From Sphingorhabdus wooponensis (lineage in GTDB: Bacteria > Pseudomonadota > Alphaproteobacteria > Sphingomonadales > Sphingomonadaceae): 64,000 bases of DNA. The DNA is taken from positions 1-64,000 of the forward strand of contig NZ_RWJI01000003.1 of assembly GCF_003933235.1 (NCBI RefSeq), given 5' to 3'. Under the pieces are notes generated by a model. That model worked only from the letters and a program-made list of their open reading frames with translations, had not been told where the DNA came from and ran no database searches. Of this stretch, positions 1 through 64,000 are shown piece by piece. Position 1 is the first letter of the stretch, and the number at the start of each line of letters is the position of its first letter. Made by a program: the position numbers and the translations under genes.

Positions 1-840
1 AAGGGCATCGGTGGTCGTTGCAACAACGCGCACAGGAACATCAACAAGCGACTGATCCGATGGGATCGAAAGCGTCGCACTATTGCCGCCAGAAATGGCA
101 ACCCAAGCGCCGCCCTCAAACTTCTGCCACTGATAGGCAGTGGTCGTTGCGCCATCCGCATCCGAAACACCAGTCAGAGCAGCTGTCAGGCTACCGCCCT
201 CGAGCGCCGCGCCGGTTACAGCAAGCGAGCCAGTGGCAACGTCATCGACATTGGCAATGACCTGCTCGGAACCCGTAAAAGTGGTGGTGTTGGACTTAGC
301 GTCCGTTGTTGTCGCAACCACACGAACGGTTGCGCCTACAAAGGACTGATCGGCGGGGATAGTAAGTGTAGCACTATCGCCGCCCACAATATTAGTCCAG
401 GCTCCCGAAACTTGCCTCTGCCATTGGTAGGAAATGGAGGCAATGCTGCCGTCAGTATCTGTCGCGTTAGATAGCAAAGCAGTCAGTGAGCGACCTTCGG
501 CGGCAACACCTGTGACACTGAGGGTTCCGGTTGCCTCACCATCGACCGCAGGGGGAGGGTTGCCCCCAGAACCGCCGCCGCCGCCAACTGCAGCACCAAT
601 GCCGGCAAGACCAAGAACGCCGATGGCAATTCCCCCGACACCAATGCCGCCGCCAGACGATGCCGCAACACTCTCAACAGATATTTCTGGGGCATTCTTA
701 CCAGGCTCCCCGCTCTCAACATTTTCTTCAGCGGCAGCGGCACTATTGGCAACACTCGCTTCGTCAGTGCGTGTAAAGCGTCCCTTTTTCGGCTTATTTG
801 CGGCTGTGTCGGAAGGTTTTTTTACTAGTTTTTTGGCCAT
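1..840 (-). CDS. Large repetitive surface protein, N-terminal part (partial)
   Basis: An open minus-strand frame starts with ATG at 838-840 and runs uninterrupted to the window edge, so at least 280 residues are visible and the C-terminus is missing. The protein opens with a lysine-rich hydrophilic stretch (MAKKLVKKPSD), then a glycine-rich hydrophobic segment at about residues 63-92 (GGGIGVGGIAIGVLGLAGIG), then at least two Ig-like tandem repeats of about 95-100 residues. Each repeat carries a YQWQ core, a GG(D/N)SATL motif and ends VRVVATTTDA. No cleavable Sec signal is visible. This layout is typical of long type I-secreted adhesins of the BapA/LapA kind, but the secretion domain is outside the window, so the exact class is inference. 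It is divergent from the gene at 1523. Confidence 0.75.
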   Translation of the reverse strand, partial: MAKKLVKKPSDTAANKPKKGRFTRTDEASVANSAAAAEENVESGEPGKNAPEISVESVAASSGGGIGVGGIAIGVLGLAGIGAAVGGGGGSGGNPPPAVDGEATGTLSVTGVAAEGRSLTALLSNATDTDGSIASISYQWQRQVSGAWTNIVGGDSATLTIPADQSFVGATVRVVATTTDAKSNTTTFTGSEQVIANVDDVATGSLAVTGAALEGGSLTAALTGVSDADGATTTAYQWQKFEGGAWVAISGGNSATLSIPSDQSLVDVPVRVVATTTDAL

Positions 841-1522
841 TTTTTCTACCCTGTAAGAACGCAATATCTTAGTATCGAAACCGTCGCTACATGACGATAC
901 ATACTGTTACAACTATACTATTTCGCATTAATAGGCCCGCTAATGGCTAATGCACGGGATATCGCTGCCGAAGTGAGAGTTTATACAGCCATTTTGGCAC
1001 TATTAGTTCTGCCAAGAATTTGGCCTGCAGGGGCAGTACATCCAATGATGTTGGCCACGGTCAGTAGATGTTCGTTCAACTTCCAATGGCAGGCCTCTTC
1101 ATTTATAGATGTGTGAAACTGACTGGCCGTAAGGGTCGCGCGCAGATCCGCAAATTGCGACTTGAATTCCTTTAAAATCAAGCCACAAGGTCGCGGTTTT
1201 CTAAAGCACCCTCCCAATCGGTAGCGTAATAAAGTTAAGAGTATGTCTAAAAATTCATAGGCTGACGCAGCATCACACTTGCCGTTACTTACATGACGGC
1301 TCTTTCGCATCAGTGGCCTGCAGCCCGCCAATTACCGCCGAGTAAATCTTTCAACCAACGCCGAGCATTTAGGCTTTTATTCATTAATGTTTGTTGTGGT
1401 TGACGAGCATTAAATAATGGCACCCATTATTTCAAAGGATCATCCCAAGCGATATAGTTGCTCGATACGAGAGAGCGTGTTAGCCTAGATATCCAACTTA
1501 CCATAGCTTCAGGTGCCGCTCT
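841..1522. other. Divergent intergenic region, about 680 bp
   Basis: This stretch lies between the divergently oriented adhesin-like gene and the gene at 1523. The 120 bases upstream of 840 are AT-rich and probably hold the adhesin promoter, but I cannot place boxes with confidence. The only long reading frame inside is a minus-strand one at 981-1310 (ATG at 1308-1310, 109 residues). It matches no family I recognise and has ordinary non-coding composition, so I do not call it as a gene. Confidence 0.5.
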
Positions 1523-2026
1523 GTGTTTGCCATCCGAACCTTCACGCTTGTATCAGATTTTGACGAAGACCGTCTACGAATGGAAGTGCGCGGTACAGAA
1601 GATGTAACGCAGGCCATTATGCTCACTCGCCGCTTAATGGACCGAGCTATTCCTAAAATGGCAGAGGAGGCTGAAAAACTGGCGGCAGGCCCGATCCCAG
1701 CTAATTTGGCGCTGCCCATCGCACAACAAAGCCTGCGCCAAGAGCGGCGGGCAAATCCGGTCCCGCCCGTCCGCCTTGATGACGGAGTTCAACCTTGGCT
1801 GTGTATCGCAATGCAGTTCAAGTTGCAGGACAACGCCATTGTGTGGATACTCAAGGGCAGCGGCGGCGAGGAGGCGCGCATGTTTTTGTCAAATTCGAAC
1901 CTGCGTGCCACGCTTGATGTATTCGCTGCGAAATACACCGCAATGGACTGGGCACGAACCTCATTCCCTGAATGGCTGACTGAAGCCGAGCTAGAACAAA
2001 GTCCGGCGCGCAAGGCACTCCACTAA
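1523..2026 (+). CDS. Hypothetical protein, 167 aa
   Basis: The frame begins with GTG at 1523, preceded by an AGG about eight bases upstream, and ends with TAA at 2024-2026. I do not recognise the family. The protein is soluble with no signal peptide or membrane segment. It has an N-terminal strand-like start (FAIRTFTLVSDFDEDRLRM), a charged helical segment at about residues 27-55, a proline-rich linker at about 75-85, and a C-terminal alpha/beta part ending in charged residues. Codon third positions are GC-rich, which supports real coding over the overlapping minus-strand frames. It is divergent from the repetitive surface protein, so a role related to that protein or its secretion is possible but only a guess from position. 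Confidence 0.6.
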   Translation: MFAIRTFTLVSDFDEDRLRMEVRGTEDVTQAIMLTRRLMDRAIPKMAEEAEKLAAGPIPANLALPIAQQSLRQERRANPVPPVRLDDGVQPWLCIAMQFKLQDNAIVWILKGSGGEEARMFLSNSNLRATLDVFAAKYTAMDWARTSFPEWLTEAELEQSPARKALH

Positions 2027-2223
2027 TTCCGGGCCCACCTGTTGCGCCTAGCGCGCGGGGCGGATGCAGAGCCGGGACCATCGTTAAGCGTACCGATGAA
2101 CTCAATGCCGGCCGCCTCGAGGGCAACTTTAATATTGTTTATTTCGCAGTCGTGGTTTGTGGAACCCCCTGCTCAACTTCGAGACACCGCAGCGTTTTTG
2201 AAGCAACACCTGCATACATAGCA

Positions 2224-2253
2224 AGTGTATCTGCACTGCAGTGCAGATACACT
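2224..2253. repeat. Perfect 30-bp palindrome
   Basis: The 15-base arm AGTGTATCTGCACTG at 2224-2238 is followed immediately by its exact reverse complement at 2239-2253, with no spacer. A TTCGATTTTATT stretch follows, so a weak terminator role for the gene ending at 2026 is possible, although the palindrome lies about 200 bases downstream. A dimeric protein-binding site or a mobile-element end are alternatives. Confidence 0.8.
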
Positions 2254-2414
2254 GTTCGATTTTATTACCGCGCAGGGCATGGGTCTGGGCCCCGAGCTCT
2301 GTCCGCCCGCATGTGCGCTCAACATATAATCCACCACCTCCTTCGCATACCCGACCCGACAACGTAAGAGGATGTCAACTGGGCCTTGCGGAGACTAAAG
2401 CGGACGAAACTGAA

Positions 2415-2780
2415 TTGCCCGCGGCAGGCCAAGGACATGACGCGCGATCATCTTGAGCAATGCCTCGCCGTCCAGCCCGATAGTCCTTGTGGTTTGCGCA
2501 ATCGCGCCATGCTGTCGCTCGGAAATCGCATCGCTGATGACGAACGAAATTAAATTAAGAGACGGCGGCACACTACGGGCAGCTATCCGGCGCGGCAAGA
2601 CTGACCCATTGGAAATGGGCACATTAGGTTCACCTCGCGCCGGTCGGCGCAATTGGTGGGGAGTGGCTTGCTTGGCGCGGAGATGATATGGCGCCGCTAC
2701 TCTGAGGTATTTACCGATGCAAAGCAATCGATCGAGAGGTTGAGACGACAAAGGTCAAGCTCATAGTCAAGGAAGGCCGG
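2415..2780 (+). pseudogene. Degraded tyrosine recombinase (XerC/D-type integrase)
   Basis: Plus-strand frames joined across at least three frameshifts and a stop give a recognisable integrase central region. The pieces are a start like KDMTRDHLEQ at about 2431, then GLRNRAMLSLG at about 2479-2511, LRAAIRRGKTDP near 2570-2605, then in shifted frames GHIRFTSRRSAQLVG and GEWLAWRGDDMAPLL at about 2620-2700, and finally YRCKAIDRE followed by TTKVKLIVK up to about 2775. These align in order with the catalytic-domain layout of phage-type tyrosine recombinases (LRDRALLLLG, IRRSKTD). The C-terminal catalytic RHRY residues are gone. It is certainly not functional. It marks an old integration event next to the sugar genes. 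Confidence 0.7.
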
Positions 2781-2783
2781 GAT

Positions 2784-3165
2784 ATTTAGCGCAAACTCAG
2801 GGTACTGCGACATGCAGAGAAGATTGGTGATGCGGCCCGAGCCTGTCGATACTTCGATGTAGATCGTTCCAACTTCTACCGCGGGAAGGCCTATTGCGAA
2901 CAGCACAACGAAGCTAGGCTGATCAGACAAAAAACCCATTCCAAAAAGCCCCGCCGACCACACGCCACCTGAGCTCGTCGAAAAGGTCTTTTTGCTATAA
3001 AGCAAATATGGCCTCGGCTCAATGAGGTCCGCCTGATGACTATCGCGTTATAACGGCATGAAAATCTCTAACGCTGGCGTTACACACATTCTAAGCCGCA
3101 ACAGTGATAGCCGCCCGCCGCGCGAAACCCGAATGCGCCAAATCCACACATAAGCTTTGAAAGGT
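2784..3165 (+). pseudogene. Degraded IS481-family transposase
   Basis: The plus strand reads KLRVLRHAEKIGDAARACRYF from about 2793, continues FDVDRSNFYRGKAYCEQ, and after a one-base frameshift near 2930 reads KPIPKSPADHTPPELVEKVF. Three in-frame stops follow, with YNGMKISNAGVTHILSRN and PPRETRMRQIHT still readable up to about 3160. The order and wording match the N-terminal helix-turn-helix half of IS481-type transposases (CRYFG, RxSFYRW, NPANRTPPEIVEKV, KISDAGVYRIL). The DDE catalytic domain is absent and the frame decays after 3165. I saw no terminal inverted repeats. It is an inactive relic adjoining the integrase relic. Confidence 0.75.
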
Positions 3166-3429
3166 AAATTTGGTGAAACTATGAATAATATAATTTTTGA
3201 TGTTGCTTTGCCTTAAGCTCTTGCCTCTTAAAGGTCCTTTGAATATTGATTATCTAATTTTATCAGAAAAAATCTGCACATATGTATGTAACGCTGTCAC
3301 AAATACCAAATTGACTTCCCCTTCCCAATATTCGTATTTGTTTAATGCAGGCATAATAAGGATAGTTTAATAGCCATTTTTTATGACATTTTGAATAAAA
3401 ATTTTACATTTTAGGAATGTTATTTTAGT
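3166..3429 (+). promoter_or_regulatory. AT-rich leader upstream of the dideoxyhexose genes
   Basis: The 250 bases before the gene at 3430 are markedly AT-rich compared with the rest of the window, with many A and T runs. They are the only plausible place for the promoter of the 3430-6028 gene pair. I cannot assign -35 and -10 boxes with confidence, and no start-proximal Shine-Dalgarno is strong. Confidence 0.35.
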
Positions 3430-4425
3430 ATGATACGAGTTAATCTTACCTCAGGTTTGCATTTTGACTGTTTGGACGGAATTTCGATACTAGAGTCTGC
3501 AGAAAAAGCCCAAATCGCGCTTCCCTACAGTTGCAAAACTGGTCGTTGTAGCTCTTGTAAATGCAAAGTCCTAAGTGGGCAAAGTCGGCCGTTAGTTGAC
3601 GAACTCGGTTTGACACCTGCAGAAAAAGAAGACGGTTGGATTCTCAGTTGCGCTCGAACGGCTGCGTCGGATTTGTTAATTGAAGTAGAAGATATTAGTG
3701 GATTTGTCATTCCAGCGGTTAAAACCCTCCCAGCCCGAATAAACAGCCTCCAAAAGCTAGCACCTGATGTTTTGCGCGTAATCCTAAGGGTCCCGCCTAA
3801 TAGTGTTTTGAATTATTTACCCGGCCAATACGTTAACGTGATTGGTACGGGCGGCGTTCGGCGAAGCTACTCTGTAGCTAACGCGCCATCGGCAGACGGC
3901 CAGCTTGAGTTGCACATTCGTGCCGTAGCTGGAGGTGTAATGAGTAACTATTGGTTCAGCGAAGCTAAGACTGATGATCTCGTTCGCATTAATGGACCGC
4001 TGGGGTCCTTTTTTTTGCGAGAAACGGCTGGTTTGGATTTAGTGTTTCTTGCCACAGGCACTGGCATAGCGCCGGTCAAAGCGATGATCGAAGCCATGCC
4101 ACAGCTCGCTGCGGACAAGCTACCTCGTTCAGTCACTATCGTGTGGGGCGGACGGGCCCAGGATGACATGTACTTCGATGTTGCTGCCATGCCAGGAAAT
4201 CACATTTTTATTCCCGTTTTGTCTCGCGCGAGTTCTTCTTGGTCAGGGGCACGCGGTTACGTACAACAAGCATTGCTAGAGGTTCAGCAGGACTTAAGTA
4301 AGGCAGCTGTATATGCCTGCGGTTCTGACGCAATGATACATAGCGCTCGGCTTGCAATTGTTGAGGCTGGCTTACCTTCTAACCGATTTTATTCGGATGC
4401 TTTTGTAAGCTCCGCAGCCAGTTAA
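3430..4425 (+). CDS. ascD: CDP-6-deoxy-delta-3,4-glucoseen reductase (E3)
   Basis: This is a 331-residue iron-sulfur flavoprotein reductase. An N-terminal plant-type ferredoxin domain has cysteines at 35, 40, 43 and 73 (CX4CX2C...C). It is followed by an FAD domain with RRSYSVANAP near residue 140 and an NAD domain with FLATGTGIAP near residue 205. In the known ascarylose/dideoxyhexose pathway E3 passes electrons from NADH to the E1 dehydrase to complete C-3 deoxygenation of CDP-4-keto-6-deoxyglucose. The E1 gene lies just downstream, which supports this over a generic ferredoxin reductase. Base composition is lower in GC than in the core genes to the right, suggesting acquisition by transfer. 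Other symbols used for this protein are rfbI and ddhD. Confidence 0.85.
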   Translation: MIRVNLTSGLHFDCLDGISILESAEKAQIALPYSCKTGRCSSCKCKVLSGQSRPLVDELGLTPAEKEDGWILSCARTAASDLLIEVEDISGFVIPAVKTLPARINSLQKLAPDVLRVILRVPPNSVLNYLPGQYVNVIGTGGVRRSYSVANAPSADGQLELHIRAVAGGVMSNYWFSEAKTDDLVRINGPLGSFFLRETAGLDLVFLATGTGIAPVKAMIEAMPQLAADKLPRSVTIVWGGRAQDDMYFDVAAMPGNHIFIPVLSRASSSWSGARGYVQQALLEVQQDLSKAAVYACGSDAMIHSARLAIVEAGLPSNRFYSDAFVSSAAS

Positions 4426-4441
4426 CGGTTGGAGGAACTTT

Positions 4442-4545
4442 ATGAAAGACTTCATATTTACAGTTGGATTGGGAGCACGCTTAAATGAAGAAGCTACCGC
4501 ATAGCCAACTATCTGAAGTTAGGTACGGCTCCATCAGGTAAGCGT
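4442..4545 (+). pseudogene. Remnant of glucose-1-phosphate cytidylyltransferase start
   Basis: After a good GGAGGA ribosome-binding site, ATG at 4442 opens a 20-codon frame, MKDFIFTVGLGARLNEEATA, ending at TAG 4502-4504. It lines up with the N-terminus of the intact rfbF in this window (MKAVILAGGLGTRLGEETST). Similarity continues past the stop at the base level with small indels (TGAAGTTAGGTACGGC against TGAAGTGGGAGGCATGC) to about 4545 and then ends. In Yersinia-type loci the cytidylyltransferase gene (ddhA) follows ddhD at exactly this position. The original gene has therefore almost certainly been deleted and its function taken over by the copy at 19331-20098. Confidence 0.6.
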
Positions 4546-4675
4546 TTGAAATGGTCGCCACGATTGCCATTGCAAACTGCTTTGGCCATCGTTAACGCTT
4601 CACACCAAGAATAGATGTCAGGCCCTGATATGCTATCTTTTTAAGTAAAAAAATCACTTTATATAGGAACTAAGT

Positions 4676-6028
4676 ATGCCCGTCGAAACCATTGCGTTAG
4701 ATCCACAAACTGACATAATTCGCGGTCAGATAATGGACCTAGTACAACAATACGCAGATATTGTTTACACACCTAACGCCTTCATCCCTGGCGAAACGGC
4801 TGTGCCAGTATCTGGCAAGGTTATTGGCGCAAAAGAGCTACAGCTTATGGTTGATGCGTCTTTAGACGGCTGGTTGACCACGGGGCGCTTCAATAAAATG
4901 TTCGAAGAACGGCTGGCCAAATTTTTAGGTGTCAAATACCTGATGACGGTTAACTCCGGTTCATCTGCTAATTTGGTTGCTTTCTCAACTCTCACCAGTT
5001 CTAAACTGGGTGATCGCGCAATTAAGCCTGGCGATGAAGTCATTGGTGTCGCCGCGGGTTTCCCGACCACCGTTAACCCCATCTTGCAGTTTGGAGCCGT
5101 CCCTGTTTTTGTGGATGTGGAATTATCTACCCATAATATCGACGCAAGCAAAATTGAAGCGGCAATAAGTTCCAAAACAAAGGCCATTATGTTGGCGCAT
5201 AGTCTCGGAAACCCCTTCAACGTTGAAGCTGTAACTGCTCTGTGTAAAAAATATAATTTGTGGTTGATTGAAGACACCTGCGACGCGTTGGGTGCGACCT
5301 ATGGCGGCCAAATGGTCGGAACTTTTGGTGACATCGGGACCCTTAGCTTTTACCCTGCACATCACATCACCATGGGTGAAGGCGGCGCGGTATTCACAAA
5401 TAGCGCCGAACTCAAAATGATCGCAGAGTCTTTCAGGGACTGGGGACGTGACTGCTATTGCCCGACAGGTAAAGACAATACATGTGATAAACGTTTCTGC
5501 TGGACGAAGAAGGATATTGGCGGAGATTTGCCAGATGGCTATGATCACAAATATACTTACAGCCACTTGGGGTACAATCTCAAGATTACGGATATGCAAG
5601 CGGCCTGTGCTCTTGGCCAAATGGACCGACTAGAAGATTTTATAGCAAGGCGCCGTGCTAACTATGCCTACCTAAGAAACCGGTTAGCTAGTTGTAGCGA
5701 ATTTTTGCACCTCCCTGAAGCCACGCCTAACTCAGAGCCATCATGGTTCGGCTTTCCGTTGGTGGTGAAAGAAAATAGCGGCGTTCAACGCTCTGACCTT
5801 ATTAACTTTTTGGATCAAAACAAAATTGGCACGCGCCTTTTATTTGCAGGTAATTTAACCAAACAGCCTTATATGGCTGGGCGCAATTTCCGAGTTAGCG
5901 GTGATTTGACCAACACCGATATTGTAATGAACCAGACGTTCTGGGTTGGCACTTATCCGGGGTTGAATGAAGAACATCTGGACTACATTGCCTCTAAATT
6001 AGAAGAGTTCTTTGGCGTGAATTTTTGA
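4676..6028 (+). CDS. rfbH: CDP-4-keto-6-deoxyglucose 3-dehydrase (E1, RfbH)
   Basis: The 450-residue protein is the PMP- and [2Fe-2S]-dependent dehydrase that removes the C-3 hydroxyl of CDP-4-keto-6-deoxyglucose, working with the E3 reductase encoded upstream. It belongs to the sugar aminotransferase fold but has His instead of the PLP-binding Lys: SFYPAHHITMGEGG puts His229 at the lysine position, the hallmark of this enzyme. Cysteines at 260, 262, 270 and 275 show the E1 iron-sulfur spacing (2, 8, 5). Full length is normal for the family. The start is ATG at 4676, with AGGA ten bases upstream. Low-GC codon use matches the gene at 3430. It converges on the glycosyltransferase operon. Confidence 0.92.
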   Translation: MPVETIALDPQTDIIRGQIMDLVQQYADIVYTPNAFIPGETAVPVSGKVIGAKELQLMVDASLDGWLTTGRFNKMFEERLAKFLGVKYLMTVNSGSSANLVAFSTLTSSKLGDRAIKPGDEVIGVAAGFPTTVNPILQFGAVPVFVDVELSTHNIDASKIEAAISSKTKAIMLAHSLGNPFNVEAVTALCKKYNLWLIEDTCDALGATYGGQMVGTFGDIGTLSFYPAHHITMGEGGAVFTNSAELKMIAESFRDWGRDCYCPTGKDNTCDKRFCWTKKDIGGDLPDGYDHKYTYSHLGYNLKITDMQAACALGQMDRLEDFIARRRANYAYLRNRLASCSEFLHLPEATPNSEPSWFGFPLVVKENSGVQRSDLINFLDQNKIGTRLLFAGNLTKQPYMAGRNFRVSGDLTNTDIVMNQTFWVGTYPGLNEEHLDYIASKLEEFFGVNF

Positions 6029-6337
6029 GACATAGCTGAATAGCATTCTAGCCTTATCTGCCGGCTCGTGCTCTCAATCCCAATATAGACTAAGTTGGTC
6101 AGGAATGGGATGGTTTGCACAGCCGGCGTTTTCTTTTTGCAGGCCGCGCCGAATTTATCTGCAAAGAATTACCTGCGACATACCCACTGTCATAACGGCC
6201 AACTATCATCCAGTTACAGTAGGGCCTCGACGTTATTGTTGTCCATGTCGGCTGGTGAACGGCAGATTGTCGCGGAAGTATTATGGAATATGCTCTAAGT
6301 AGAGCATTAACTGGACCAAAGCCCGGCGGCAGCACGC
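6029..6337. other. Convergent intergenic region, 309 bp
   Basis: This lies between the 3' end of rfbH and the 3' end of the minus-strand polysaccharide operon. Short frames here have no family resemblance. An inverted repeat ATGCTCTA-AG-TAGAGCAT at 6290-6307 is the only structure I see. It could help terminate the minus-strand operon, but it has no clear T tract. Confidence 0.45.
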
Positions 6338-8008
6338 TCACTCGTTGTCAGGAAAGCGCAGGATCATTACCGGCCAGCCACCTGCCACTCCGCGCTCGGG
6401 GCGGAATTCGGCGACCTTCTCGCCGCGCGCAATGAGGTCGCTATATTGCGACCATGCGCCCGGAAAGCGCTCCTTCTCGACGGCATATCGTGCGTACTGG
6501 CTTAGCACCGCATAATCTGCGCGGCAGGTATCAATTTTTTCGGGCACGACCGTCCCGTAATCAATGTTGCTGCGTCCACCGCGCGCGGATGCGATCAGAG
6601 AGTTATCGATTCTTCCGTCGAGCAGTCCGCGCACGTCCTGGCAGCCCATAATGCCCAGCGGGAAGACGAAGTCGAATTCGCTCTCAACAAGATCAAAGGC
6701 GAAGTGCTCAACGAAGACCGTGCTGCCCGGCGCTGCGTTCGCGCGCAGCCAAGCCGAGGCCATCAGCCGCGTGTCATTCATCCGCTCACGCCCGTCCGCA
6801 AGTGCAGCGAAGAGCAGAGGGACGAGCGTCGCGGCCATTAGCGCACCCGCCGCAAGCGGCGCAGCATGGAATTTAAGCCGAGTGCCAGCCATCGCTGCGA
6901 CCCGCATTAGCGCCAGCGCCACGAGCATAGCCAGCAACGGTACCGTCGCGAGGATCCAGCGTTCCCATACTATGTACTGGCTACTGGCGAGCACAAGCAT
7001 AGCGATTCCCGTTACCAACGCGACAGCAACGAATTCGCGGCTCCGCACGGCAAACACCGCTCCGATTGCGGCAAGTGTGAGCCCGGTGATGCCGAACGCG
7101 CGCACAAACGGTTCGCGCATATACCAGAACGCATTGTCGATAAGGCTGCCACCGGTCGCACCCAGGTGATGGGGCTGCACCTCGCCACGGAGATTGGCGA
7201 TGACCGTATTCCACTCGATGATCAGGAAGGGTGAAATTAATACCATTGCCGCCATCGTCCCTGCCGCAGCGGCCGTAATCAACACGAGAGTGCGCCGTCC
7301 GCTCTCCAGCCCGTTGCGCCAGCGCAGCACCACCGCGCCGGCAAGCGACAGGAAAATCACTACAAAGGGCCATTTGGTAGTAATCGCCAACGCTATGCAG
7401 AAGCCGGTCACCACGAGCGCTCGAATGCTGCCGTGACGGGCATAGGCCAGCGCGCAAAGCATCGCCAACAGCATGAATACGGTCGCCATCATGTCGGATC
7501 GCACCAGCTGCGAATAAGTGATGTGCACTGGGCTCACAGCGAGGACTGCCGCCGTCACCAGCCCGGTGGGGCGGCCAAACAGCAAGGTAGCAAGGCGGTA
7601 AGCGAGCGCGATACCAACGACAGCAATCAGCACAATGGCAATGCGGTGCGGCAGCACGAGGATACTCGGATCGGCATAGATTGCTGCTGCGAAATTCTCG
7701 ACGCTTGTGAAACGCCCGGTCGCAAGACCCAAACCCAGCACCGCGACATCAATCAGCGCGAGCATGTACATGGTGGTAGTGGCCGGATGGCCGAACCACT
7801 CCGGGTTAAGCTGCCCGCCGTCGATCATCCGGTAGGCGCCCAGCTCAAACATCAGCTCATCCGGATCGGTCAGCGCCGGCAGGCCGAAGGCAACCGAATA
7901 AAGCCGGATCACTAGCGCCGCCAGCAAGATGATAGCGAGCAGACAGTCGACGCGCGGCATTTGTGCCGAGAAAAGTCGGGGCCCGTTTACGGGCAAGCGC
8001 AGTCTCAT
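6338..8008 (-). CDS. Polytopic glycosyltransferase, GT39/ArnT-like
   Basis: About 556 residues with ten or more hydrophobic segments and a hydrophilic C-terminal third. Just after the first membrane segment is an acidic loop (TDPDELMFELGAY) like the catalytic acidic motif of GT-C enzymes that take polyprenyl-phosphate sugars. The likely role is periplasmic transfer of a sugar onto O-antigen, lipid A core or a surface glycan; donor and acceptor are not visible. ATG at 8006-8008 is chosen because it overlaps the stop of the upstream gene as ATGA, implying translational coupling. A longer frame to 8041 exists but lacks this feature. It is the last gene of the minus-strand operon. Confidence 0.7.
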   Translation of the reverse strand: MRLRLPVNGPRLFSAQMPRVDCLLAIILLAALVIRLYSVAFGLPALTDPDELMFELGAYRMIDGGQLNPEWFGHPATTTMYMLALIDVAVLGLGLATGRFTSVENFAAAIYADPSILVLPHRIAIVLIAVVGIALAYRLATLLFGRPTGLVTAAVLAVSPVHITYSQLVRSDMMATVFMLLAMLCALAYARHGSIRALVVTGFCIALAITTKWPFVVIFLSLAGAVVLRWRNGLESGRRTLVLITAAAAGTMAAMVLISPFLIIEWNTVIANLRGEVQPHHLGATGGSLIDNAFWYMREPFVRAFGITGLTLAAIGAVFAVRSREFVAVALVTGIAMLVLASSQYIVWERWILATVPLLAMLVALALMRVAAMAGTRLKFHAAPLAAGALMAATLVPLLFAALADGRERMNDTRLMASAWLRANAAPGSTVFVEHFAFDLVESEFDFVFPLGIMGCQDVRGLLDGRIDNSLIASARGGRSNIDYGTVVPEKIDTCRADYAVLSQYARYAVEKERFPGAWSQYSDLIARGEKVAEFRPERGVAGGWPVMILRFPDNE

Positions 8009-9390
8009 TCGCCGATCTGCCGCTCCGGCCGCGCGACCCAAGGCAATAAAGGCGCGTCACGCCGCATCCGCCAGCGGTCAGCCCAGCCTTGCTCATATAC
8101 GTCAATCCAGACGGTGCGGATCGTGCTGCAGGCGAGCGCGATAGCGATCAATTGGATTACGAGTGGCCGCACCAGGGGCCAGAGCGTCAGGTTCATTTCC
8201 ACGATTATGTCCGTATCAAATATGTAGCCATAGCGGTCAATGGTATCGATGTTGGATACGACAAGGTCATAGGAACAGCCCATGAGATAACAGCAAATGA
8301 TCGCGAAACGCGGGCCCCAGCCTTGCCAACGCTCCGTCAGCACCAGCGCAGTCCAGAAGATCGGGGTGTAGCCCCCACCCTCACTTGTGATCAGAGCGAA
8401 CATTATCGCCAACAGGTAGATGCGATAGCGCGAGATAGCCTCGGGCCTGAGCCAAGTGGCGGCCATCGCCATTAGTAAGAGGGCCTGCGTCGAGCGCAGC
8501 AGCACCGCGATGGCCAGAGGCACCAACTCGATTGCATCCGACCCGAGCACCAGCATCGTAGGGAAGATATCGTCCTTGCTCTCGAAAAAAGAAGTGATGC
8601 CTTGGTAGGTGGTAGCCGGCCAGAAATCGAGCGGGTTGGCCATGGTGTTCTGTGCCCAGGCGGTGATGTTCTGCACGATTTGGCTAAGGGTTCCAGCGCC
8701 TAACAAGGCGTAGCTGACCAAGTAAACCAGCGCAGTGGCGATCAGCACGGATTCAACCCACCGCCAGCGCCGCATGATCAGTTGCGCCATGAAGGGGGCA
8801 ATCAGGTAGAGCTTCATGTTGATCGATAAGGCCGCGAAGACCCAGCGCGCCCGCGCCGAACGCAGCAGCGGCATGATAGCAAGCAGGAACATTGGAAAGG
8901 CGATCAGCACGAGGTTACCGCGCTCGATGCCGTTCAGCATCGGCCAGCCTAGCCCCATACAGATCGTACGCGGGATCGCGGTGCGCGGATCGAACTTTCG
9001 CAGCGCAAGGAACATCAGCACGACGCCAAGCGCCCAGAAGCCGAAGATCGACACATGGCCGATCCAGTCGCAACCGCGGGCCATATAGCCGGGGCTGGAA
9101 TCCAGGCCACTCGCCAGCTGATAACAGTCGCTGACGCTAAGCGCCCGAAGGATGACGAAGGAAAGCGGTGGGTAAAGCGTGGTCCATGTTTCGAATGCGC
9201 CCTCGGGATTATAAGCCCAGTAGGCGGAGTTGAACCAGTCGGCGAAGATATCGCCCGGCTCATAGAAAAACGGGGGCGGCAAATATTTGAATGTGAACAA
9301 GAACCATGTGGCGTGCACAAGGCTAACGAGGATCAGGCCCGCCAGCACCCATTCGATAAGCACCCCGCTTTGCCAGTTACGGCGGAACAT
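8005..9390 (-). CDS. Polytopic membrane protein, GT87-like mannosyltransferase family
   Basis: About 461 residues with roughly ten hydrophobic segments. The first membrane segment is at about residues 10-32, followed by a loop with EPGDIFADWFNSAYW, where acidic and tryptophan residues resemble the first periplasmic loop of GT-C glycosyltransferases (GT87/DUF2029). The domain assignment is by general resemblance. The start is ATG at 9388-9390, which overlaps the gtrA stop as ATGA. The in-frame extension up to 9516 is antisense to nothing functional and overlaps gtrA, so it is rejected. With the GtrA and GtrB-like genes upstream it probably forms a flip-and-transfer glycosylation unit. Confidence 0.6.
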   Translation of the reverse strand: MFRRNWQSGVLIEWVLAGLILVSLVHATWFLFTFKYLPPPFFYEPGDIFADWFNSAYWAYNPEGAFETWTTLYPPLSFVILRALSVSDCYQLASGLDSSPGYMARGCDWIGHVSIFGFWALGVVLMFLALRKFDPRTAIPRTICMGLGWPMLNGIERGNLVLIAFPMFLLAIMPLLRSARARWVFAALSINMKLYLIAPFMAQLIMRRWRWVESVLIATALVYLVSYALLGAGTLSQIVQNITAWAQNTMANPLDFWPATTYQGITSFFESKDDIFPTMLVLGSDAIELVPLAIAVLLRSTQALLLMAMAATWLRPEAISRYRIYLLAIMFALITSEGGGYTPIFWTALVLTERWQGWGPRFAIICCYLMGCSYDLVVSNIDTIDRYGYIFDTDIIVEMNLTLWPLVRPLVIQLIAIALACSTIRTVWIDVYEQGWADRWRMRRDAPLLPWVARPERQIGE

Positions 9391-9815
9391 CAACGGCTCC
9401 CCGCTGCTGGCCGGAACACGAAGCGTTTGAGAATCAGGAAGTTGATCGCCGAGACGATCACCACCGCCACGAGCCCTGCAAGATAGGGCGAGGCAATCGC
9501 CTGCGACAGCGCCCACAGCACCGCAAGGCTGAGGAGATAATTCCCCGCATAGGACGCCACGAAGCGCATCGGCGATCCGGCCTCGCCTACAAAGGCATAG
9601 CGGCTGAAGGTGAAATAGTTAAACAGCGTTCCTGTCGTATGGCTGATGAGCTGGGCAATGAACATGTCCATCCCCAACCACAGCAGCGCGGCGTAGCAGC
9701 CATAGCCAAAAAGCGTGTTGACCAAGCCGGCCTGATAATAGCGCAGCAGCTGCCGCCAGTCGAACTGCATATGTGTCCGTCCGCGCAGCGGCTTTTCTGA
9801 AGGCGCCTCAGACAT
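9390..9815 (-). CDS. GtrA-family membrane protein
   Basis: A 141-residue protein with four hydrophobic helices and the GtrA features YYQAGLVNTLFGY near the start, a TGTLFNYFTFSRYAF loop in the middle, and a terminal INFLILKRFVF segment. GtrA proteins are thought to flip polyprenyl-phosphate-linked sugars across the inner membrane for periplasmic glycan modification. The GtrB-like glycosyltransferase is immediately upstream, with one base between its TGA and this ATG (9813-9815), as in classical gtr clusters. A start at residue 16 (9770) is possible. Confidence 0.85.
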   Translation of the reverse strand: MSEAPSEKPLRGRTHMQFDWRQLLRYYQAGLVNTLFGYGCYAALLWLGMDMFIAQLISHTTGTLFNYFTFSRYAFVGEAGSPMRFVASYAGNYLLSLAVLWALSQAIASPYLAGLVAVVIVSAINFLILKRFVFRPAAGSR

Positions 9816-9816
9816 C

Positions 9817-10788
9817 TCAGCTCTCGCAGGTATAATCGGGCGGAAAATTGATCCGTTCGCGCTCGAGCACCAGCGGCTGGTTGCGTGTCCGCTCGGAAAT
9901 CAGTCCGATCTGCACGCCCAGCAGGCCAAAGAATAAGAACATCAGCGTCATCTGCCCCTCGAGGAGGGCAGCAAACAACCACAACTGCCACGAGCCGTCC
10001 CACAGCGGCGACAGCACCGCGCCAGCGAGGCAGACCAGCGTTAGGAGGCCGAATAAAAATGCAGCATAGAGCGGCGCGCGCAGCAGGCCCCTCGATGATC
10101 CAGCGAGCCCGTTGAGCGCGAAGTCCAGCAACGTAAAGAAATTATTTTTAGAGCGCCCGCCTGCGCGCGGCGGACGGTCGAAGGGAATCGTTTCGATCCT
10201 GTAGCCCGTTTCCACCAGCATCCCGCGCACGAAGGGTTCAGGCTCGTTGAGCCGTTTCAGGGCAGTGACGACCTTGCGGTCGTAGATACCGAACCCTGTA
10301 GCGTTCGGAATCACCGGATAATCGCCGAAACGACGCTGAAGGCTATACGACAGGTTGCGGAAGAATTTTAACAGTAGCGAGTTCTTTTCGACCTTCCGCA
10401 CGCCCAGCACAATGGGTGTGCCCGCGCGCCAGCGGCGCACGAATTCGGGAAGAAGCGCAGGGGAATCCTGAAAGTCGGCACACATAGAAATAACGCCGCT
10501 GCCCTGAGCTGCGTAGATAGCATGGGTAGGTGAGCGCATCTGTCCAAAGTTGCGGGTGTTTACGATCAACTTGATTCGCGGATCGCGGTCACACATCTGC
10601 GTTACGATCTCAACCGTGCGATCATTGGACTCATTGTCGATAAAGATGATGTCAAAACGCGCCGCGACGCTTTCCATCTCTGCAATTACGGCTGCGGCGA
10701 TAGCCTCAACATTCTGTTCCTCGTTGCGGCAGGCGATGCACACCGTCACCTCAGGGTTAGACACCAATTCACGATCAATATGACTCAT
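9817..10788 (-). CDS. GtrB-like polyprenyl-phosphate glycosyltransferase (GT2)
   Basis: About 323 residues. An N-terminal GT-A domain shows VTVCIACRNEEQNV, FIDNESNDRT and a DFQDSP metal-binding motif near residue 105. Two C-terminal membrane segments lie at about residues 235-300. This is the GtrB/DPM-like layout: it loads a sugar nucleotide onto undecaprenyl phosphate at the cytoplasmic face for flipping by GtrA. ATG at 10788 is preferred. It lies 13 bases inside the 3' end of the upstream chain-length gene and has a GGTGAG sequence before it. A GTG three codons earlier (10797) is the alternative. Confidence 0.85.
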   Translation of the reverse strand: MSHIDRELVSNPEVTVCIACRNEEQNVEAIAAAVIAEMESVAARFDIIFIDNESNDRTVEIVTQMCDRDPRIKLIVNTRNFGQMRSPTHAIYAAQGSGVISMCADFQDSPALLPEFVRRWRAGTPIVLGVRKVEKNSLLLKFFRNLSYSLQRRFGDYPVIPNATGFGIYDRKVVTALKRLNEPEPFVRGMLVETGYRIETIPFDRPPRAGGRSKNNFFTLLDFALNGLAGSSRGLLRAPLYAAFLFGLLTLVCLAGAVLSPLWDGSWQLWLFAALLEGQMTLMFLFFGLLGVQIGLISERTRNQPLVLERERINFPPDYTCES

Positions 10789-11920
10789 TCTGCTCACCCA
10801 GTCTGTCTACAGCATGGCGAGGCGTCCGTTGGGAACCGATTGGGGCACCTAATGGCGGACGCAGGCGGTAGAATTCGATGGCCAACCACAACAGAAATAG
10901 AGCTGCCGCCGCCGCCAACAGTGACGAACGATATTGCCGCTCGGTCGAAACATATGGCTTTTCAAGCAAACGAATATTAGCTTTTGAGGTAAGATCCTCG
11001 ACAGCCGTGCCCTCAAGATAACGGACATAATTGGTATACAGAGAACGGGCGATTTTTAATTCGCGGTCGAGTTCATATACCTTCGTCGAGGCATCCACTA
11101 CTTCGCCTACTGTCCCCGCGCGCACACCTGGACGTTTATCGAGCGCCTCATTCAGTTGTTCTGTAAGCGCATCGCGCTCAGCCTGAAGCTGGACTATCGC
11201 CATATTCTCTGGCGTGAAGAACCTACTGGCGGCCGCAATACGCCGATCAACGTCTGCAATTGAGGCACGCAACCCCGGAATGCGTCCACTGATTGTTCCA
11301 ATCGAGGCCCCAGGATCAGCATAGCCGTTCTGCAGCCGGAAAGCATCGAATTCACTCTGGGCCTTGGAAAGGCGAAGACCAGATTCCGCAACGAGCCTTT
11401 CTAAAAGCTCCTTTTTGTATTTCGTCTGGCGCTGCATAATTTTTGCCAACTCATCACGGGTGGCATCGGTAAAGGCGGCAACGACGTCCTGAGCAATTTT
11501 TTTGTCAGTTTCGTCCATCTGGATCAATATTATTCCGCCACGCAGAGCGCGAATTTCGACCTTATTTTGGAGCCATCGATGCAGTTCTATTTTTGACATA
11601 TCAAGCCGCGACTCAAGCGATAGATCGCGGATCACCCTATCGCGTGTATAAATACTGTTCCCAATTCGCAGCGCTACTTCGACAGCGGCTTGCTTCCCAA
11701 ACACCGAATTCAGGGCACCAAACTGCTCAAGTGTATTGGACAGGCCAAGCGAACCGGGATCGGTCGGGGTCAGAGATGCCTCCACACGAAAATTCTCGGG
11801 AAAGGCTGCAAAGCCAACCAGAGCAGCTATTGGGACGCCGAAAAGTAGGGCGCGCTTCCACAGGCGATCGAGCGATTTTAGTCCAGCAAGGCTGCCGGTG
11901 AAAGAGTGACGCGGCGTCAT
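10775..11920 (-). CDS. KpsE/Wzz-type polysaccharide chain-length/export protein
   Basis: A 381-residue inner-membrane protein with one membrane segment near residues 25-42, a long periplasmic region with coiled-coil character (about 150-290, many QAERDALTEQL-type stretches), and a second membrane segment near 335-352. This is the two-helix hairpin layout of polysaccharide co-polymerases and capsule export proteins. It has no C-terminal tyrosine-kinase domain. Its partner is the SLBB outer-membrane protein encoded immediately upstream; the TGA of that gene shares its A with this ATG (TGATG). I see no ABC transporter genes, so either chain-length control or export with distant partners is possible. 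Confidence 0.75.
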   Translation of the reverse strand: MTPRHSFTGSLAGLKSLDRLWKRALLFGVPIAALVGFAAFPENFRVEASLTPTDPGSLGLSNTLEQFGALNSVFGKQAAVEVALRIGNSIYTRDRVIRDLSLESRLDMSKIELHRWLQNKVEIRALRGGIILIQMDETDKKIAQDVVAAFTDATRDELAKIMQRQTKYKKELLERLVAESGLRLSKAQSEFDAFRLQNGYADPGASIGTISGRIPGLRASIADVDRRIAAASRFFTPENMAIVQLQAERDALTEQLNEALDKRPGVRAGTVGEVVDASTKVYELDRELKIARSLYTNYVRYLEGTAVEDLTSKANIRLLEKPYVSTERQYRSSLLAAAAALFLLWLAIEFYRLRPPLGAPIGSQRTPRHAVDRLGEQNESY

Positions 11921-13824
11921 CAGTTGATCGCCGCAACAGTCGCGGCCGCAAGGCCTAACTGGAACACTATGGAGGATATCTGAGCGATCTTAGTGAATAT
12001 ATCACTCGACTGTGTGCGAATAGGCACGAATACTACGTCACCAGGCAATGCTTTTTGGTTAAATGCGCCTTGGGAACGGGTAAGTACGCTGCCGTTGGCA
12101 CGTACCACAAAAATGTCACCCCGATTGGCCGCTTGTAGTGTACCTCCGGCTAGCTCCAGATAGTCCCGTATTTTTCGTGGATTAGTCTCATCAATTTGAA
12201 ACGAGGCCGGGCGATAAACCGCGCCAAATACCCCAATGCTGGTCGGTCGGGGGGGAATTACTATCCGGTCACCATTCTCCAGTAGGATACCGCGGGGCAG
12301 GCTCTGCGAATCGGGCTTAGTTTCCAATACCAAACGTCCATCCGGCTTTGCCTCCCGCAGTTTCGCGAGGGTCGCTTTAGCTGCAAGTAGTTGGACCTCG
12401 GAGCGGCGTTGGTCTAAGCCGTTGGTAGACTGGAGCGGTGAAGAGGCTAAAGCTATTTCAAACAGGTCAAGCGCTTCTTCGAAGCTGCGCTTCTGTTGAA
12501 CCATAACCGTCTGGCGTGTTAGACCTGCGCCATACACAAAAGCCCGTTGGCTATACCCGCCAGCGAGTTTTATCACTTCATCTAGCGGCTTATTAGGTTC
12601 TACATAATAGTTGCCTGGATTGACCACTTCCCCCTCTACCCGAACAACAACAGACTGTCGGTCCGTAGGACGCATAAGGTTGCCTTCTGCAAGAACCTGG
12701 ATCACGTCTCCTGCACGAACAACTGTGCTACCAAATTCTTTAGCCAATATTTCACGGGGCCCAGGTACTCCGGTCATGTCAGTACTGTAGATCATAACGC
12801 GGCTAATTTCGGCAAGTTCATCTTTTCCACCGGCATAGCGCAGCGCATCTTCGATCGTTTCAGAACCGCGCAATTCGAAAATTGCTTCACGCCGAACGCT
12901 ACCCGCGACCGCAATCTGCGGCGCTGCTGGGGGAATGACTATGACATCTTCATTCTCAAGCGTCACATCCTTCGCGCGGTTCCCGTTGATCAAGATATCA
13001 TACAGATCGATGTCAGCAATCTCGACCCCGTCACGCACAAGCTTAGCATTTCGCCAACTACCGCCTGCAGCGGGTCCGCCCGCTTGAAGAATCGCATTGA
13101 ACGCAGTCGTTAGACTGTTAACCGAGAACGCACCTGGGTTGACCGCGTAGCCCGTTACGAACACGCGCACGCCGCGTAGTTCGGTAGTCCGCACACCGAC
13201 CCGGAAATTGCGGAACTGGGTTCCTATCGCACGCGTCAGAACGGCCTTGAGGTCGCCTTGACGCACACCTGCAAGTGTAATTTCACCAACAGAGGATAAG
13301 AAAATCCGACCGTTATTATCGACAGTCCGCTCCACGCTGCCTTCTGCTGAACCAGTTAGCGAGATCGAGATCGTATCGCCTACGTTGATGCGGTAGTCGG
13401 GGGGGATAGTTGCGTCGGCAGACCTTTCAAAGTCGCGCCCGTCTGGCAAAACAAGATCGGCCCCGAAACGCTGCAAGGGGCGCCCAAGCATGCGGGTGAC
13501 GTAAGTCTCGAACTCGTTCGGTTCCGCTTTGCGAGTGTCTGCCGGATCACGGTCAAACAGAGACTTGGACTTCTCACTTTTTTCACGCGACTGAGTTCTG
13601 TTGCGCGACGCCTCGTCTGTGACCCGCGTAGGTTCAATTCCGTCTGATTGCTCGCTGTCATATTCGTCTTGGCTGTCTTGACGGCTGTCCGACTGACGAT
13701 CATCACGTGAGCTACGTTCCTCATCAGTCGAGCTTGAAACAGGGAAAGTTTGTGCATTCAGCGAAATAGGCTGAGCCACCAGCGCCAGAAACGATGCGGA
13801 AACGGTAAGGATAGAGCGGAGCAT
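11920..13824 (-). CDS. Polysaccharide export outer-membrane protein (Wza/KpsD type)
   Basis: About 634 residues. A Sec signal peptide (MLRSILTVSASFLALVAQ) is followed by a long low-complexity Ser/Asp/Arg/Gln-rich region at about residues 30-90, then a polysaccharide-export domain with DYRINVGDTISISLTGSAEG, and several SLBB-like repeats (GSVRREAIFELRGSETI, GEVVNPGNYYVEPN, GAVYRPASFQI). These form the periplasmic ring and outer-membrane channel for polysaccharide export. The start is uncertain. ATG at 13824 puts the signal peptide at the N-terminus. ATG at 13935 has the better Shine-Dalgarno (AAGG) and lies five bases after the upstream stop, but would place 37 residues before the signal. Confidence 0.85.
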   Translation of the reverse strand: MLRSILTVSASFLALVAQPISLNAQTFPVSSSTDEERSSRDDRQSDSRQDSQDEYDSEQSDGIEPTRVTDEASRNRTQSREKSEKSKSLFDRDPADTRKAEPNEFETYVTRMLGRPLQRFGADLVLPDGRDFERSADATIPPDYRINVGDTISISLTGSAEGSVERTVDNNGRIFLSSVGEITLAGVRQGDLKAVLTRAIGTQFRNFRVGVRTTELRGVRVFVTGYAVNPGAFSVNSLTTAFNAILQAGGPAAGGSWRNAKLVRDGVEIADIDLYDILINGNRAKDVTLENEDVIVIPPAAPQIAVAGSVRREAIFELRGSETIEDALRYAGGKDELAEISRVMIYSTDMTGVPGPREILAKEFGSTVVRAGDVIQVLAEGNLMRPTDRQSVVVRVEGEVVNPGNYYVEPNKPLDEVIKLAGGYSQRAFVYGAGLTRQTVMVQQKRSFEEALDLFEIALASSPLQSTNGLDQRRSEVQLLAAKATLAKLREAKPDGRLVLETKPDSQSLPRGILLENGDRIVIPPRPTSIGVFGAVYRPASFQIDETNPRKIRDYLELAGGTLQAANRGDIFVVRANGSVLTRSQGAFNQKALPGDVVFVPIRTQSSDIFTKIAQISSIVFQLGLAAATVAAIN

Positions 13825-13940
13825 AGATGTTTCGTAAATGTCCAAAAAACGAAAGATAGTAGAAGGTTCGGCTGACAACTGAGGAGTTCGGTTTTGTTCC
13901 TGCCATCTCGGGCGGAATGTTTGTGATTCTGTCATTGTTA

Positions 13941-14930
13941 TTACCTTAAATGGAGCTCAGGTGCTATCGTTATGGCAGTATTTTGAATTTGTTGGCCCAA
14001 CGGCACAGATGCAATACCAGCGGCTTCTAACAGAGAAGCATAGATTCCAGCATCCCCAGTGTAATTATTGTCGACGCTCTCCGTAATCGGGGCACGCACT
14101 ACATTTCCGCCCAGTACACGGGCAACTTCGGCAGCAACCTCCCGCAGTTCTAGAACCTCCCCGCCACTGTCATAGCGATATACTGACACGCCGCCGGATC
14201 CCAATAATTGGAATAAAACAAGCGACACCAGTTCGCTTATCGCAACATAGCTGCGTATCACCCGCATTGGTGCGCGTACAGAAATCGGACGGCAAGCCAG
14301 CGCATCAATGATGAAGCTTGCAAGAGCATAAGTGTCATATTTGTTAATGAAGGGCCCGGTCAGATTGTAGATTCGCGTAATGACAGCACGCCGTCCTGTA
14401 TCGGCCTCTGCCCAAGCAACGAAGCGATCCTCGTCCTCCCGCTTGAGCCCGCCATAGATTCTCAGATCTTCGCTCGCAGAAGAAACATCCGCGAAGGCCG
14501 CAGCACCTGAGGAGGCAACGAAAAGCCGGTCAGCACCGATTGCACTGAGCGCCTCGAGAACAGTGCTTGAAAGCGCTCGATTAGATTCGCGATATTCGTC
14601 ACGATCAATAACCGCAACCTTGTCCTTTGTCAGAAAGGCAAGATGGAACAAAGCTGTCGGCTGTGGGTGCAAGCCGGCAAGTTCGTCAAGCGGACGCTGC
14701 GCGATGGTGATTGCGTCACCAAGGTCAATCATTCTCGACGAAGAGCCGAAAGCGAATACGCGTTCAGAAAATGCATCAACGCCCAAGGCGGAATGTAGAC
14801 CGCGCAGCAGACCTCGGCCGACCCAGCCACCGGCTCCCACCACGACTATACGCCGTGTGTCCATCAAAAGCTCAGACACAGAGGAAGGTGCAAGCGCCGT
14901 TGCCGAGGTCAGAGTAGGAAGGGGTTGCAT
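13941..14930 (-). CDS. NAD(P)-dependent sugar epimerase/reductase (extended SDR)
   Basis: A 329-residue Rossmann-fold enzyme with a VVVGAGGWVGRG nucleotide-binding loop near residue 30, an ASSGAAAF segment corresponding to the catalytic Ser region, and YGGLK as the YxxxK catalytic pair. It belongs to the extended SDR family that reduces or epimerises nucleotide sugars. It follows the ThDP enzyme by five bases. In the yersiniose pathway a reductase (YerF) reduces the two-carbon branch added by the ThDP enzyme (YerE). A similar role here is inferred from position, not from a diagnostic motif. An internal ATG at 14864, just before the nucleotide loop, is an alternative start. Confidence 0.7.
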   Translation of the reverse strand: MQPLPTLTSATALAPSSVSELLMDTRRIVVVGAGGWVGRGLLRGLHSALGVDAFSERVFAFGSSSRMIDLGDAITIAQRPLDELAGLHPQPTALFHLAFLTKDKVAVIDRDEYRESNRALSSTVLEALSAIGADRLFVASSGAAAFADVSSASEDLRIYGGLKREDEDRFVAWAEADTGRRAVITRIYNLTGPFINKYDTYALASFIIDALACRPISVRAPMRVIRSYVAISELVSLVLFQLLGSGGVSVYRYDSGGEVLELREVAAEVARVLGGNVVRAPITESVDNNYTGDAGIYASLLEAAGIASVPLGQQIQNTAITIAPELHLR

Positions 14931-14935
14931 GAAGC

Positions 14936-16678
14936 TTACCCAATACCGGCGGGAGTTAGGTAGTCGATTTCAGGCGTCATCCGGTCAATCGGGTTCGATT
15001 CCATCGAACCGCTTTCCGTTACCCGACTGCTGATCTTGGGAAGGTAAGTCTGCTCTGGATCCACCGGCACAATGAATGCATGTAGGCCATCACTCGCCAT
15101 TGCCGCAAGGAAATCGGGATCTTCCGTAAACGCTACCGGCAAACGCATGACCGGGATATCCCAAGCGGCGAAAAGCTTATCCCACGTTGGCAGACCCAGA
15201 CCCGAACGCGTATCGCATCCGAGGTACTTTCCGCCAAAATAGTTTCTCTGGGTCATCCGGATCGAGGCGTGCCCCTGATCATCGAAGATGAAAATCTTGA
15301 GGTTGAGATCATTGACCCGTGCAGTACCCAGCTCCTGTAAATTCTGAGCGAAACCGCCATCACCCTCAATCAGTATGGTGCGGCGCCCAGGAGCCGCAAT
15401 GGCTGCCCCGATCGCGCCTGACAGACCGTATCCCATTGAGGCGAGCGACTTGTTTGTAATAAGGCGCTGCCCCAGTTTCTGATTGTAGAGCTGCATGGAC
15501 AGGGTGAATGCGCTGCCGCTGGAGCAGGGGATTACAAGATCGTCATCGCGGGTCAGCGTCTCTAGGTTTACAATGAAATCATAAGGAGAGAGGTACCCAG
15601 CGCCAGTTTGATTGACCTCTTCGACCCGTGGAATGGCCGCACGGATCTGCTTGGCGCGGGTCAGCCATTCGGGTTTTGATTCCAGTCCTTGAGCCAGCAT
15701 ACGGCGCAGGAAGTTATTCGCATCGGCGTTCACGGCAATGTCAGTGCGCGGATGGCCCTTGGCCAATTCCGCCGGATCGATTTCGACCTGTACGATTTTC
15801 GCTCCGCGGCCGAATTCCTGCCAGTTGAACCCGGTCTGCTGCAGCCCAAGCCGTGTTCCCAGCGCGACGATAAGGTCGGACTGCTGGATAATGATGTTGG
15901 AGCTGCGCTGACCCCAAGTATTTGGTCGACCGAGATAATAAGGCGCATTACCATCGATGCGGTCAGCGCCATTATAAGTTGTCATAGTTGGCAGTGAGAG
16001 CTTGTCGAGGGTATCGCGAACGGCATCGACTGTGCCGATATCGACACCGCCGCCGATCAGCAGCATTGGTCGATCCGCATTGTTCCAGAGCCTTACGACC
16101 TCTGACACCCTGTCTTCCTCTGCTATCTGCAGCACCGGTGCGGACATTTCCGGAAAGGGTTCTTCGTCGCGATGGGCAGCCTGCACATCAAGCGGGAATT
16201 CGAGAAACACCGGACCTTTTCGTGGTGTCCAACTCGGCTCAATAATGGCCAGAAACTCGGCAGCTGAAGCTGGCTGCTCGAGCCGCGTCGACACTTTTGT
16301 CATCGACTCCATAAGCGCGACACCGTCGATCTCCTGTATGCCACGTGAGCGCACCTGTCCCCGGGCAAGATCGGACGTCTTTACCTGGCCGCCGATAACC
16401 AGCAGCTCCCGGCTTTCCAGCCAGGCGCCGCTCACGGCGGTAACGATGTTGGTCTGCCCTGGACCAGCTGTAACCAGCGCTAGCGCCCTGGCCGGTGCGG
16501 CAATCAGGTTGAAATACTCTGCACCAATGCCGGCAGCGACTTCATGCACCACTGGCACCCCGGTCAGAAAACGGTCGAGGCTCTCGGTCAAGTGCATAAT
16601 ATTGCCCCCGCCGACGTAAAAATAATGTGTGTAGCCAGCTGCTTTGAGCCAGGCGCCTATCTGATCACTATACTTCAT
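14936..16678 (-). CDS. ThDP-dependent enzyme, acetolactate synthase-like (YerE-like candidate)
   Basis: A 580-residue three-domain thiamine diphosphate enzyme. The cofactor-activating glutamate is in VVHEVAAGIGAEY (Glu46), the central domain has LLIGGGVD near residue 205, and the C-terminal ThDP domain has EGDGGF with Asp440. The second metal-binding motif reads FIFDDQGHASIR (Asp466-Asp467), where Asn-Asn is usual. Acetolactate-synthase-like members in polysaccharide loci transfer a two-carbon unit from pyruvate to a 4-keto sugar (YerE in yersiniose synthesis), and that is the best guess given rfbF/rfbG/rfbH/ascD nearby. An ordinary housekeeping acetohydroxyacid synthase is unlikely, as no regulatory subunit is present. 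The start ATG overlaps the HAD gene stop (ATGA). Confidence 0.75.
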   Translation of the reverse strand: MKYSDQIGAWLKAAGYTHYFYVGGGNIMHLTESLDRFLTGVPVVHEVAAGIGAEYFNLIAAPARALALVTAGPGQTNIVTAVSGAWLESRELLVIGGQVKTSDLARGQVRSRGIQEIDGVALMESMTKVSTRLEQPASAAEFLAIIEPSWTPRKGPVFLEFPLDVQAAHRDEEPFPEMSAPVLQIAEEDRVSEVVRLWNNADRPMLLIGGGVDIGTVDAVRDTLDKLSLPTMTTYNGADRIDGNAPYYLGRPNTWGQRSSNIIIQQSDLIVALGTRLGLQQTGFNWQEFGRGAKIVQVEIDPAELAKGHPRTDIAVNADANNFLRRMLAQGLESKPEWLTRAKQIRAAIPRVEEVNQTGAGYLSPYDFIVNLETLTRDDDLVIPCSSGSAFTLSMQLYNQKLGQRLITNKSLASMGYGLSGAIGAAIAAPGRRTILIEGDGGFAQNLQELGTARVNDLNLKIFIFDDQGHASIRMTQRNYFGGKYLGCDTRSGLGLPTWDKLFAAWDIPVMRLPVAFTEDPDFLAAMASDGLHAFIVPVDPEQTYLPKISSRVTESGSMESNPIDRMTPEIDYLTPAGIG

Positions 16679-17379
16679 GTACGTGTCCCATCCGCAATAG
16701 AGAGCAGCGAAGAGATGATGGTATGAACCTGACTTTGGCTCAGGCTGGATGATGTCTCGCGGTCATAGCCCCAGTTGGCATGAAGGGGTAGGTGAACTTG
16801 GCCCTGAAACGGCTCGAGATGACTATTCATGTCATCGACATAGACAATCATATATTTTTTCGGGTCGAGCCAATTTTGTGATTTCGCGACGTTTAACTTG
16901 CTACCCAGCTTGCGAATGTCCTCTTGTCCGAAAATCTGAATTCCATCGACACCGTTGAACGCCAAGGCCTCATGAATTGAGCTCACATTGCGTGTCGATA
17001 GAATCGCGAAACGGTCGGGGCATTGCAGCAGAATCGGCTTTAGCAGGAAGAAAAAATCATATGCCGGCATGACCTTTGGCCATTCGGGATCCTCCATGAT
17101 GGTACGTCGTGCTTCGAAGAAGTCACGCGAGAAGCTCCAATCGCCTTCATCAGGAGTGATCATGTGCAGTGTGTTCGGCAAAACCGAACTGGTTGCACCG
17201 TAAAGTCGATTATACTGCCAGGCGTCGGTCACAACGCTGCGGAATGCCAAGAATTCCTCGTAATTGACGTCCTGACGAAAACCGACCCGCCCTTTGGTGG
17301 CATGATTTGCCACACTAAACGCCTCAAATGCACTGTTGAACAGCACGCCGTCAAAATCGAGGACAAACTTGATTTCCAT
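16675..17379 (-). CDS. HAD-superfamily hydrolase
   Basis: About 234 residues. Motif I is VLDFDGVLFNS (Asp8 nucleophile, Asp10 acid/base), a cap insertion occupies about residues 14-110, motif II is the Ser/Thr in AILSTRN, a lysine follows in RKLGSKLNVAKS, and motif IV is YVDDMNSH. All catalytic features of a Mg-dependent phosphatase are present. Substrate is unknown. Placement between an aldolase-like gene and a ThDP enzyme suggests dephosphorylation of a sugar or keto-acid intermediate. ATG at 17377-17379 is chosen because it overlaps the aldolase stop (TGATG); the GTG codon just before it is less likely. Confidence 0.75.
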   Translation of the reverse strand: MEIKFVLDFDGVLFNSAFEAFSVANHATKGRVGFRQDVNYEEFLAFRSVVTDAWQYNRLYGATSSVLPNTLHMITPDEGDWSFSRDFFEARRTIMEDPEWPKVMPAYDFFFLLKPILLQCPDRFAILSTRNVSSIHEALAFNGVDGIQIFGQEDIRKLGSKLNVAKSQNWLDPKKYMIVYVDDMNSHLEPFQGQVHLPLHANWGYDRETSSSLSQSQVHTIISSLLSIADGTRT

Positions 17380-18080
17380 CACAGCCGTTCCCGCAAGACC
17401 GATGCGCGCGCTTGGGCTGCACTGCCGATTTCGCCATAAGACGCGATTTGCATATCCAGCAGCACCGTTTCCACAGCGAAAGCATCCATCAGAGCGTCCG
17501 GTTCAAGGAACCTTACGACCGGCATGACGCATTTACGCGTTTCGACAGATGCGATGAGATCGCGCAACTCGCCGTCTTCTTGCAGCAGGCTTAACGTTTC
17601 TGCGTTGACTGTACCTCCCATTGTAGTCTTCAGCCCCCGCGCTTTTGCCGCACGGGCAACGGTTTTAACCATGGAGATTGTTTCCGGAGAATTCACGCCC
17701 GATCCGCCGAAGCTAGCGGTCAGATCGCTGCGTCCAACGGTAACCTCGGTAAGCTTGATACCTGCGTCAAGAATAGCTTCGATACGTTCAACGGCTGTGA
17801 TTGTCTCAATGGTCACGCCGACGTGCTTGAACGCGCCATCGGGGAGCATTTCCTGATACTTTTGCATTGCGAAGGGGCTCTCGATCATCGGGGCGACGAT
17901 ACTCTCGATCCCCTGCATCATCAGAAAACGCATATCGGACTTGGCCTCGCAACCGCCGATCTTTACGAGATAGGGCAAGCCATGGCGCGCTGCCCAAGCG
18001 GCTTCAGCGGCAACTGAGTCGCGCGTTAGACCTTCGGCTTCGAACTCACCTTTCAATGAGATTATTCGTGAGAGATTCAT
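17379..18080 (-). CDS. HpcH/HpaI-type aldolase (citrate lyase-like)
   Basis: A 233-residue TIM-barrel protein with features of the HpcH/HpaI aldolase and citrate lyase beta group: VAPMIESPFAMQKY (Glu), HVGVTIETITAVERI (metal-binding Glu) and TEVTVGRSDLTASFGG (metal-binding Asp). Such enzymes make or break carbon-carbon bonds with pyruvate or acetyl-CoA enolates. In this operon it may build or cleave the keto acid used by the downstream ThDP enzyme, or extend a sugar chain. No described dideoxyhexose pathway that I know requires it. The start ATG has a GGAG site seven bases upstream. TGA overlaps the HAD start. Confidence 0.7.
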   Translation of the reverse strand: MNLSRIISLKGEFEAEGLTRDSVAAEAAWAARHGLPYLVKIGGCEAKSDMRFLMMQGIESIVAPMIESPFAMQKYQEMLPDGAFKHVGVTIETITAVERIEAILDAGIKLTEVTVGRSDLTASFGGSGVNSPETISMVKTVARAAKARGLKTTMGGTVNAETLSLLQEDGELRDLIASVETRKCVMPVVRFLEPDALMDAFAVETVLLDMQIASYGEIGSAAQARASVLRERL

Positions 18081-18098
18081 TTGGTCACTCCGGTGTAA

Positions 18099-18254
18099 TC
18101 AATCGCGAATGACGGCGAGAAAATCCCGCACACTGTCAGCCACGAATGAGATGTTGTAGTTGCTGATCCCGCGGCAAAGGCCTATCCCAGAGGTATTGAT
18201 TGTAACGAAATCTGCATTTTTGAGGACGAGAGCAATTGTGTTGGTGTTATATGG
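18099..18254 (-). pseudogene. Orphan C-terminal fragment, unrecognised
   Basis: Directly after the rfbG stop, and in the same frame, the minus strand stays open for 51 codons up to TGA at 18099-18101, 18 bases before the aldolase ATG. It reads like real protein, with LVLKNADFVTINTSGIG and ISNYNISFVADSVRDF. It has no ATG or GTG start, only the rfbG stop upstream. I do not recognise the family. The simplest reading is the 3' remainder of a gene truncated by rearrangement when the cluster was assembled. Read-through from rfbG is a less likely alternative. Confidence 0.45.
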
Positions 18255-19337
18255 TCAGGCATGAGATTGAAACTCCAATAATTTTTCTGCCAATTGACCT
18301 CGATAGAGATCCAATTGTTTGGAACAAATTTCGAGTGGGTCCCCCCCACTTTCTACAAATTTATGCCATTCTACAATTAGCGTCAGTGCCGCATCGAGTG
18401 AAAGCACGGGATTCCAACCCAACTCGCTCCGAGCTTTAGTACAGTCCAGCTTTAGATACCTTGCCTCATGGGGCTTAGGACCATCCTCACCTTGCCAGCC
18501 GGGCGCGCCCCAAGAAGCGGTAAGGCGGTTAGCAATCCAGTCAACCGGCTTAGCATCTTCGTCGCGAGGCCCAAAATTCCATCCACAGGCAACGTCTTGG
18601 TCACCTGCAAAAAGGCGCTCGGCGATCATAATATATCCGCCCAAGGCCTCTAGAACATGTTGCCAGGGGCGCACGGCGGTTGGATACCGAATTAACGGCT
18701 TTTCTCCAGCAATCATAGCACGCACTATGTCTGGAATCAGTCGTGATTCCGCCCAATCTCCTCCACCGATAACATTACCAGCACGCACAGATGCAAGGTA
18801 GGGCCCCGAATTAAAATAGCTGCGCCGGTAGGCTGAAACAACTAGTTCAGCCGCGCCCTTACTGCTGCTATAAGGGTCATAACCACCCATTGGATCGCTT
18901 TCGCGATACGGCCATACCCAATCACGATTTTCGTAGCACTTATCGCTTGTTACACAGACAATGCTCCGAAGAGAAGGGAGCCGCCGGCAACAGTCAAGTA
19001 GGTGAACCGTTCCCTGCACATTCGTGGCATAGGTCTCCACCGGCTCCTCATAAGATTTACGAACCAACGGCTGTGCCGCGAGATGGAAAACAACTTCCGC
19101 GCGAGAAGCCTGAACCGCCGATTCAAGAGCGTGCATATCTCGAATGTCGCCCTCGATATGTTCGACGATATCGGCTATTCGCGCCTGTCGAAACAGGCTT
19201 GTTTCATCCGCCGGAAGCGAAAACCCCGTAACGCGCGCACCCATTTGCGAAAGCCAAACAGAGAGCCAGCTACCCTTAAAGCCTGTGTGCCCGGTAATGA
19301 GCACGCGACGGTCCCGCCAAAACGAAGCGTTTACCAT
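18255..19337 (-). CDS. rfbG: CDP-glucose 4,6-dehydratase
   Basis: About 360 residues, usual family length. This extended SDR has VLITGHTGFKGSW as the nucleotide loop, TSDKCYEN as the active-site Thr-Asp region and YDPYSSSKGAAE as the YxxxK motif. It converts CDP-glucose to CDP-4-keto-6-deoxyglucose, the substrate of the RfbH dehydrase encoded at 4676. ATG at 19335-19337 is chosen: it overlaps the rfbF 3' end by seven bases and has GGAAG before it. A longer frame to 19364 lies inside rfbF and is unlikely. Confidence 0.92.
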   Translation of the reverse strand: MVNASFWRDRRVLITGHTGFKGSWLSVWLSQMGARVTGFSLPADETSLFRQARIADIVEHIEGDIRDMHALESAVQASRAEVVFHLAAQPLVRKSYEEPVETYATNVQGTVHLLDCCRRLPSLRSIVCVTSDKCYENRDWVWPYRESDPMGGYDPYSSSKGAAELVVSAYRRSYFNSGPYLASVRAGNVIGGGDWAESRLIPDIVRAMIAGEKPLIRYPTAVRPWQHVLEALGGYIMIAERLFAGDQDVACGWNFGPRDEDAKPVDWIANRLTASWGAPGWQGEDGPKPHEARYLKLDCTKARSELGWNPVLSLDAALTLIVEWHKFVESGGDPLEICSKQLDLYRGQLAEKLLEFQSHA

Positions 19338-20098
19338 GACTTCCACGGGGGGGATTTCGCCCACAATGATTCAAGATGCAACTTGTCTCGAAGAGTGTCC
19401 ATCGGTTGCCAAAAGCCGTTATGGCGATAAGCTACCAATTCATCATCTGCCGCAAGAGCTTCCAACGGCCCCTGCTCCCAAATCGTTTCGGGACCATCGA
19501 TCAGGTCAAGCACCGATGTATCAAGCACAAAGAAGCCGCCATTAATCATCCCGCCGTCACCATCTGGTTTTTCGGCAAAAGATTTTACGCGGTCGCCTTG
19601 AAACTCTAGAGCGCCAAAGCGCCCGGGCGGGGTAACAGCAGTGATGGTCGCTTTTTTGCCATGCGCTTCATGGCAAGCGATGAGGGCCGCAATATCCACA
19701 TCGGCAACACCGTCGCCATATGTCATACAAAACGGCTTATCCTTATCCAAATATTGCCCGACCGCCTTAAGACGACCTCCGGTCATAGTTTCAGCGCCCG
19801 TCTCTACCAACGTAATCTTCCATGGCTCACTCCAATTCTCGTGGACCTCTGAACGATTGCTAGAGAGATCTATGGTGATGTCAGCCGTATGCAGATGATA
19901 ATTGGCAAAAAATTCTTTAATCATGTAGCCTTTGTAACCAAGGCAGATAATAAATTCGTTTATCCCATAAGTGGAGTAAATCTTCATTATGTGCCAAATA
20001 ATTGGCATGCCTCCCACTTCAACCATAGGCTTAGGACGGGTAGACGTCTCTTCGCCTAAGCGGGTCCCAAGTCCCCCCGCCAGAATTACTGCTTTCAT
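19331..20098 (-). CDS. rfbF: Glucose-1-phosphate cytidylyltransferase
   Basis: About 255 residues, near the family's usual 257. The N-terminal nucleotide-binding signature AGGLGTRLGEET is followed by PKPMVEVGG, with CMTYGDGVADVD as the metal-binding region. It makes CDP-glucose from CTP and glucose-1-phosphate, the entry step to CDP-dideoxyhexoses. ATG at 20096-20098 is used, giving the canonical MKAVILAGG start; an ATG four codons upstream is possible. This is the intact counterpart of the remnant at 4442. Confidence 0.93.
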   Translation of the reverse strand: MKAVILAGGLGTRLGEETSTRPKPMVEVGGMPIIWHIMKIYSTYGINEFIICLGYKGYMIKEFFANYHLHTADITIDLSSNRSEVHENWSEPWKITLVETGAETMTGGRLKAVGQYLDKDKPFCMTYGDGVADVDIAALIACHEAHGKKATITAVTPPGRFGALEFQGDRVKSFAEKPDGDGGMINGGFFVLDTSVLDLIDGPETIWEQGPLEALAADDELVAYRHNGFWQPMDTLRDKLHLESLWAKSPPWKSW

Positions 20099-20192
20099 GA
20101 GTGCATCCAAATCAAAAATGACGTCTTTTCTGTGGGTGGGGGAGGTAGAAATTTAGTTAATTTTTGTCAACGACCAAATATTTCTGAATAGG

Positions 20193-20966
20193 CTAAGGAA
20201 AAAAGCTCGAATTCGGTTTCTTGAAAAATGGCTCAGGATCCACAGCAATGCCGTCTAAATATATTTCAAAATGCAAATGGCTTCCGGTCGAACGGCCTGT
20301 TGACCCCATGAAGCCAACAGTATCGTTACGGCGAACCTTTTGTCCTAGCGCAACATTGATACGCGACAGATGAGCATAGCGTGTTCGGACCCGTTTTGAG
20401 TGTTCAATTTCTACAAAAAGCCCGTAACTGCCTCGCCATCCCGCCTCTTTCACAACGCCACTTGCCGTAGCATAAATTGAGCTTCCAAATGCACCAGGTA
20501 TATCCAACCCTTTGTGAAGCCGGTGCTCCTTTCTCATTGGATCCCACCGCAATCCAAAATCGCTAGAAATGTAAGGCATTCTGCGGCCTGAGTAATCAGA
20601 GCCCCTGCGCTTTGGTTTCACCCTGGTCGACGCAAGGGTTTTTAGAGCGGATTGCTCTTGCCAAATAGAAAAGATTTGAAAAAATCCTTCAGCATGCTGG
20701 GACTTGTGTGTTGCTGCATCCCCTTTGCGTTCCGAGCCATTTATATTTTTGTCTACAGAGGGGGCATCAAAAGAATCCTCCTCGAGGGGCGTTATGCTCT
20801 CGTTCGCTTTTTTCCACCGATAGAAAATCTCGCCAAAATCGTTGGCCAAGTCTTTGGAAAAACTATTTTCATAATGCTTTGCATCTCGACCCGCAGCCTT
20901 CGCAAAGGCAGCCTCTGAAAGCTGCAGCGCCAAAGCTATAAAGAAGAAGAATTTCATTGAACTCAT
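20193..20966 (-). CDS. M23-family (LytM) metallopeptidase, secreted
   Basis: About 257 residues. A signal peptide (MKFFFFIALALQLSEAAFA) is followed by a charged region, then a C-terminal LytM domain with HKGLDIPG (zinc-binding His and Asp), a VEIEHSKRVRTRYAHLS segment and HLHFEIY carrying the HxH motif. All zinc ligands appear present, so it is probably an active peptidoglycan endopeptidase or a sugar-export-associated cell-wall enzyme. It is the first gene of the minus-strand polysaccharide operon, 94 bases upstream of rfbF. ATG at 20966 or 20957 are both plausible; 20975 is less likely. Confidence 0.8.
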   Translation of the reverse strand: MSSMKFFFFIALALQLSEAAFAKAAGRDAKHYENSFSKDLANDFGEIFYRWKKANESITPLEEDSFDAPSVDKNINGSERKGDAATHKSQHAEGFFQIFSIWQEQSALKTLASTRVKPKRRGSDYSGRRMPYISSDFGLRWDPMRKEHRLHKGLDIPGAFGSSIYATASGVVKEAGWRGSYGLFVEIEHSKRVRTRYAHLSRINVALGQKVRRNDTVGFMGSTGRSTGSHLHFEIYLDGIAVDPEPFFKKPNSSFFP

Positions 20967-21149
20967 GGGATCCATTTATAGTGGCCGCGCCAACAATTGA
21001 AGGTAAAAAATTTGTGGGCAGGTTACGGTAAGGCTGACCAACCCAAATGTTTAGCGTCATCTCTACTCCGTGCGCCCACACCCACTTGCGCGTTATTAAC
21101 ATCCATGGCAGTAAGCCTTAACCGCGCAATTAAATGAGGAATCACGCCC

Positions 21150-22517
21150 ATGGCCCTTGCCCATAGCGAAGCTGCGAACCCGCATTGGGTTCCGCGCAAG
21201 AAAATACATGAGCTTGCCCATATTCCCGGCGAAAATGGTCCCCCTATCATTGGCACGACGTTCCGCGTGTTGCGCGACCCCCCTGCTTATGGCGCGCGCA
21301 TGGTCCAAACCTATGGCAAGGTGTTCCGCACCAACGCCTTTGGCAATCCAACGGTGTCACTGGTCGGCGCTGAGGCAAATGAGCTGTTGCTATTTGACCG
21401 TGAAAAGCTGTTTTCATCGGAACAAGGCTGGGGCCCGGTTCTGAACCTTTTGTTCCCGCGCGGATTGATGCTGATGGATTTCGACCATCACCGCATGGAC
21501 CGCCGCGCATTGGGCATTGCGTTCAAGCCGGAACCGATGCGCGCCTACACACGGGACATGAACCGCATCTTTGCCGAGCAGTTGAAGGACTGGCGCGGCG
21601 ATATGTTGTTCTATCCAGCGATCAAGCAACTGACACTTGATGTCGCGGCGAGCAGTTTCTTGGGTATTCCATTGGGGCCTGAGGCAGACAAGATTAACAA
21701 GGCCTTTGTCGACATGGTGCAAGCATCCGTCGCGCCGATCCGCGCACCCTTGCCCTTTACGCCGATGGGCAAAGGCGTTGCCGGCCGCAAATATCTTATC
21801 GATTATTTCGGTCCGCAAATTGCCGAACGCCGCCGCAATGAAAACCGGCAAGATATGTTCAGCCAATTTTGCCGGTCAAAGCGTGAAGACGGCGAATATA
21901 TGTCCGATGGCGAGTTGATCGACCACATGAACTTCCTGATGATGGCAGCGCATGACACGATCACATCGTCGGTGACATCCATGATCTGGTATCTCGCAAA
22001 GCATCCCGAATGGCAGGAGAAACTGCGCGAAGAGTGCCTCGCAATTGGGCCTGCCGGATCGGATATCGCCTTTGCCGATCTCGATAAGTTCGAACTGACC
22101 GAATATGCGTTTAAAGAGTCGCTGCGCCTGATTGCGCCCGTGCCGTCGATCCCGCGCCGTGCGTTGCGTGATTTTGAATTTATGGGCTATCATATCCCTA
22201 AAGGCACGTCGGTCAGCATCAGCCCATCTTATGTCCATATGATGGAAGAATATTGGCCAAATCCGAACGAATTTGACCCCATGCGTTTCACGGCCGACAA
22301 GGTGAAAGCGCGGCATAAATATGCGTGGGTGCCCTTTGGCGGCGGCGCGCATATGTGCCTTGGCCTGCACTTTGCGTATATGCAGACAAAGCTGTTCATG
22401 CACCATTTGCTGACATCGGTTAAGATCGAAATTGCCGACGGCTATGCGCCCGATTGGCAAGCCTGGCCAATCCCCAAACCCAAGGATGGACTGAAGGTCC
22501 GGTTCACGCCTTTATAA
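21150..22517 (+). CDS. Cytochrome P450
   Basis: A 455-residue P450 with the I-helix oxygen motif AAHDT at about residues 266-270, the K-helix ExxR as ESLR (Glu323, Arg326), and the heme loop FGGGAHMCLG with Cys403 as the iron ligand. There is no N-terminal membrane anchor, so it is a soluble bacterial enzyme needing separate ferredoxin partners. The IPGENGPPIIG entry and the long B-C region resemble CYP51/CYP120-like class members more than camphor-type ones, but substrate cannot be told. The upstream 170 bases are shared with the divergent M23 gene. Confidence 0.92.
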   Translation: MALAHSEAANPHWVPRKKIHELAHIPGENGPPIIGTTFRVLRDPPAYGARMVQTYGKVFRTNAFGNPTVSLVGAEANELLLFDREKLFSSEQGWGPVLNLLFPRGLMLMDFDHHRMDRRALGIAFKPEPMRAYTRDMNRIFAEQLKDWRGDMLFYPAIKQLTLDVAASSFLGIPLGPEADKINKAFVDMVQASVAPIRAPLPFTPMGKGVAGRKYLIDYFGPQIAERRRNENRQDMFSQFCRSKREDGEYMSDGELIDHMNFLMMAAHDTITSSVTSMIWYLAKHPEWQEKLREECLAIGPAGSDIAFADLDKFELTEYAFKESLRLIAPVPSIPRRALRDFEFMGYHIPKGTSVSISPSYVHMMEEYWPNPNEFDPMRFTADKVKARHKYAWVPFGGGAHMCLGLHFAYMQTKLFMHHLLTSVKIEIADGYAPDWQAWPIPKPKDGLKVRFTPL

Positions 22518-22566
22518 TGCGGGATTGCCAGCAGCGCCTACCGCACTAAAGCTGCGCGCTGCACGC

Positions 22567-23346
22567 ATGGCTTATTCAGAACAGACAGATTGGAGCCGTG
22601 ACGAGCTGCGGCGGCGCGGGCTTGGCCTCGCGATCGCACTGCTGCTTGAGGTCGTCATCATATTGGCGATACTGAGCCTGAGCATGCGCGCGACCGGACC
22701 CGATATAGGCACACGCGGCCTCAGCACATTTTCCCTAGAGGCAGAACCTGCGTCTTCCGCTAAAAACAGCGAAACGCAGACACCCATCACTACAGAGCAG
22801 AAAAGCACGGCCACACCGCCCATCCCGAAACCGTTGCTGCCGCCCGTCAATCCAGTCCAAGCACCACCGCCCAACCCCGATTTCATCAAGGTCAGCAAGT
22901 CAGATTTTGATGCGATGGACCTGTCAAAATTGCCAGCAGGCGGAGGCGCGGGTGCGGGTGACAGCAAAAGCAGTGGTCAGGGTGCAAAGGGAATGATGGG
23001 CCCCGGTCTTGGACCCGGCGGGGCGCAGCTATATCCTGTGGCGTGGCTGCGCGAACCGTATGACAGCGAACTTGCGCCCTATCTGGCTACGGTCAAACGC
23101 ATCCCGCCTGACGCGTCAGCAGAAATCGCCTGCCGCATGATTGAACGTAACCGCGTGGAAAATTGCCAGATAATTGGCGAAAACCCCCGTGGCACCGGCC
23201 TGGCCAAGGCATTACGCCTCGCCGCCTGGCAATTTTTGGTCAAGCCCCCGCGCATCGATAACAAGCCACAATTGGGCGTATGGGTGCGCATTCGTTTCGA
23301 TTTTAGGGGCAGGAATGTTGAAGGCGGCGGGGTTCCGGCCGAGTGA
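22567..23346 (+). CDS. TonB-like membrane-anchored protein, uncharacterised
   Basis: About 259 residues. A short cytoplasmic N-terminus is followed by one membrane helix (GLAIALLLEVVIILAILSL), then a periplasmic region rich in Pro, Thr and Ser (TPPIPKPLLPPVNP), a glycine-rich linker near residues 125-150, and a compact C-terminal domain with two cysteines (EIACRM, ENCQII). This is the outline of an energy-transducer TonB or a related periplasm-spanning protein, but the C-terminal domain is not a clear TonB match. The P450 gene ends 49 bases upstream. ATG at 22567 places the helix correctly; a TTG at 22525 in the same frame is an alternative. Confidence 0.6.
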   Translation: MAYSEQTDWSRDELRRRGLGLAIALLLEVVIILAILSLSMRATGPDIGTRGLSTFSLEAEPASSAKNSETQTPITTEQKSTATPPIPKPLLPPVNPVQAPPPNPDFIKVSKSDFDAMDLSKLPAGGGAGAGDSKSSGQGAKGMMGPGLGPGGAQLYPVAWLREPYDSELAPYLATVKRIPPDASAEIACRMIERNRVENCQIIGENPRGTGLAKALRLAAWQFLVKPPRIDNKPQLGVWVRIRFDFRGRNVEGGGVPAE

Positions 23347-23445
23347 TTATCTCACAGATAAAACCACCGTTGTCCCAGCGCAGGCTAGAACAACGGCACG
23401 GTTAGCGAGATAACGGGTGAACGAAGGGGGGGGTATGCCCCTCCA

Positions 23446-25278
23446 TCACTTCCGCGACGCAATCCAAGCGTCGACTTGCTCTTCGAGTATATCCAATGGC
23501 ACCGGACCTGATTTCAGCACCGTGTCGTGGAACCCGCGAATATCGAATTTCTTCCCAAGCGCCTTTTGCGCTTTGTCACGCAGTTCACTGATTTTCAGGC
23601 GGCCAACCATATAGGCGGTCGCTTGGCCGGGATAGATGATGTAGCGTTCAATTGCCTTTACGATGCCGCCTGGTGCATCGGCGCTATTATCTTCGACATA
23701 CTTAATCGCTTTTTCGCGGGTCCAGCGCTTGTGGTGCAAGCCGCTATCGACCACCAAGCGAATGGCGCGGTGCAGTTCCAGTTGCAACCGGCCAAAGTCA
23801 CGCGCCGGATCAGTGTATAGGCCCATGTCCTTGCCTAGTTTTTCTGCATAGAGGCCCCAACCTTCTGAATAAGCCGTAACGCCGCCAAATTGGCGGAAGG
23901 CGGGCACGTCTTTCAACTCGGTCTGGATAGCGCGCTGCATATGGTGGCCAGGAACACCTTCGTGATAGAACAGCGCTTCAACCTCGGTCAGCGGCATATC
24001 CGCCATCTTGTACAAATTGGCATAATAAGTGCCGGGGCGTGATCCGTCAGGGCTTGGGCTTTGGTAAAATGCCTTACCCGCAGACTTTTCGCGGAATGCC
24101 TCAACGGGTTTCACAACCAAAGGTGCCTTGGGCAAAACGCCAAACCATTTGGGCAGCAAGGGGGTTACGGCGTCCTGCGCCTTTTGCGTTTCCGAAAGAT
24201 ACAGCGCGCGCCCTTCGGCGGTTTCGGGTGCGTAGAATTTGGGTTCGGTGCGCATATAATTGAAGAAAGCTTGAAGATCGCCCTTCACGCCCATTTTTTT
24301 CTGTACGACGCCCATTTCCTTATGAATGCGCGCGACTTGTGCGAGGCCTAGATTATGAATCTGGTCCGGCGTCATATTGGTCGTGGTATAATTGGCCAGA
24401 CGCTCGGCATAATAGCCTGCGCCATCCTTGAAGCGCCAGACACCGTCATCGGTTCCGGCGACCTTTTCCTGCGCCGTCATTTCGGCAATCAATGCCTCAT
24501 AAGCAGGCTTTACCGAAGCGTTCAGCGCCTGCGCCGCGTCGGCAATCAACAGGTCTTTTTCAATCTGGCTGATGTTGAGCTTCGCCACCTTGGCCTTGAA
24601 ATCTGCATATAAAGGCGCATCGGGACCATCGCCAAAGGGCGCACCAGTGATGACATTGCGCGCGTCATTGATGACATAAGGATAGACCCATTTGGGTGGC
24701 ATAATGCCTTGCGCGGCGCGTGCCTTGGCTTGGGCGATGGCCTCCATCATGCCGGGGCCAAGGCCATAAAGACGGCTTACATACGCGCGCGCGTCGGACT
24801 TAGTGTCGACACGGTGAATGTTGATGAGAAAGGCTGGCAGCTGACTTTGCGCGCCATTCATCTGGTCAAAGACATAGCCATAATCATTATATTTAAAGGC
24901 CGCTTCGCTGCGTTCCGCGCGCTTTTCAAACAGGCGGAAAGATAAGCGATTTTCGGGCGAAAGCTTGGCAGGGTCAAAACGGGCGCGCATTTCTTTCAGC
25001 GCCGAACGTTCGGCCGCCTGCGCGCGCATCTCGCCGGCAGTAGAAAAATCACCCCAGCGACCATAATCGCTGTCCTTGATACCGCGATAGGCTTTGCCAA
25101 GCGGCGAAAGCGCCAATTGCTGCGCATCATATTCTTCGAAAAAGGCCTTGATCGCGGCATTCTGGTCGACTTCGGCTACAGCAGCGGGTGCAGGTGCCAT
25201 AGTCTGAGCCATCGCAGGCGTGCCCAATTGTACCAAGGCAATGGCAAAGGCAGAAATCGCGGTTTTGGTAATGCGCAT
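23446..25278 (-). CDS. DUF885-family secreted metallopeptidase-like protein
   Basis: About 610 residues. A signal peptide (MRITKTAISAFAIALVQLG) is followed by a large helical domain. The signature is FYHEGVPGHHMQRAIQ near residue 440, the HExxPGH-type zinc motif of DUF885, then AYSEGWGLYAEKLG with a further acidic ligand. Members are periplasmic or cell-surface peptidases of unknown physiological substrate. The start is ATG at 25276-25278, with a strong GGAGAG site nine bases upstream; a longer frame to 25314 is unlikely. It is transcribed convergently to the TonB-like gene. Confidence 0.85.
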   Translation of the reverse strand: MRITKTAISAFAIALVQLGTPAMAQTMAPAPAAVAEVDQNAAIKAFFEEYDAQQLALSPLGKAYRGIKDSDYGRWGDFSTAGEMRAQAAERSALKEMRARFDPAKLSPENRLSFRLFEKRAERSEAAFKYNDYGYVFDQMNGAQSQLPAFLINIHRVDTKSDARAYVSRLYGLGPGMMEAIAQAKARAAQGIMPPKWVYPYVINDARNVITGAPFGDGPDAPLYADFKAKVAKLNISQIEKDLLIADAAQALNASVKPAYEALIAEMTAQEKVAGTDDGVWRFKDGAGYYAERLANYTTTNMTPDQIHNLGLAQVARIHKEMGVVQKKMGVKGDLQAFFNYMRTEPKFYAPETAEGRALYLSETQKAQDAVTPLLPKWFGVLPKAPLVVKPVEAFREKSAGKAFYQSPSPDGSRPGTYYANLYKMADMPLTEVEALFYHEGVPGHHMQRAIQTELKDVPAFRQFGGVTAYSEGWGLYAEKLGKDMGLYTDPARDFGRLQLELHRAIRLVVDSGLHHKRWTREKAIKYVEDNSADAPGGIVKAIERYIIYPGQATAYMVGRLKISELRDKAQKALGKKFDIRGFHDTVLKSGPVPLDILEEQVDAWIASRK

Positions 25279-25402
25279 TCGAAACTCTCCTGAATATCTG
25301 TATCGCAACGTCATATCAGCAGGACGGGCAAGGGGAAGCTATGTTTTCGTGGCTTGTCGAAACGGCAACGGTCTTTGTCGATGGTTTTGACACGTGAAGC
25401 CG

Positions 25403-28090
25403 CTAGCCGCTGTTACGCAGCGCGGTTGCAATGGCGTTAATCGTCAACTGAATGCCTTCACCAATCCGTTCATCGCCTTCACCCGCGCGGTGGCGTTTCA
25501 TCAGTTCAATCTGCAGCAGGTTGAGCGGTTCAATATAAGGCAAGCGCAGGCGTATCGAATTGTTGAGCGCAGGGTTGGCCTCAAGCACATAGCCTTGCCC
25601 TGTGGCATCGAGCAAGCTGTCGCGTGACGCCTGCCAGCCGCCTTTGATGCGACCGAATATATCGCGCGCCAGCGCCTGATCTTCAACTAAGCCAGCATAA
25701 TGCGCGGCGATACCCATGTCGGATTTGGCCAGCACCATTTCCATATTGGCAAGGATCGTCTGGAAATAGGACCATTCCTCCGCCATCGCACGCAGCAAGC
25801 CTTTGTCCGCAAAACCGACCAGCGCTTGCCCCGTGCCATACCAGCCAGGCAGCATGACGCGCGCCTGCGCCCATGAAAACACCCAGGGGATGGCGCGCAA
25901 ATCTTCAATCGCGTCCGACGCCGTGCGGCTTGACGGGCGCGACCCGATTTTCAACGTCGCAATCTCGTTAATCGGTGTCATTTGCCTGAAAAATGTCCGG
26001 AAACCCAGCGTGTCATACACAAGCCCGCGATAATGTTGAAAGGCGCTGGCCGAAAGCTCTGCCATCGCCGCCTTGAACCGCTTCACATCCGCATCGGCAA
26101 TCGGATCGCTGGATAATGTTGCCAACATCGCGGCGGACGCCATGGTTTCAAGGCTGGTGACGGCATTATCGACTGTGCCATATTTGGCGGCGATGACTTC
26201 GCCTTGTTCAGTAATGCGGATGCGTCCCTGCACCGTGCCCTTGGGCTGCGCGAGGATCGCGCCAAAGGCCGAACCGCCGCCCCGACCCACCGCGCCGCCG
26301 CGCCCGTGAAACAATTGCATGGCGATATTGGCCTCAGCAAAAATGGCTGCAAGCGCGCGTGATGCTTCATATAGCTCCCATGTAGAGGTCAGGTAACCAC
26401 CATCCTTATTCGAATCGGAATAGCCAATCATCACTTCCTGATGCCCGCGCGCCTGAGCCAATGCGCGCATCAACGGGATTTTGAAAAATGCGCGCATCGT
26501 TTCAGGCGCGGCCTGCAAATCGGCGATGGTTTCGAACAAGGGCACGGACATGATCGTCGCCTGCGGTGTGCCGTCGTCTTCCACATGATATAGCCCCGCC
26601 TGTTTCAGCAGGACATAGACCTCCAGCATGTCGGACACGCTGGTCGTCTTGCTGATATTATAGGTGGTGATCGCCGCCCGTCCAAAATCGCCTTGCGCCT
26701 TTGCCGCGGCGCGGATGATTGCCAGTTCTTTTGCGGTCTCTTCACTATATTGCGTCCACGCGCCGGCCAACGGGCGATTATGCGAGAGTTCCGCCACGAG
26801 CAAATCCACGCGCGCTGCCTCATCAAGCTTCAGATAGTCAGGCGCGACCCGCGCAGTGCGGAACAGCTCGGCAATGACACGCTCATGCACGTCACTATTT
26901 TGGCGCAAATCGAGTGTCGCCAAATGGAAACCAAATATTTCGACCGACCGGATCAGCCGCGATAGCGCGCCGCCGGTGGACAGTGCGCCGTCGCCATCAC
27001 TGGCAAGACCAGACGCCACCGTAACAAGGTCTCTCCGCAGCTCTTCAGGGGTGCTATAAGCCGCGCCAGACAGCTTGGATGGGCGCGGGGGCTGGTCGCC
27101 CAGTAATTTGACATGCGTAGCAGCCAGCCGCGCATATATGCCCGACAGCGCACGCCTGTATGGTTCGTCCGCACGGCTTGCTGCGGTATCGCCACTGGCC
27201 TCAGCAAGCACGCGCACAGCTTCGGGCGTATCGCTCATGAACGAAGAAATCGAAATCTCCGCGCCAAGACTGTGGATGCTTTCAAGATAGTGCCGGATTG
27301 CGGTGCCGCCATTACGCGCGACCGCATATTGCAGTGTTTCGGCATCAACAAACGGATTGCCGTCGCGATCGCCGCCAATCCAACTGCCGAGCTTAACAAA
27401 ACCGGGCGGCCTGCTGCCAAGCGCCTTTTCCCAGCCGGCATATAATTTGGGCAACGCCGTCAGGAATACTTCCTGCATGGTGGCGCGGGCATTTTCAATC
27501 TCATCGGCGACGAACAGCTTCTCCCGCCGCAAGGGCCGCGTCTGCCACAGTAGGGCAATTTGCCGGTAGATCGCGGCGTCCACATCATCGCCATCCTCGG
27601 TGACCTTTTGTCCTTGGTCCCGCAACGTCATCAACCGTGCGATGCGGTTCTTATGATCAATGATGCTTTTGCGCCGCACTTCGGTCGGATGCGCGGTGAG
27701 CACAGGAACAATCAGGCTGTGCGCAAGCATCTCCCTAATTTCTGTCAGCGGCACACCCTCGGCCACAAGCCTTGCGCAGGCTTCGGAAACCGTTGCGCCA
27801 TCTTCATGCGCAAGGCCTTGCCGGTCCTCCGCCAAATTCGCCAGAAGCGAGAATAGCATGAAGCCGCGCACGAAATTAAGCGTGTCATCAAGGCTCAGCG
27901 CCCCCAGTCCACGATCGCTCGAATCGGCGCCCTCTATTTTGCGAAAGCGGTCAACGCTGGTGGATCGGATATATTCAGTCTGCCGGAATAATTGTTCACC
28001 GCCATAAGCGCGAATGACATCCCCCAGCATCTTGCCGAGAAAGCGGATGTCGGGATTTTGCGAAATGGCTTGTGTGTTTTGACCGTTCAT
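25403..28090 (-). CDS. ppc: Phosphoenolpyruvate carboxylase
   Basis: About 895 residues, usual size. The catalytic histidine motif is LTAHPTEVRRKS near residue 145, followed by GGDRDGNPFV, then MIGYSDSNKDGGY and FHGRGGAVGRGGG in the C-terminal half. It carboxylates phosphoenolpyruvate to oxaloacetate, replenishing the TCA cycle. It ends in NSG, close to the usual C-terminal NTG. The start is ATG at 28088-28090 (MNGQNTQ); the frame is open to 28135 but the extra part is not conserved-looking. It stands alone, about 65 bases after a lipoprotein gene on the same strand. Confidence 0.97.
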   Translation of the reverse strand: MNGQNTQAISQNPDIRFLGKMLGDVIRAYGGEQLFRQTEYIRSTSVDRFRKIEGADSSDRGLGALSLDDTLNFVRGFMLFSLLANLAEDRQGLAHEDGATVSEACARLVAEGVPLTEIREMLAHSLIVPVLTAHPTEVRRKSIIDHKNRIARLMTLRDQGQKVTEDGDDVDAAIYRQIALLWQTRPLRREKLFVADEIENARATMQEVFLTALPKLYAGWEKALGSRPPGFVKLGSWIGGDRDGNPFVDAETLQYAVARNGGTAIRHYLESIHSLGAEISISSFMSDTPEAVRVLAEASGDTAASRADEPYRRALSGIYARLAATHVKLLGDQPPRPSKLSGAAYSTPEELRRDLVTVASGLASDGDGALSTGGALSRLIRSVEIFGFHLATLDLRQNSDVHERVIAELFRTARVAPDYLKLDEAARVDLLVAELSHNRPLAGAWTQYSEETAKELAIIRAAAKAQGDFGRAAITTYNISKTTSVSDMLEVYVLLKQAGLYHVEDDGTPQATIMSVPLFETIADLQAAPETMRAFFKIPLMRALAQARGHQEVMIGYSDSNKDGGYLTSTWELYEASRALAAIFAEANIAMQLFHGRGGAVGRGGGSAFGAILAQPKGTVQGRIRITEQGEVIAAKYGTVDNAVTSLETMASAAMLATLSSDPIADADVKRFKAAMAELSASAFQHYRGLVYDTLGFRTFFRQMTPINEIATLKIGSRPSSRTASDAIEDLRAIPWVFSWAQARVMLPGWYGTGQALVGFADKGLLRAMAEEWSYFQTILANMEMVLAKSDMGIAAHYAGLVEDQALARDIFGRIKGGWQASRDSLLDATGQGYVLEANPALNNSIRLRLPYIEPLNLLQIELMKRHRAGEGDERIGEGIQLTINAIATALRNSG

Positions 28091-28155
28091 GCGCCGATTA
28101 GTGCACATGGGCATCCCAGGCGCAAGCCAATCCACACGCCTTCATGGGTGAATAG

Positions 28156-28662
28156 CTATTCCCCAATCACCTTCGAAAGCCTTGCGATTTCTGCATTTTG
28201 TTCTGCGACCTCATCCATAATGGGTCGCTGCGCCTTAGTCAGAAGCGCGGCAAGGCCCACGTCGGTCGCGCCGGCCTCAGCAATCATCCCGTCAAAGTCA
28301 CGCAAGGCAGCCACCGAATCGGAGCGCATTTGGTCGAGCCGTGACAGCATAAGATGCGCGTTCACCCACGCCTCGCTACCCGGAGCCGTGCCTGCCGCCT
28401 TTGCCACCGTCGCCTGCACCGCTGGCAAGCCGCGCAGATAAGCGCCATGCGCCGCTGTGTGTCGTACGTGCAGCGCATCGGCTTTTGCCGCGAGTTCACC
28501 CGATAAAATAGATGGCGCAACTGCCGGCTCAATCGCTGCCTCGATGGGCGCAGCCGATTCGTAACTCCGGCGCTCAAGCGAGGGAAATCCGCCCTCTTTC
28601 GTGCCACATGCGGCAAGGATAAAGAGCAGAAGCAACGGCGATGCAGGCTTGAAATTCAACAT
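28156..28662 (-). CDS. Small hypothetical lipoprotein
   Basis: A 168-residue protein with a type II signal peptide and lipobox (LLLFILAACGT, Cys19). The mature part is helical and Ala-rich, with no domain I recognise. The C-terminal third (AEQNAEIARLSKVIGE) looks coiled-coil. It is probably anchored to a membrane and faces the periplasm. It lies just upstream of ppc on the same strand and could be co-transcribed. Confidence 0.7.
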   Translation of the reverse strand: MLNFKPASPLLLLFILAACGTKEGGFPSLERRSYESAAPIEAAIEPAVAPSILSGELAAKADALHVRHTAAHGAYLRGLPAVQATVAKAAGTAPGSEAWVNAHLMLSRLDQMRSDSVAALRDFDGMIAEAGATDVGLAALLTKAQRPIMDEVAEQNAEIARLSKVIGE

Positions 28663-28889
28663 ATCCGCCGTCTAAGCCTGCTCGAAGGCGCATGCAAGCG
28701 CATCTCAATGGCGGTGCAGGCGGCATCATAAGCGCCAAAACGCTGGATTATACGTTGACATAGATATTTGCTTGCACTAGCTGCGCCCATTCTTGCGTGA
28801 CCCTGTTGAGATTCGTCTTCGCTATGTCACGCGCCTGAGCAACCCGCCCTTATAAGGCGCTAAGCTGTAGAAACGGATGAGTTAAAGCC
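28663..28889 (+). promoter_or_regulatory. rplU-rpmA promoter and leader region
   Basis: A TTGACA box at 28755-28760 is the best -35 candidate in the 227-base gap, with a weak TAGCTG 17 bases later as the -10. The leader of about 100 bases ends with a short inverted repeat (CGCCCTTATAAGGCGC) just before rplU. Whether this carries ribosomal-protein autoregulation cannot be told from sequence. Confidence 0.4.
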
Positions 28890-29285
28890 ATGTTCGCAAT
28901 CGTGCGCACAGGCGGCAAGCAATATCGCGTCGCCGCCGGAGATAAAATCGCAGTTGAGAAACTGTCTGGTGAAGCGGGTGACAAGATCTCGCTTGGTGAC
29001 ATCCTTCTTGCCGGTGACGGTGACAAGGCGCAGGACGTGAACGGCTTGACCGTTTCAGCCGAAATCATTGCGCAAGAGCGCGGTGAAAAGGTTATCGTCT
29101 TTAAAAAGCGTCGCCGCCACAATTATCGCCGCAAGCAAGGTCATCGCCAGTCGTTGACACTTCTGCGCATCCTCGCCGTTGGTAAGGAAGATAAGAAGGC
29201 TGCTGCAACTGCTGCTCCTGCAAAGGAAGCCGCACCCAAGAAAGCCGCTGCGCCCAAAAAGGCTGCAGCCCCTAAGGAAGCTTGA
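28890..29285 (+). CDS. rplU: 50S ribosomal protein L21
   Basis: A 131-residue protein. The first 100 residues are canonical L21 ([39 protein letters not shown]). The last 30 residues are a repetitive Ala/Lys/Pro tail (repeats of KKAAAPK) not present in E. coli L21 but common in alphaproteobacteria. L21 binds 23S rRNA. It is followed by rpmA 31 bases downstream, the normal order. Confidence 0.97.
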
Positions 29286-29316
29286 GCGGCAACGCTCTGA
29301 CGTAGGAGTTTAGACC

Positions 29317-29586
29317 ATGGCACATAAAAAAGCAGGTGGTTCGTCACGCAACGGTCGCGATTCAGCAGGCCGTCGTCTTGGCGTGAAGAAGTTCGGTGGC
29401 GAAAGCGTCATTGGCGGTAACATCATCGTTCGTCAGCGCGGTACCAAGGTATATCCTGGTTCGGGCGTTGGCCTTGGCAAAGACCACACATTGTTCGCGC
29501 TCGTCGAAGGCCGCGTGCGATTCCATGCTGGTAAACTTGGCCGCAAATATGTGTCGGTCGATATGCCAGCGATGGCTGCCGAATAA
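29317..29586 (+). CDS. rpmA: 50S ribosomal protein L27
   Basis: 89 residues with the canonical start [16 protein letters not shown], which places the flexible N-terminus near the peptidyl-transferase centre, and [16 protein letters not shown] in the core. It forms an operon with rplU. The N-terminus needs no processing of the Firmicutes type, as it begins directly at the A-H-K-K sequence. Confidence 0.98.
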
Positions 29587-29659
29587 ACAGGACAATCGAT
29601 ACCGGGTTGTCCAGACGGATGACCCGGAAATCATCTCAGGTGGTTTCCACCTTTGAACA

Positions 29660-29692
29660 GGGAGACGGGTCAACCGATCTCCCTTTCTTTTT
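29660..29692 (+). terminator. Rho-independent terminator after rpmA
   Basis: GGGAGA-CGG pairs with CCG-A-TCTCCC around a GTCAA loop, and the hairpin is followed by TTTCTTTTTG. It lies 74 bases after the rpmA stop and would end the rplU-rpmA transcript. Confidence 0.75.
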
Positions 29693-29786
29693 GTCTCATT
29701 CTCCCTGTTCTCAGCCTCCTGCGGAGGAACTGTAACATAGCTGTCGCGTTGTCGTGCGAGGGGCGGCGCAGAACCGGAGAGAAGAG

Positions 29787-30377
29787 ATGTTCGCGAGAAC
29801 GGAAAGATTATTGTTACGGCCAAGCTGGCCCGAGGATGCAGCCGAATTGCATCGGGCGATTGCCGATGAAGCCATCGTCCGCAACCTTGCGCGCGCGCCT
29901 TGGCCCTATACTGCCGACGATGCGGCGCAATTTGCGACGCAGGCGCATGACGCACTTTATCCTAGCTTTTTACTCATGCTGCGTACCCATGGCGCCCCTC
30001 GCCTCATCGGTGCGTGTGGTCTTGGCAATTATGACGGTGGTACCGAATTGGGTTATTGGATATCACGGCCTTATTGGGGCCTTGGCTTTGCAACCGAGGC
30101 CAGCCGCGCCGTGATCAGTATCGCCAAAGCCATTGGCCATAAAAAGCTTATCGCCAGCCACTTCACCGACAATCCCGCGTCAGGCAATGTGCTGCGTAAG
30201 CTCGGCTTTCAAAACACCGGCAAGACGTCCGTACGGCACAGCAACGGCCGCAGCGCAGCCATGACATGCGCTTTATATGAAAAGGCACTGGATCGCGCAG
30301 GCGCAGAACCCGCCATCAAGCAACGAGCACCCATGCGCAATATCCGCGCGCAAATGGAGGGGCTACAGGCAGCTTAG
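29787..30377 (+). CDS. GNAT-family N-acetyltransferase (RimJ-like)
   Basis: About 196 residues of the acetyltransf_3 type. Visible are the opening RTERLLLRP, the ELGYWISRPYWGLGFATEA acetyl-CoA-binding region (Q/R-x-x-G-x-G/A type), and NPASGNVLRKLGF near the C-terminal end of the fold. It acetylates an amine, with protein N-termini or small molecules being possible substrates. The start is ATG at 29787 with a GGAGAG site; the GTG at 29754 is less likely. Its first 90 bases follow the rpmA terminator. Confidence 0.85.
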   Translation: MFARTERLLLRPSWPEDAAELHRAIADEAIVRNLARAPWPYTADDAAQFATQAHDALYPSFLLMLRTHGAPRLIGACGLGNYDGGTELGYWISRPYWGLGFATEASRAVISIAKAIGHKKLIASHFTDNPASGNVLRKLGFQNTGKTSVRHSNGRSAAMTCALYEKALDRAGAEPAIKQRAPMRNIRAQMEGLQAA

Positions 30378-30501
30378 TGGGCTATTATTGTATGCGTCGA
30401 GTGCACGAAGTTACCGATACCATCCCTGTATTTTGCAACACACTTGGATATGTCCGTAAATTGGCGTAGCGTTGTAAAACTATCGGGGGGTAGCGAAGAA
30501 T

Positions 30502-31134
30502 ATGGCAACACAGGCGCCTAAGATTATCGATTTCAAAGATATCGGCATACCGCGCCGATTAAGTCCGGAGGCGAGCCGTATGGCGGCGCTTGAGGCGGCG
30601 CGCGACTTGTTGCTTGAGGCAGGGCCGCAAGCCGTCACGTTAAAAGCCGTCGCCGGACAAATCGGTCGAACCCATGCCAATTTGCTGCATCATTTTGGGT
30701 CCGCATCTGGGCTCCAGCGCGCGCTGGCCGCGTATATGGGCGAAAATATCTGTAGCAAGGTCGCTGAGGCCGTTGCCCAAATGCGTGGTGGGGTGGTGAC
30801 GCCGCACGAGTTAGCCGATTTAATCTTTGACCAATTCGACCGCGAGGGTGCGGGCGCGCTCGCCTCGTGGATGCTGCTATCCGGAAATGAAGACGCGCTC
30901 GACCCGATTGTCGAGGCGATCCACAAGCTGGTGGATGAAATTGCCGAAGACGGCCACGCCGACACGTCGCTGCATGAGCTGACGCTTGAGATGGTGTTGA
31001 TGGCGCTCGGCGATGCGTTATTGGGCGGGCCATTGTCGGCGGCACTTGGCTTGCCGCGCGCAGCGGGACGACAGATTGCTGGCCGAAAGCTGGCGGCTGC
31101 ATTCGATGAGATGCAGGCGCAGTTAAAGCCTTAG
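30502..31134 (+). CDS. TetR-family transcriptional regulator
   Basis: 210 residues. An N-terminal TetR DNA-binding domain (AARDLLLEAGPQAVTLKAVA, then RTHANLLHHFGSASGL as the recognition helix region) is followed by a helical ligand-binding domain with no recognisable substrate signature. The start is ATG at 30502, preceded by a run of G residues (CGGGGGGTAG). The stop TAG overlaps the stop of the convergent gene as TTAG (31131-31134). Its target is not evident; no classical TetR operator is obvious in the 120 bases upstream. Confidence 0.85.
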   Translation: MATQAPKIIDFKDIGIPRRLSPEASRMAALEAARDLLLEAGPQAVTLKAVAGQIGRTHANLLHHFGSASGLQRALAAYMGENICSKVAEAVAQMRGGVVTPHELADLIFDQFDREGAGALASWMLLSGNEDALDPIVEAIHKLVDEIAEDGHADTSLHELTLEMVLMALGDALLGGPLSAALGLPRAAGRQIAGRKLAAAFDEMQAQLKP

Positions 31135-32114
31135 GCTGGGGTTCCGTAATATTGCCGATACCAGTCGGCAAACTTTTGCAGGCCTTCGGCCAGCATGACC
31201 TTTGGCTTGTACCCCGTGAGCGCATGTAGCTTCGATACATCGGCATAGGTCGCGGTGACATCGCCCAGTTGCATGGGGCGCATAATCTTCACTGCCTCTC
31301 GTCCAATCACCTTTTCGAGAGTCTCAATCATGTCCATCAGGCCAACCGGATGGCTGTCGCCAATGTTGAGGACCCTGTGCTCCCCGCGTGCGGGCGGATG
31401 GTCGAGTGACCCGATAATCCCGTCAACAATGTCATCAATATAGGTGAAATCGCGCGCCATTTGCCCATTGCCGTAAACCTCAATCGCCTCGCCGCGCAGG
31501 ATTTTCTGCGTGAAGCTGAAATAGGCCATGTCGGGCCGCCCCCATGGCCCGTAGACGGTGAAGAAGCGCAGGCCAGTCTGTGGAAAGCCATAGAGCTTGG
31601 CATAAGACTGGCTCATCAACTCACATGCGCGCTTGGTCGCAGCATAAAGCGATACAGGGTCATTGGCGGGCTCATCTTCTTTAAAGCCTGCGCCACCCAT
31701 CGGCTTGTCGCCATAGACCGAACTCGAAGAGGCGTAGACGAGATGTTCAAAGCCCTCAGCGTGCCGACACGCCTCCATCACCGATAAGTGACCCGCCAAG
31801 TTCGAGCGCTCATAGGCAAAGGGGTTCTCTATGCTATAGCGGACGCCCGCCTGCGCCGCGAGATGGACAACGCGCACGATTTTATTGTCGCGAATTAGTG
31901 CTTTCATCTTGTCGGCATCGGCGATGTCGAGGCGTTCAAAGGCGAAGCTGTTTATCCCGGCAAAGGTCGCGAGCCGCGATTCTTTCAAGGCGGGGTCATA
32001 ATAGTCATTCACGATGTCGACGCCAATGACGCGCTCGCCGCGCGCGAGAAGCCGGTGCGCCACCGCGTGGCCGATAAAGCCTGCAGCACCAGTTACAAGG
32101 ATGGGAGTCGACAT
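31131..32114 (-). CDS. UDP-glucuronate 4-epimerase-like SDR
   Basis: About 327 residues. This extended SDR has VTGAAGFIGHAVA near the start, ASSSSVYG with the active-site Ser, YAATKRACE with YxxxK, and RFFTVYGPWGRPDMA, which is characteristic of UDP-glucuronate 4-epimerases (LpsL, CapI). The product UDP-galacturonate would feed LPS or exopolysaccharide. ATG at 32112-32114 (MSTPILVTG) is favoured over the one three codons upstream. Confidence 0.85.
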   Translation of the reverse strand: MSTPILVTGAAGFIGHAVAHRLLARGERVIGVDIVNDYYDPALKESRLATFAGINSFAFERLDIADADKMKALIRDNKIVRVVHLAAQAGVRYSIENPFAYERSNLAGHLSVMEACRHAEGFEHLVYASSSSVYGDKPMGGAGFKEDEPANDPVSLYAATKRACELMSQSYAKLYGFPQTGLRFFTVYGPWGRPDMAYFSFTQKILRGEAIEVYGNGQMARDFTYIDDIVDGIIGSLDHPPARGEHRVLNIGDSHPVGLMDMIETLEKVIGREAVKIMRPMQLGDVTATYADVSKLHALTGYKPKVMLAEGLQKFADWYRQYYGTPA

Positions 32115-32186
32115 ATCAAACACTATCCTCAGCTAAAAAAGCAAAATCCGCGCAAAGCCGTAGCCTGCGAAGAACTGTATTAGCGC

Positions 32187-33032
32187 CTAAATCGCCACAT
32201 TATCGATCAACCGCGTATTGCCCATTTTGGCGGCCACCAAAAGACGTGCGGGCCTGCCGTCGAAATGGTGCAGTTCCTCTAAGGTTGCCGCATCCGCAAG
32301 GGCAAAATAATCCACCCGCGCAAAGCCGGCAGCAAGGATATCTGCTGAGGCCTTGGCAAGCGTTTGCCCGACATCGTCGCCAGCGCGGATCTGCGCCGCG
32401 GCCTGGCCCAATGCATATGGTAAAGCCAAAGCCGCCGCCCGTTCTTCAACCGTCAGATACGTATTGCGCGATGACAGAGCGAGGCCATCTGCGTCCCGCA
32501 CAATTGGTACGCCCAATATCTCCAAAGCGAAGTCCAGGTCGCGGGCCATTTGCCGGATGACCGCCAGTTGTTGGAAATCCTTTTCCCCAAATAACGCAAC
32601 ATCGGGCTGAACCTGATTAAACAATTTGGCGACCACCAAAGCAACGCCGTCAAAATGCCCGGGCCGCGCGGCGCCGCAATAGGCATTGCTTGGGCCATCG
32701 ACATGAACATGCGTTGCAAAGCCCGGCGGATAGACAATGTGCGCATGCGGCGCCCATAAAATGTCGACCCCCGCCGCGCGCAACAATTCAGCGTCCCGCG
32801 CCATCGTGCGGGGATAGGCGTCGAGGTCTTCATTCGGCCCAAATTGCGTCGGGTTAACGAAGATCGACACGACCACCGCATCGGCATGCCGCCGCGCCTC
32901 TTTGACCAGCATCATGTGACCGTCATGCAATGCACCCATGGTCGGGACCAAGGCGACGCGCCCCTTGGCATCACGCAGCGCTGAAATGTGCTGCCGCAAT
33001 GCGTCAAGCTGATTGATGGTTTGCACGTCCAC
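32187..33032 (-). CDS. panC: Pantothenate synthetase
   Basis: 281 residues. ATP-binding motifs are [13 protein letters not shown] (HIGH-like) and ALSSRNTYL (KMSKS-like), with [22 protein letters not shown] for pantoate and FGEKDFQQL in the middle. It condenses pantoate and beta-alanine in coenzyme A synthesis. It is divergent from mipZ, with a gap of about 107 bases. Confidence 0.96.
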
Positions 33033-33139
33033 GTCGCCTTGTTTATTGGCCTTTGTTGAACTCGCCTATGCGGGAGGGTACAGCGACAATTCAAGGCAAA
33101 TGTCGCCGCGCATCGTATTTGAGGCAAATTTGGGGGATT

Positions 33140-33922
33140 ATGGCCAAGGCACATCACATCGTTTTTGCGAATGAAAAGGGCGGGACGGGCAAATCAACCA
33201 CCGCAGTCCATGTCGCCATAGCTTTGGCGTCACGCGGCGCGCGGGTGGCGTGCATCGATTTGGATTCGCGCCAGCGCACCTTATACCGCTATCTGGAAAA
33301 CCGGCGCGACACTATGATACGGCGCAAGGTCACTTTGCCAATGCCCGTGTTCGAAGTTTTCGAACATGATTCGCAGGCCACGTTGGAACGTCAGGTGGAG
33401 CGCCTGGGCGCCGAAAATGATTTCCTGGTGTTCGACACGCCGGGACGCGATGATCCTTATGCCCGCTTTGTTGCGACGCGCGCCAATACATTGGTCACCC
33501 CCATCAACGACAGCTTTGTTGATTTTGACCTGATTGGCCAAGTGGACGCCGAAAATTTCAAGGTGCGAAAGTTAAGCTTCTATGCGGAGCTTATCTGGGA
33601 CGCACGCAAGCAGCGCGCCAAGGCCGATGGCGTCACCATCGACTGGGTCGTGGTTCGCAACCGCCTACACAATATGGAAGCGCGCAATCAGCAGCGCATG
33701 ACCGACGCACTGACCGAATTATCCAAGCGCGTTGGTTTCCGTTCGGTGCCGGGCCTGAATGAACGCGTCATTTATCGTGAGCTGTTCCCGTCCGGCCTGA
33801 CATTGATCGACAAGGGCCATCTGGGCCAGTTGGCGACCGCACATATTGTCGCGCGACAGGAATTGCGTGAACTGGTCACTGGGCTTGCCCTGCCCGACGT
33901 CGGTCAGCTGGCACTGGCATAA
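33140..33922 (+). CDS. mipZ: MipZ, division-plane positioning ATPase
   Basis: About 260 residues of the ParA/MinD superfamily. The start reads HHIVFANEKGGTGKSTTAVHVA (deviant Walker A with the signature lysine), followed by CIDLDSRQRTLYRYLENRR, a combination typical of MipZ, then FLVFDTPGRDDP as Walker B. In Caulobacter MipZ binds ParB at the poles and blocks FtsZ polymerisation away from midcell. ATG at 33140 is preceded by GGGGG. The frame is open from 33053, but the additional residues are unlike MipZ. It is followed with a one-base overlap (TAATG) by a J-domain gene. Confidence 0.92.
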   Translation: MAKAHHIVFANEKGGTGKSTTAVHVAIALASRGARVACIDLDSRQRTLYRYLENRRDTMIRRKVTLPMPVFEVFEHDSQATLERQVERLGAENDFLVFDTPGRDDPYARFVATRANTLVTPINDSFVDFDLIGQVDAENFKVRKLSFYAELIWDARKQRAKADGVTIDWVVVRNRLHNMEARNQQRMTDALTELSKRVGFRSVPGLNERVIYRELFPSGLTLIDKGHLGQLATAHIVARQELRELVTGLALPDVGQLALA

Positions 33923-34335
33923 TGGCGTTTCTGGCAATCTTGGTTTCTCTTGCCCTTGGCTGGGCCGTGTGGAGGGGCAAGCTACAAAAGCAACAATTGC
34001 TCCCCATTTTGCTGGGACTAGCCGGAGCATTTCTGGCGGCGCGGGGAAGCCTGCTGATAGGTATGCCGGCGATAGTGATAGCCGTCATCTGGTATCGTGG
34101 CCTGACTTTGCGGCTGTTCGGTTCACGCACCAAACAGGGTAAGGCGTCGGATATAGACGATGCCCGCTTCCTGCTGGGCGTGTCACGTTTTGACAATGCT
34201 GAACGGATACGCGAACGTCACCGCATCCTGATTGCGCAAAACCATCCAGACACGGGCGGCAGCGCCGAACGCGCCGCCGCATTGAACAAGGCGCGCGATC
34301 TTTTATTGGATGACTTGAATAATAAGCGGCTTTAA
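33922..34335 (+). CDS. Membrane-anchored J-domain protein
   Basis: 137 residues. Two hydrophobic segments at the N-terminus (about residues 4-17 and 26-57) are followed by a short J-domain with [26 protein letters not shown] (HPD present) and [15 protein letters not shown]. This is the TIM14/DnaJ-like layout that would recruit an Hsp70 (DnaK) to the inner membrane. Its ATG shares a base with the mipZ stop, so the two are translationally coupled. Confidence 0.8.
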
Positions 34336-34370
34336 CGCCCAACTTCTCTCCCGCAGTTACAGGACACTAT

Positions 34371-35756
34371 ATGGCCCATCATTTCCACCCGACCTCACTT
34401 CGTGAATATGACATTCGCGGCATTATTGGCGAAACTTTGGGCGCGGATGATGCTTATGCCATTGGTCGGGGGTTCGGCACCTGCCTCGTGCACGCTGGCG
34501 GTAAAAAGGCAGTGGTAGGCTATGACGGACGGGTAAGTTCGCCCATGCTTGAGGAAGCTTTGGTCAAGGGTCTCAACGACAGCGGCGTAGATGTGGTGCG
34601 CATCGGCATGGGGCCAACGCCCATGCTATATTATGCTGAGGCCGTATTGGATGATGTCGATGGCGGCATAGAAATAACCGGCAGTCATAACCCCGCCAAT
34701 TATAATGGCTTCAAAATGGTCCTTATGGGCAAACCATTTTTTGGAGCAGATATTCAAAAAATTGGCCGCATGGCGTCGGCCAAGGAGTGGGTAAACGGTA
34801 ATGGCACTTCGGAACAACGCGACATCCTCGACCAATATGTAGCCCGCGTGGCACAGGCTGCACCACAAAAGGCATTTCGCATCGGTTGGGATGCGGGTAA
34901 CGGCGCGGCGGGACCGGCGATTGAAAAGCTGGTCAAGATGTTACCCGGAGAGCACCATCTCTTGTTCGTGGAAGTGGATGGCCAATTTCCCAATCATCAC
35001 CCGGATCCCACCGACCCAGCGAATCTGGTCGATTTGCAGCGGCTTGTCGCGGAAAAGAAACTCGATTTTGGAGTGGCTTTTGACGGAGATGGTGACCGAA
35101 TCGGTGCTATTGATGGCGAGGGCCGCGTAATCTGGGGCGACCAATTGCTACAAATCTATGCCGCAGATGTGCTGGGCGAAATCCCGGGAGCCACTATTAT
35201 CGCCGATGTAAAGGCTTCACAGGCCTTGTTTGATCGTGTCAGCGCATTGTGTGGTCAGCCCATGATGTGGAAAACTGGCCACAGCCTGATTAAGTCCAAA
35301 ATGAAAGAAACGGGCTCTCCACTTGCCGGTGAAATGAGCGGGCATATTTTCTTCAAGCATGAATATTATGGTTTTGACGATGCGATTTATGCTGCCGTCC
35401 GGCTGATGTCGGCATCGGCCAAGCTCGGCAAAAGCGTGACCGCGTTGCGCAGTGAAATGCCCGAGATGATCAACACCCCCGAAATGCGTTTCCAAGTCGA
35501 TGAGAGCCGCAAATTTGCCGTGATTGACGAAGTGCTTGCCCGGTTGTCGGCAGATGGCGCGGATGTGAACAACACTGACGGTGCGCGTGTGAATACGCCC
35601 GATGGCTGGTGGCTGTTGCGCGCATCGAACACACAAGACGTGCTCGTCGCCCGCGCCGAGGCATCGTCCGAAGAAGGTCTCGAACGACTAATGGCGCAAA
35701 TTGATGCGCAATTGGCGGCATCGGGACTGGAACGCGGAGAGACTGTCGGGCATTAG
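34371..35756 (+). CDS. Phosphoglucomutase/phosphomannomutase
   Basis: 461 residues, AlgC-type. The metal-phosphoserine motif is [15 protein letters not shown] near residue 105, the Mg loop is [10 protein letters not shown] near 240, and the sugar-binding loop is GEMSGHIFF near 323. A phosphate-binding [14 protein letters not shown] lies near the end. It supplies glucose-1-phosphate or mannose-1-phosphate for nucleotide-sugar synthesis, which would feed rfbF. TAG at 35754-35756 is the stop; it lies inside the left end of the inserted element, and the pre-insertion stop would have been TAA. Confidence 0.9.
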
Positions 35757-36021
35757 GGTCAGGGTCACTTAAATGCACCTTCGCGGCGTCAAAATGGCAA
35801 AGATATCGAAAGAAAATGTCCGCCGCAGGCAGTTATTCTACCTGCAAGGGCATTTTGCTTTGAGATCGAAGCCATTTTGGCGTCCTTCGGATTTGACCCA
35901 TTATGTCCATTGCCACGTTGGCAAGCTTGGACTTAGAACCACTAAGCCCTGCGCTTACCGCCTTGCACTGAACATAATGGCCTCAAACCGCGCAGGTGCA
36001 TTTAAGTGACCCTGACCCTAA
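35753..36021. mobile_element. MITE-like element with 28-bp terminal inverted repeats
   Basis: The 28 bases at 35753-35780, beginning TTAGGGTCAGGGTCACTTAA, are exactly repeated in inverted orientation at 35994-36021. After one mismatch, five more bases also pair. The 213-base interior has a second nested inverted repeat (GCGTCAAAATGGC at about 35787 against GCCATTTTGGCG at about 35871) but no protein-coding content. A 78-codon frame inside is only a by-product. Flanks fit insertion into TA with TA duplication, as in IS630/Tc1-type elements: removing the element plus one TA restores TAA as the phosphomutase stop. No transposase is present, so it would need one in trans. Confidence 0.85.
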
Positions 36022-36028
36022 GCCCATC

Positions 36029-38434
36029 GTGAACTTACCGCCCATCATTCTCGACTGGTTCGCCGCGCGCGGGTGGCAACCGCGACGGCATCAGTTGGAG
36101 ATGATTGAGGCGGCACGCGATGGCCGGCATGCCCTTTTGGTGGCCGCGACGGGTGCAGGTAAAACGTTGGCTGGATTTTTGCCGAGCCTCAAGGATTTGA
36201 TTGACGCTCCGTCAGACGGCCTTCACACACTCTATATCTCCCCGCTCAAAGCACTCGCGACCGACGTGCGCCGCAATCTGCTGATCCCTATCGAGGAAAT
36301 GGGCCTGCCTATCCGCGTTGAGGCGCGGACGGGCGATACGCCGTCGGACCGCAAGGCACGGCAGCGGGTCAAGCCACCACATATATTGTTGACCACACCT
36401 GAATCTTTATCGTTGCTGCTCAGCCATGAAGACAGCGTGCACATGTTAGCCACGCTAAAAAGGGTCATTGTCGATGAGGTCCATGCTTTCGCCAATGGCA
36501 AACGGGGCGATTTGCTCAGCCTCTCGCTCGCGCGATTGCAAACGCTTGCGCCCAAACTGCAACGTGTGGCGCTTTCGGCGACCGTGGCCGATCCAGATGA
36601 CTATCGCGCATGGCTCGCGCCTTATGGCGACATGGATCAGGTCCGCTTGGTGGAAGGGGAAACAGCGGCGGCGCCTGACCTGACGATTCTTTTGCCCGAG
36701 GGCCGCGTGCCATGGGCGGGGCATAGCGGGCATCATGCGATACCGCAGTTGATGGATGAAATCGGCCGCAACAAAATCACTTTGATATTCTGCAACACCC
36801 GCTTCCTTGCCGAATTTATCTTCCAGAAATTATGGGACGCGAATGAACAGAAATTTGCCATCGGCATTCACCACGGGTCGCTATCAGTGGAGGCGCGACG
36901 CAAGGTCGAGGGCGCGATGGCCGAAGGCAAATTGCGCGCCTTAGTCTGCACCGCCAGCCTTGATCTGGGCGTTGACTGGGGCAATGTCGACTGCGTCATT
37001 CAAATGGGCGCGCCCAAGGGTTCGTCGCGCTTGCTGCAACGTATTGGCCGGTCGAACCACCGCATGGACGAACCCAGTAAGGCCATTCTCGTCCCCGGCA
37101 ATCGCTTCGAATATCTGGAGGCGCAGGCCGCCTTTGACGCGGTGACCGAAGGCGTCCGCGATGGTGAAACCTTCCGCCCCGGAAGCTATGATGTCTTGGC
37201 ACAACATGTCATGGGGCTAGCCTGCGCAGGTCCATTTGACGAAGCTGAATTACTGGCGGAGATTCAATCGGCTTTGCCTTATTCGGGCGTTGATGCGGCA
37301 AGCTTTGCGCGCGTCATCGCCTTTATTGCAACGGGTGGATATGCACTCAAAGCCTATGACCGCTTTAAGAAATTGGTCAAAGACCCCGATGGTCGTTGGC
37401 GGTTATCACACCCGCAATTTGCTGCGCAGCATAGATTTAACGCGGGCATCATTGTCGATGCGCCGATGCTGGAAATCCGGTTCCGCAATGGCCGCAAATT
37501 GGGCAAGGTAGAGGAAACTTTCGCCGCAACGCTTAGCCCCGGCAACTGCTTCACCTTTGCCGGCATGGCGCTGGAGGTCGAATCGATCAAGGACCTCGAC
37601 CTCATCGTCCGCGCGGCGACCAAGCCTGCAAATAATATCCCAAGCTACATGGGGGCACGCCTGCCGCTGACCACGCATCTCGCGGGCCGCGTGCGGCAGA
37701 TGTTGACCGACAGGCCAGGCTGGGCCCGCTTTCCCGATGAAGTGCGCGAATGGTTGGAGATGCAAGCCTATCGTAGCCAAATCCCGAAGGCTGGACAATT
37801 GCTGGTCGAAACCTTCCCGCACGACAAACGATATTATATGGTGGCCTATCCGTTTGAAGGATGGAACGCGCACCAGTCGCTTGGCATGCTCATCACGCGG
37901 CGGATGGAGAGCCGTGGCCTGATGCCCATGGGTTTTGTGGCGAGCGATTATGCCTTGGGCGTGTGGAGCCTCAAACCCATCACAGATCCGCGGCCCTTAT
38001 TTTCTGCCGACATATTGGCCGATGAATTTGTGGACTGGGTGGAGCAGAGCTACTTGCTTAAACGCGCCTTTCGCGAAGTGGCGGTGATCAGCGGGCTTGT
38101 CGAACGGCAACATCCCGGCAAGCGCAAGACGGGCCGGCAAGTCACCTTTTCCACCGACCTGATTTACGACGTGCTGCGTAAATATGAACCCGACCATCTA
38201 TTGCTAGAGGCGGCATGGGCCGATGCGCGGGCGCGATTGACCGATGTCGGACGGCTCGGCGACTTACTGGACCGCGCCGCCGATACGATGCTGCACGTCG
38301 ATCTGGAGCGTGTCAGCCCGCTGGCCGTGCCGTTGCTGGTGATGATTGGCCGCGAGAGTGTGGCGCAAGGGTCTGTGGACGACGCGTTGTTGATGGAGGC
38401 AGAGAGTTTGGCGAGTATAGCGATGACGCCGTGA
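36029..38434 (+). CDS. Ligase-associated DEXH helicase (Lhr-like)
   Basis: About 801 residues. Helicase motifs are AATGAGKTLAGFLP (Walker A), VIVDEVHAF (DEVH box), VALSATVADP, then HHGSLSVEARRKVEG and QRIGRSNHRMDEPSKA in the second RecA domain, and an Lhr-type winged-helix and DNA-binding C-terminal region. This class is linked with DNA ligase and a nuclease in a DNA-repair gene set, and pdeM follows. GTG at 36029-36031 is the likely native start (VNLPPIILDW). The open frame reaches back to 35996, but those codons belong to the MITE terminal repeat. No clear Shine-Dalgarno is left before GTG. Confidence 0.88.
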   Translation: MNLPPIILDWFAARGWQPRRHQLEMIEAARDGRHALLVAATGAGKTLAGFLPSLKDLIDAPSDGLHTLYISPLKALATDVRRNLLIPIEEMGLPIRVEARTGDTPSDRKARQRVKPPHILLTTPESLSLLLSHEDSVHMLATLKRVIVDEVHAFANGKRGDLLSLSLARLQTLAPKLQRVALSATVADPDDYRAWLAPYGDMDQVRLVEGETAAAPDLTILLPEGRVPWAGHSGHHAIPQLMDEIGRNKITLIFCNTRFLAEFIFQKLWDANEQKFAIGIHHGSLSVEARRKVEGAMAEGKLRALVCTASLDLGVDWGNVDCVIQMGAPKGSSRLLQRIGRSNHRMDEPSKAILVPGNRFEYLEAQAAFDAVTEGVRDGETFRPGSYDVLAQHVMGLACAGPFDEAELLAEIQSALPYSGVDAASFARVIAFIATGGYALKAYDRFKKLVKDPDGRWRLSHPQFAAQHRFNAGIIVDAPMLEIRFRNGRKLGKVEETFAATLSPGNCFTFAGMALEVESIKDLDLIVRAATKPANNIPSYMGARLPLTTHLAGRVRQMLTDRPGWARFPDEVREWLEMQAYRSQIPKAGQLLVETFPHDKRYYMVAYPFEGWNAHQSLGMLITRRMESRGLMPMGFVASDYALGVWSLKPITDPRPLFSADILADEFVDWVEQSYLLKRAFREVAVISGLVERQHPGKRKTGRQVTFSTDLIYDVLRKYEPDHLLLEAAWADARARLTDVGRLGDLLDRAADTMLHVDLERVSPLAVPLLVMIGRESVAQGSVDDALLMEAESLASIAMTP

Positions 38435-38511
38435 ACGCCTAAAGATTAGGCCAAAGGCAACTGCGCACATCCGCTTGCAGTCGTGCATCACAATCCGCAT
38501 AGCCTGCGGCC

Positions 38512-39207
38512 ATGACACAAAGCTTCGAATTTGGCGGGCAGCAATTTGAGATAGCCGGAGAGGCAGCATTATATTGGCGCGCGCAAGATGCGTTATTGGT
38601 GTCCGACCTGCATCTGGAAAAGGCGAGCGCCTTTGCCTTATACGGCCAAATGCTGCCGCCTTATGACAGCGTATCGACGCTGCAGGATATTGCGGCGCTG
38701 TGCAGCAAATATAGCCCAGTCAAAATCATATCACTGGGTGACAATTTTCATGACGATGATGGGGAGCAGCGGCTGGCGAAATCGGCTGCGGCATTGTTGG
38801 TCGATTTGACCCGCGATACCGAATGGATTTGGATTACGGGAAACCATGACAGGACAGTGTCAGGGAAATGGGGTGGCAAGGCGTTTGACGAATTGACGCT
38901 GTCCGGCATCACCCTTCGCCACGAAGCGTTAGGCGGCGATCCCAATCCCGAAATCTCCGGACATTTCCATCCTAAGTTCCGGCAGGTGTTGCGCGGGCGG
39001 ATGGTAAAACGGCGTTGTTTTGTAAAAACCCCGCGCAAGATGATCATGCCAGCCTTTGGCGCGCTGACCGGTGGGTTAGATGTGCAGGATGTTGCAATCA
39101 TAAAGGCATGCGACCTCGCCGATGGCGAGGGGGTTGAGGCCTTGGTCCCCATGCAAAGCGGCTATGCGCGTTTTGCCTTAAACAAAACTGGGACGCTTGC
39201 CAAATAA
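38512..39207 (+). CDS. pdeM: Ligase-associated metallophosphoesterase PdeM
   Basis: 231 residues. Calcineurin-like phosphoesterase motifs are LLVSDLHLEKAS (DxH), ISLGDNFHDDDG (GD), WITGNHDR (GNHD) and HEALGGDPNPEISGHFHPK (GHFH). Family members sit with the ligase-associated helicase and are thought to process DNA ends. It follows the helicase by 77 bases. Its 3' end overlaps the convergent YggS-family gene by 30 bases. Confidence 0.88.
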   Translation: MTQSFEFGGQQFEIAGEAALYWRAQDALLVSDLHLEKASAFALYGQMLPPYDSVSTLQDIAALCSKYSPVKIISLGDNFHDDDGEQRLAKSAAALLVDLTRDTEWIWITGNHDRTVSGKWGGKAFDELTLSGITLRHEALGGDPNPEISGHFHPKFRQVLRGRMVKRRCFVKTPRKMIMPAFGALTGGLDVQDVAIIKACDLADGEGVEALVPMQSGYARFALNKTGTLAK

Positions 39208-39864
39208 GGCGGTGCCGACGCGGACATATGTTGCGCCCAGCATGATGGCAGTTTCGAAATCATCGGACATACCCATGCTCAATTGCATTAGGCCATGCCG
39301 CGCGGACAATTCGGCCAAAAGCGCAAAGAAGGGCGCGGCCTCCAGTTCCGCAGGCGGAATGCACATGAGGCCCGCCACCGGAAGGCCCGCATCCTGCGCA
39401 GCCTTCAACAGGTCGGGGAGATCCGCCACCGAGCAGCCGCCTTTTTGCTCTTCCGCGCCAATATTGACTTGAAGGAAGCACGGCACCGCGCGCCCCAGTT
39501 TCTCCATCGCCTTGCCCAGCGCCGTCACAAGCGACAACCGATCAACCGAATGTATCACGTCAAACAACGCGACCGCCTCTTCGGCTTTGTTGGATTGCAA
39601 CTGACCAATGAGGTGCAGCTCAACCTCCGGATGTTGTGCCTTCAGTGCGGGCCATTTGCTGGCCGCCTCCTGAACGCGATTCTCCCCGAACAGTCTTTGG
39701 CCTTCTAAGATGAGCGGTTCAATGTCTTGCGCCGACCGCGTTTTCGATACGGCAATAAGGTGAATGTCCTCCGCCGGACGTCGCGCCAATTTGGCGGCGG
39801 CGGCCATGCGCGTGCGGATGGCCGTCAAACGGTCGGCGGATGTTTCTCTTGTCGCTTCCTGCAT
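39178..39864 (-). CDS. YggS-family PLP homeostasis protein
   Basis: 228 residues. The fold type III PLP-binding lysine is in IHLIAVSKTRSAQD (Lys41), with RLFGENRVQEA, LHLIGQLQSNKAE and LSMGMSDDFETAI as other family signatures. It binds pyridoxal phosphate and helps control its level; no enzymatic reaction is established. The start ATG is at 39862-39864. It is divergent from the ThiE-like gene. Confidence 0.93.
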   Translation of the reverse strand: MQEATRETSADRLTAIRTRMAAAAKLARRPAEDIHLIAVSKTRSAQDIEPLILEGQRLFGENRVQEAASKWPALKAQHPEVELHLIGQLQSNKAEEAVALFDVIHSVDRLSLVTALGKAMEKLGRAVPCFLQVNIGAEEQKGGCSVADLPDLLKAAQDAGLPVAGLMCIPPAELEAAPFFALLAELSARHGLMQLSMGMSDDFETAIMLGATYVRVGTALFGKRPSFV

Positions 39865-39887
39865 AGCGGATCGCTATAGGCACTTGC

Positions 39888-40436
39888 ATGCCGCGAAGCC
39901 ACCCCTTGCCGAAAATCTGGCTCATGACCGATGCGCGTTTCGGTGATGAGCAACTGCGCGCTATTCAACAGCTGCCTGCGCGATCAGGCGTGGTTTTCCG
40001 CCATTATCATTTGGCTACTCTACAACGTCGCGCATTGTTCGCCCAAGTGCTGCGTATTTGTCGTCGGCGCGGGCATATCCTGCTGTTGGCGGGTGATGCG
40101 CGGACCGCTTTACGCTGGCATGCCGACGGTTTTCATCAACGCGGACGTGGCCACCCAGGCTTGCTACACAGCGCGCCTGTGCACAATGCGCGGGAAATCG
40201 CAGAGGTAAAGCGCGACAATCCCGACCTCTTATTTCTCTCCCCGCTTTTCAATACCAAAAGCCACCCAGGCGCACGACCGCTCGGCCCCTTAATGTTTCA
40301 ACGACTCGCAAAGCTTGGTGGCCCAAAGCGCATCGTCGCCTTAGGCGGCATGACCCGTCAAAGCGCGCATATGCTCGGTCCACGGATCGTCCATGGTTGG
40401 GCGGCAATTGATGCTTTCAGAAAAAAGCCCGCTTAG
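39888..40436 (+). CDS. Thiamine phosphate synthase-like (ThiE/TenI) protein
   Basis: 182 residues, shorter than ThiE (about 210). It begins LPKIWLMTDARFGDE, a typical start of this fold. LLLAGDARTALRWHADG, LLFLSPLFNTKSHPG and VALGGMTRQ correspond to the sugar- and phosphate-binding loops, the last with a GGM rather than GGI motif. The C-terminal half is reduced, so it is more likely a TenI-like or diverged enzyme than the main ThiE. It overlaps the convergent gene at 40433 by a few bases. Confidence 0.7.
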   Translation: MPRSHPLPKIWLMTDARFGDEQLRAIQQLPARSGVVFRHYHLATLQRRALFAQVLRICRRRGHILLLAGDARTALRWHADGFHQRGRGHPGLLHSAPVHNAREIAEVKRDNPDLLFLSPLFNTKSHPGARPLGPLMFQRLAKLGGPKRIVALGGMTRQSAHMLGPRIVHGWAAIDAFRKKPA

Positions 40437-41188
40437 AAGCGGATTTTGGTTCCAACATAGACAGCTTCGCTGTCCTTGCGATTGTCCGCCAAAGGAATGA
40501 CGCGATCATTCTCACTGGCGTACCGAACGCCTGCGGTAACGTCGATCTTGTGGCTGATCGAGAAGCTGCCGCCAACGTCCAGCTTATAATCGCCCGAAGC
40601 TGCACTACCACGTGCGGGCGGCGCCATTTCTTTATTCTGGTCGAGCTTAATATTGGTGCTGAATTTGCTTGGCTTCTGCGCCCGCTCATCAAGCCGGAAG
40701 CCGCCTTTTCCAAGCTCGCTCAAAGGTGCTGTTACAGCACGTGCCTGTGCCTTGGGCAAAGCAAAGTCCTGCCAACCTTTCGAGGCAGTCAAACGATAAT
40801 CGACCGCGGCCAGACGAAGTCCCTTGCCTGCGCCGACTGCGCCCGGTGCGATGACATTGCGTATCGATACAGCGCCAGCCGTCAGGCGCGAGTTCGCCCG
40901 TGCTGCAACGGTAATCGTGCGGCTGCGCCCTTCACCAGCGCTAGCGGGCGTAAATGGGAACCGCACATTGGGTGCAATTTGCGTGGCGGAAAATTTCTGG
41001 GCCAGAACGCTATCGCCGCCAGCAGGCGTGAACATCGCTATCCACGAAGGTGTAGCATTTTGTTCAAGGCCAGATGCCTTTGCTGCAAAGGCAGGGACAA
41101 TCATCGGCGAAAGGACGAGCGAGCCCGTTGCCAGCATCACTGCTGCAAAGGTCGCATATTTTCCTTTCTGTACCCGCTTCACGATCAT
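40433..41188 (-). CDS. Secreted/outer-membrane hypothetical protein
   Basis: 251 residues. A signal peptide (about residues 1-36, ending AFAAKA) is followed by a region with beta-strand character. The C-terminus GVRYASENDRVIPL and VGTKIRF with terminal Phe resembles an outer-membrane protein targeting end. No named family is recognised; a sphingomonad-type envelope protein is likely. The start ATG is at 41186-41188. Confidence 0.65.
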   Translation of the reverse strand: MIVKRVQKGKYATFAAVMLATGSLVLSPMIVPAFAAKASGLEQNATPSWIAMFTPAGGDSVLAQKFSATQIAPNVRFPFTPASAGEGRSRTITVAARANSRLTAGAVSIRNVIAPGAVGAGKGLRLAAVDYRLTASKGWQDFALPKAQARAVTAPLSELGKGGFRLDERAQKPSKFSTNIKLDQNKEMAPPARGSAASGDYKLDVGGSFSISHKIDVTAGVRYASENDRVIPLADNRKDSEAVYVGTKIRF

Positions 41189-41438
41189 AGCCTTATTTTC
41201 AGCGATTCTTTTTCTTCATTGTCGATATACGCCTGATTTTAGAGATTCAAAAGAGGCGTAATTTCAGAATCATGCCAATAACACGTTTTGTCACGAGTTG
41301 TTGCATGATGTCCACAATCGGATAGCGCAGGAAAACTGACTGCAGCATTAATTGCGCGCCGTTCAGCCGCCAGAAAGCTTGCTCCCGACAGCAAGCCACT
41401 ATAGAGGTTTCCGATATTCCATTGTTCAAGGATTTTTT

Positions 41439-41882
41439 ATGCGCACCACTCGCCTGGCACTCATCGTTGCGACAAGCAGCTTAATTAGCTTAAGCATGCT
41501 TTCTGGCTGCGGCGGCAGGGAGCGTCCAAAGGCGGACCTCGCGGCCAGCCAAGTTACAACCATTGGCGTCAACAGCTATTTGTGGCGCGCATCGCTTGAT
41601 GCCTTGTCCTTCATGCCGTTGCTGCAAACCGATTCCTCCGGCGGCGTCATTGTCACCGATTGGTATGTAAATCCGCAAAGCCCTGGCGAGCGCGTGAAGT
41701 TGACGATTTCGATCCTTGACCAAGACCTTCGTGCTGACGCTTTGCGCGTGGCCGGTAGTCGCGAAGTCTCGCAAAATGGCCAGTGGGTCGCGGCGCCATT
41801 GCGCGCTGCTACAGTGCAAAAGCTGGAAGCTGTGATTCTCACTAAGGCGCGTGACCTTCGCCGGTCATCCATCTCCGGGTAA
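41439..41882 (+). CDS. DUF3576-family lipoprotein
   Basis: 147 residues. A lipoprotein signal ([13 protein letters not shown], Cys24) precedes a small domain with [22 protein letters not shown] and [18 protein letters not shown] recognise this as the conserved DUF3576 type found upstream of leuS in alphaproteobacteria. A likely role is envelope or outer-membrane assembly, but no function is established. ATG at 41439 has AAGGA upstream; an in-frame ATG at 41352 is less likely. leuS follows five bases later. Confidence 0.8.
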
Positions 41883-41887
41883 TTTCT

Positions 41888-44413
41888 ATGTCCAATGTAG
41901 AGCGCTTTAACCCGCACGTCGCCGACGCGCGGTGGCAAAATATTTGGGAAGAACGCAGCAGCTTCGTTGCGGATGACAATTCGCCCAAGCCCCGCGCTTA
42001 TGTCCTTGAGATGTTTCCCTATCCGTCGGGCCGCATCCATATTGGCCATGTCCGCAATTATACGATGGGCGATGTATTAGCGCGCTACAAACGGATGACG
42101 GGTCATGAGGTGTTGCATCCCATGGGCTGGGACGCCTTTGGCATGCCAGCCGAAAATGCGGCGATGGAAAAGAACGTCCACCCCGGTGGCTGGACGCGCG
42201 ACAACATCGCGAACATGAAAGCACAGCTGAAACGGCTTGGTTTTGCGATTGACTGGACACGCGAGCTGGCGACCTGCGAGCCCGAATATTATGGCCATGA
42301 GCAGGCCCTGTTCCTAAAATTATACGCTGCTGGCTTGGTGTATCGCAAGGAATCTGCGGTAAACTGGGATCCGGTCGACATGACCGTGCTGGCCAATGAA
42401 CAAGTCATAGATGGTAAAGGCTGGCGCTCCGGCGCGCCTGTCGAGCGCCGCAAGCTGAGTCAATGGTTCCTCAAAATCACGGACTTTGCCGATGAATTGC
42501 TGATCGGCCTTGGTTCGCTGGACCAATGGCCTGACAAGGTTCGGTTGATGCAGGAAAACTGGATCGGCAAATCGCAAGGCTTAAAATGCACCTTCCGTTT
42601 CCCAGGTGGCGATGACGGCATTGATGTGTTTACAACGCGGCCAGATACCATGTTCGGTGCTAGCTTTGTCGCCATTGCCGCGGACCACCCCGTTGCACAA
42701 AAATTGGCGAGTAACGCACCCGATTTGCAGGCCTTTATCGAAGAATGTCGCAAAGGCGGCACGACCGCTGCCGACATTGAAACCGCAGAAAAACGTGGGT
42801 TTAATACAGGTCTAACCGTCGAGCATCCACTGGATCCAAGCTGGCATTTGCCCGTCTATGTCGCGAATTTCGTATTGATGGACTATGGCACGGGCGCCGT
42901 ATTTGGCTGCCCCGCGCATGACCAACGCGACCTTGATTTTGCTCGCAAATATGATTTGCCCGTCACTCGCGTTGTCGCCGATGGCGATGTGACCGATAGC
43001 GTCTTTGTCGGTGATATTGCTTTCACTGGCCCCGGCACAATCGTCAATTCACACTGGATGAATGGCATGACGATTGATCAGGCCAAAGCCGATGTCATCG
43101 CACGTGCGCAGGCTGAAGGCTGGGGCATGGGCCAGACGCAATATCGTCTGCGCGACTGGGGCGTTTCGCGTCAACGCTACTGGGGTACTCCGATCCCGAT
43201 CATTCATTGCCAGACCTGCGGCGCGGTGCCGGTGCCGGATGACCAATTGCCCGTGACTTTACCCGAAGATGTCAGCTTCGACATCCCAGGAAACCCGCTC
43301 GACCGACACCCTACGTGGAGCAAAGTCGATTGCCCAAGCTGCGGCATTCCAGCGCGTCGGGAAACCGATACTCTCGATACTTTTGTCGATTCCAGCTGGT
43401 ACTTCATCCGCTTTGCGAGCCAACCACATGACAAGCCATTTGATCGCGCAGTTGCGGAAAAATGGCTTCCGGTGGACCAATATATTGGTGGCGTAGAACA
43501 TGCCATTCTGCACTTGCTTTATGCCCGTTTCTGGACGCGCGCATTGAGCCATATCGGCTTGATTGATGTGAAGGAGCCATTTGCATCTTTGTTCACGCAA
43601 GGCATGGTCACGCACCAAACCTATCAAGACGCAAAAGGAACCTGGCTAAGCCCTGATCAGGTGCGACGCGAGGGCGACGTCTGGACCATCATCGACAGCG
43701 GCGCACCTGCAGTTGCTGGCCGTATCGAGAAGATGTCCAAGTCGAAAAAGAATGTCGTCGATCCCGATGACATTGTGGATCAATATGGCGCCGATGCCGT
43801 GCGCTGGTTCATGCTATCCGACAGCCCGCCCGAACGCGATCTGGAATGGTCGGAAGCTGGCATAGAAGGCTGCTGGCGCTTTGTGCAGCGTCTGTGGCGC
43901 CTAACTTCGCAGGTCAGCGGTGCTGATGGCGCGGACAAAGCCTTGGACCGCAAAACGCATCAGATAATTGCTGGCGTCGGTGCAGATATTGAGGCGCTGG
44001 CCTTTAACAAGGCCGTCGCCAAGATTTATGACTTGGCCAACGCCATTGAAAAAGCCGCGCCTTCAGCCAGCCGCGATTCTGCCATTCGCACAATTCTCTT
44101 GCTGTCATCACCCATGGTGCCGCATTTGGCTGAAGAGGCTTGGACTCAGCTTGGCGCGGACATGGGCGGCGGCTTGATTGCCGACGCCGCATGGCCAGAA
44201 GTAGACCCGACCCTTCTTGAGGAAGACGAGGTTACCATCGCCATTCAGGTCAGGGGCAAATTGCGTGACACGCTCACGGTCGCCAAGGGCTTACCGCAAG
44301 CCGAAATGGAGGCGCTTGCGCTGGCCAGCGAAAAGGTTCAGCATGCCATTGACGGCGGTGATATAAAGAAAATCATCGTCGTTCCCGACAGGCTGGTCAA
44401 CATCGTCCTATGA
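41888..44413 (+). CDS. leuS: Leucyl-tRNA synthetase
   Basis: 841 residues. The class I signature HIGH is in [17 protein letters not shown] near residue 45, and KMSKS is in [16 protein letters not shown] near 617, with CP1 editing and C-terminal anticodon domains between and after. It charges tRNA-Leu. It forms an operon with lptE and holA: TGA at 44411 overlaps the next ATG as ATGA. Confidence 0.98.
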
Positions 44414-44898
44414 ACCGTTTCATCGCCCCCTTGATGCTTGCTTTCCTGCTGCCTGCGTGCAGTTTGCAACCCTTGTATAGCGGTGGGTCAAATGGGGTGG
44501 TGGCGCAAACATTGGGAACCATCAGTGTTGTGCCAATCGAGGGCAAAAATGGTTGGCTGATGCGCAATGCATTGACCGACCGGCTTGGCACTCAAGACAG
44601 CAATTCTGCGCAATTCCGGCTGATTGTTGTCCTGGATGACCAAATTGAAGGTTTTGGCGTGCGCGCCGATGATACGGTCACGCGGGAACGCCGGACATTG
44701 CGTGCGCGCTATCAGCTTGTTTCGGTCGCGACGGGCGAGACTGTGCTGGATACCACAGCCGGATCGGACGCGGGCATTGACGTGGTCAGTTCGGAATATG
44801 CAACGATCGCTGGCGAAAACAGCGCACTTGAGAACTTGACCCAAAAGGTTGCGGATCAGATTGTCACGCGGCTTTCCATTTACGCGCGCGGCGAATGA
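44410..44898 (+). CDS. lptE: LPS-assembly lipoprotein LptE
   Basis: 162 residues. A lipobox ([17 protein letters not shown], Cys17) is followed by the small LptE domain. LptE partners LptD at the outer membrane in LPS export. The leuS-lptE-holA order is conserved in many proteobacteria and supports the call despite weak sequence signature. Both neighbours overlap it by four bases (ATGA). Confidence 0.85.
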
Positions 44899-45917
44899 GT
44901 AGCGCAAAAGAACGTAGCTTTATCAATGCCATCAGCGCCCGCCCTGATGTTCGGTTGTTTTTCATATTTGGGCAGGATGAATCGGCTGTGGCTGATATTG
45001 CCGGGCAAATGTCGGCTCAGTTAGCAGGCTCAGAACGCATTGAAATCGACAGCGACCGTATCCGCAATGACCCGGCTTTATTGGTAGATGAGGCATCTGC
45101 CCTATCGCTGTTCGGCGACAAAAGGCATATTCGTCTTAATTTCCGGCGCGAAGAGGGGCTCGCCGCAGTAGAAAATCTGCTGGAGTTGGAAGGGGACCTT
45201 AGCCCGGTTATTGCCACCGCCGGCAATCTGACCAAGGCTAGCAAATTACGAAAGTTGCTAGAGGCGCATCCCCGCGCCATGGCCCATATTTGTTATTTAC
45301 CTGAGGAAGGCGACGCCGCAGCAGCAGTCATGGCCTATGCTGCCACCACAGGTTTAAAAATCGATCGACCACTTGCCGTCCGTATCGCGCGTTACACCGG
45401 GCAAGACCGCAAGCTGGCGCAGGCAGAAATCGACAAGCTGTCTCTATATTATGATGCGTCACCGCAGCGTCCCGCCACGGTGGAAATTGCTATATTTGAA
45501 GCGTTATCAGCGGAAACCGGTGAGGAAAATATTAACGGCCTCGTCCATGTCGTGATGGGCGGCGACTTGCGTGGCACAGGTCGCGAGCTATCCGCCGCAC
45601 GCGACATGGGTGTGGATGCCATTCGCATCATCCGCGCCATGCAACGCCGCGTGACAATGCTCGCCGCGATGCGGGCAAAAGTCGACAATGGTGCCAATCC
45701 CGGCGCGGTGGTTAAGGCAACGCGTTCGATATTTTGGAAAGATGCAGACAGCTACGCACAGCAATTGATGCGCTGGCCATCGGTCCGGCTTGCTGGTCTC
45801 AACGGCCATTTGCTTGAGGTGGAGTCAAAATTGATGCATGTCCGCGACGGGCTTGCCGTGACCATATTGGAAGAAGAGCTTGTCCGCATTGCCCGTGCCG
45901 CAGCACGCCGCGGTTAA
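44895..45917 (+). CDS. holA: DNA polymerase III delta subunit
   Basis: 340 residues. The clamp-loader delta subunit opens the sliding clamp. The protein begins with an AAA+-like domain (FFIFGQDESAVADIAGQM) and has SALSLFGDKRHIRL, the typical clamp-contacting segment, followed by helical C-terminal domains. It follows lptE with a four-base overlap, the usual position. Confidence 0.93.
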   Translation: MSSAKERSFINAISARPDVRLFFIFGQDESAVADIAGQMSAQLAGSERIEIDSDRIRNDPALLVDEASALSLFGDKRHIRLNFRREEGLAAVENLLELEGDLSPVIATAGNLTKASKLRKLLEAHPRAMAHICYLPEEGDAAAAVMAYAATTGLKIDRPLAVRIARYTGQDRKLAQAEIDKLSLYYDASPQRPATVEIAIFEALSAETGEENINGLVHVVMGGDLRGTGRELSAARDMGVDAIRIIRAMQRRVTMLAAMRAKVDNGANPGAVVKATRSIFWKDADSYAQQLMRWPSVRLAGLNGHLLEVESKLMHVRDGLAVTILEEELVRIARAAARRG

Positions 45918-46019
45918 TCAATAATGCGACTTACACAGTTCCAAGGCGCCACTCTTGCGTTAGTACCTTGAACCATTTTGTTTTTACTCCCACATCAAAC
46001 GCACGAAAGGTCCCTTTTC

Positions 46020-46412
46020 ATGGAAAAAATAATCAAATCCGACGCGGAGTGGCGGGCAGAATTGGACCCCATTCAATATCATGTCCTGCGTGAGGCTGGC
46101 ACAGAACGTGCTTTTGCCGGCGCTCTAACCGATGAAAAGCGCGAAGGCGAATTTCGCTGCGCTGGCTGTGGGACTACCCTGTTTGCTTCAGACACGAAAT
46201 TTGACAGCGGTTCAGGTTGGCCAAGCTTTACCGCGCCTGCAGACAATGATGCCGTCGAAGAACATCGCGATGCATCGCACGGTATGGTCCGCATCGAAGT
46301 GCGCTGCGCTGCATGTGACGGGCATTTGGGTCATGTCTTTCCCGATGGGCCGGGACCAACAGGCCTGCGTTACTGCATCAACAGCGCAGCGCTTGCATTC
46401 GATCCTGAATAA
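46020..46412 (+). CDS. msrB: Peptide-methionine (R)-S-oxide reductase
   Basis: 130 residues. It reduces methionine-R-sulfoxide. Zinc ligands are two CxxC pairs (Cys47/50, Cys96/99) and the catalytic Cys119 is in [16 protein letters not shown] lies in the active site region. ATG at 46020 is chosen; the open frame from 45978 encodes no conserved residues. It stands alone between holA and the PBP gene. Confidence 0.95.
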
Positions 46413-46456
46413 CAAGGCGCTTGTCGGCGGTTACGGGACTGGGTAACACGCAAAGC

Positions 46457-48451
46457 ATGGCACGCGCAGGCAAGATTTCGAAAGAACGTGGCCCAATGGG
46501 AACATGGATATTCCGCATCGCCAAAGCGGGCGTCATCGCAGCGTTGCTGGGCGTCATGGTCCTTGGCATTTTCGTCGCGATTGCACGCAGCGAAATTGAC
46601 AGTTTCGAAGATCTGAAAGCGTCCCCCAACGGGCAGATGATCCGTATACGTGCCGCAGATGGCACTGTTATTCAATCGCTTGGCCCGAGCTTCGGACGCT
46701 GGCTAACCATCGACCAATTGCCGTCCGAGATGAAGGATGCGATGGTCGCGGTTGAAGATCGCCGATATTATATGCATCCCGGTGTCGACCCTATTGGCAT
46801 TACACGGTCCGTGTATGTTCGGACCGTTGAAGGTCGCTGGACGCAAGGTGGCTCGACCATCACGCAACAATTGGCGCGCAACATCTATCTTAATAGCAAC
46901 AAGGAGTTTGGCCGTAAAATTCGCGAGGTCATCCTTGCGTTGGCGATGGAAACCAAATTCTCCAAGGACCAGATCCTTGAGCTCTATTTGAATAAAGTAT
47001 ATTTTGGTGGCGGCGCTTATGGGGTGGATGCGGCAAGTCGCCGTTTCTTTGACCATGGCGCCGAAGACATCAACCTTGCTGAGGCAGCTATTATCGCAGG
47101 TCTAGTAAAGGCACCCTCACGCTATGCGCCTACGGCCGACGCGCAGGCCGCTTTGGACCGCGCGAAGGTAGTGGTTGAAGTCATGCAAGATGCCGGGATG
47201 ATTACCCCAGCTGAGGCCGCAAATGTTGAGTTAGCCGGAGTCCGATTGGCAGCTGAAACGCCTCAAGACAGCGTGCGTTACTTCACGGATTGGGTTTTGC
47301 CGCAGTTAGACGGCCTGATTGACGAAACCGAAAAGCCCATTGATGTCTGGACGACGCTGGATCTTAAAATGCAGCGCGCCGCAACCGCAGCAATCGCGGC
47401 GAATGCACCCCGCGGGTCTCAAGGCGCATTGGTGTCGATTGACCGCGACGGCGCTGTGAAGGCGATGGTCGGCGGCACCGATTATAATAGCAGCATTTAT
47501 AATCGCGCGGTTACCGCTGTGCGCCAACCAGGGTCGGCTTGGAAATTATTCGTGTATCTCGCCGCGTTGGAAGCGGGCTATCGCCCCGAAGACATGGTAG
47601 AAGACAAGCCAGTCGAAATTGAAGGCTGGCAACCCAAGAATAGTAACGGCAAATTTGCGGGCCCGATTTCACTTCGTACCGCCTTTGCTTATTCCAAAAA
47701 CACAGTCGCCGCTCAAATTGGGCAAGATGTTGGCACCAGTAGCATCGCCAATATGGCGCGCAGGTTCGGAATCTCCACCCCTGTCAACACGGAACCGTCG
47801 ATGGTTCTGGGCACATCGGATACCCGCGTTATCGATATGACCCAGGCGTTCGCAGCAGTCGCAGCAGGTGGGCGAAGTGTCATGCCTTATGGCATTACAA
47901 AGGTCACCACGATTGATGGTGAGCTTCTATATGCGGCGAAGCCATCGAGCTCTGTGCAGTTGGTTGACGATTGGGTTGCAGGCGCAATGACCGATTTGTT
48001 GCAAAGCGCTGTTGCTACGGGCACCGGGCGGGCTGCAAATATCGGCCGACCCGTTGCGGGCAAAACGGGGACGACTTCAAGCAACAAGGACGGATGGTTC
48101 CTGGGCTTCTCCAGCGGTCTTACAACCGGCGTGTGGATGGGTCGCGACGACGCTAGGCGAATTGGTGGCCTTGAAGGCGGCCGCGCCCCTGCGCAAGCCT
48201 GGGCAGCATATATGCGTGTCGCGGTATCCGATCGTCCCGTGGAGAAATTTGCAACAGAGGTGACGTTCCCAGAAGCTCTTGAAGGCGAGGAGACATTACT
48301 CGACGGGGAAGAAATGCTGCTATTCGACGAAAACGGGATGCCGATTGAAGGCGCACCCCTAATGGAAGACCCCAATGATGCGCCAGAACCGGGGCCGGAG
48401 CCTCTGGATGATGCGTTTATCGAAAGGGCCTTAAACGGTCGACGCGATTAA
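46457..48451 (+). CDS. Bifunctional class A penicillin-binding protein (PBP1A family)
   Basis: About 664 residues. A membrane anchor at about residues 16-43 is followed by a glycosyltransferase domain (AVEDRRYYMHPGVD, GGSTITQQLARN, ALAMETKFSKDQILELYLN) and a transpeptidase domain with SxxK in RQPGSAWKLFVY, SKN in FAYSKNTVAA and KTGT in VAGKTGTTSSNKD. It polymerises and crosslinks peptidoglycan. The C-terminal tail is acidic and Pro/Glu-rich. ATG at 46457 or 46496 could both start it. An earlier TTG at 46421 gives a longer N-terminus. Confidence 0.93.
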   Translation: MARAGKISKERGPMGTWIFRIAKAGVIAALLGVMVLGIFVAIARSEIDSFEDLKASPNGQMIRIRAADGTVIQSLGPSFGRWLTIDQLPSEMKDAMVAVEDRRYYMHPGVDPIGITRSVYVRTVEGRWTQGGSTITQQLARNIYLNSNKEFGRKIREVILALAMETKFSKDQILELYLNKVYFGGGAYGVDAASRRFFDHGAEDINLAEAAIIAGLVKAPSRYAPTADAQAALDRAKVVVEVMQDAGMITPAEAANVELAGVRLAAETPQDSVRYFTDWVLPQLDGLIDETEKPIDVWTTLDLKMQRAATAAIAANAPRGSQGALVSIDRDGAVKAMVGGTDYNSSIYNRAVTAVRQPGSAWKLFVYLAALEAGYRPEDMVEDKPVEIEGWQPKNSNGKFAGPISLRTAFAYSKNTVAAQIGQDVGTSSIANMARRFGISTPVNTEPSMVLGTSDTRVIDMTQAFAAVAAGGRSVMPYGITKVTTIDGELLYAAKPSSSVQLVDDWVAGAMTDLLQSAVATGTGRAANIGRPVAGKTGTTSSNKDGWFLGFSSGLTTGVWMGRDDARRIGGLEGGRAPAQAWAAYMRVAVSDRPVEKFATEVTFPEALEGEETLLDGEEMLLFDENGMPIEGAPLMEDPNDAPEPGPEPLDDAFIERALNGRRD

Positions 48452-48510
48452 TAACTCACGCCGGAAGACGCGCAGGGCAATCCGCATTGACAGCTTGCGT
48501 CCTGAAAAAC

Positions 48511-49575
48511 TTAAAGTGCGTGACCAGTCCGGCTTTTTTTGGTTTCAAGATAATGGGCATTGTGTGGGTTCGCGGCGATTTGAAGCGGCAGCCGTTCCGT
48601 GACCGCAATGCCCGCTTTTTGCAAGCCATCCACTTTTTCGGGATTGTTAGTTAACAGGCGCACCCGTTCCACACCAAGCAATTCGAGCATCCGTGCAGCG
48701 ACAGAAAAGTCGCGCGCATCAATGGCGAAGCCCAATCGGGTATTGGCATCGACCGTATCAAACCCCTGATCCTGCAGCGCATAGGCGCGCAGCTTGTTGA
48801 TCAAGCCAATGCCGCGTCCTTCTTGTCGCAAATATAACAATATGCCCCAACTTGCGTCCGAAATTTGTTGCAACGCTTCATGTAATTGCGGTCCGCAATC
48901 GCATTTCAGGCTGCCGAGAACATCGCCCGTCAGGCATTCACTGTGCAGCCGGACGACTGGCGGCGAGGTATCGCGCGTACCCATCAGCAACGCAACATGA
49001 TCGGACGCATCTACGACTGTCCGGAACGCGACGATTTCGGCATCTGCATTGGCGGCAACCGGAAGTTTGGCCCGCGCAGCTATGCGCAACGCGCCGCTAT
49101 CGTCAAAGGCAATAACATCTTGCGGGCTGACATTAACGGTGTTTTCGTCCGCATCCGCCAACACCAGAAACGCGGGCAGCAAGCCAGCCAAACGCGCAAG
49201 TTCGATAGCGGCCGTCGCCGATGGCCCATCATCCAATGGCAACGCGGCAAAGGGTCCCTTCATCGGATAGGCAAGGTCGAGGCTTGGGTCAGCTACCGCC
49301 AATGCGAGTCTGAGGTCCAAGTCGAACGGGGCCTTAATGAGCACCGGAAGGTCGCCATCGGCCGCGGCACTCTGGTTGCTTAATTTCAACGTCGCCGCGC
49401 GACTTGCTGATAGCAATATCGCATGCGTGCCGGAAATATCCTGCGCCGTTTCGACCGCAAGTACAGTCAGCGCTTTATCCACATCCACAACGGTGACTGG
49501 CCATCCGCGGCGCAAGGCATCAATCGCCATTGCTGCGCGGCGTGAGTCTCCCAACGCTGCGCTCCCCCCGATCAA
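48511..49575 (-). CDS. ribA: GTP cyclohydrolase II with degenerate N-terminal RibB-like domain
   Basis: 354 residues. The C-terminal half is RibA: VRLHSECLTGDVLGSLKCDCGPQL carries the three zinc cysteines (ECLTGD, KCDCG), followed by LLYLRQEGRGIGL, the catalytic region, and LLTNNPEKVDGL. It opens the GTP ring in riboflavin synthesis. The N-terminal half keeps the outline of DHBP synthase but lacks its DDExRENEGDL motif (VTVVDVDKALTVLAV instead), so only RibA activity is likely. The start is TTG at 49573-49575, overlapping the xthA stop; ATG at 49530 is the alternative. Confidence 0.9.
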   Translation of the reverse strand: MIGGSAALGDSRRAAMAIDALRRGWPVTVVDVDKALTVLAVETAQDISGTHAILLSASRAATLKLSNQSAAADGDLPVLIKAPFDLDLRLALAVADPSLDLAYPMKGPFAALPLDDGPSATAAIELARLAGLLPAFLVLADADENTVNVSPQDVIAFDDSGALRIAARAKLPVAANADAEIVAFRTVVDASDHVALLMGTRDTSPPVVRLHSECLTGDVLGSLKCDCGPQLHEALQQISDASWGILLYLRQEGRGIGLINKLRAYALQDQGFDTVDANTRLGFAIDARDFSVAARMLELLGVERVRLLTNNPEKVDGLQKAGIAVTERLPLQIAANPHNAHYLETKKSRTGHAL

Positions 49576-50378
49576 AAGGTGAATTCCGTGACTATCGGTG
49601 CATGGTCGGATGGTTTGCCCCAGCCGCGCACATGTTTGTGCACGATATGCGCCTTTGCCTTTTCTTTCAGATCAGGTGTAACCCACATATGATCGAGCCT
49701 ACGTCCACGGTCAGATGTTTCCCAATCCTGTGCGCGATAGCTCCACCATGTATATAATTTTTTCGACGGCTCAACAAAGTGCCGCGCAACATCCACCCAG
49801 TCTGCTGCGGCCTGAATTTCCGCCAAATGCTCAATTTCAATTTTGGTATGGCTGACGACATTTACCAATTGTTTATGGCTCCAGACATCTTTCTCAAGCG
49901 GCGCAACATTGAAGTCACCCGTGAGGATTGTCGGTTGCGTAACGTTACGCGACCATTCCGCCATACGCTTCAAAAACGCTAGTTTCTGGCCGAATTTGGA
50001 ATTAACCTCACTGTCCGGAACCTCACCACCTGCAGGAATATAGACATTGTCGATCCGTACGCCCTTGGCTGCGTCAATGTTTAACTCTGCACCGACATGG
50101 CGCGCCTCGCCATTGGCTTGCCAATCCTCAACCCTGCGGTTGATCAACGGCAGCTTGCTGACGATTGCAACACCATGGTGCATAGGCATCCCGTTAATGA
50201 CAAAATGTCGGTAACCCAATTGCCGAAACAATCCTTCGGGAAACAGGCTGTCGATGACTTTTGTTTCCTGAAGGCACAAAACGTCAGGCGCCTCTTCCTT
50301 CAAATAGCGTTCGACAATGTCGATGCGGGCGCGGACTGAGTTTATATTCCACGAGGCGATGCGTATGGTCTGAGACAT
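49572..50378 (-). CDS. xthA: Exodeoxyribonuclease III (AP endonuclease)
   Basis: 268 residues of the Exo III/EEP family. Motifs are IASWNINSVRARI (Asn metal ligand), CLQETKVIDSLFP (catalytic Glu), TGDFNVAPLEKDVW (DxN) and SDHAPIVTEF (Asp-His pair near the end). It cleaves at abasic sites and removes 3' blocks. The gene runs into ribA with a stop/start overlap, and is preceded by a strong terminator on the same strand. Confidence 0.94.
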   Translation of the reverse strand: MSQTIRIASWNINSVRARIDIVERYLKEEAPDVLCLQETKVIDSLFPEGLFRQLGYRHFVINGMPMHHGVAIVSKLPLINRRVEDWQANGEARHVGAELNIDAAKGVRIDNVYIPAGGEVPDSEVNSKFGQKLAFLKRMAEWSRNVTQPTILTGDFNVAPLEKDVWSHKQLVNVVSHTKIEIEHLAEIQAAADWVDVARHFVEPSKKLYTWWSYRAQDWETSDRGRRLDHMWVTPDLKEKAKAHIVHKHVRGWGKPSDHAPIVTEFTF

Positions 50379-50439
50379 AAGATAAAAGCCCTAGATGCCT
50401 GAAGCGTCAGGGGCAAGCCGGTGAAGTCATTTCAGACAA

Positions 50440-50484
50440 AAAAGCAAAGCCCCCATCCCGGGGGCATTGGGGATGAGGGCTAAG
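50440..50484 (-). terminator. Rho-independent terminator upstream of xthA
   Basis: On the minus strand AGCCCTCATCCC pairs with GGGATGGGGGCT (one mismatch) around a C-rich loop and is followed by TTTGCTTTTTTG. It ends a transcript coming from lolA or from within the 283-base gap, separating ftsK-lolA from xthA-ribA. Confidence 0.8.
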
Positions 50485-50661
50485 CTTGCGTTCGTCACGC
50501 GGATATCAGCGGTGTTTTAAGTCGCGGGCAACAGGGGGAAATCCACACGTACGGACATCCACTGATGAGTCGTTTATACTGTGGCTTTCCTGTCGTTCAG
50601 ATGAACAACTTACGCGCAGGCCGCAGCTTGTCGGTGGTGCGCTTCCGTTCATCGCCAGATA
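50485..50661 (-). ncRNA. Candidate small RNA or lolA 3' UTR
   Basis: The roughly 177 bases between the lolA stop and the strong terminator contain no convincing gene on either strand. A 45-codon minus-strand frame starting at ATG (about 50650) has no Shine-Dalgarno and no family look. The stretch has a C-rich unpaired run (TTTCCCCCTGTTGCCC) of the sort seen in anti-Shine-Dalgarno loops of alphaproteobacterial small RNAs. An sRNA or simply a long 3' UTR would both fit. Confidence 0.25.
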
Positions 50662-51285
50662 TTACGATTTTCGCCTGACGGGTCGTGGATCTTTCCACGT
50701 GAAGGCGTTTTTTGCGATGGCGCCATTATAGGTGATGTTATTGAGTCGAATGGTGGTGCGGTTGTTTTTGGAATCCAGCGCGACCCAGCCATTTAAAGTC
50801 AATCCACCGGGCGCGCCGGGCTTGTCCACGAATATCATAGTGATGGTACCATATTCGGGCCGATTTGGGTCGCGGACTTCGACGCTAATAACCTCCTTAG
50901 TAGACGTTGGAAGTATCTTGCCAAAGCGCGCAAGGTCCTGACCGGGGTCAAGAAGGGCCGCCAGCGGACTGTTGCGGATCGGCCAACGCTGCACTTGTTT
51001 GACCTCATAATCCACCATTGTGAGCGCACGGCCGTCTGCGACAATCAATAAGGGTACATCCTTTTGATACTCAAAACGCACTTGCCCAGGCCGCTTCAAC
51101 AGCAACTTGCCGGTCAGCGTTCCACCGCTCCGATCTGTCTGCGAAAAAGTGGCTGACATCGTAGCCACAGCTTTCATATGCTGAACCACCCGGGCCATCT
51201 GCTCGGACGAGGACTGCGCAATACTAGGTGTCGTTGCCACGAGCGCAACCGGCGCGAACAACAAGGCAAATTTTGAAAAAGTCAT
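50662..51285 (-). CDS. lolA: Outer-membrane lipoprotein carrier LolA
   Basis: 207 residues. A signal peptide (LLFAPVALVATTPSIAQ) is followed by a LolA fold: MSATFSQTDRSGGTLTGKLLLKRPGQVRFEY near residues 43-75, and VALDSKNNRTTIRLNNI near the C-terminus. It ferries lipoproteins across the periplasm. It lies 66 bases downstream of ftsK on the same strand, a conserved alphaproteobacterial pairing. Confidence 0.93.
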   Translation of the reverse strand: MTFSKFALLFAPVALVATTPSIAQSSSEQMARVVQHMKAVATMSATFSQTDRSGGTLTGKLLLKRPGQVRFEYQKDVPLLIVADGRALTMVDYEVKQVQRWPIRNSPLAALLDPGQDLARFGKILPTSTKEVISVEVRDPNRPEYGTITMIFVDKPGAPGGLTLNGWVALDSKNNRTTIRLNNITYNGAIAKNAFTWKDPRPVRRKS

Positions 51286-51351
51286 CTTTGTTTCCTAGGG
51301 ATGGGGTGGCAACAATTACTATTCAGGCTGCCTTGAACCCCGTCTTAACGG

Positions 51352-53676
51352 CTAAGCTGGGTCGCCGTTGCGGTCGCGCAGTACTTCCCGGCGGCCAATA
51401 TGGTTCGGCGCGCTGATGAAGCCATCTTCCTCCATCCGGTCAATCAGCCGCGCAGCGCTGTTGTAACCGATGCGCAATTGCCGTTGGATCCAGCTTGTTG
51501 AGGCCTTCTGGCTTTCGAACACTATTTGGCACGCTTTACGATATTGTGAATCTTCTTCGCTGTCGTCACCGCCTATGCCGCCAAAGTCGAAACCGCCGTC
51601 TTCGGGCTCTTCCGTCACAGCCTGGATATATTCAGGCTGCCCCTGGCCACGCCAATGGTCGGCAACGCGGCGCACTTCATCGTCGGAGACAAAGGGTCCG
51701 TGAATACGGATCAATCCGCGGCCACCAGCCATATAAAGCATGTCGCCCTTGCCCAGCAGCTGTTCTGCGCCTTGTTCCCCAAGAATAGTCCGACTGTCGA
51801 TTTTGGACGTGACGTGGAAGGAAATGCGGGTTGGCAGATTTGCCTTGATAACGCCCGTGATAACATCGACTGAGGGACGCTGGGTTGCCATGATCAGGTG
51901 AATCCCCGCCGCCCGCGCCTTTTGCGCCAGACGCTGTATCAGGAATTCGACTTCCTTTCCTGCGGTCATCATCAGGTCGGCTAACTCATCTACGATGATA
52001 ACAATCTGCGGCATGGGTTCGTAAGCGAGGCTTTCTTCCTCATATTGTGGTTGGCCAGTCATCGGGTCATAACCGATCTGCACCTTGCGGCCCAATGGCG
52101 CACCTTTCGCCTTTGCATTGCGCACTTTTTCATTGAAGTTCGCAAGGTTACGCACGCCAAGCGAGGACATCATACGATATCGCTCCTCCATCTGCTCAAC
52201 TGCCCATTTCAGGGCGCGGATAGCCTTTGCAGGCTCGGTCACCACGGGCGACAGCAGATGCGGAATGTCGTCATAGCTGCTCAGTTCGAGCATTTTGGGA
52301 TCGATCATGATCATCCGGCATTGGTCCGGTGTCAGGCGATAGAGCAGCGACAAGATCATACAGTTCAAGCCAACCGATTTACCCGACCCGGTCGTCCCTG
52401 CGACCAGCAGATGTGGCATAGGCGCTAGATCAGCAATAACGGGGTCGCCGGAAATATTCTTGCCCAAGATTATAGGTAATGCGCCTTTTAGCTCCGCAAA
52501 AGCATCAGAGCCCACCATTTCCTGAAACACAACAGCCTCTCGGTGCGCATTGGGAAGCTCGATGCCCATCACCGTCTTGCCGGGGATGGTCGAAACGCGC
52601 GCGGAGAGCGCGGACATGTTACGTGCAATGTCTTCGGCCAACTGAATGACACGGCTCGACTTTATACCCGCCGCTGGTTCAAGTTCGTACATCGTGACGA
52701 CAGGGCCAGGGCGAACCGCGACAATTTGCCCCTTCACATGGAAGTCATCAAGCACCGACTCGAGCAACCGTGCATTAGCCTCCAACGCAGCCTTATCGAG
52801 CTTAGGTACTGAAATCGCGGGAGGAGGATCGAGCAACTCGAGCGATGGCAAAGTAAAGCTACCAAAAAAATCACCTTGCCGGGCACCCGTTGAAAAAGCG
52901 GCTTTTTTTGGCGCGAGCGTGCGGTCCTCAATCACCGGCGGCTTGCGTTGATCCGGCTCCACAGCCTTGCGTGGTGGCTTGGGTTCAATAATCTGGGGTG
53001 CAGGTATATCGTCGCCCGCTAAGGCCGAAATGCCTACATTTGCGGCTCCAAATTTAGGCATCGTCAATGTCGGGATACGCAGCAATGGCCGTTCTAGCTG
53101 AAGCGATCGGATAGCCAATGCTAACCCGCCCACCAAAGCACCGAGTATAACGGACACCCGAAGCAATGTTCCGAATAAACCCTGAACTTGGCTTAAGAGT
53201 GCACTGGCAGCATTGCCCAATAGCAGAGCAATCAACCCGCCCCATCCAGCCGGAAGCCCAATGTCACTACCCTGTTGCCAATAAGCCATGCCAAAACCGA
53301 GCAACAACATACCAATCAGGCACAAGGATAATTGTCGTTTCCATTGCGGCTGCGGGACATCGCGCCACAAACGCCGCGCGAACACCAGCATCAGCGGAAA
53401 CAAAAAAATCGCTGGTACGCCGAACAAGAAAAGCGCCGCATCAGCAACATAAGCACCGCTTTGCCCCATCCAATTGTGCTGAACATCGGCTGCCGCGCTA
53501 TTATATGACGCGTCGCCTGCCGAATAACTGAGCACCGCGAGCCCGTAAAAAATAGCAACCAATCCCAAGGCTGCCGCACCAAACAATGCGCCACTGCGGA
53601 TCAATGACGCACGCATGACCTGCCGCCAATTACCAAGGTTCGATTTCGGGCTAAATTTTGAAATGTGTAAGGCCAT
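51352..53676 (-). CDS. ftsK: DNA translocase FtsK
   Basis: 774 residues. Four to five N-terminal membrane helices (about residues 25-190) are followed by a Pro/Lys-rich linker and a RecA-like motor with LLVAGTTGSGKSVGLN (Walker A), IVIIVDELADLMM (Walker B) and MATQRPSVDVITG. The C-terminal gamma winged-helix reads IQRQLRIGYNSAARLIDRMEE. FtsK couples division to chromosome-dimer resolution and segregation. The linker is short relative to E. coli FtsK, which is usual outside enterics. Confidence 0.97.
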   Translation of the reverse strand: MALHISKFSPKSNLGNWRQVMRASLIRSGALFGAAALGLVAIFYGLAVLSYSAGDASYNSAAADVQHNWMGQSGAYVADAALFLFGVPAIFLFPLMLVFARRLWRDVPQPQWKRQLSLCLIGMLLLGFGMAYWQQGSDIGLPAGWGGLIALLLGNAASALLSQVQGLFGTLLRVSVILGALVGGLALAIRSLQLERPLLRIPTLTMPKFGAANVGISALAGDDIPAPQIIEPKPPRKAVEPDQRKPPVIEDRTLAPKKAAFSTGARQGDFFGSFTLPSLELLDPPPAISVPKLDKAALEANARLLESVLDDFHVKGQIVAVRPGPVVTMYELEPAAGIKSSRVIQLAEDIARNMSALSARVSTIPGKTVMGIELPNAHREAVVFQEMVGSDAFAELKGALPIILGKNISGDPVIADLAPMPHLLVAGTTGSGKSVGLNCMILSLLYRLTPDQCRMIMIDPKMLELSSYDDIPHLLSPVVTEPAKAIRALKWAVEQMEERYRMMSSLGVRNLANFNEKVRNAKAKGAPLGRKVQIGYDPMTGQPQYEEESLAYEPMPQIVIIVDELADLMMTAGKEVEFLIQRLAQKARAAGIHLIMATQRPSVDVITGVIKANLPTRISFHVTSKIDSRTILGEQGAEQLLGKGDMLYMAGGRGLIRIHGPFVSDDEVRRVADHWRGQGQPEYIQAVTEEPEDGGFDFGGIGGDDSEEDSQYRKACQIVFESQKASTSWIQRQLRIGYNSAARLIDRMEEDGFISAPNHIGRREVLRDRNGDPA

Positions 53677-53846
53677 GTTACGAATGCCGATATGTATTTT
53701 GGATGAAGTCGCAAAGGACCGACTGCGTCCCTTTTCGGCGTCAGCGGACTCCTCGTCAAGTATTAGACGGCAAAAGGGCGAGGGACAGGTTTATACGTTC
53801 AAAATCCTGCTTTGAATCACAAGCGTTGTTGCGCCATAAGGGCAAT

Positions 53847-55070
53847 ATGAAAAACAAGGCAGATGTAATCATCATTGGTGGCGGTCTCATTGGCCTCACG
53901 CAAGCTCTGGCGCTCGCATCGCAAGGCATTACCAGCCATGTCATTGACCGCGCAGACCAAGCCAACATGCTAAAGGCGGGCTTTGACGGCAGGACCTTTG
54001 CGATCTCAAGCTCAAGCTATAAATTATTCGAAGCGATGGGCCTTGGCGATGCTTTGGTCGGTAAAGGCTGCCCGATTGAAAAGATCTGGGTGAGTGACGG
54101 TTTAAAGCCAGGGTCTCTTGATTTTGCGCCAGCCGAAGATGATGGATTTTTAGGTCAAATGTTTGAAAGCCGTTATTTGCGTGGTGTGCTTTACAAAGCA
54201 GCGCAAGAACATGCGGCAATCCAACTACATATGCCCGCAAACATCATCGAAAAATCGCGGGATGCTGGCGCAGTGACAGTGACGCTTGACGACGGAAAAG
54301 TGTTGACCGCAGGCCTGATGATTGTTGCCGAAGGCCGTAAGAGCGAAACTCGGGAAGAAGCTGGAATCCATATCGCCCAGTGGCAATATGACCATCACGC
54401 GATTGTTGGCGCGATTTATCATGAGCGGCCACATAACAATATTGCCTATGAAATTTTTTACCCCTCGGGACCCTTTGCCTTACTGCCAATGTTGGATGAT
54501 GAACAAGGCCGCCACCGTTCGGCGCTTGTCTGGTCCGTTGAAACCAAAGATGCCGCTGCCTACCTAAAATTATCGCCACGCGGCTACGCGGCGGAACTTG
54601 AAAAGGGCATGGGTGGGTTGCTGGGCAAGGTCGAGTTATCTGCGCCTTTATCGTCCTACAAGTTGGGCTTCCACCATGCAGCTTCGATTACGGCTGAGCG
54701 TATGGTCCTGATCGGGGATAGCGCACACGGCATTCACCCAATCGCGGGTCAGGGTCTGAATTTGGGACTCCGCGATGTCGCAGCCCTAACTGAAGTTCTG
54801 GTAGACGGTATGCGCCTTGGTCTCGATTTTGGCGATGCGCAGTTGCTTGACCGTTACAGCCGGTGGCGCAGTATTGATACGTTGCTGATTGCCATTTCGA
54901 CAGACGGACTAAACCGCTTGTTTTCCATACCTGGGAAAACCGCATCTGCGGTCCGGCGTTTCGGGATGGCGATGGTGCAGCGCGCTTCCCCGGCTAAGGC
55001 CTTTTTCATGGCCGAAGCACGGGGCGAAAGTGGCGCTCTGCCAAAAATGCTTCAGGGTGTTACTGTCTAA
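53847..55070 (+). CDS. UbiH/UbiF-family FAD-dependent hydroxylase
   Basis: About 407 residues. Opening VIIIGGGLIGLTQALALA is the FAD Rossmann motif. LIGDSAHGIHPIAGQGLNLGLRD is the classic FAD/substrate motif of ubiquinone hydroxylases. It likely adds a ring hydroxyl in ubiquinone synthesis; which position (C5, C6 or C1) cannot be told. ATG at 53847 is preceded by AAGGGC; the frame opens earlier at 53658 but overlaps the divergent ftsK start. Confidence 0.9.
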   Translation: MKNKADVIIIGGGLIGLTQALALASQGITSHVIDRADQANMLKAGFDGRTFAISSSSYKLFEAMGLGDALVGKGCPIEKIWVSDGLKPGSLDFAPAEDDGFLGQMFESRYLRGVLYKAAQEHAAIQLHMPANIIEKSRDAGAVTVTLDDGKVLTAGLMIVAEGRKSETREEAGIHIAQWQYDHHAIVGAIYHERPHNNIAYEIFYPSGPFALLPMLDDEQGRHRSALVWSVETKDAAAYLKLSPRGYAAELEKGMGGLLGKVELSAPLSSYKLGFHHAASITAERMVLIGDSAHGIHPIAGQGLNLGLRDVAALTEVLVDGMRLGLDFGDAQLLDRYSRWRSIDTLLIAISTDGLNRLFSIPGKTASAVRRFGMAMVQRASPAKAFFMAEARGESGALPKMLQGVTV

Positions 55071-55083
55071 AGTACGCCCACAC

Positions 55084-55743
55084 TTAGGTTACTGGAACAA
55101 GTCGGATTTCAACGCGTCGGTTGGCCGAGCGCCCCGCCGCATCCAAATTGCTCGCCTTTGGCTGGCTTTCACCATAACCGCGTGTAGCCAAGCGCGCAGA
55201 CTGCACACCGCGTGACGACAAATAATCGGCTACCGAGGATGCACGGCGTTCTGACAAGGCCTGATTATAAGCGTCAGATCCGGTGGAATCGGTGTGGCCT
55301 AACACGTCAACATAGGTTTTCTCATATTGAATCAGTGTCGACGCAACCTCATCAAGCGTGCTGCGAAAGCTCGGGTCGATATTTGCACTGTCGACACCAA
55401 AAGTAATTTCCGATGGCATATCAAGGACGAGATTATCGCCGTCACGAATGACATTGATGCCCGTACCCGCCGTCTGCTGACGCAGCTTGCGTTCTTGTTC
55501 GTCCATATAATAACCAACGCCAGCACCCGCCAATGCGCCAATACCAGCGCCCAAGATCTTTTCGCTGCGGTCACGACGGCCGCCCACCAAATCGCCAATT
55601 AGATAACCACCCAATGCCCCGCCAATGCCGCCAATAGCTGCCTTCGAAATAGTACGATTTCCAGTCTCGGGATCTGTCACACACGCGGACAGCGGGAGCA
55701 TCGCCGCCAATAATGTCAGTGTAATCATTTGGTTCTTTTTCAT
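55084..55743 (-). CDS. OmpA-family lipoprotein with glycine zipper
   Basis: About 219 residues. A lipobox (LAAMLPLSACVT, Cys20) is followed by a glycine-zipper segment (IGGIGGALGGYLIGDLVGG, again GAGIGALAGAG), then a C-terminal OmpA domain (VLGHTDSTGSDAYNQALSERRA and RGYGESQP) that would bind peptidoglycan. It resembles YiaD-type proteins linking outer membrane to cell wall. The start ATG at 55741-55743 has a GAAAGGGA site. Confidence 0.92.
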   Translation of the reverse strand: MKKNQMITLTLLAAMLPLSACVTDPETGNRTISKAAIGGIGGALGGYLIGDLVGGRRDRSEKILGAGIGALAGAGVGYYMDEQERKLRQQTAGTGINVIRDGDNLVLDMPSEITFGVDSANIDPSFRSTLDEVASTLIQYEKTYVDVLGHTDSTGSDAYNQALSERRASSVADYLSSRGVQSARLATRGYGESQPKASNLDAAGRSANRRVEIRLVPVT

Positions 55744-55894
55744 TATCGTCCCTTTCAACTAAGGCGTCGCTTAAACAACACCTATGATGAACCTGCGATG
55801 ATTATCTCAAACGGTTGCATCTATATCCCATAACCTGTTTTTACGCATTTTGTTGCCAAAACCCAAATTTTCGCTTTATGGCGCAAACGTCCTT

Positions 55895-57232
55895 ATGGAA
55901 CATCTTGATCCTTTCCCGTGGTTTGATGCCGCAACTATATTAGCGCTCATTGCCCTAAATGGCGTGTTCGCAATGTCGGAGCTTGCCATTGTTTCGGCGC
56001 GAACAGCCAAGTTGAAAGCGATGGCGGAGGACGGCAAACGCGGCGCTTCGGCAGCGTTACGACTTGGGCGCGACCCCGGAAAATTCCTGTCCACTGTGCA
56101 AATTGGCATAACGCTCATCGGCATTATTGCCGGTGCCTATTCAGGATCGACGCTCGGAGGGCCAGTTGCTGATCGGATTGCCTTATGGGGCGTCGATCGT
56201 GAATGGTCAGAAACCATGGGTTTCGGCATCGTGATCAGCGTCACCACGTACGCGTCTTTGGTTGTAGGCGAGCTGGTTCCAAAGCAATTTGCACTGATTG
56301 CGCCCGAGCGAATCGCCGTTATCATGGCTGGCCCGATGGAGTTGCTGGCGCGGCTCACTGCGCCCATCGTGTGGACTCTCGACAAATCAAGCGCGACCAT
56401 CTTTCGCGCGCTTGGGCTTCGCCGTGACACGCGCGACGCGCTGAGCGCCGAAGAATTGCGCATGGTCTTTGCTGAAGCAACCCATGCGGGCATCATTGAG
56501 GAGCATGAGCATAAGGTCATTGCGGGCGTTGTTCGCCTTGCCGACCGTCCAGTGCGTGAAGTCATGACGCCGCGTACCGATGTGGACCGCATTTCCGCCG
56601 ATGCATCTGAAGAAGCGGTGCGCGATTCGCTCTTAAACTCACTCCATACCCGCTTGCCTGTGACAGGCGAAGACGGCGACGATATTATTGGGGTCGTTCA
56701 GTCACGCGACATCGTCGCGGCGCAAATTCGTGGTGAAGTGCTGGACATTCGCAGTTTGATGCGCCGTGCCGAGATTATTCCGGATCAGCTTGACGCCATG
56801 GACGCACTGGAGATTTTACGTTCATCCGATGTGCCCATGCTCTTGGTACATGATGAATATGGCCATTTCGAAGGCATTGTGACGCCGAATGATCTTTTGG
56901 CTGCCATTGCCGGTGAATTTGCGTCCGACCAAGCGCAGGGCAGCGCGCCCAATATCGTGAAGCTGGATGACGGATCGATGCTGGTTTCAGGATCGATGTC
57001 GGCTGACGCCATGGCCGAGGCTTTATCCATCGACCTGCCTGAGGACCGCGATTACGCGACGGCGGCAGGGCATGTTTTGCATATATTGCGACATCTCCCC
57101 GCTGAAGGTGAGGCGTTCACCGATCAAGGCTGGCGCTTTGAAGTTGTCGACATGGACGGCCGTAAAATTGACAAGCTTCGTGTCCGACTTGCAGAAAAGG
57201 CAATCAGAGAAGACGCAGTTGAGGGCTTGTGA
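55895..57232 (+). CDS. CNNM/CBS-domain transporter (HlyC/CorC family)
   Basis: About 445 residues. An N-terminal DUF21/CNNM membrane domain (FDAATILALIALNGVFAMSELAIVSAR and three more hydrophobic segments) is followed by paired CBS domains (REVMTPRTDVDRI, VPMLLVHDEYGHFEGIVTPNDLL) and a C-terminal CorC_HlyC domain (DYATAAGHVLHILRHLPAEGE). Members move or sense Mg2+ or export other divalent cations. The Shine-Dalgarno is weak at ATG 55895; a TTG at 55850 is possible but less likely. Confidence 0.9.
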   Translation: MEHLDPFPWFDAATILALIALNGVFAMSELAIVSARTAKLKAMAEDGKRGASAALRLGRDPGKFLSTVQIGITLIGIIAGAYSGSTLGGPVADRIALWGVDREWSETMGFGIVISVTTYASLVVGELVPKQFALIAPERIAVIMAGPMELLARLTAPIVWTLDKSSATIFRALGLRRDTRDALSAEELRMVFAEATHAGIIEEHEHKVIAGVVRLADRPVREVMTPRTDVDRISADASEEAVRDSLLNSLHTRLPVTGEDGDDIIGVVQSRDIVAAQIRGEVLDIRSLMRRAEIIPDQLDAMDALEILRSSDVPMLLVHDEYGHFEGIVTPNDLLAAIAGEFASDQAQGSAPNIVKLDDGSMLVSGSMSADAMAEALSIDLPEDRDYATAAGHVLHILRHLPAEGEAFTDQGWRFEVVDMDGRKIDKLRVRLAEKAIREDAVEGL

Positions 57233-57303
57233 TTGCTTAATCGCTTGGTTAGGGCACTTGCTCACACGGAATACTAAGTCGTTAGAGTCCACAGGATATT
57301 GAT

Positions 57304-58083
57304 ATGGCCGATTTCTTTCTCCCTAAGAACAGTAAAGTCCAGAAGGGCACTGTTCACGCTGCTAAAACCGGCGGCAAGACTAAAAAGTTCAAGGTCTATC
57401 GTTATGATCCCGATAGCGGGGAGAACCCACGGTACGACACGTTTGAGGTAGATACCGATAACTGTGGTCCAATGGTCCTCGACGCGTTGATCAAGATGAA
57501 GGGTGAACAGGATTCATCGCTAACCTTCCGTCGGTCATGTCGCGAAGGCATTTGCGGATCTTGTTCCATGAACATCGATGGCAAGAATGGCCTAGCCTGC
57601 ACCACCGCGATTGAAGATTGCAAAAGCGAGGTCACCATCACCCCGCTACCGCATATGGAAGTCATCAAGGACCTTGTTCCCGACTTCACGCATTTTTACG
57701 CCCAATATGCGTCGATTAAACCGTGGCTGCAGACTGTAACGCCTGAGCCATCGGGCAAGGAGCGCCTGCAATCGCCAGAAGACCGCGCGAAGCTTGACGG
57801 TCTGTATGAGTGCATCTTGTGCGCCTGTTGTTCGACCAGTTGCCCATCTTATTGGTGGAACAGCGACAAGTTTTTAGGGCCAGCTATCTTGCTGCAAGCC
57901 TATCGTTGGTTGGCCGACAGCCGTGATGAAATGACTGGTGAGCGCCTTGACGAGTTGGAAGATCCATTCCGCCTGTATCGCTGCCACACTATCATGAACT
58001 GCGCCAACGCCTGCCCCAAGGGGCTGAACCCGGCAAAGGCAATTGCAGAAACAAAAAAGATGGTCGCTGAGCGCCACCTTTAA
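57304..58083 (+). CDS. sdhB: Succinate dehydrogenase iron-sulfur subunit
   Basis: 259 residues. An N-terminal [2Fe-2S] site has the motif [12 protein letters not shown] followed by a later Cys. The [4Fe-4S] and [3Fe-4S] ligands are in [16 protein letters not shown] and [17 protein letters not shown]. It passes electrons from the flavoprotein to ubiquinone in the TCA cycle and respiratory chain. sdhA, sdhC and sdhD are not in view; they would lie elsewhere, because the upstream gene is the CNNM protein. Confidence 0.97.
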
Positions 58084-58126
58084 GCGTTTCAATGCGCCAC
58101 AAGGCTCTGATCGGTTAGGATTGCCG

Positions 58127-58579
58127 TTGGATACACCCACTTTTGACAGCAGCCCTGACCCCGATAATCCGGGCTGGCTGAATTGGCAAATGACCGATGC
58201 CAGCCGCTACAACGGCACGGTGCTGGGCAAAATGCTGGTCCGCAGTGAGGGCGTTAACAAAGCGCGCTTGCGTATGTATCCCGAACATCGGCACAGCAAT
58301 TTACGTAACGCGGTGCATGGCGGTGTCACTCTGGGCTTTATCGACGTAGCTATGTTCGGCGCGTCTCGGATGTTTGGCCTGATTGAAGCTGGCGCAGCGG
58401 TTACCCTCGACCTTTCGGTGCAGTTTATTGGCGCTGGCGTCATTGGCGAGCCGCTGGAGGCAGAAGTTGAGCTCCTCAAGGAAACCGGCCGCCTCTTGTT
58501 CATGCGCGGCATTGTGATGCAGGGCGAATCGCGCGTTGCTGCATTTTCGGGTACGATACGAAAACCAACGAAAAAATGA
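58127..58579 (+). CDS. PaaI-family (hotdog) thioesterase
   Basis: About 150 residues. The hotdog signature is NAVHGGVTLGFIDVAMFG (HGG motif), with LSVQFIGAGVIGEPLEAEVEL in the second half. It likely hydrolyses acyl- or aryl-CoA thioesters. The start is uncertain. TTG at 58127 has AGGA at a suitable distance and gives the usual length; the frame is open to 58043 within sdhB. It ends at TGA 58577-58579, which overlaps the zapE ATG at 58576 in ATGATG. Confidence 0.75.
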   Translation: MDTPTFDSSPDPDNPGWLNWQMTDASRYNGTVLGKMLVRSEGVNKARLRMYPEHRHSNLRNAVHGGVTLGFIDVAMFGASRMFGLIEAGAAVTLDLSVQFIGAGVIGEPLEAEVELLKETGRLLFMRGIVMQGESRVAAFSGTIRKPTKK

Positions 58580-59694
58580 TGTCGACATCGGTTCTGGAAC
58601 GTCACGCCGCGCTCGTTCAGGCCGGTGAACTCAGGCCAGACGCAGATCAAGTCAGGGCAGTGAGCGCGCTTGCTCAAGTGCAAGCCGAACTCGAAGCTGT
58701 TCCTGCGCGCGGCAACATGATTTGGCGGTTCCTAGGGCGCAAGCCAGAGCCGGCACGGGGTCTCTATCTATGGGGCGGTGTCGGGCGTGGTAAATCCATG
58801 CTGATGGATTTGTTTTTCGACAGTGTGCAAATCCAACATAAGCGACGCGCGCATTTCCACGAATTCATGCTCGACATTCATGCGCGGCTAAAGGCCGAGC
58901 GTGTGAAGGAAAAAGGCGACCCTATTCCACCCATAGTTGCGGCCTTGGCTGACGAAGCGCGGTTGCTGTGCTTTGATGAAATGGTCGTTAACAATATGGC
59001 TGACGCAGCTATCATGTCGCGTCTCTTTTCTGGCCTGATAGCAGCCGGTGTTACCGTTGTGACCACGTCGAATCGTCGCCCTGATGATCTGTATAAGGAT
59101 GGCCTGAACCGGCAATTATTTCTGCCTTTCATCGCGCTTGTGAAGGAGAGCCTCGATATCATCACGCTCGACGGCCCTACTGATTACCGACGCGACCGAT
59201 TGGGCAGCGCAAAGATCTGGCTCGTGCCCAATGGTCCGGAAACCACGGCGGCTCTATCCAATACATTTTTCCGCATGACGGACTATCCACCCGAGGACCG
59301 CGCGCATGTACCCGCGATGGAGCTAGATGTTGGTGGCGGACGCATATTACATGTGCCTAAAGCGCTGAAAGGCGTTGCCGTGTTTTCGTTTAAACGACTC
59401 TGCGCCGAAGCACGCGGGGCAGCAGATTATCTTGCCATCGCGCGGCGCTTTCACACCGTGATCATGGTCGGCATTCCGGTGTTGGGGCCACACAATCGAA
59501 ATGAGGCCGCGCGCTTTGTGACATTGATTGATGCCTTATACGAATATCGGGTGAAGTTTTTAGCGAGCGCCGATGCGGAACCAGACCATTTATACCCGCA
59601 AGGCGATGGACGGTTTGAGTTTGACCGAACTGTATCCCGCCTAATGGAAATGCAGTCTGAGGATTATCTGGCGGAAGGGCATGGTCCGCGTTAG
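58576..59694 (+). CDS. zapE: ZapE/AFG1-like ATPase
   Basis: 372 residues. Walker A is LWGGVGRGKSMLMDLF near residue 60, and LLCFDEMVVNNMADA is Walker B. The C-terminal half has RLMEMQSEDYL at the end, typical of ZapE. It modulates the Z-ring or acts in protein quality control; the precise role in this lineage is not shown. ATG at 58576 shares bases with the preceding stop. Confidence 0.93.
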   Translation: MMSTSVLERHAALVQAGELRPDADQVRAVSALAQVQAELEAVPARGNMIWRFLGRKPEPARGLYLWGGVGRGKSMLMDLFFDSVQIQHKRRAHFHEFMLDIHARLKAERVKEKGDPIPPIVAALADEARLLCFDEMVVNNMADAAIMSRLFSGLIAAGVTVVTTSNRRPDDLYKDGLNRQLFLPFIALVKESLDIITLDGPTDYRRDRLGSAKIWLVPNGPETTAALSNTFFRMTDYPPEDRAHVPAMELDVGGGRILHVPKALKGVAVFSFKRLCAEARGAADYLAIARRFHTVIMVGIPVLGPHNRNEAARFVTLIDALYEYRVKFLASADAEPDHLYPQGDGRFEFDRTVSRLMEMQSEDYLAEGHGPR

Positions 59695-59718
59695 CATGCC
59701 CCAAAAGGGAGAGAGATA

Positions 59719-61107
59719 ATGGGACAGAAGACTTTATTTTTTGCAGGCTTGCTGGCTCTTACCGCAGCTACAAACGCGCAGGCACAAAGTGCGCAGCGTT
59801 CCGCTGAGCGTGATTTGTTCGCTAAGATTGTTGAAATTCCGACTGTAGATGGACAGCCTGCAGAGTTTAAAAAGCTAACCGCCCTTTTATCAGCCGAATT
59901 CCGCAAGGCGGGCATCACAAACGTCATCGTCAAGGATCATGATAACACGCAGACATTGATCGCGCGCTGGCCCGCGGCCAAGCCATCGGGCAAAAAGCCC
60001 ATCTTGCTCATGGCGCACATGGATGTAGTTGCAGCTAAGGCAAGCGATTGGAAATATCCGCCGTTCCAGTTTCGCGAAGAAGGTGGATATTATCTGGGGC
60101 GCGGTTCAAATGACAATAAGGCCGCATTGACGGGCATTGTCCTTGCTCTGCAATATCTGCGTGCGGAAAAATTTGAACCTACACGAGACATCATTGTCCT
60201 GTTTACGGGTGATGAAGAAACCACAGGCAACGGCGCACGACGGGCGGCAAATCAATGGCGCGACCTGATTGACGCCGAATATGCGCTAAACGGCGATGCA
60301 GGTGGCGGGACGGTGTTCCCTGACGGGCGGGTTGAAGGCTTCGGTATTCAGATTGCAGAAAAAACCTATGCCGACTTTCGTATGACGGCAGTCAATCGCG
60401 GCGGGCACAGTAGCGCACCGCGTCCCGACAACGCAATTTATGCGCTCGCCAATGCATTGACGGCAGTTGAGCGACACCGTTTTCCGGCTATGATCAACGA
60501 TGCCACCCGCGCCAGTTTTGAAATGCTCGCAAAGGGCGATAGCGGCCAATATGGCGAGTTGCTTCGCCGATTTCTTGCTGACCCACAGGACCGTGAAACA
60601 GCCGACTTACTGGAAGCAATGGACCCAGGCAGCACGCGAACGCGCTGCGTTGCAACCATGCTATCGGGCGGACATGCGCCAAATGCTTTACCTCAAAAGG
60701 CCGAAGCTAATGTGAATTGCCGCATTTTCCCAAGCGTGAAAATCGAAGACGTCCGGCAACAATTGCAGTCGCTTGCGGGACCAGATGTTACCGTTTCCGC
60801 CATCGAAGGATCGCAGACTCCCGAGACTGCACCCTCGCCCATGCGCGATGATATATTGCAGGCCTATCGGGCGGCGGTTGGCACACGCTTTCCCAATGCG
60901 CCCGTTCTGCCGTTCCAATCCGCTGGTGCTACCGATGGCGCATTTTTACGCGCCGCTGGCATCCCCGTTTATGGCTTTGGTGGCCTATGGGGGATAGTCG
61001 GTCAGCGGGAAGGCGCGCATGGCCTAGATGAACGCGTATGGGCCGAGGGATTTCATGGTCAAATCCCTATCTGGATGGAGATGCTGCGGCGTGTAGCTGG
61101 CACCTAA
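59719..61107 (+). CDS. Secreted M20-family metallopeptidase
   Basis: 462 residues. A signal peptide (TLFFAGLLALTAATNAQAQ) is followed by an M20 domain with LLMAHMDVVAA (His-x-Asp ligand), YYLGRGSNDNKA (the second metal-binding Asp), IVLFTGDEETTGNGA (catalytic Glu pair) and NRGGHSSAPRPDNAIY, a dimerisation segment typical of the family. It acts in the periplasm on small peptides or acylated amino acids. It follows zapE by 24 bases and may share its operon. Confidence 0.92.
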   Translation: MGQKTLFFAGLLALTAATNAQAQSAQRSAERDLFAKIVEIPTVDGQPAEFKKLTALLSAEFRKAGITNVIVKDHDNTQTLIARWPAAKPSGKKPILLMAHMDVVAAKASDWKYPPFQFREEGGYYLGRGSNDNKAALTGIVLALQYLRAEKFEPTRDIIVLFTGDEETTGNGARRAANQWRDLIDAEYALNGDAGGGTVFPDGRVEGFGIQIAEKTYADFRMTAVNRGGHSSAPRPDNAIYALANALTAVERHRFPAMINDATRASFEMLAKGDSGQYGELLRRFLADPQDRETADLLEAMDPGSTRTRCVATMLSGGHAPNALPQKAEANVNCRIFPSVKIEDVRQQLQSLAGPDVTVSAIEGSQTPETAPSPMRDDILQAYRAAVGTRFPNAPVLPFQSAGATDGAFLRAAGIPVYGFGGLWGIVGQREGAHGLDERVWAEGFHGQIPIWMEMLRRVAGT

Positions 61108-62205
<1,098 letters not shown>

Positions 62206-62234
62206 GCGCAACCCAAAGATTTCAGGAGACGTTT

Positions 62235-63119
62235 GTGAGCATCCTAGTCAATAAAAACACCAAGATCATCACGCAGGGCATGACAGGCGCGACGGGTACA
62301 TTCCATACCGAGCAAGCGCTGGCTTATGGCTCACAAATGGTTGGCGGCGTCACCCCAGGTAAGGGCGGAACAACGCATATCGGCCTGCCGATGTTCGACA
62401 CTGTGCTTGAGGCGAAAGAAGCCACGGGCGCACATGCTTCGGTTGTATATGTACCGCCTCCCTTTGCGGCCGACTCAATTCTTGAAGCTATTGATGCCGA
62501 AATTCCTTTGATTGTCTGCATCACTGAGGGCATTCCTGTGCTGGACATGGTCAAGGTGAAGCGCGCGCTTTCGGGTTCTAAATCGCGCCTGATTGGTCCA
62601 AACTGCCCCGGCGTATTGACGCCCGGCGAATGCAAAATCGGCATTATGCCCGGCAGCATTTTCTCAGCAGGTTCGGTTGGCGTCGTATCACGCTCAGGCA
62701 CATTAACCTATGAAGCCGTATTCCAGACCACAGCCGAAGGCCTTGGCCAAACGACTGCGGTCGGCATTGGTGGTGATCCGGTTAACGGCACAAACTTCAT
62801 CGACTGCCTTGAGCTATTCCTCGCGGATGATGCCACTAAGTCCATCATCATGATTGGCGAAATCGGCGGAAGCGCAGAAGAAGAGGCCGCGCAGTTCCTG
62901 ATCGACGAAGCCAAAAAGGGCCGGAAAAAGCCGATGGCGGGTTTCATCGCCGGACGCACCGCACCTCCAGGCCGCCGCATGGGCCACGCAGGTGCAATCG
63001 TATCGGGCGGCAAGGGCGACGCCGAAAGCAAGATTGCAGCCATGGAAGCCGCGGGCATCCGCGTATCGCCATCGCCATCCTTGCTCGGCAAGACCTTGGT
63101 CGAGGTTTTGAAGGGTTAA
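62235..63119 (+). CDS. sucD: Succinyl-CoA synthetase alpha subunit
   Basis: 294 residues with a GTG start and AGGAG before it. It begins [20 protein letters not shown], the CoA-binding loop, then [18 protein letters not shown], and ends with [17 protein letters not shown] carrying the phosphorylated His near residue 247. It converts succinyl-CoA to succinate with nucleotide phosphorylation, together with SucC. The beta-subunit gene is not adjacent here. Confidence 0.97.
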
Positions 63120-63125
63120 GTGTTA

Positions 63126-63258
63126 ACTCCTCCCCGGCACGGGGAGGGGGACCATGCGCAGCATGGTGGTGGGGCACCCGCCAAATAGCGAGAGCTTGAA
63201 CGCAAGTGCCCCTCCGTCAGTCCTGCGGACTGCCACCTCCCCAGTTCGGGGAGGATTT
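63126..63258. repeat. GC-rich palindromic intergenic repeat
   Basis: The sucD-sucA gap is filled by nested hairpins: TCCTCCCCGGCACGGGGAGG at the left, ACCATGCGCAGCATGGT, GCAGTCCGCAGGACTG-type pairing in the middle right, and CCTCCCCAGTTCGGGGAGG at the right end. The outer ends are themselves complementary. The right part resembles an intergenic repeat widespread in Sphingomonadales and Caulobacter genomes. It contains no gene. Confidence 0.75.
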
Positions 63259-63269
63259 GGAGAAGAAAA

Positions 63270-64000
63270 ATGGGCGTAGAAAACCAGGATTTCGAAATAG
63301 AGCGCGGGCCGAGTTGGGAACGTGCAAACTGGCCATTGTCAGCAACCGACGATTTGACTGCGTCGCTTGATCCCACGCAAATGACGATTGAGGTCAAGGC
63401 TGCGGCAAAAGCTGCTGGCAAACCCATGGCTGAGGCCGATGCGGTTGCGGCGGCGAGCGATTCCATTCGCGCGATGATGCTGGTGCGTACATACCGCGTG
63501 CGCGGGCATCTTGCAGCCAATCTTGATCCACTTGGCCTGTCGAAACAGGATATTCCCGCTGACTTAACACCCGAATATCATGGCTTTTCCGGCGCTGATC
63601 TTGAAAAGCGCGTTTATGTTGGCGGCACGCTTGGGCTGGAGTGGACCACTGTGCGCGAGCTCGTGGATACGCTGCGCGCCAATTATTGCGGGCCGGTCGG
63701 TCTTGAATATATGCATATTTCCGACGTCGAAGAGCGCCGGTTCCTGCAAGAGCGGATGGAAGGCAAGGATGCCGCCATCCAGTTCACGCCTGAGGGCAAG
63801 AAGGCAATTCTCGGCAAGGTTATCGAAGCCGAGCAATATGAAAAATTCCTTGGCCGCAAATATGTAGGTACGAAGCGTTTCGGCCTTGATGGCGGAGAAT
63901 CCATGATTCCGGCGTTGGAAGCGGTTATCAAATATGGCGGCCAGCTTGGTGTGCGCGAAATCGTATACGGCATGCCGCATCGTGGCCGCTTGAACGTGCT
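63270..64000 (+). CDS. sucA: 2-oxoglutarate dehydrogenase E1 (partial)
   Basis: The ATG at 63270, preceded by GGAG and a purine-rich run, opens a frame reaching the window edge, about 243 codons. Visible are the N-terminal RTYRVRGHLAANLDPLG, the start of the main domain and VYGMPHRGRLNVL, the family's conserved ThDP-domain entry. The complete protein would be about 930 residues. It is the ThDP-dependent first component of the 2-oxoglutarate dehydrogenase complex. Confidence 0.97.
   Translation, partial: MGVENQDFEIERGPSWERANWPLSATDDLTASLDPTQMTIEVKAAAKAAGKPMAEADAVAAASDSIRAMMLVRTYRVRGHLAANLDPLGLSKQDIPADLTPEYHGFSGADLEKRVYVGGTLGLEWTTVRELVDTLRANYCGPVGLEYMHISDVEERRFLQERMEGKDAAIQFTPEGKKAILGKVIEAEQYEKFLGRKYVGTKRFGLDGGESMIPALEAVIKYGGQLGVREIVYGMPHRGRLNV

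Follow-up and report, generated by a model that had tools for sequence, protein, structure and literature searches.

A CDP-dideoxyhexose operon coupling an HpcH-like aldolase and a HAD phosphatase to a YerE-like carboligase: a putative route to a long-branched sugar

Long-branched sugars, among them caryophyllose and erwiniose, have been described chemically, and the chemistry of RfbF, RfbG, RfbH, and their reductase, which also open the yersiniose A pathway (RfbF, RfbG, RfbH, E3, YerE, and a reductase), is established for their families. The 4-hydroxy-2-oxo acids are products typical of pyruvate aldolases. According to the accessible part of PMC12247030, the donor of the ThDP carboligase YerE is pyruvate, whereas ErwE, the YerE-like enzyme for erwiniose in Pectobacterium atrosepticum, and MMAR_2332, associated with caryophyllose in the Mycobacterium marinum lipooligosaccharide, prefer 4-hydroxy-2-oxo acids. 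The caryophyllose branch is a 1,3,4,5-tetrahydroxyhexyl group (PMC5706390, accessible part). The origin of the hydroxylated keto acids for such long-branched sugars was not given in the accessible parts of the limited literature searched, and the operon analyzed here provides a concrete, testable answer to it.

The window, which is the whole 64,000-nucleotide stretch of Sphingorhabdus wooponensis DNA analyzed, carries the six minus-strand genes that an earlier note had placed at 13941–20098, all of which were confirmed from open reading frames and, for the genes other than HAD, from profile matches; RfbH and its reductase at 3430–6028 were also borne out, both on the plus strand (Table 1). The note had described the six genes as having overlapping start and stop codons throughout. 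This held for HpcH/HAD and HAD/ThDP, where 4-nt overlaps couple the three genes, and for the reading frames of rfbF and rfbG, but not for ThDP and SDR, which are spaced by 5 nt, nor for rfbG and HpcH, which are separated by 174 bp. No rfbH similarity was noticed by eye in the three minus-strand frames of this gap. The start of rfbF is probably the in-frame ATG at 20098. The rfbH gene is single-copy in its own genome, and AHHITMGEGG occupies what we take to be the place of the PLP-lysine site.

Table 1. Features of the operon and its surroundings in the window.
Feature	Position	Strand	Basis
FAD/NAD/2Fe-2S reductase, presumed E3 partner of RfbH	3430..4425	+	PF00111, PF00970, PF00175
rfbH, C-3 dehydratase (E1)	4676..6028	+	NF011936, 743 bits, cut-off 423
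GtrA-like membrane protein	9390..9815	-	PF04138
Family 2 glycosyltransferase	9817..10797	-	PF00535
BexC/KpsE-like chain-length protein, weak match	10775..11920	-	TIGR01010, 31.5 bits, below cut-off
Wza-like polysaccharide export protein (SLBB)	11920..13935	-	PF02563, PF22461, PF10531
SDR, proposed branch-ketone reductase	13941..14930	-	PF01370; ThDP neighbor in 11/11 close loci
YerE-like ThDP carboligase	14936..16678	-	PF02776, PF00205, PF02775
HAD phosphatase	16675..17382	-	HAD motifs and fold
HpcH/HpaI-like aldolase, KxEFEAEG subfamily	17379..18080	-	PF03328, 32.4 bits, cut-off 25
Gap, rfbH slot in 9/11 close relatives	18081..18254		Locus comparison
rfbG, CDP-glucose 4,6-dehydratase	18255..19364	-	TIGR02622, 466 bits, cut-off 278
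rfbF, glucose-1-phosphate cytidylyltransferase	19331..20110	-	TIGR02623, 431 bits, cut-off 300

The HpcH-like protein belongs to a widespread HpcH subfamily with a KxEFEAEG motif. It exceeded the PF03328 cut-off without an NCBIfam match, and its predicted structure (pLDDT 93.5) is a TIM barrel of the class II pyruvate aldolase type, with HpcH/HpaI-family enzymes (3qz6, HpaI, HpcH, and YfaU) as the best Foldseek matches. Its sequence is similar to that of a hydroxyketoacid aldolase (E 8e-8), and its E92 and D119, invariant in 30/30 alignment rows, align with the IET...GPxDL metal-ligand motif of the solved hydroxyketoacid aldolase family, a predicted Glu and Asp pair as in class II pyruvate aldolases. 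In our own alignment, the positions of the HpaI catalytic dyad, Asp42/His45, correspond approximately to Lys10 and Phe13, and that of the presumed pyruvate-binding residue, Arg70, to Lys40. Because the dyad and Arg70 are replaced, the chemistry may have changed, and we therefore name the protein HpcH-like rather than HpaI.

The motifs of the HAD protein (D9, D11, S129-T130, K162, and D183-D184) were invariant in 12/12 aligned proteins, and its predicted structure has a phosphatase-type fold. It matched no Pfam or NCBIfam profile, and thus no curated HAD family; a related protein in locus L061 had a sub-threshold match to PF00702. The HAD fold is common, which we counted against the donor-building model proposed below.

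The ThDP enzyme has three TPP-enzyme domains and a GDGG ThDP-binding motif, and its nearest solved structure is 8rph (265.7 bits vs 181.4 for the next). In 398 genomes, the scores of a ThDP profile left a gap between 534 and 408 bits, the profile having been built from YerE-like, HpcH-linked loci, which it favors. By sequence, YerE-like enzymes rather than acetolactate synthases appear to be its closer kin, and in a tree of a 20-row set it joined those of the Mycobacterium LOS-type loci L047 and L049 (SH-aLRT 100). A housekeeping acetolactate synthase was ruled out because the genome holds a separate acetolactate-synthase-like gene, which scored 317 bits compared with 937 for the operon gene.

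Comparison of genomes showed that rfbG, HpcH, HAD, ThDP, and SDR occur in the same order in 11/11 closest loci among the best 80 of 471 HpcH relatives, with an HpcH identity of 57–96%, and the order was also present in G039, a genome of another family. In 9 of these 11 close relatives, rfbH sits between rfbG and HpcH. The earlier note would have abandoned its reading had the aldolase and HAD grouped with unrelated catabolic enzymes and the set not been conserved elsewhere; instead, both travel with the ThDP gene and not with catabolic genes, and a catabolic aldolase present by chance was rejected because the operon set is conserved in all 11 close loci. HAD matches were found, with its own genome counted, in 2/240, 2/398, and 2/61 genomes; among the 72,556 records of a plasmid collection, there were 0 matches for HAD and 3 for HpcH.

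To compare donor modules, we used the best 80 of the 471 HpcH relatives, which had been selected for their resemblance to the window and are related by descent. A YerE-like ThDP gene lay within 6 kb of HpcH in 51 of these 80 loci. Among the 51, a phosphatase was present in 29, a dehydroquinate-synthase-like (DHQS-like) enzyme with a FabG-like SDR in 14, neither phosphatase nor DHQS-like enzyme in 8, and both together in none (Fisher p 2.5e-7 for the exclusion, for loci that share descent). The counts were restricted to the 80 loci, with duplicates lying outside (L020 = L028; L022, L023, and L024 match L050, L057, and L073). This exchange of phosphatase for DHQS-like enzyme next to HpcH is consistent with a small product that carries a phosphate. 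The phosphatases were of varied subfamilies, Pfam-confirmed for the subset submitted, and in 7 of the 29 loci the gene did not directly adjoin HpcH on the same strand. As the phosphatase reference sequences were drawn from HpcH loci, a HAD/IMPase motif scan was added, which recovered 25 of the 29 phosphatase loci, none of the 14 DHQS loci, and none of the 8 with neither. In the other 29 of the 80 loci, no ThDP gene lay within 6 kb, and several of these had no sugar genes seen nearby; hence, the HpcH family has other uses. HpcH relatives without ThDP adjoin CTP_transf_3 proteins in L045, L048, L055, and L061, the last with a HAD too, a neighborhood that would fit a CMP-activated ulosonic acid.

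As controls, 14 YerE-like ThDP loci without the KxEFEAEG HpcH contained no phosphatase or DHQS by profile, and the motif scan was likewise negative (0/14). NeuB-like synthases and MhpE are makers of 2-keto acids; the former were present in 7/14 of these loci, and the 4-hydroxy-2-oxovalerate aldolase MhpE plus MhpF in 3/14. No donor module was found in 4/14, where L142 and L147 end at a contig edge upstream of ThDP. All 3 MhpE proteins and 3 of the 7 NeuB-like ones were examined with Pfam, the remaining assignments being by phmmer. The phylum searches scored no more than 3 first-look candidates per genome for ThDP and 6 for HpcH.

Taken together, the product of the operon is probably a CDP-activated 3,6-dideoxyhexose that bears a long polyhydroxyalkyl branch at C4, the donor of which is built by HpcH and HAD. 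By sequence, RfbF and RfbG would yield CDP-4-keto-6-deoxyglucose, from which RfbH and the reductase would remove the 3-hydroxyl to give CDP-4-keto-3,6-dideoxyglucose. HpcH may join pyruvate and a phosphorylated aldehyde into a phosphorylated 2-keto-3-deoxy-4-hydroxy acid, the phosphate of which could be removed by HAD, either at this point or, in an alternative order, after coupling. The ThDP enzyme, by analogy with its relatives, is proposed to decarboxylate the 2-keto acid and attach the resulting acyl unit at the keto carbon C4 of CDP-4-keto-3,6-dideoxyglucose, and the SDR would reduce the new branch ketone, with a predicted branch of -CHOH-CH2-CHOH-...-CH2OH. Such a sugar would belong with the long-branched caryophyllose/erwiniose class and not be yersiniose. 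The earlier note had offered a longer branched sugar or a keto-acid donor built on site as alternatives, and the comparative evidence supports both at once.

A yersiniose-type two-carbon branch, with the ThDP enzyme using pyruvate and with HpcH and HAD as accessories, for example through an HpcH retro-aldol reaction releasing pyruvate, is unlikely. Although the ThDP, SDR, and CDP-dideoxy genes would by themselves yield yersiniose and the reversibility of HpcH-type enzymes is established for the family, HpcH and HAD are retained in 11/11 close loci and pyruvate requires no dedicated aldolase or other donor-building gene, for which reasons we lowered this reading. The grouping of the window ThDP enzyme with those of L047 and L049 also argues against it, as MMAR_2332, a mycobacterial relative to which the L047/L049 enzymes are presumably orthologous, reportedly prefers hydroxylated donors (PMC12247030, accessible part).

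It could instead be that HpcH extends the sugar or nucleotide sugar directly while HAD hydrolyzes a sugar phosphate or nucleotide sugar, the donor being made otherwise. The HAD family without a Pfam or NCBIfam match and the putative nature of the HpcH and HAD substrates leave room for this, but the replacement of HpcH by NeuB-like or MhpE-type 2-keto-acid makers in other ThDP loci, together with the phosphatase/DHQS interchange, renders it improbable. We regard as very improbable that the HpcH-like protein is a different lyase or ligase sharing this fold (for example CitE- or malyl-CoA-lyase-like) that leads to a different branch product; the HpaI dyad is absent and the fold matches include CLYBL and malyl-CoA lyases as well, whereas E92/D119 are retained in 30/30 rows and pyruvate aldolases are the best sequence and fold matches.

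Beyond the long-branched sugar proposed for this operon, a broader reading is conceivable but somewhat doubtful, namely that C4-branched sugar loci follow a code in which every YerE-like carboligase is accompanied by an interchangeable donor module that fixes the branch, that the window represents an undescribed sugar of the HpcH plus phosphatase kind, and that the KxEFEAEG HpcH constitutes a new aldolase family in many phyla. In such a code, HpcH with a phosphatase would give a polyhydroxyalkyl branch ending in CH2OH, MhpE with MhpF a 1,3-dihydroxybutyl branch, and NeuB-like enzymes longer ulosonate branches. HpcH with a DHQS-like enzyme and an SDR would give a CH3-ended branch and the caryophyllose donor, because the DHQS-like enzyme would expel the phosphate of 3-deoxyheptulosonate 7-phosphate without ring closure and the SDR would reduce the ketone. 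Gene neighborhoods may thus predict branch types in many uncharacterized polysaccharide loci, and the operon points to further aldolases and carboligases, new ones, that could serve in the synthesis of tertiary alcohols.

Among known systems, the yersiniose A pathway resembles the window in combining CDP-3,6-dideoxyhexose genes with a ThDP carboligase and with a reductase; however, the window has putative donor genes, the aldolase and phosphatase being locked between rfbG and ThDP. The view of the earlier note that these two are foreign to the yersiniose pathway agrees with the use of pyruvate by YerE (PMC12247030, accessible part). For erwiniose, the enterobacterial locus L148 (genome G444) has a YerE-like cluster with MhpE, MhpF, and a classic HpaI, from which the KxEFEAEG HpcH and HAD are both absent, and which we would guess to be the erwiniose cluster. 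In the Kdo pathway (KdsA-KdsC-KdsB), a phosphorylated 3-deoxy-2-ulosonic acid is built and then dephosphorylated, the same logic as proposed for HpcH and HAD, although the window enzymes are an HpcH-type protein and a HAD of other families and their acid would undergo decarboxylation and grafting rather than CMP activation. Among solved structures, the closest to the ThDP enzyme, 8rph, which with 8rpi and 8rpj we take from its CDG motif to be JanthE, differs from the window enzyme, which has GDG. No link to a bradyrhizose-like carbocyclic sugar was possible, as the genes for bradyrhizose synthesis are reported as not known and only a dTDP-glucose-dehydratase-like gene of an 11-gene cluster is named (PMC4743980, accessible part); the window operon has no DHQS-like gene.

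The caryophyllose system was compared through its relatives in M. bohemicum and M. ahvazicum, L047 and L049. A direct link to the M. marinum genes was not made; the product of MMAR_2331 is not stated in the accessible parts of PMC5706390, PMC12395582, PMC13354803, and PMC4703794, and by analogy with the GT-ThDP-HpcH order in L049 we would guess it to be the HpcH gene. L047 and L049 contain ThDP, HpcH, and CDP-sugar genes, with the ThDP enzymes in a supported set with that of the window, but have a DHQS-like enzyme and a FabG-like SDR where the window has HAD, and the caryophyllose branch terminates in a methyl group, unlike the CH2OH end proposed for the window sugar.

HpcH and HAD of the window operon most likely build, and then dephosphorylate, an acyl donor. 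Gene content, conservation, folds, motifs and neighbourhood statistics were computed here; we infer each reaction, the reaction order and the branch of the operon's sugar. An open-access literature search returned no paper tying HpcH or a phosphatase to these loci, and we do not claim that the donor idea is unpublished. The earlier note had described an operon of rfbF and rfbG with an aldolase, a HAD protein, a ThDP enzyme and an SDR, and all six were confirmed on one strand. Its claim that all start and stop codons overlap held for rfbF-rfbG and HpcH-HAD-ThDP, but not for ThDP-SDR (5 nt apart) or rfbG-HpcH (174 bp apart). The host assembly (2.18 Mb, 8 contigs) has a single rfbH copy and an acetolactate-synthase-like gene separate from the operon ThDP gene. 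Window positions 20193-22517 also hold an M23 peptidase gene, which lies immediately upstream of rfbF, and a gene for a cytochrome P450.

Dideoxysugar genes of the window
Feature	Position	Strand	Basis
rfbF, rfbG, HpcH/HpaI-like, HAD-like, three-domain ThDP enzyme, SDR	13941-20110	minus	ORFs and domain matches
rfbH	4676-6028	opposite to operon	
FAD/NAD/2Fe-2S reductase	3430-4425	opposite to operon	

A scan with the HpcH alignment yielded 471 relatives, the best 80 of which were kept. The gene set recurs in other genomes: rfbG, HpcH, HAD, ThDP and SDR were present in all 11 of the closest loci among these 80, at 57-96% HpcH identity (Sphingomonadales, to which the window's close relatives belong, a Caulobacter MAG, a Proteobacteria MAG and Mitsuaria), with rfbF and rfbH in 10 each and rfbH between rfbG and HpcH in 9. 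The remaining 69 of the best 80 showed 27-36% HpcH identity. In G039, a genome from another family of the same class, ORFs read by eye ran rfbF-rfbG-rfbH-HpcH-HAD-ThDP-SDR, followed by a Wza-like gene, with identities to the window of 57% (HpcH) and 53% (HAD). The sole window rfbH lies 12 kb from the rfbG-HpcH slot (18081-18254), its usual site in most relatives, and is 84% identical to rfbH of Mitsuaria (L038) versus 58-66% to the other 10 relatives compared; it is likely a replacement by a foreign copy.

Neighbourhoods were counted as genes within 6 kb of HpcH in the 80 named loci, the best of 471. A YerE-like ThDP gene was found in 51 of the 80, and these loci carried a phosphatase in 29, a dehydroquinate-synthase (DHQS)-like gene with a FabG-like SDR in 14, both in 0 and neither in 8 (Fisher p 2.5e-7). 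Leaving out the close clade gave 18/14/0/8 in the same order (p 1.4e-5), and full-flank loci only gave 19/9/0/5 (p 5e-5). The phosphatase was on the same strand within 150 bp in 22 of the 29, and on the opposite strand in L063 and L075. Several kinds are represented among these phosphatases, with Pfam run on six examples: HAD proteins like that of the window, NagD-like and phosphoglycolate-phosphatase-like types, and a single member of the inositol-monophosphatase family; L107 has a second inositol-phosphatase, with its ThDP gene further away. A third cluster type, candidate-phyla genomes included (L062, L066, L101, L097, L050, L073), combines HpcH and ThDP with a NagD-type HAD, a Nudix and a methyltransferase-like protein, often with CDP-sugar genes and in some with a radical SAM protein. 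In gut Firmicutes, similar proteins of 238-240 aa directly precede HpcH (L065 9194-9916, L071 9204-9920, L078 9228-9950); the two submitted, from L065 and L078, matched no Pfam family.

The 29 HpcH loci without ThDP among the best 80 comprised 7 with a phosphatase, 5 with DHQS and 17 with neither, several without sugar genes. Around the HpcH relatives of L039, L041, L042, L052, L079 and L088, which bear the KxEFEAEG motif or a variant, neither a ThDP nor a CDP-sugar gene was recognised; they represent another use of the family. CTP_transf_3 proteins, which share their fold family with the CMP-Kdo and CMP-sialate synthetases, adjoin HpcH relatives without ThDP in L045, L048, L055 and L061, the last with a HAD upstream too, which fits an ulosonic-acid product as an independent hint; the neighbour in L021 matched NTP_transf_3 instead.

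A ThDP profile search of 398 Pseudomonadota genomes gave 7 matches of at least 745 bits, 14 at 534-622 bits, and then none above 408. The top 7 were all in HpcH-bearing genomes, and in the eighth, G247, HpcH is on another contig. The 14 lower loci, which lack an HpcH with the motif, showed no phosphatase or DHQS (0/14), and a HAD/IMPase motif scan that recalls 25/29 positives and is independent of the phosphatase references likewise gave 0/14. They carried a NeuB-like gene in 7 and MhpE with MhpF in 3, and the same search found neither NeuB nor MhpE in the 51 HpcH-ThDP loci among the best 80; no module was seen in 4, 2 of them cut off at a contig end. NeuB-like proteins directly adjoin the ThDP gene in L140, L141, L145, L146, L149 and L150, with a Pfam-checked C-terminal cupin domain in L140 and L149. 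One lower locus, L148 (3442-12303), has rfbF, rfbG, rfbH, HpaI-like, ThDP, MhpF and MhpE genes in a row and is a candidate erwiniose-type cluster; NCBIfam places its MhpE and MhpF above cut-off, as a 4-hydroxy-2-oxovalerate aldolase and an acetylating acetaldehyde dehydrogenase respectively, and 16S pieces of the genome are mostly 93-99% like E. coli.

Fold comparison of the confident HpcH model (pLDDT 93.5) gave, as best hits, members of the HpcH/HpaI family and pyruvate aldolases of class II (3qz6, HpaI, YfaU, HpcH, SwHKA), and a 30-row HpcH profile found the hydroxyketoacid aldolase SwHKA (E 8e-8), with whose IET...GPTDL motif E92 and D119 align. Invariant in 30/30 rows were E12, E14, E16, G17, K40, E45, D49, E67, E92, D119 and ETRK 180-183. 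A plain HpaI reading is nevertheless disfavoured: in our alignment Lys10 and Phe13 replace the HpaI dyad Asp42/His45, and Lys40 lies close to the place of the pyruvate-binding Arg70. For HAD, motifs I-IV were invariant in 12/12 sequences and the model (pLDDT 89.7) matched HAD phosphatases; no curated family match and, by profile search, no solved relative was found. The structure closest to the ThDP enzyme was 8rph, taken as JanthE (265.7 bits; runner-up 181.4), which carries the CDG motif that a review assigns to JanthE (PMC12247030).

A quick IQ-TREE of 76 ThDP enzymes, with SH-aLRT support only, 18 open forks and YerE, ErwE and JanthE left out, united all 14 rows that share the window's type in one group (SH-aLRT 100). 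The two Mycobacterium enzymes, together with L026, L027, L084 and L076, bring the enclosing set to 20 rows (100). Across the tree, the phosphatase type and the DHQS type swap repeatedly, the starred branches forcing at least 6 and at least 7 changes, and their mutual exclusion is therefore not one event.

Alongside rfbF, rfbG and rfbH, Mycobacterium bohemicum and M. ahvazicum carry genes for a ThDP enzyme, HpcH, a FabG-like SDR and a DHQS-like protein. At least 90% of 22 DHQS-like sequences retain R107, D123, K129, N139, E171, K174, R227, N231, H234, H238, H250 and K311; these positions presumably correspond to residues that bind substrate and metal in genuine DHQS, which makes a DAHP-like substrate plausible. 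According to the review, pyruvate is the donor of YerE but is not used by ErwE, whose preference is for 4-hydroxy-2-oxo acids; MMAR_2332 resembles ErwE (PMC12247030). Caryophyllose is described as 3,6-dideoxy-4-C-(1,3,4,5-tetrahydroxyhexyl)-hexopyranose (PMC5706390). Pyruvate aldolases make 2-keto-3-deoxy-4-hydroxy acids, from which a branch hydroxylated at 1 and 3, with CH2 at 2, would follow. The DHQS-like protein might eliminate phosphate from the DAHP-like substrate without ring closure, and reduction could then yield a 7-deoxy acid matching caryophyllose.
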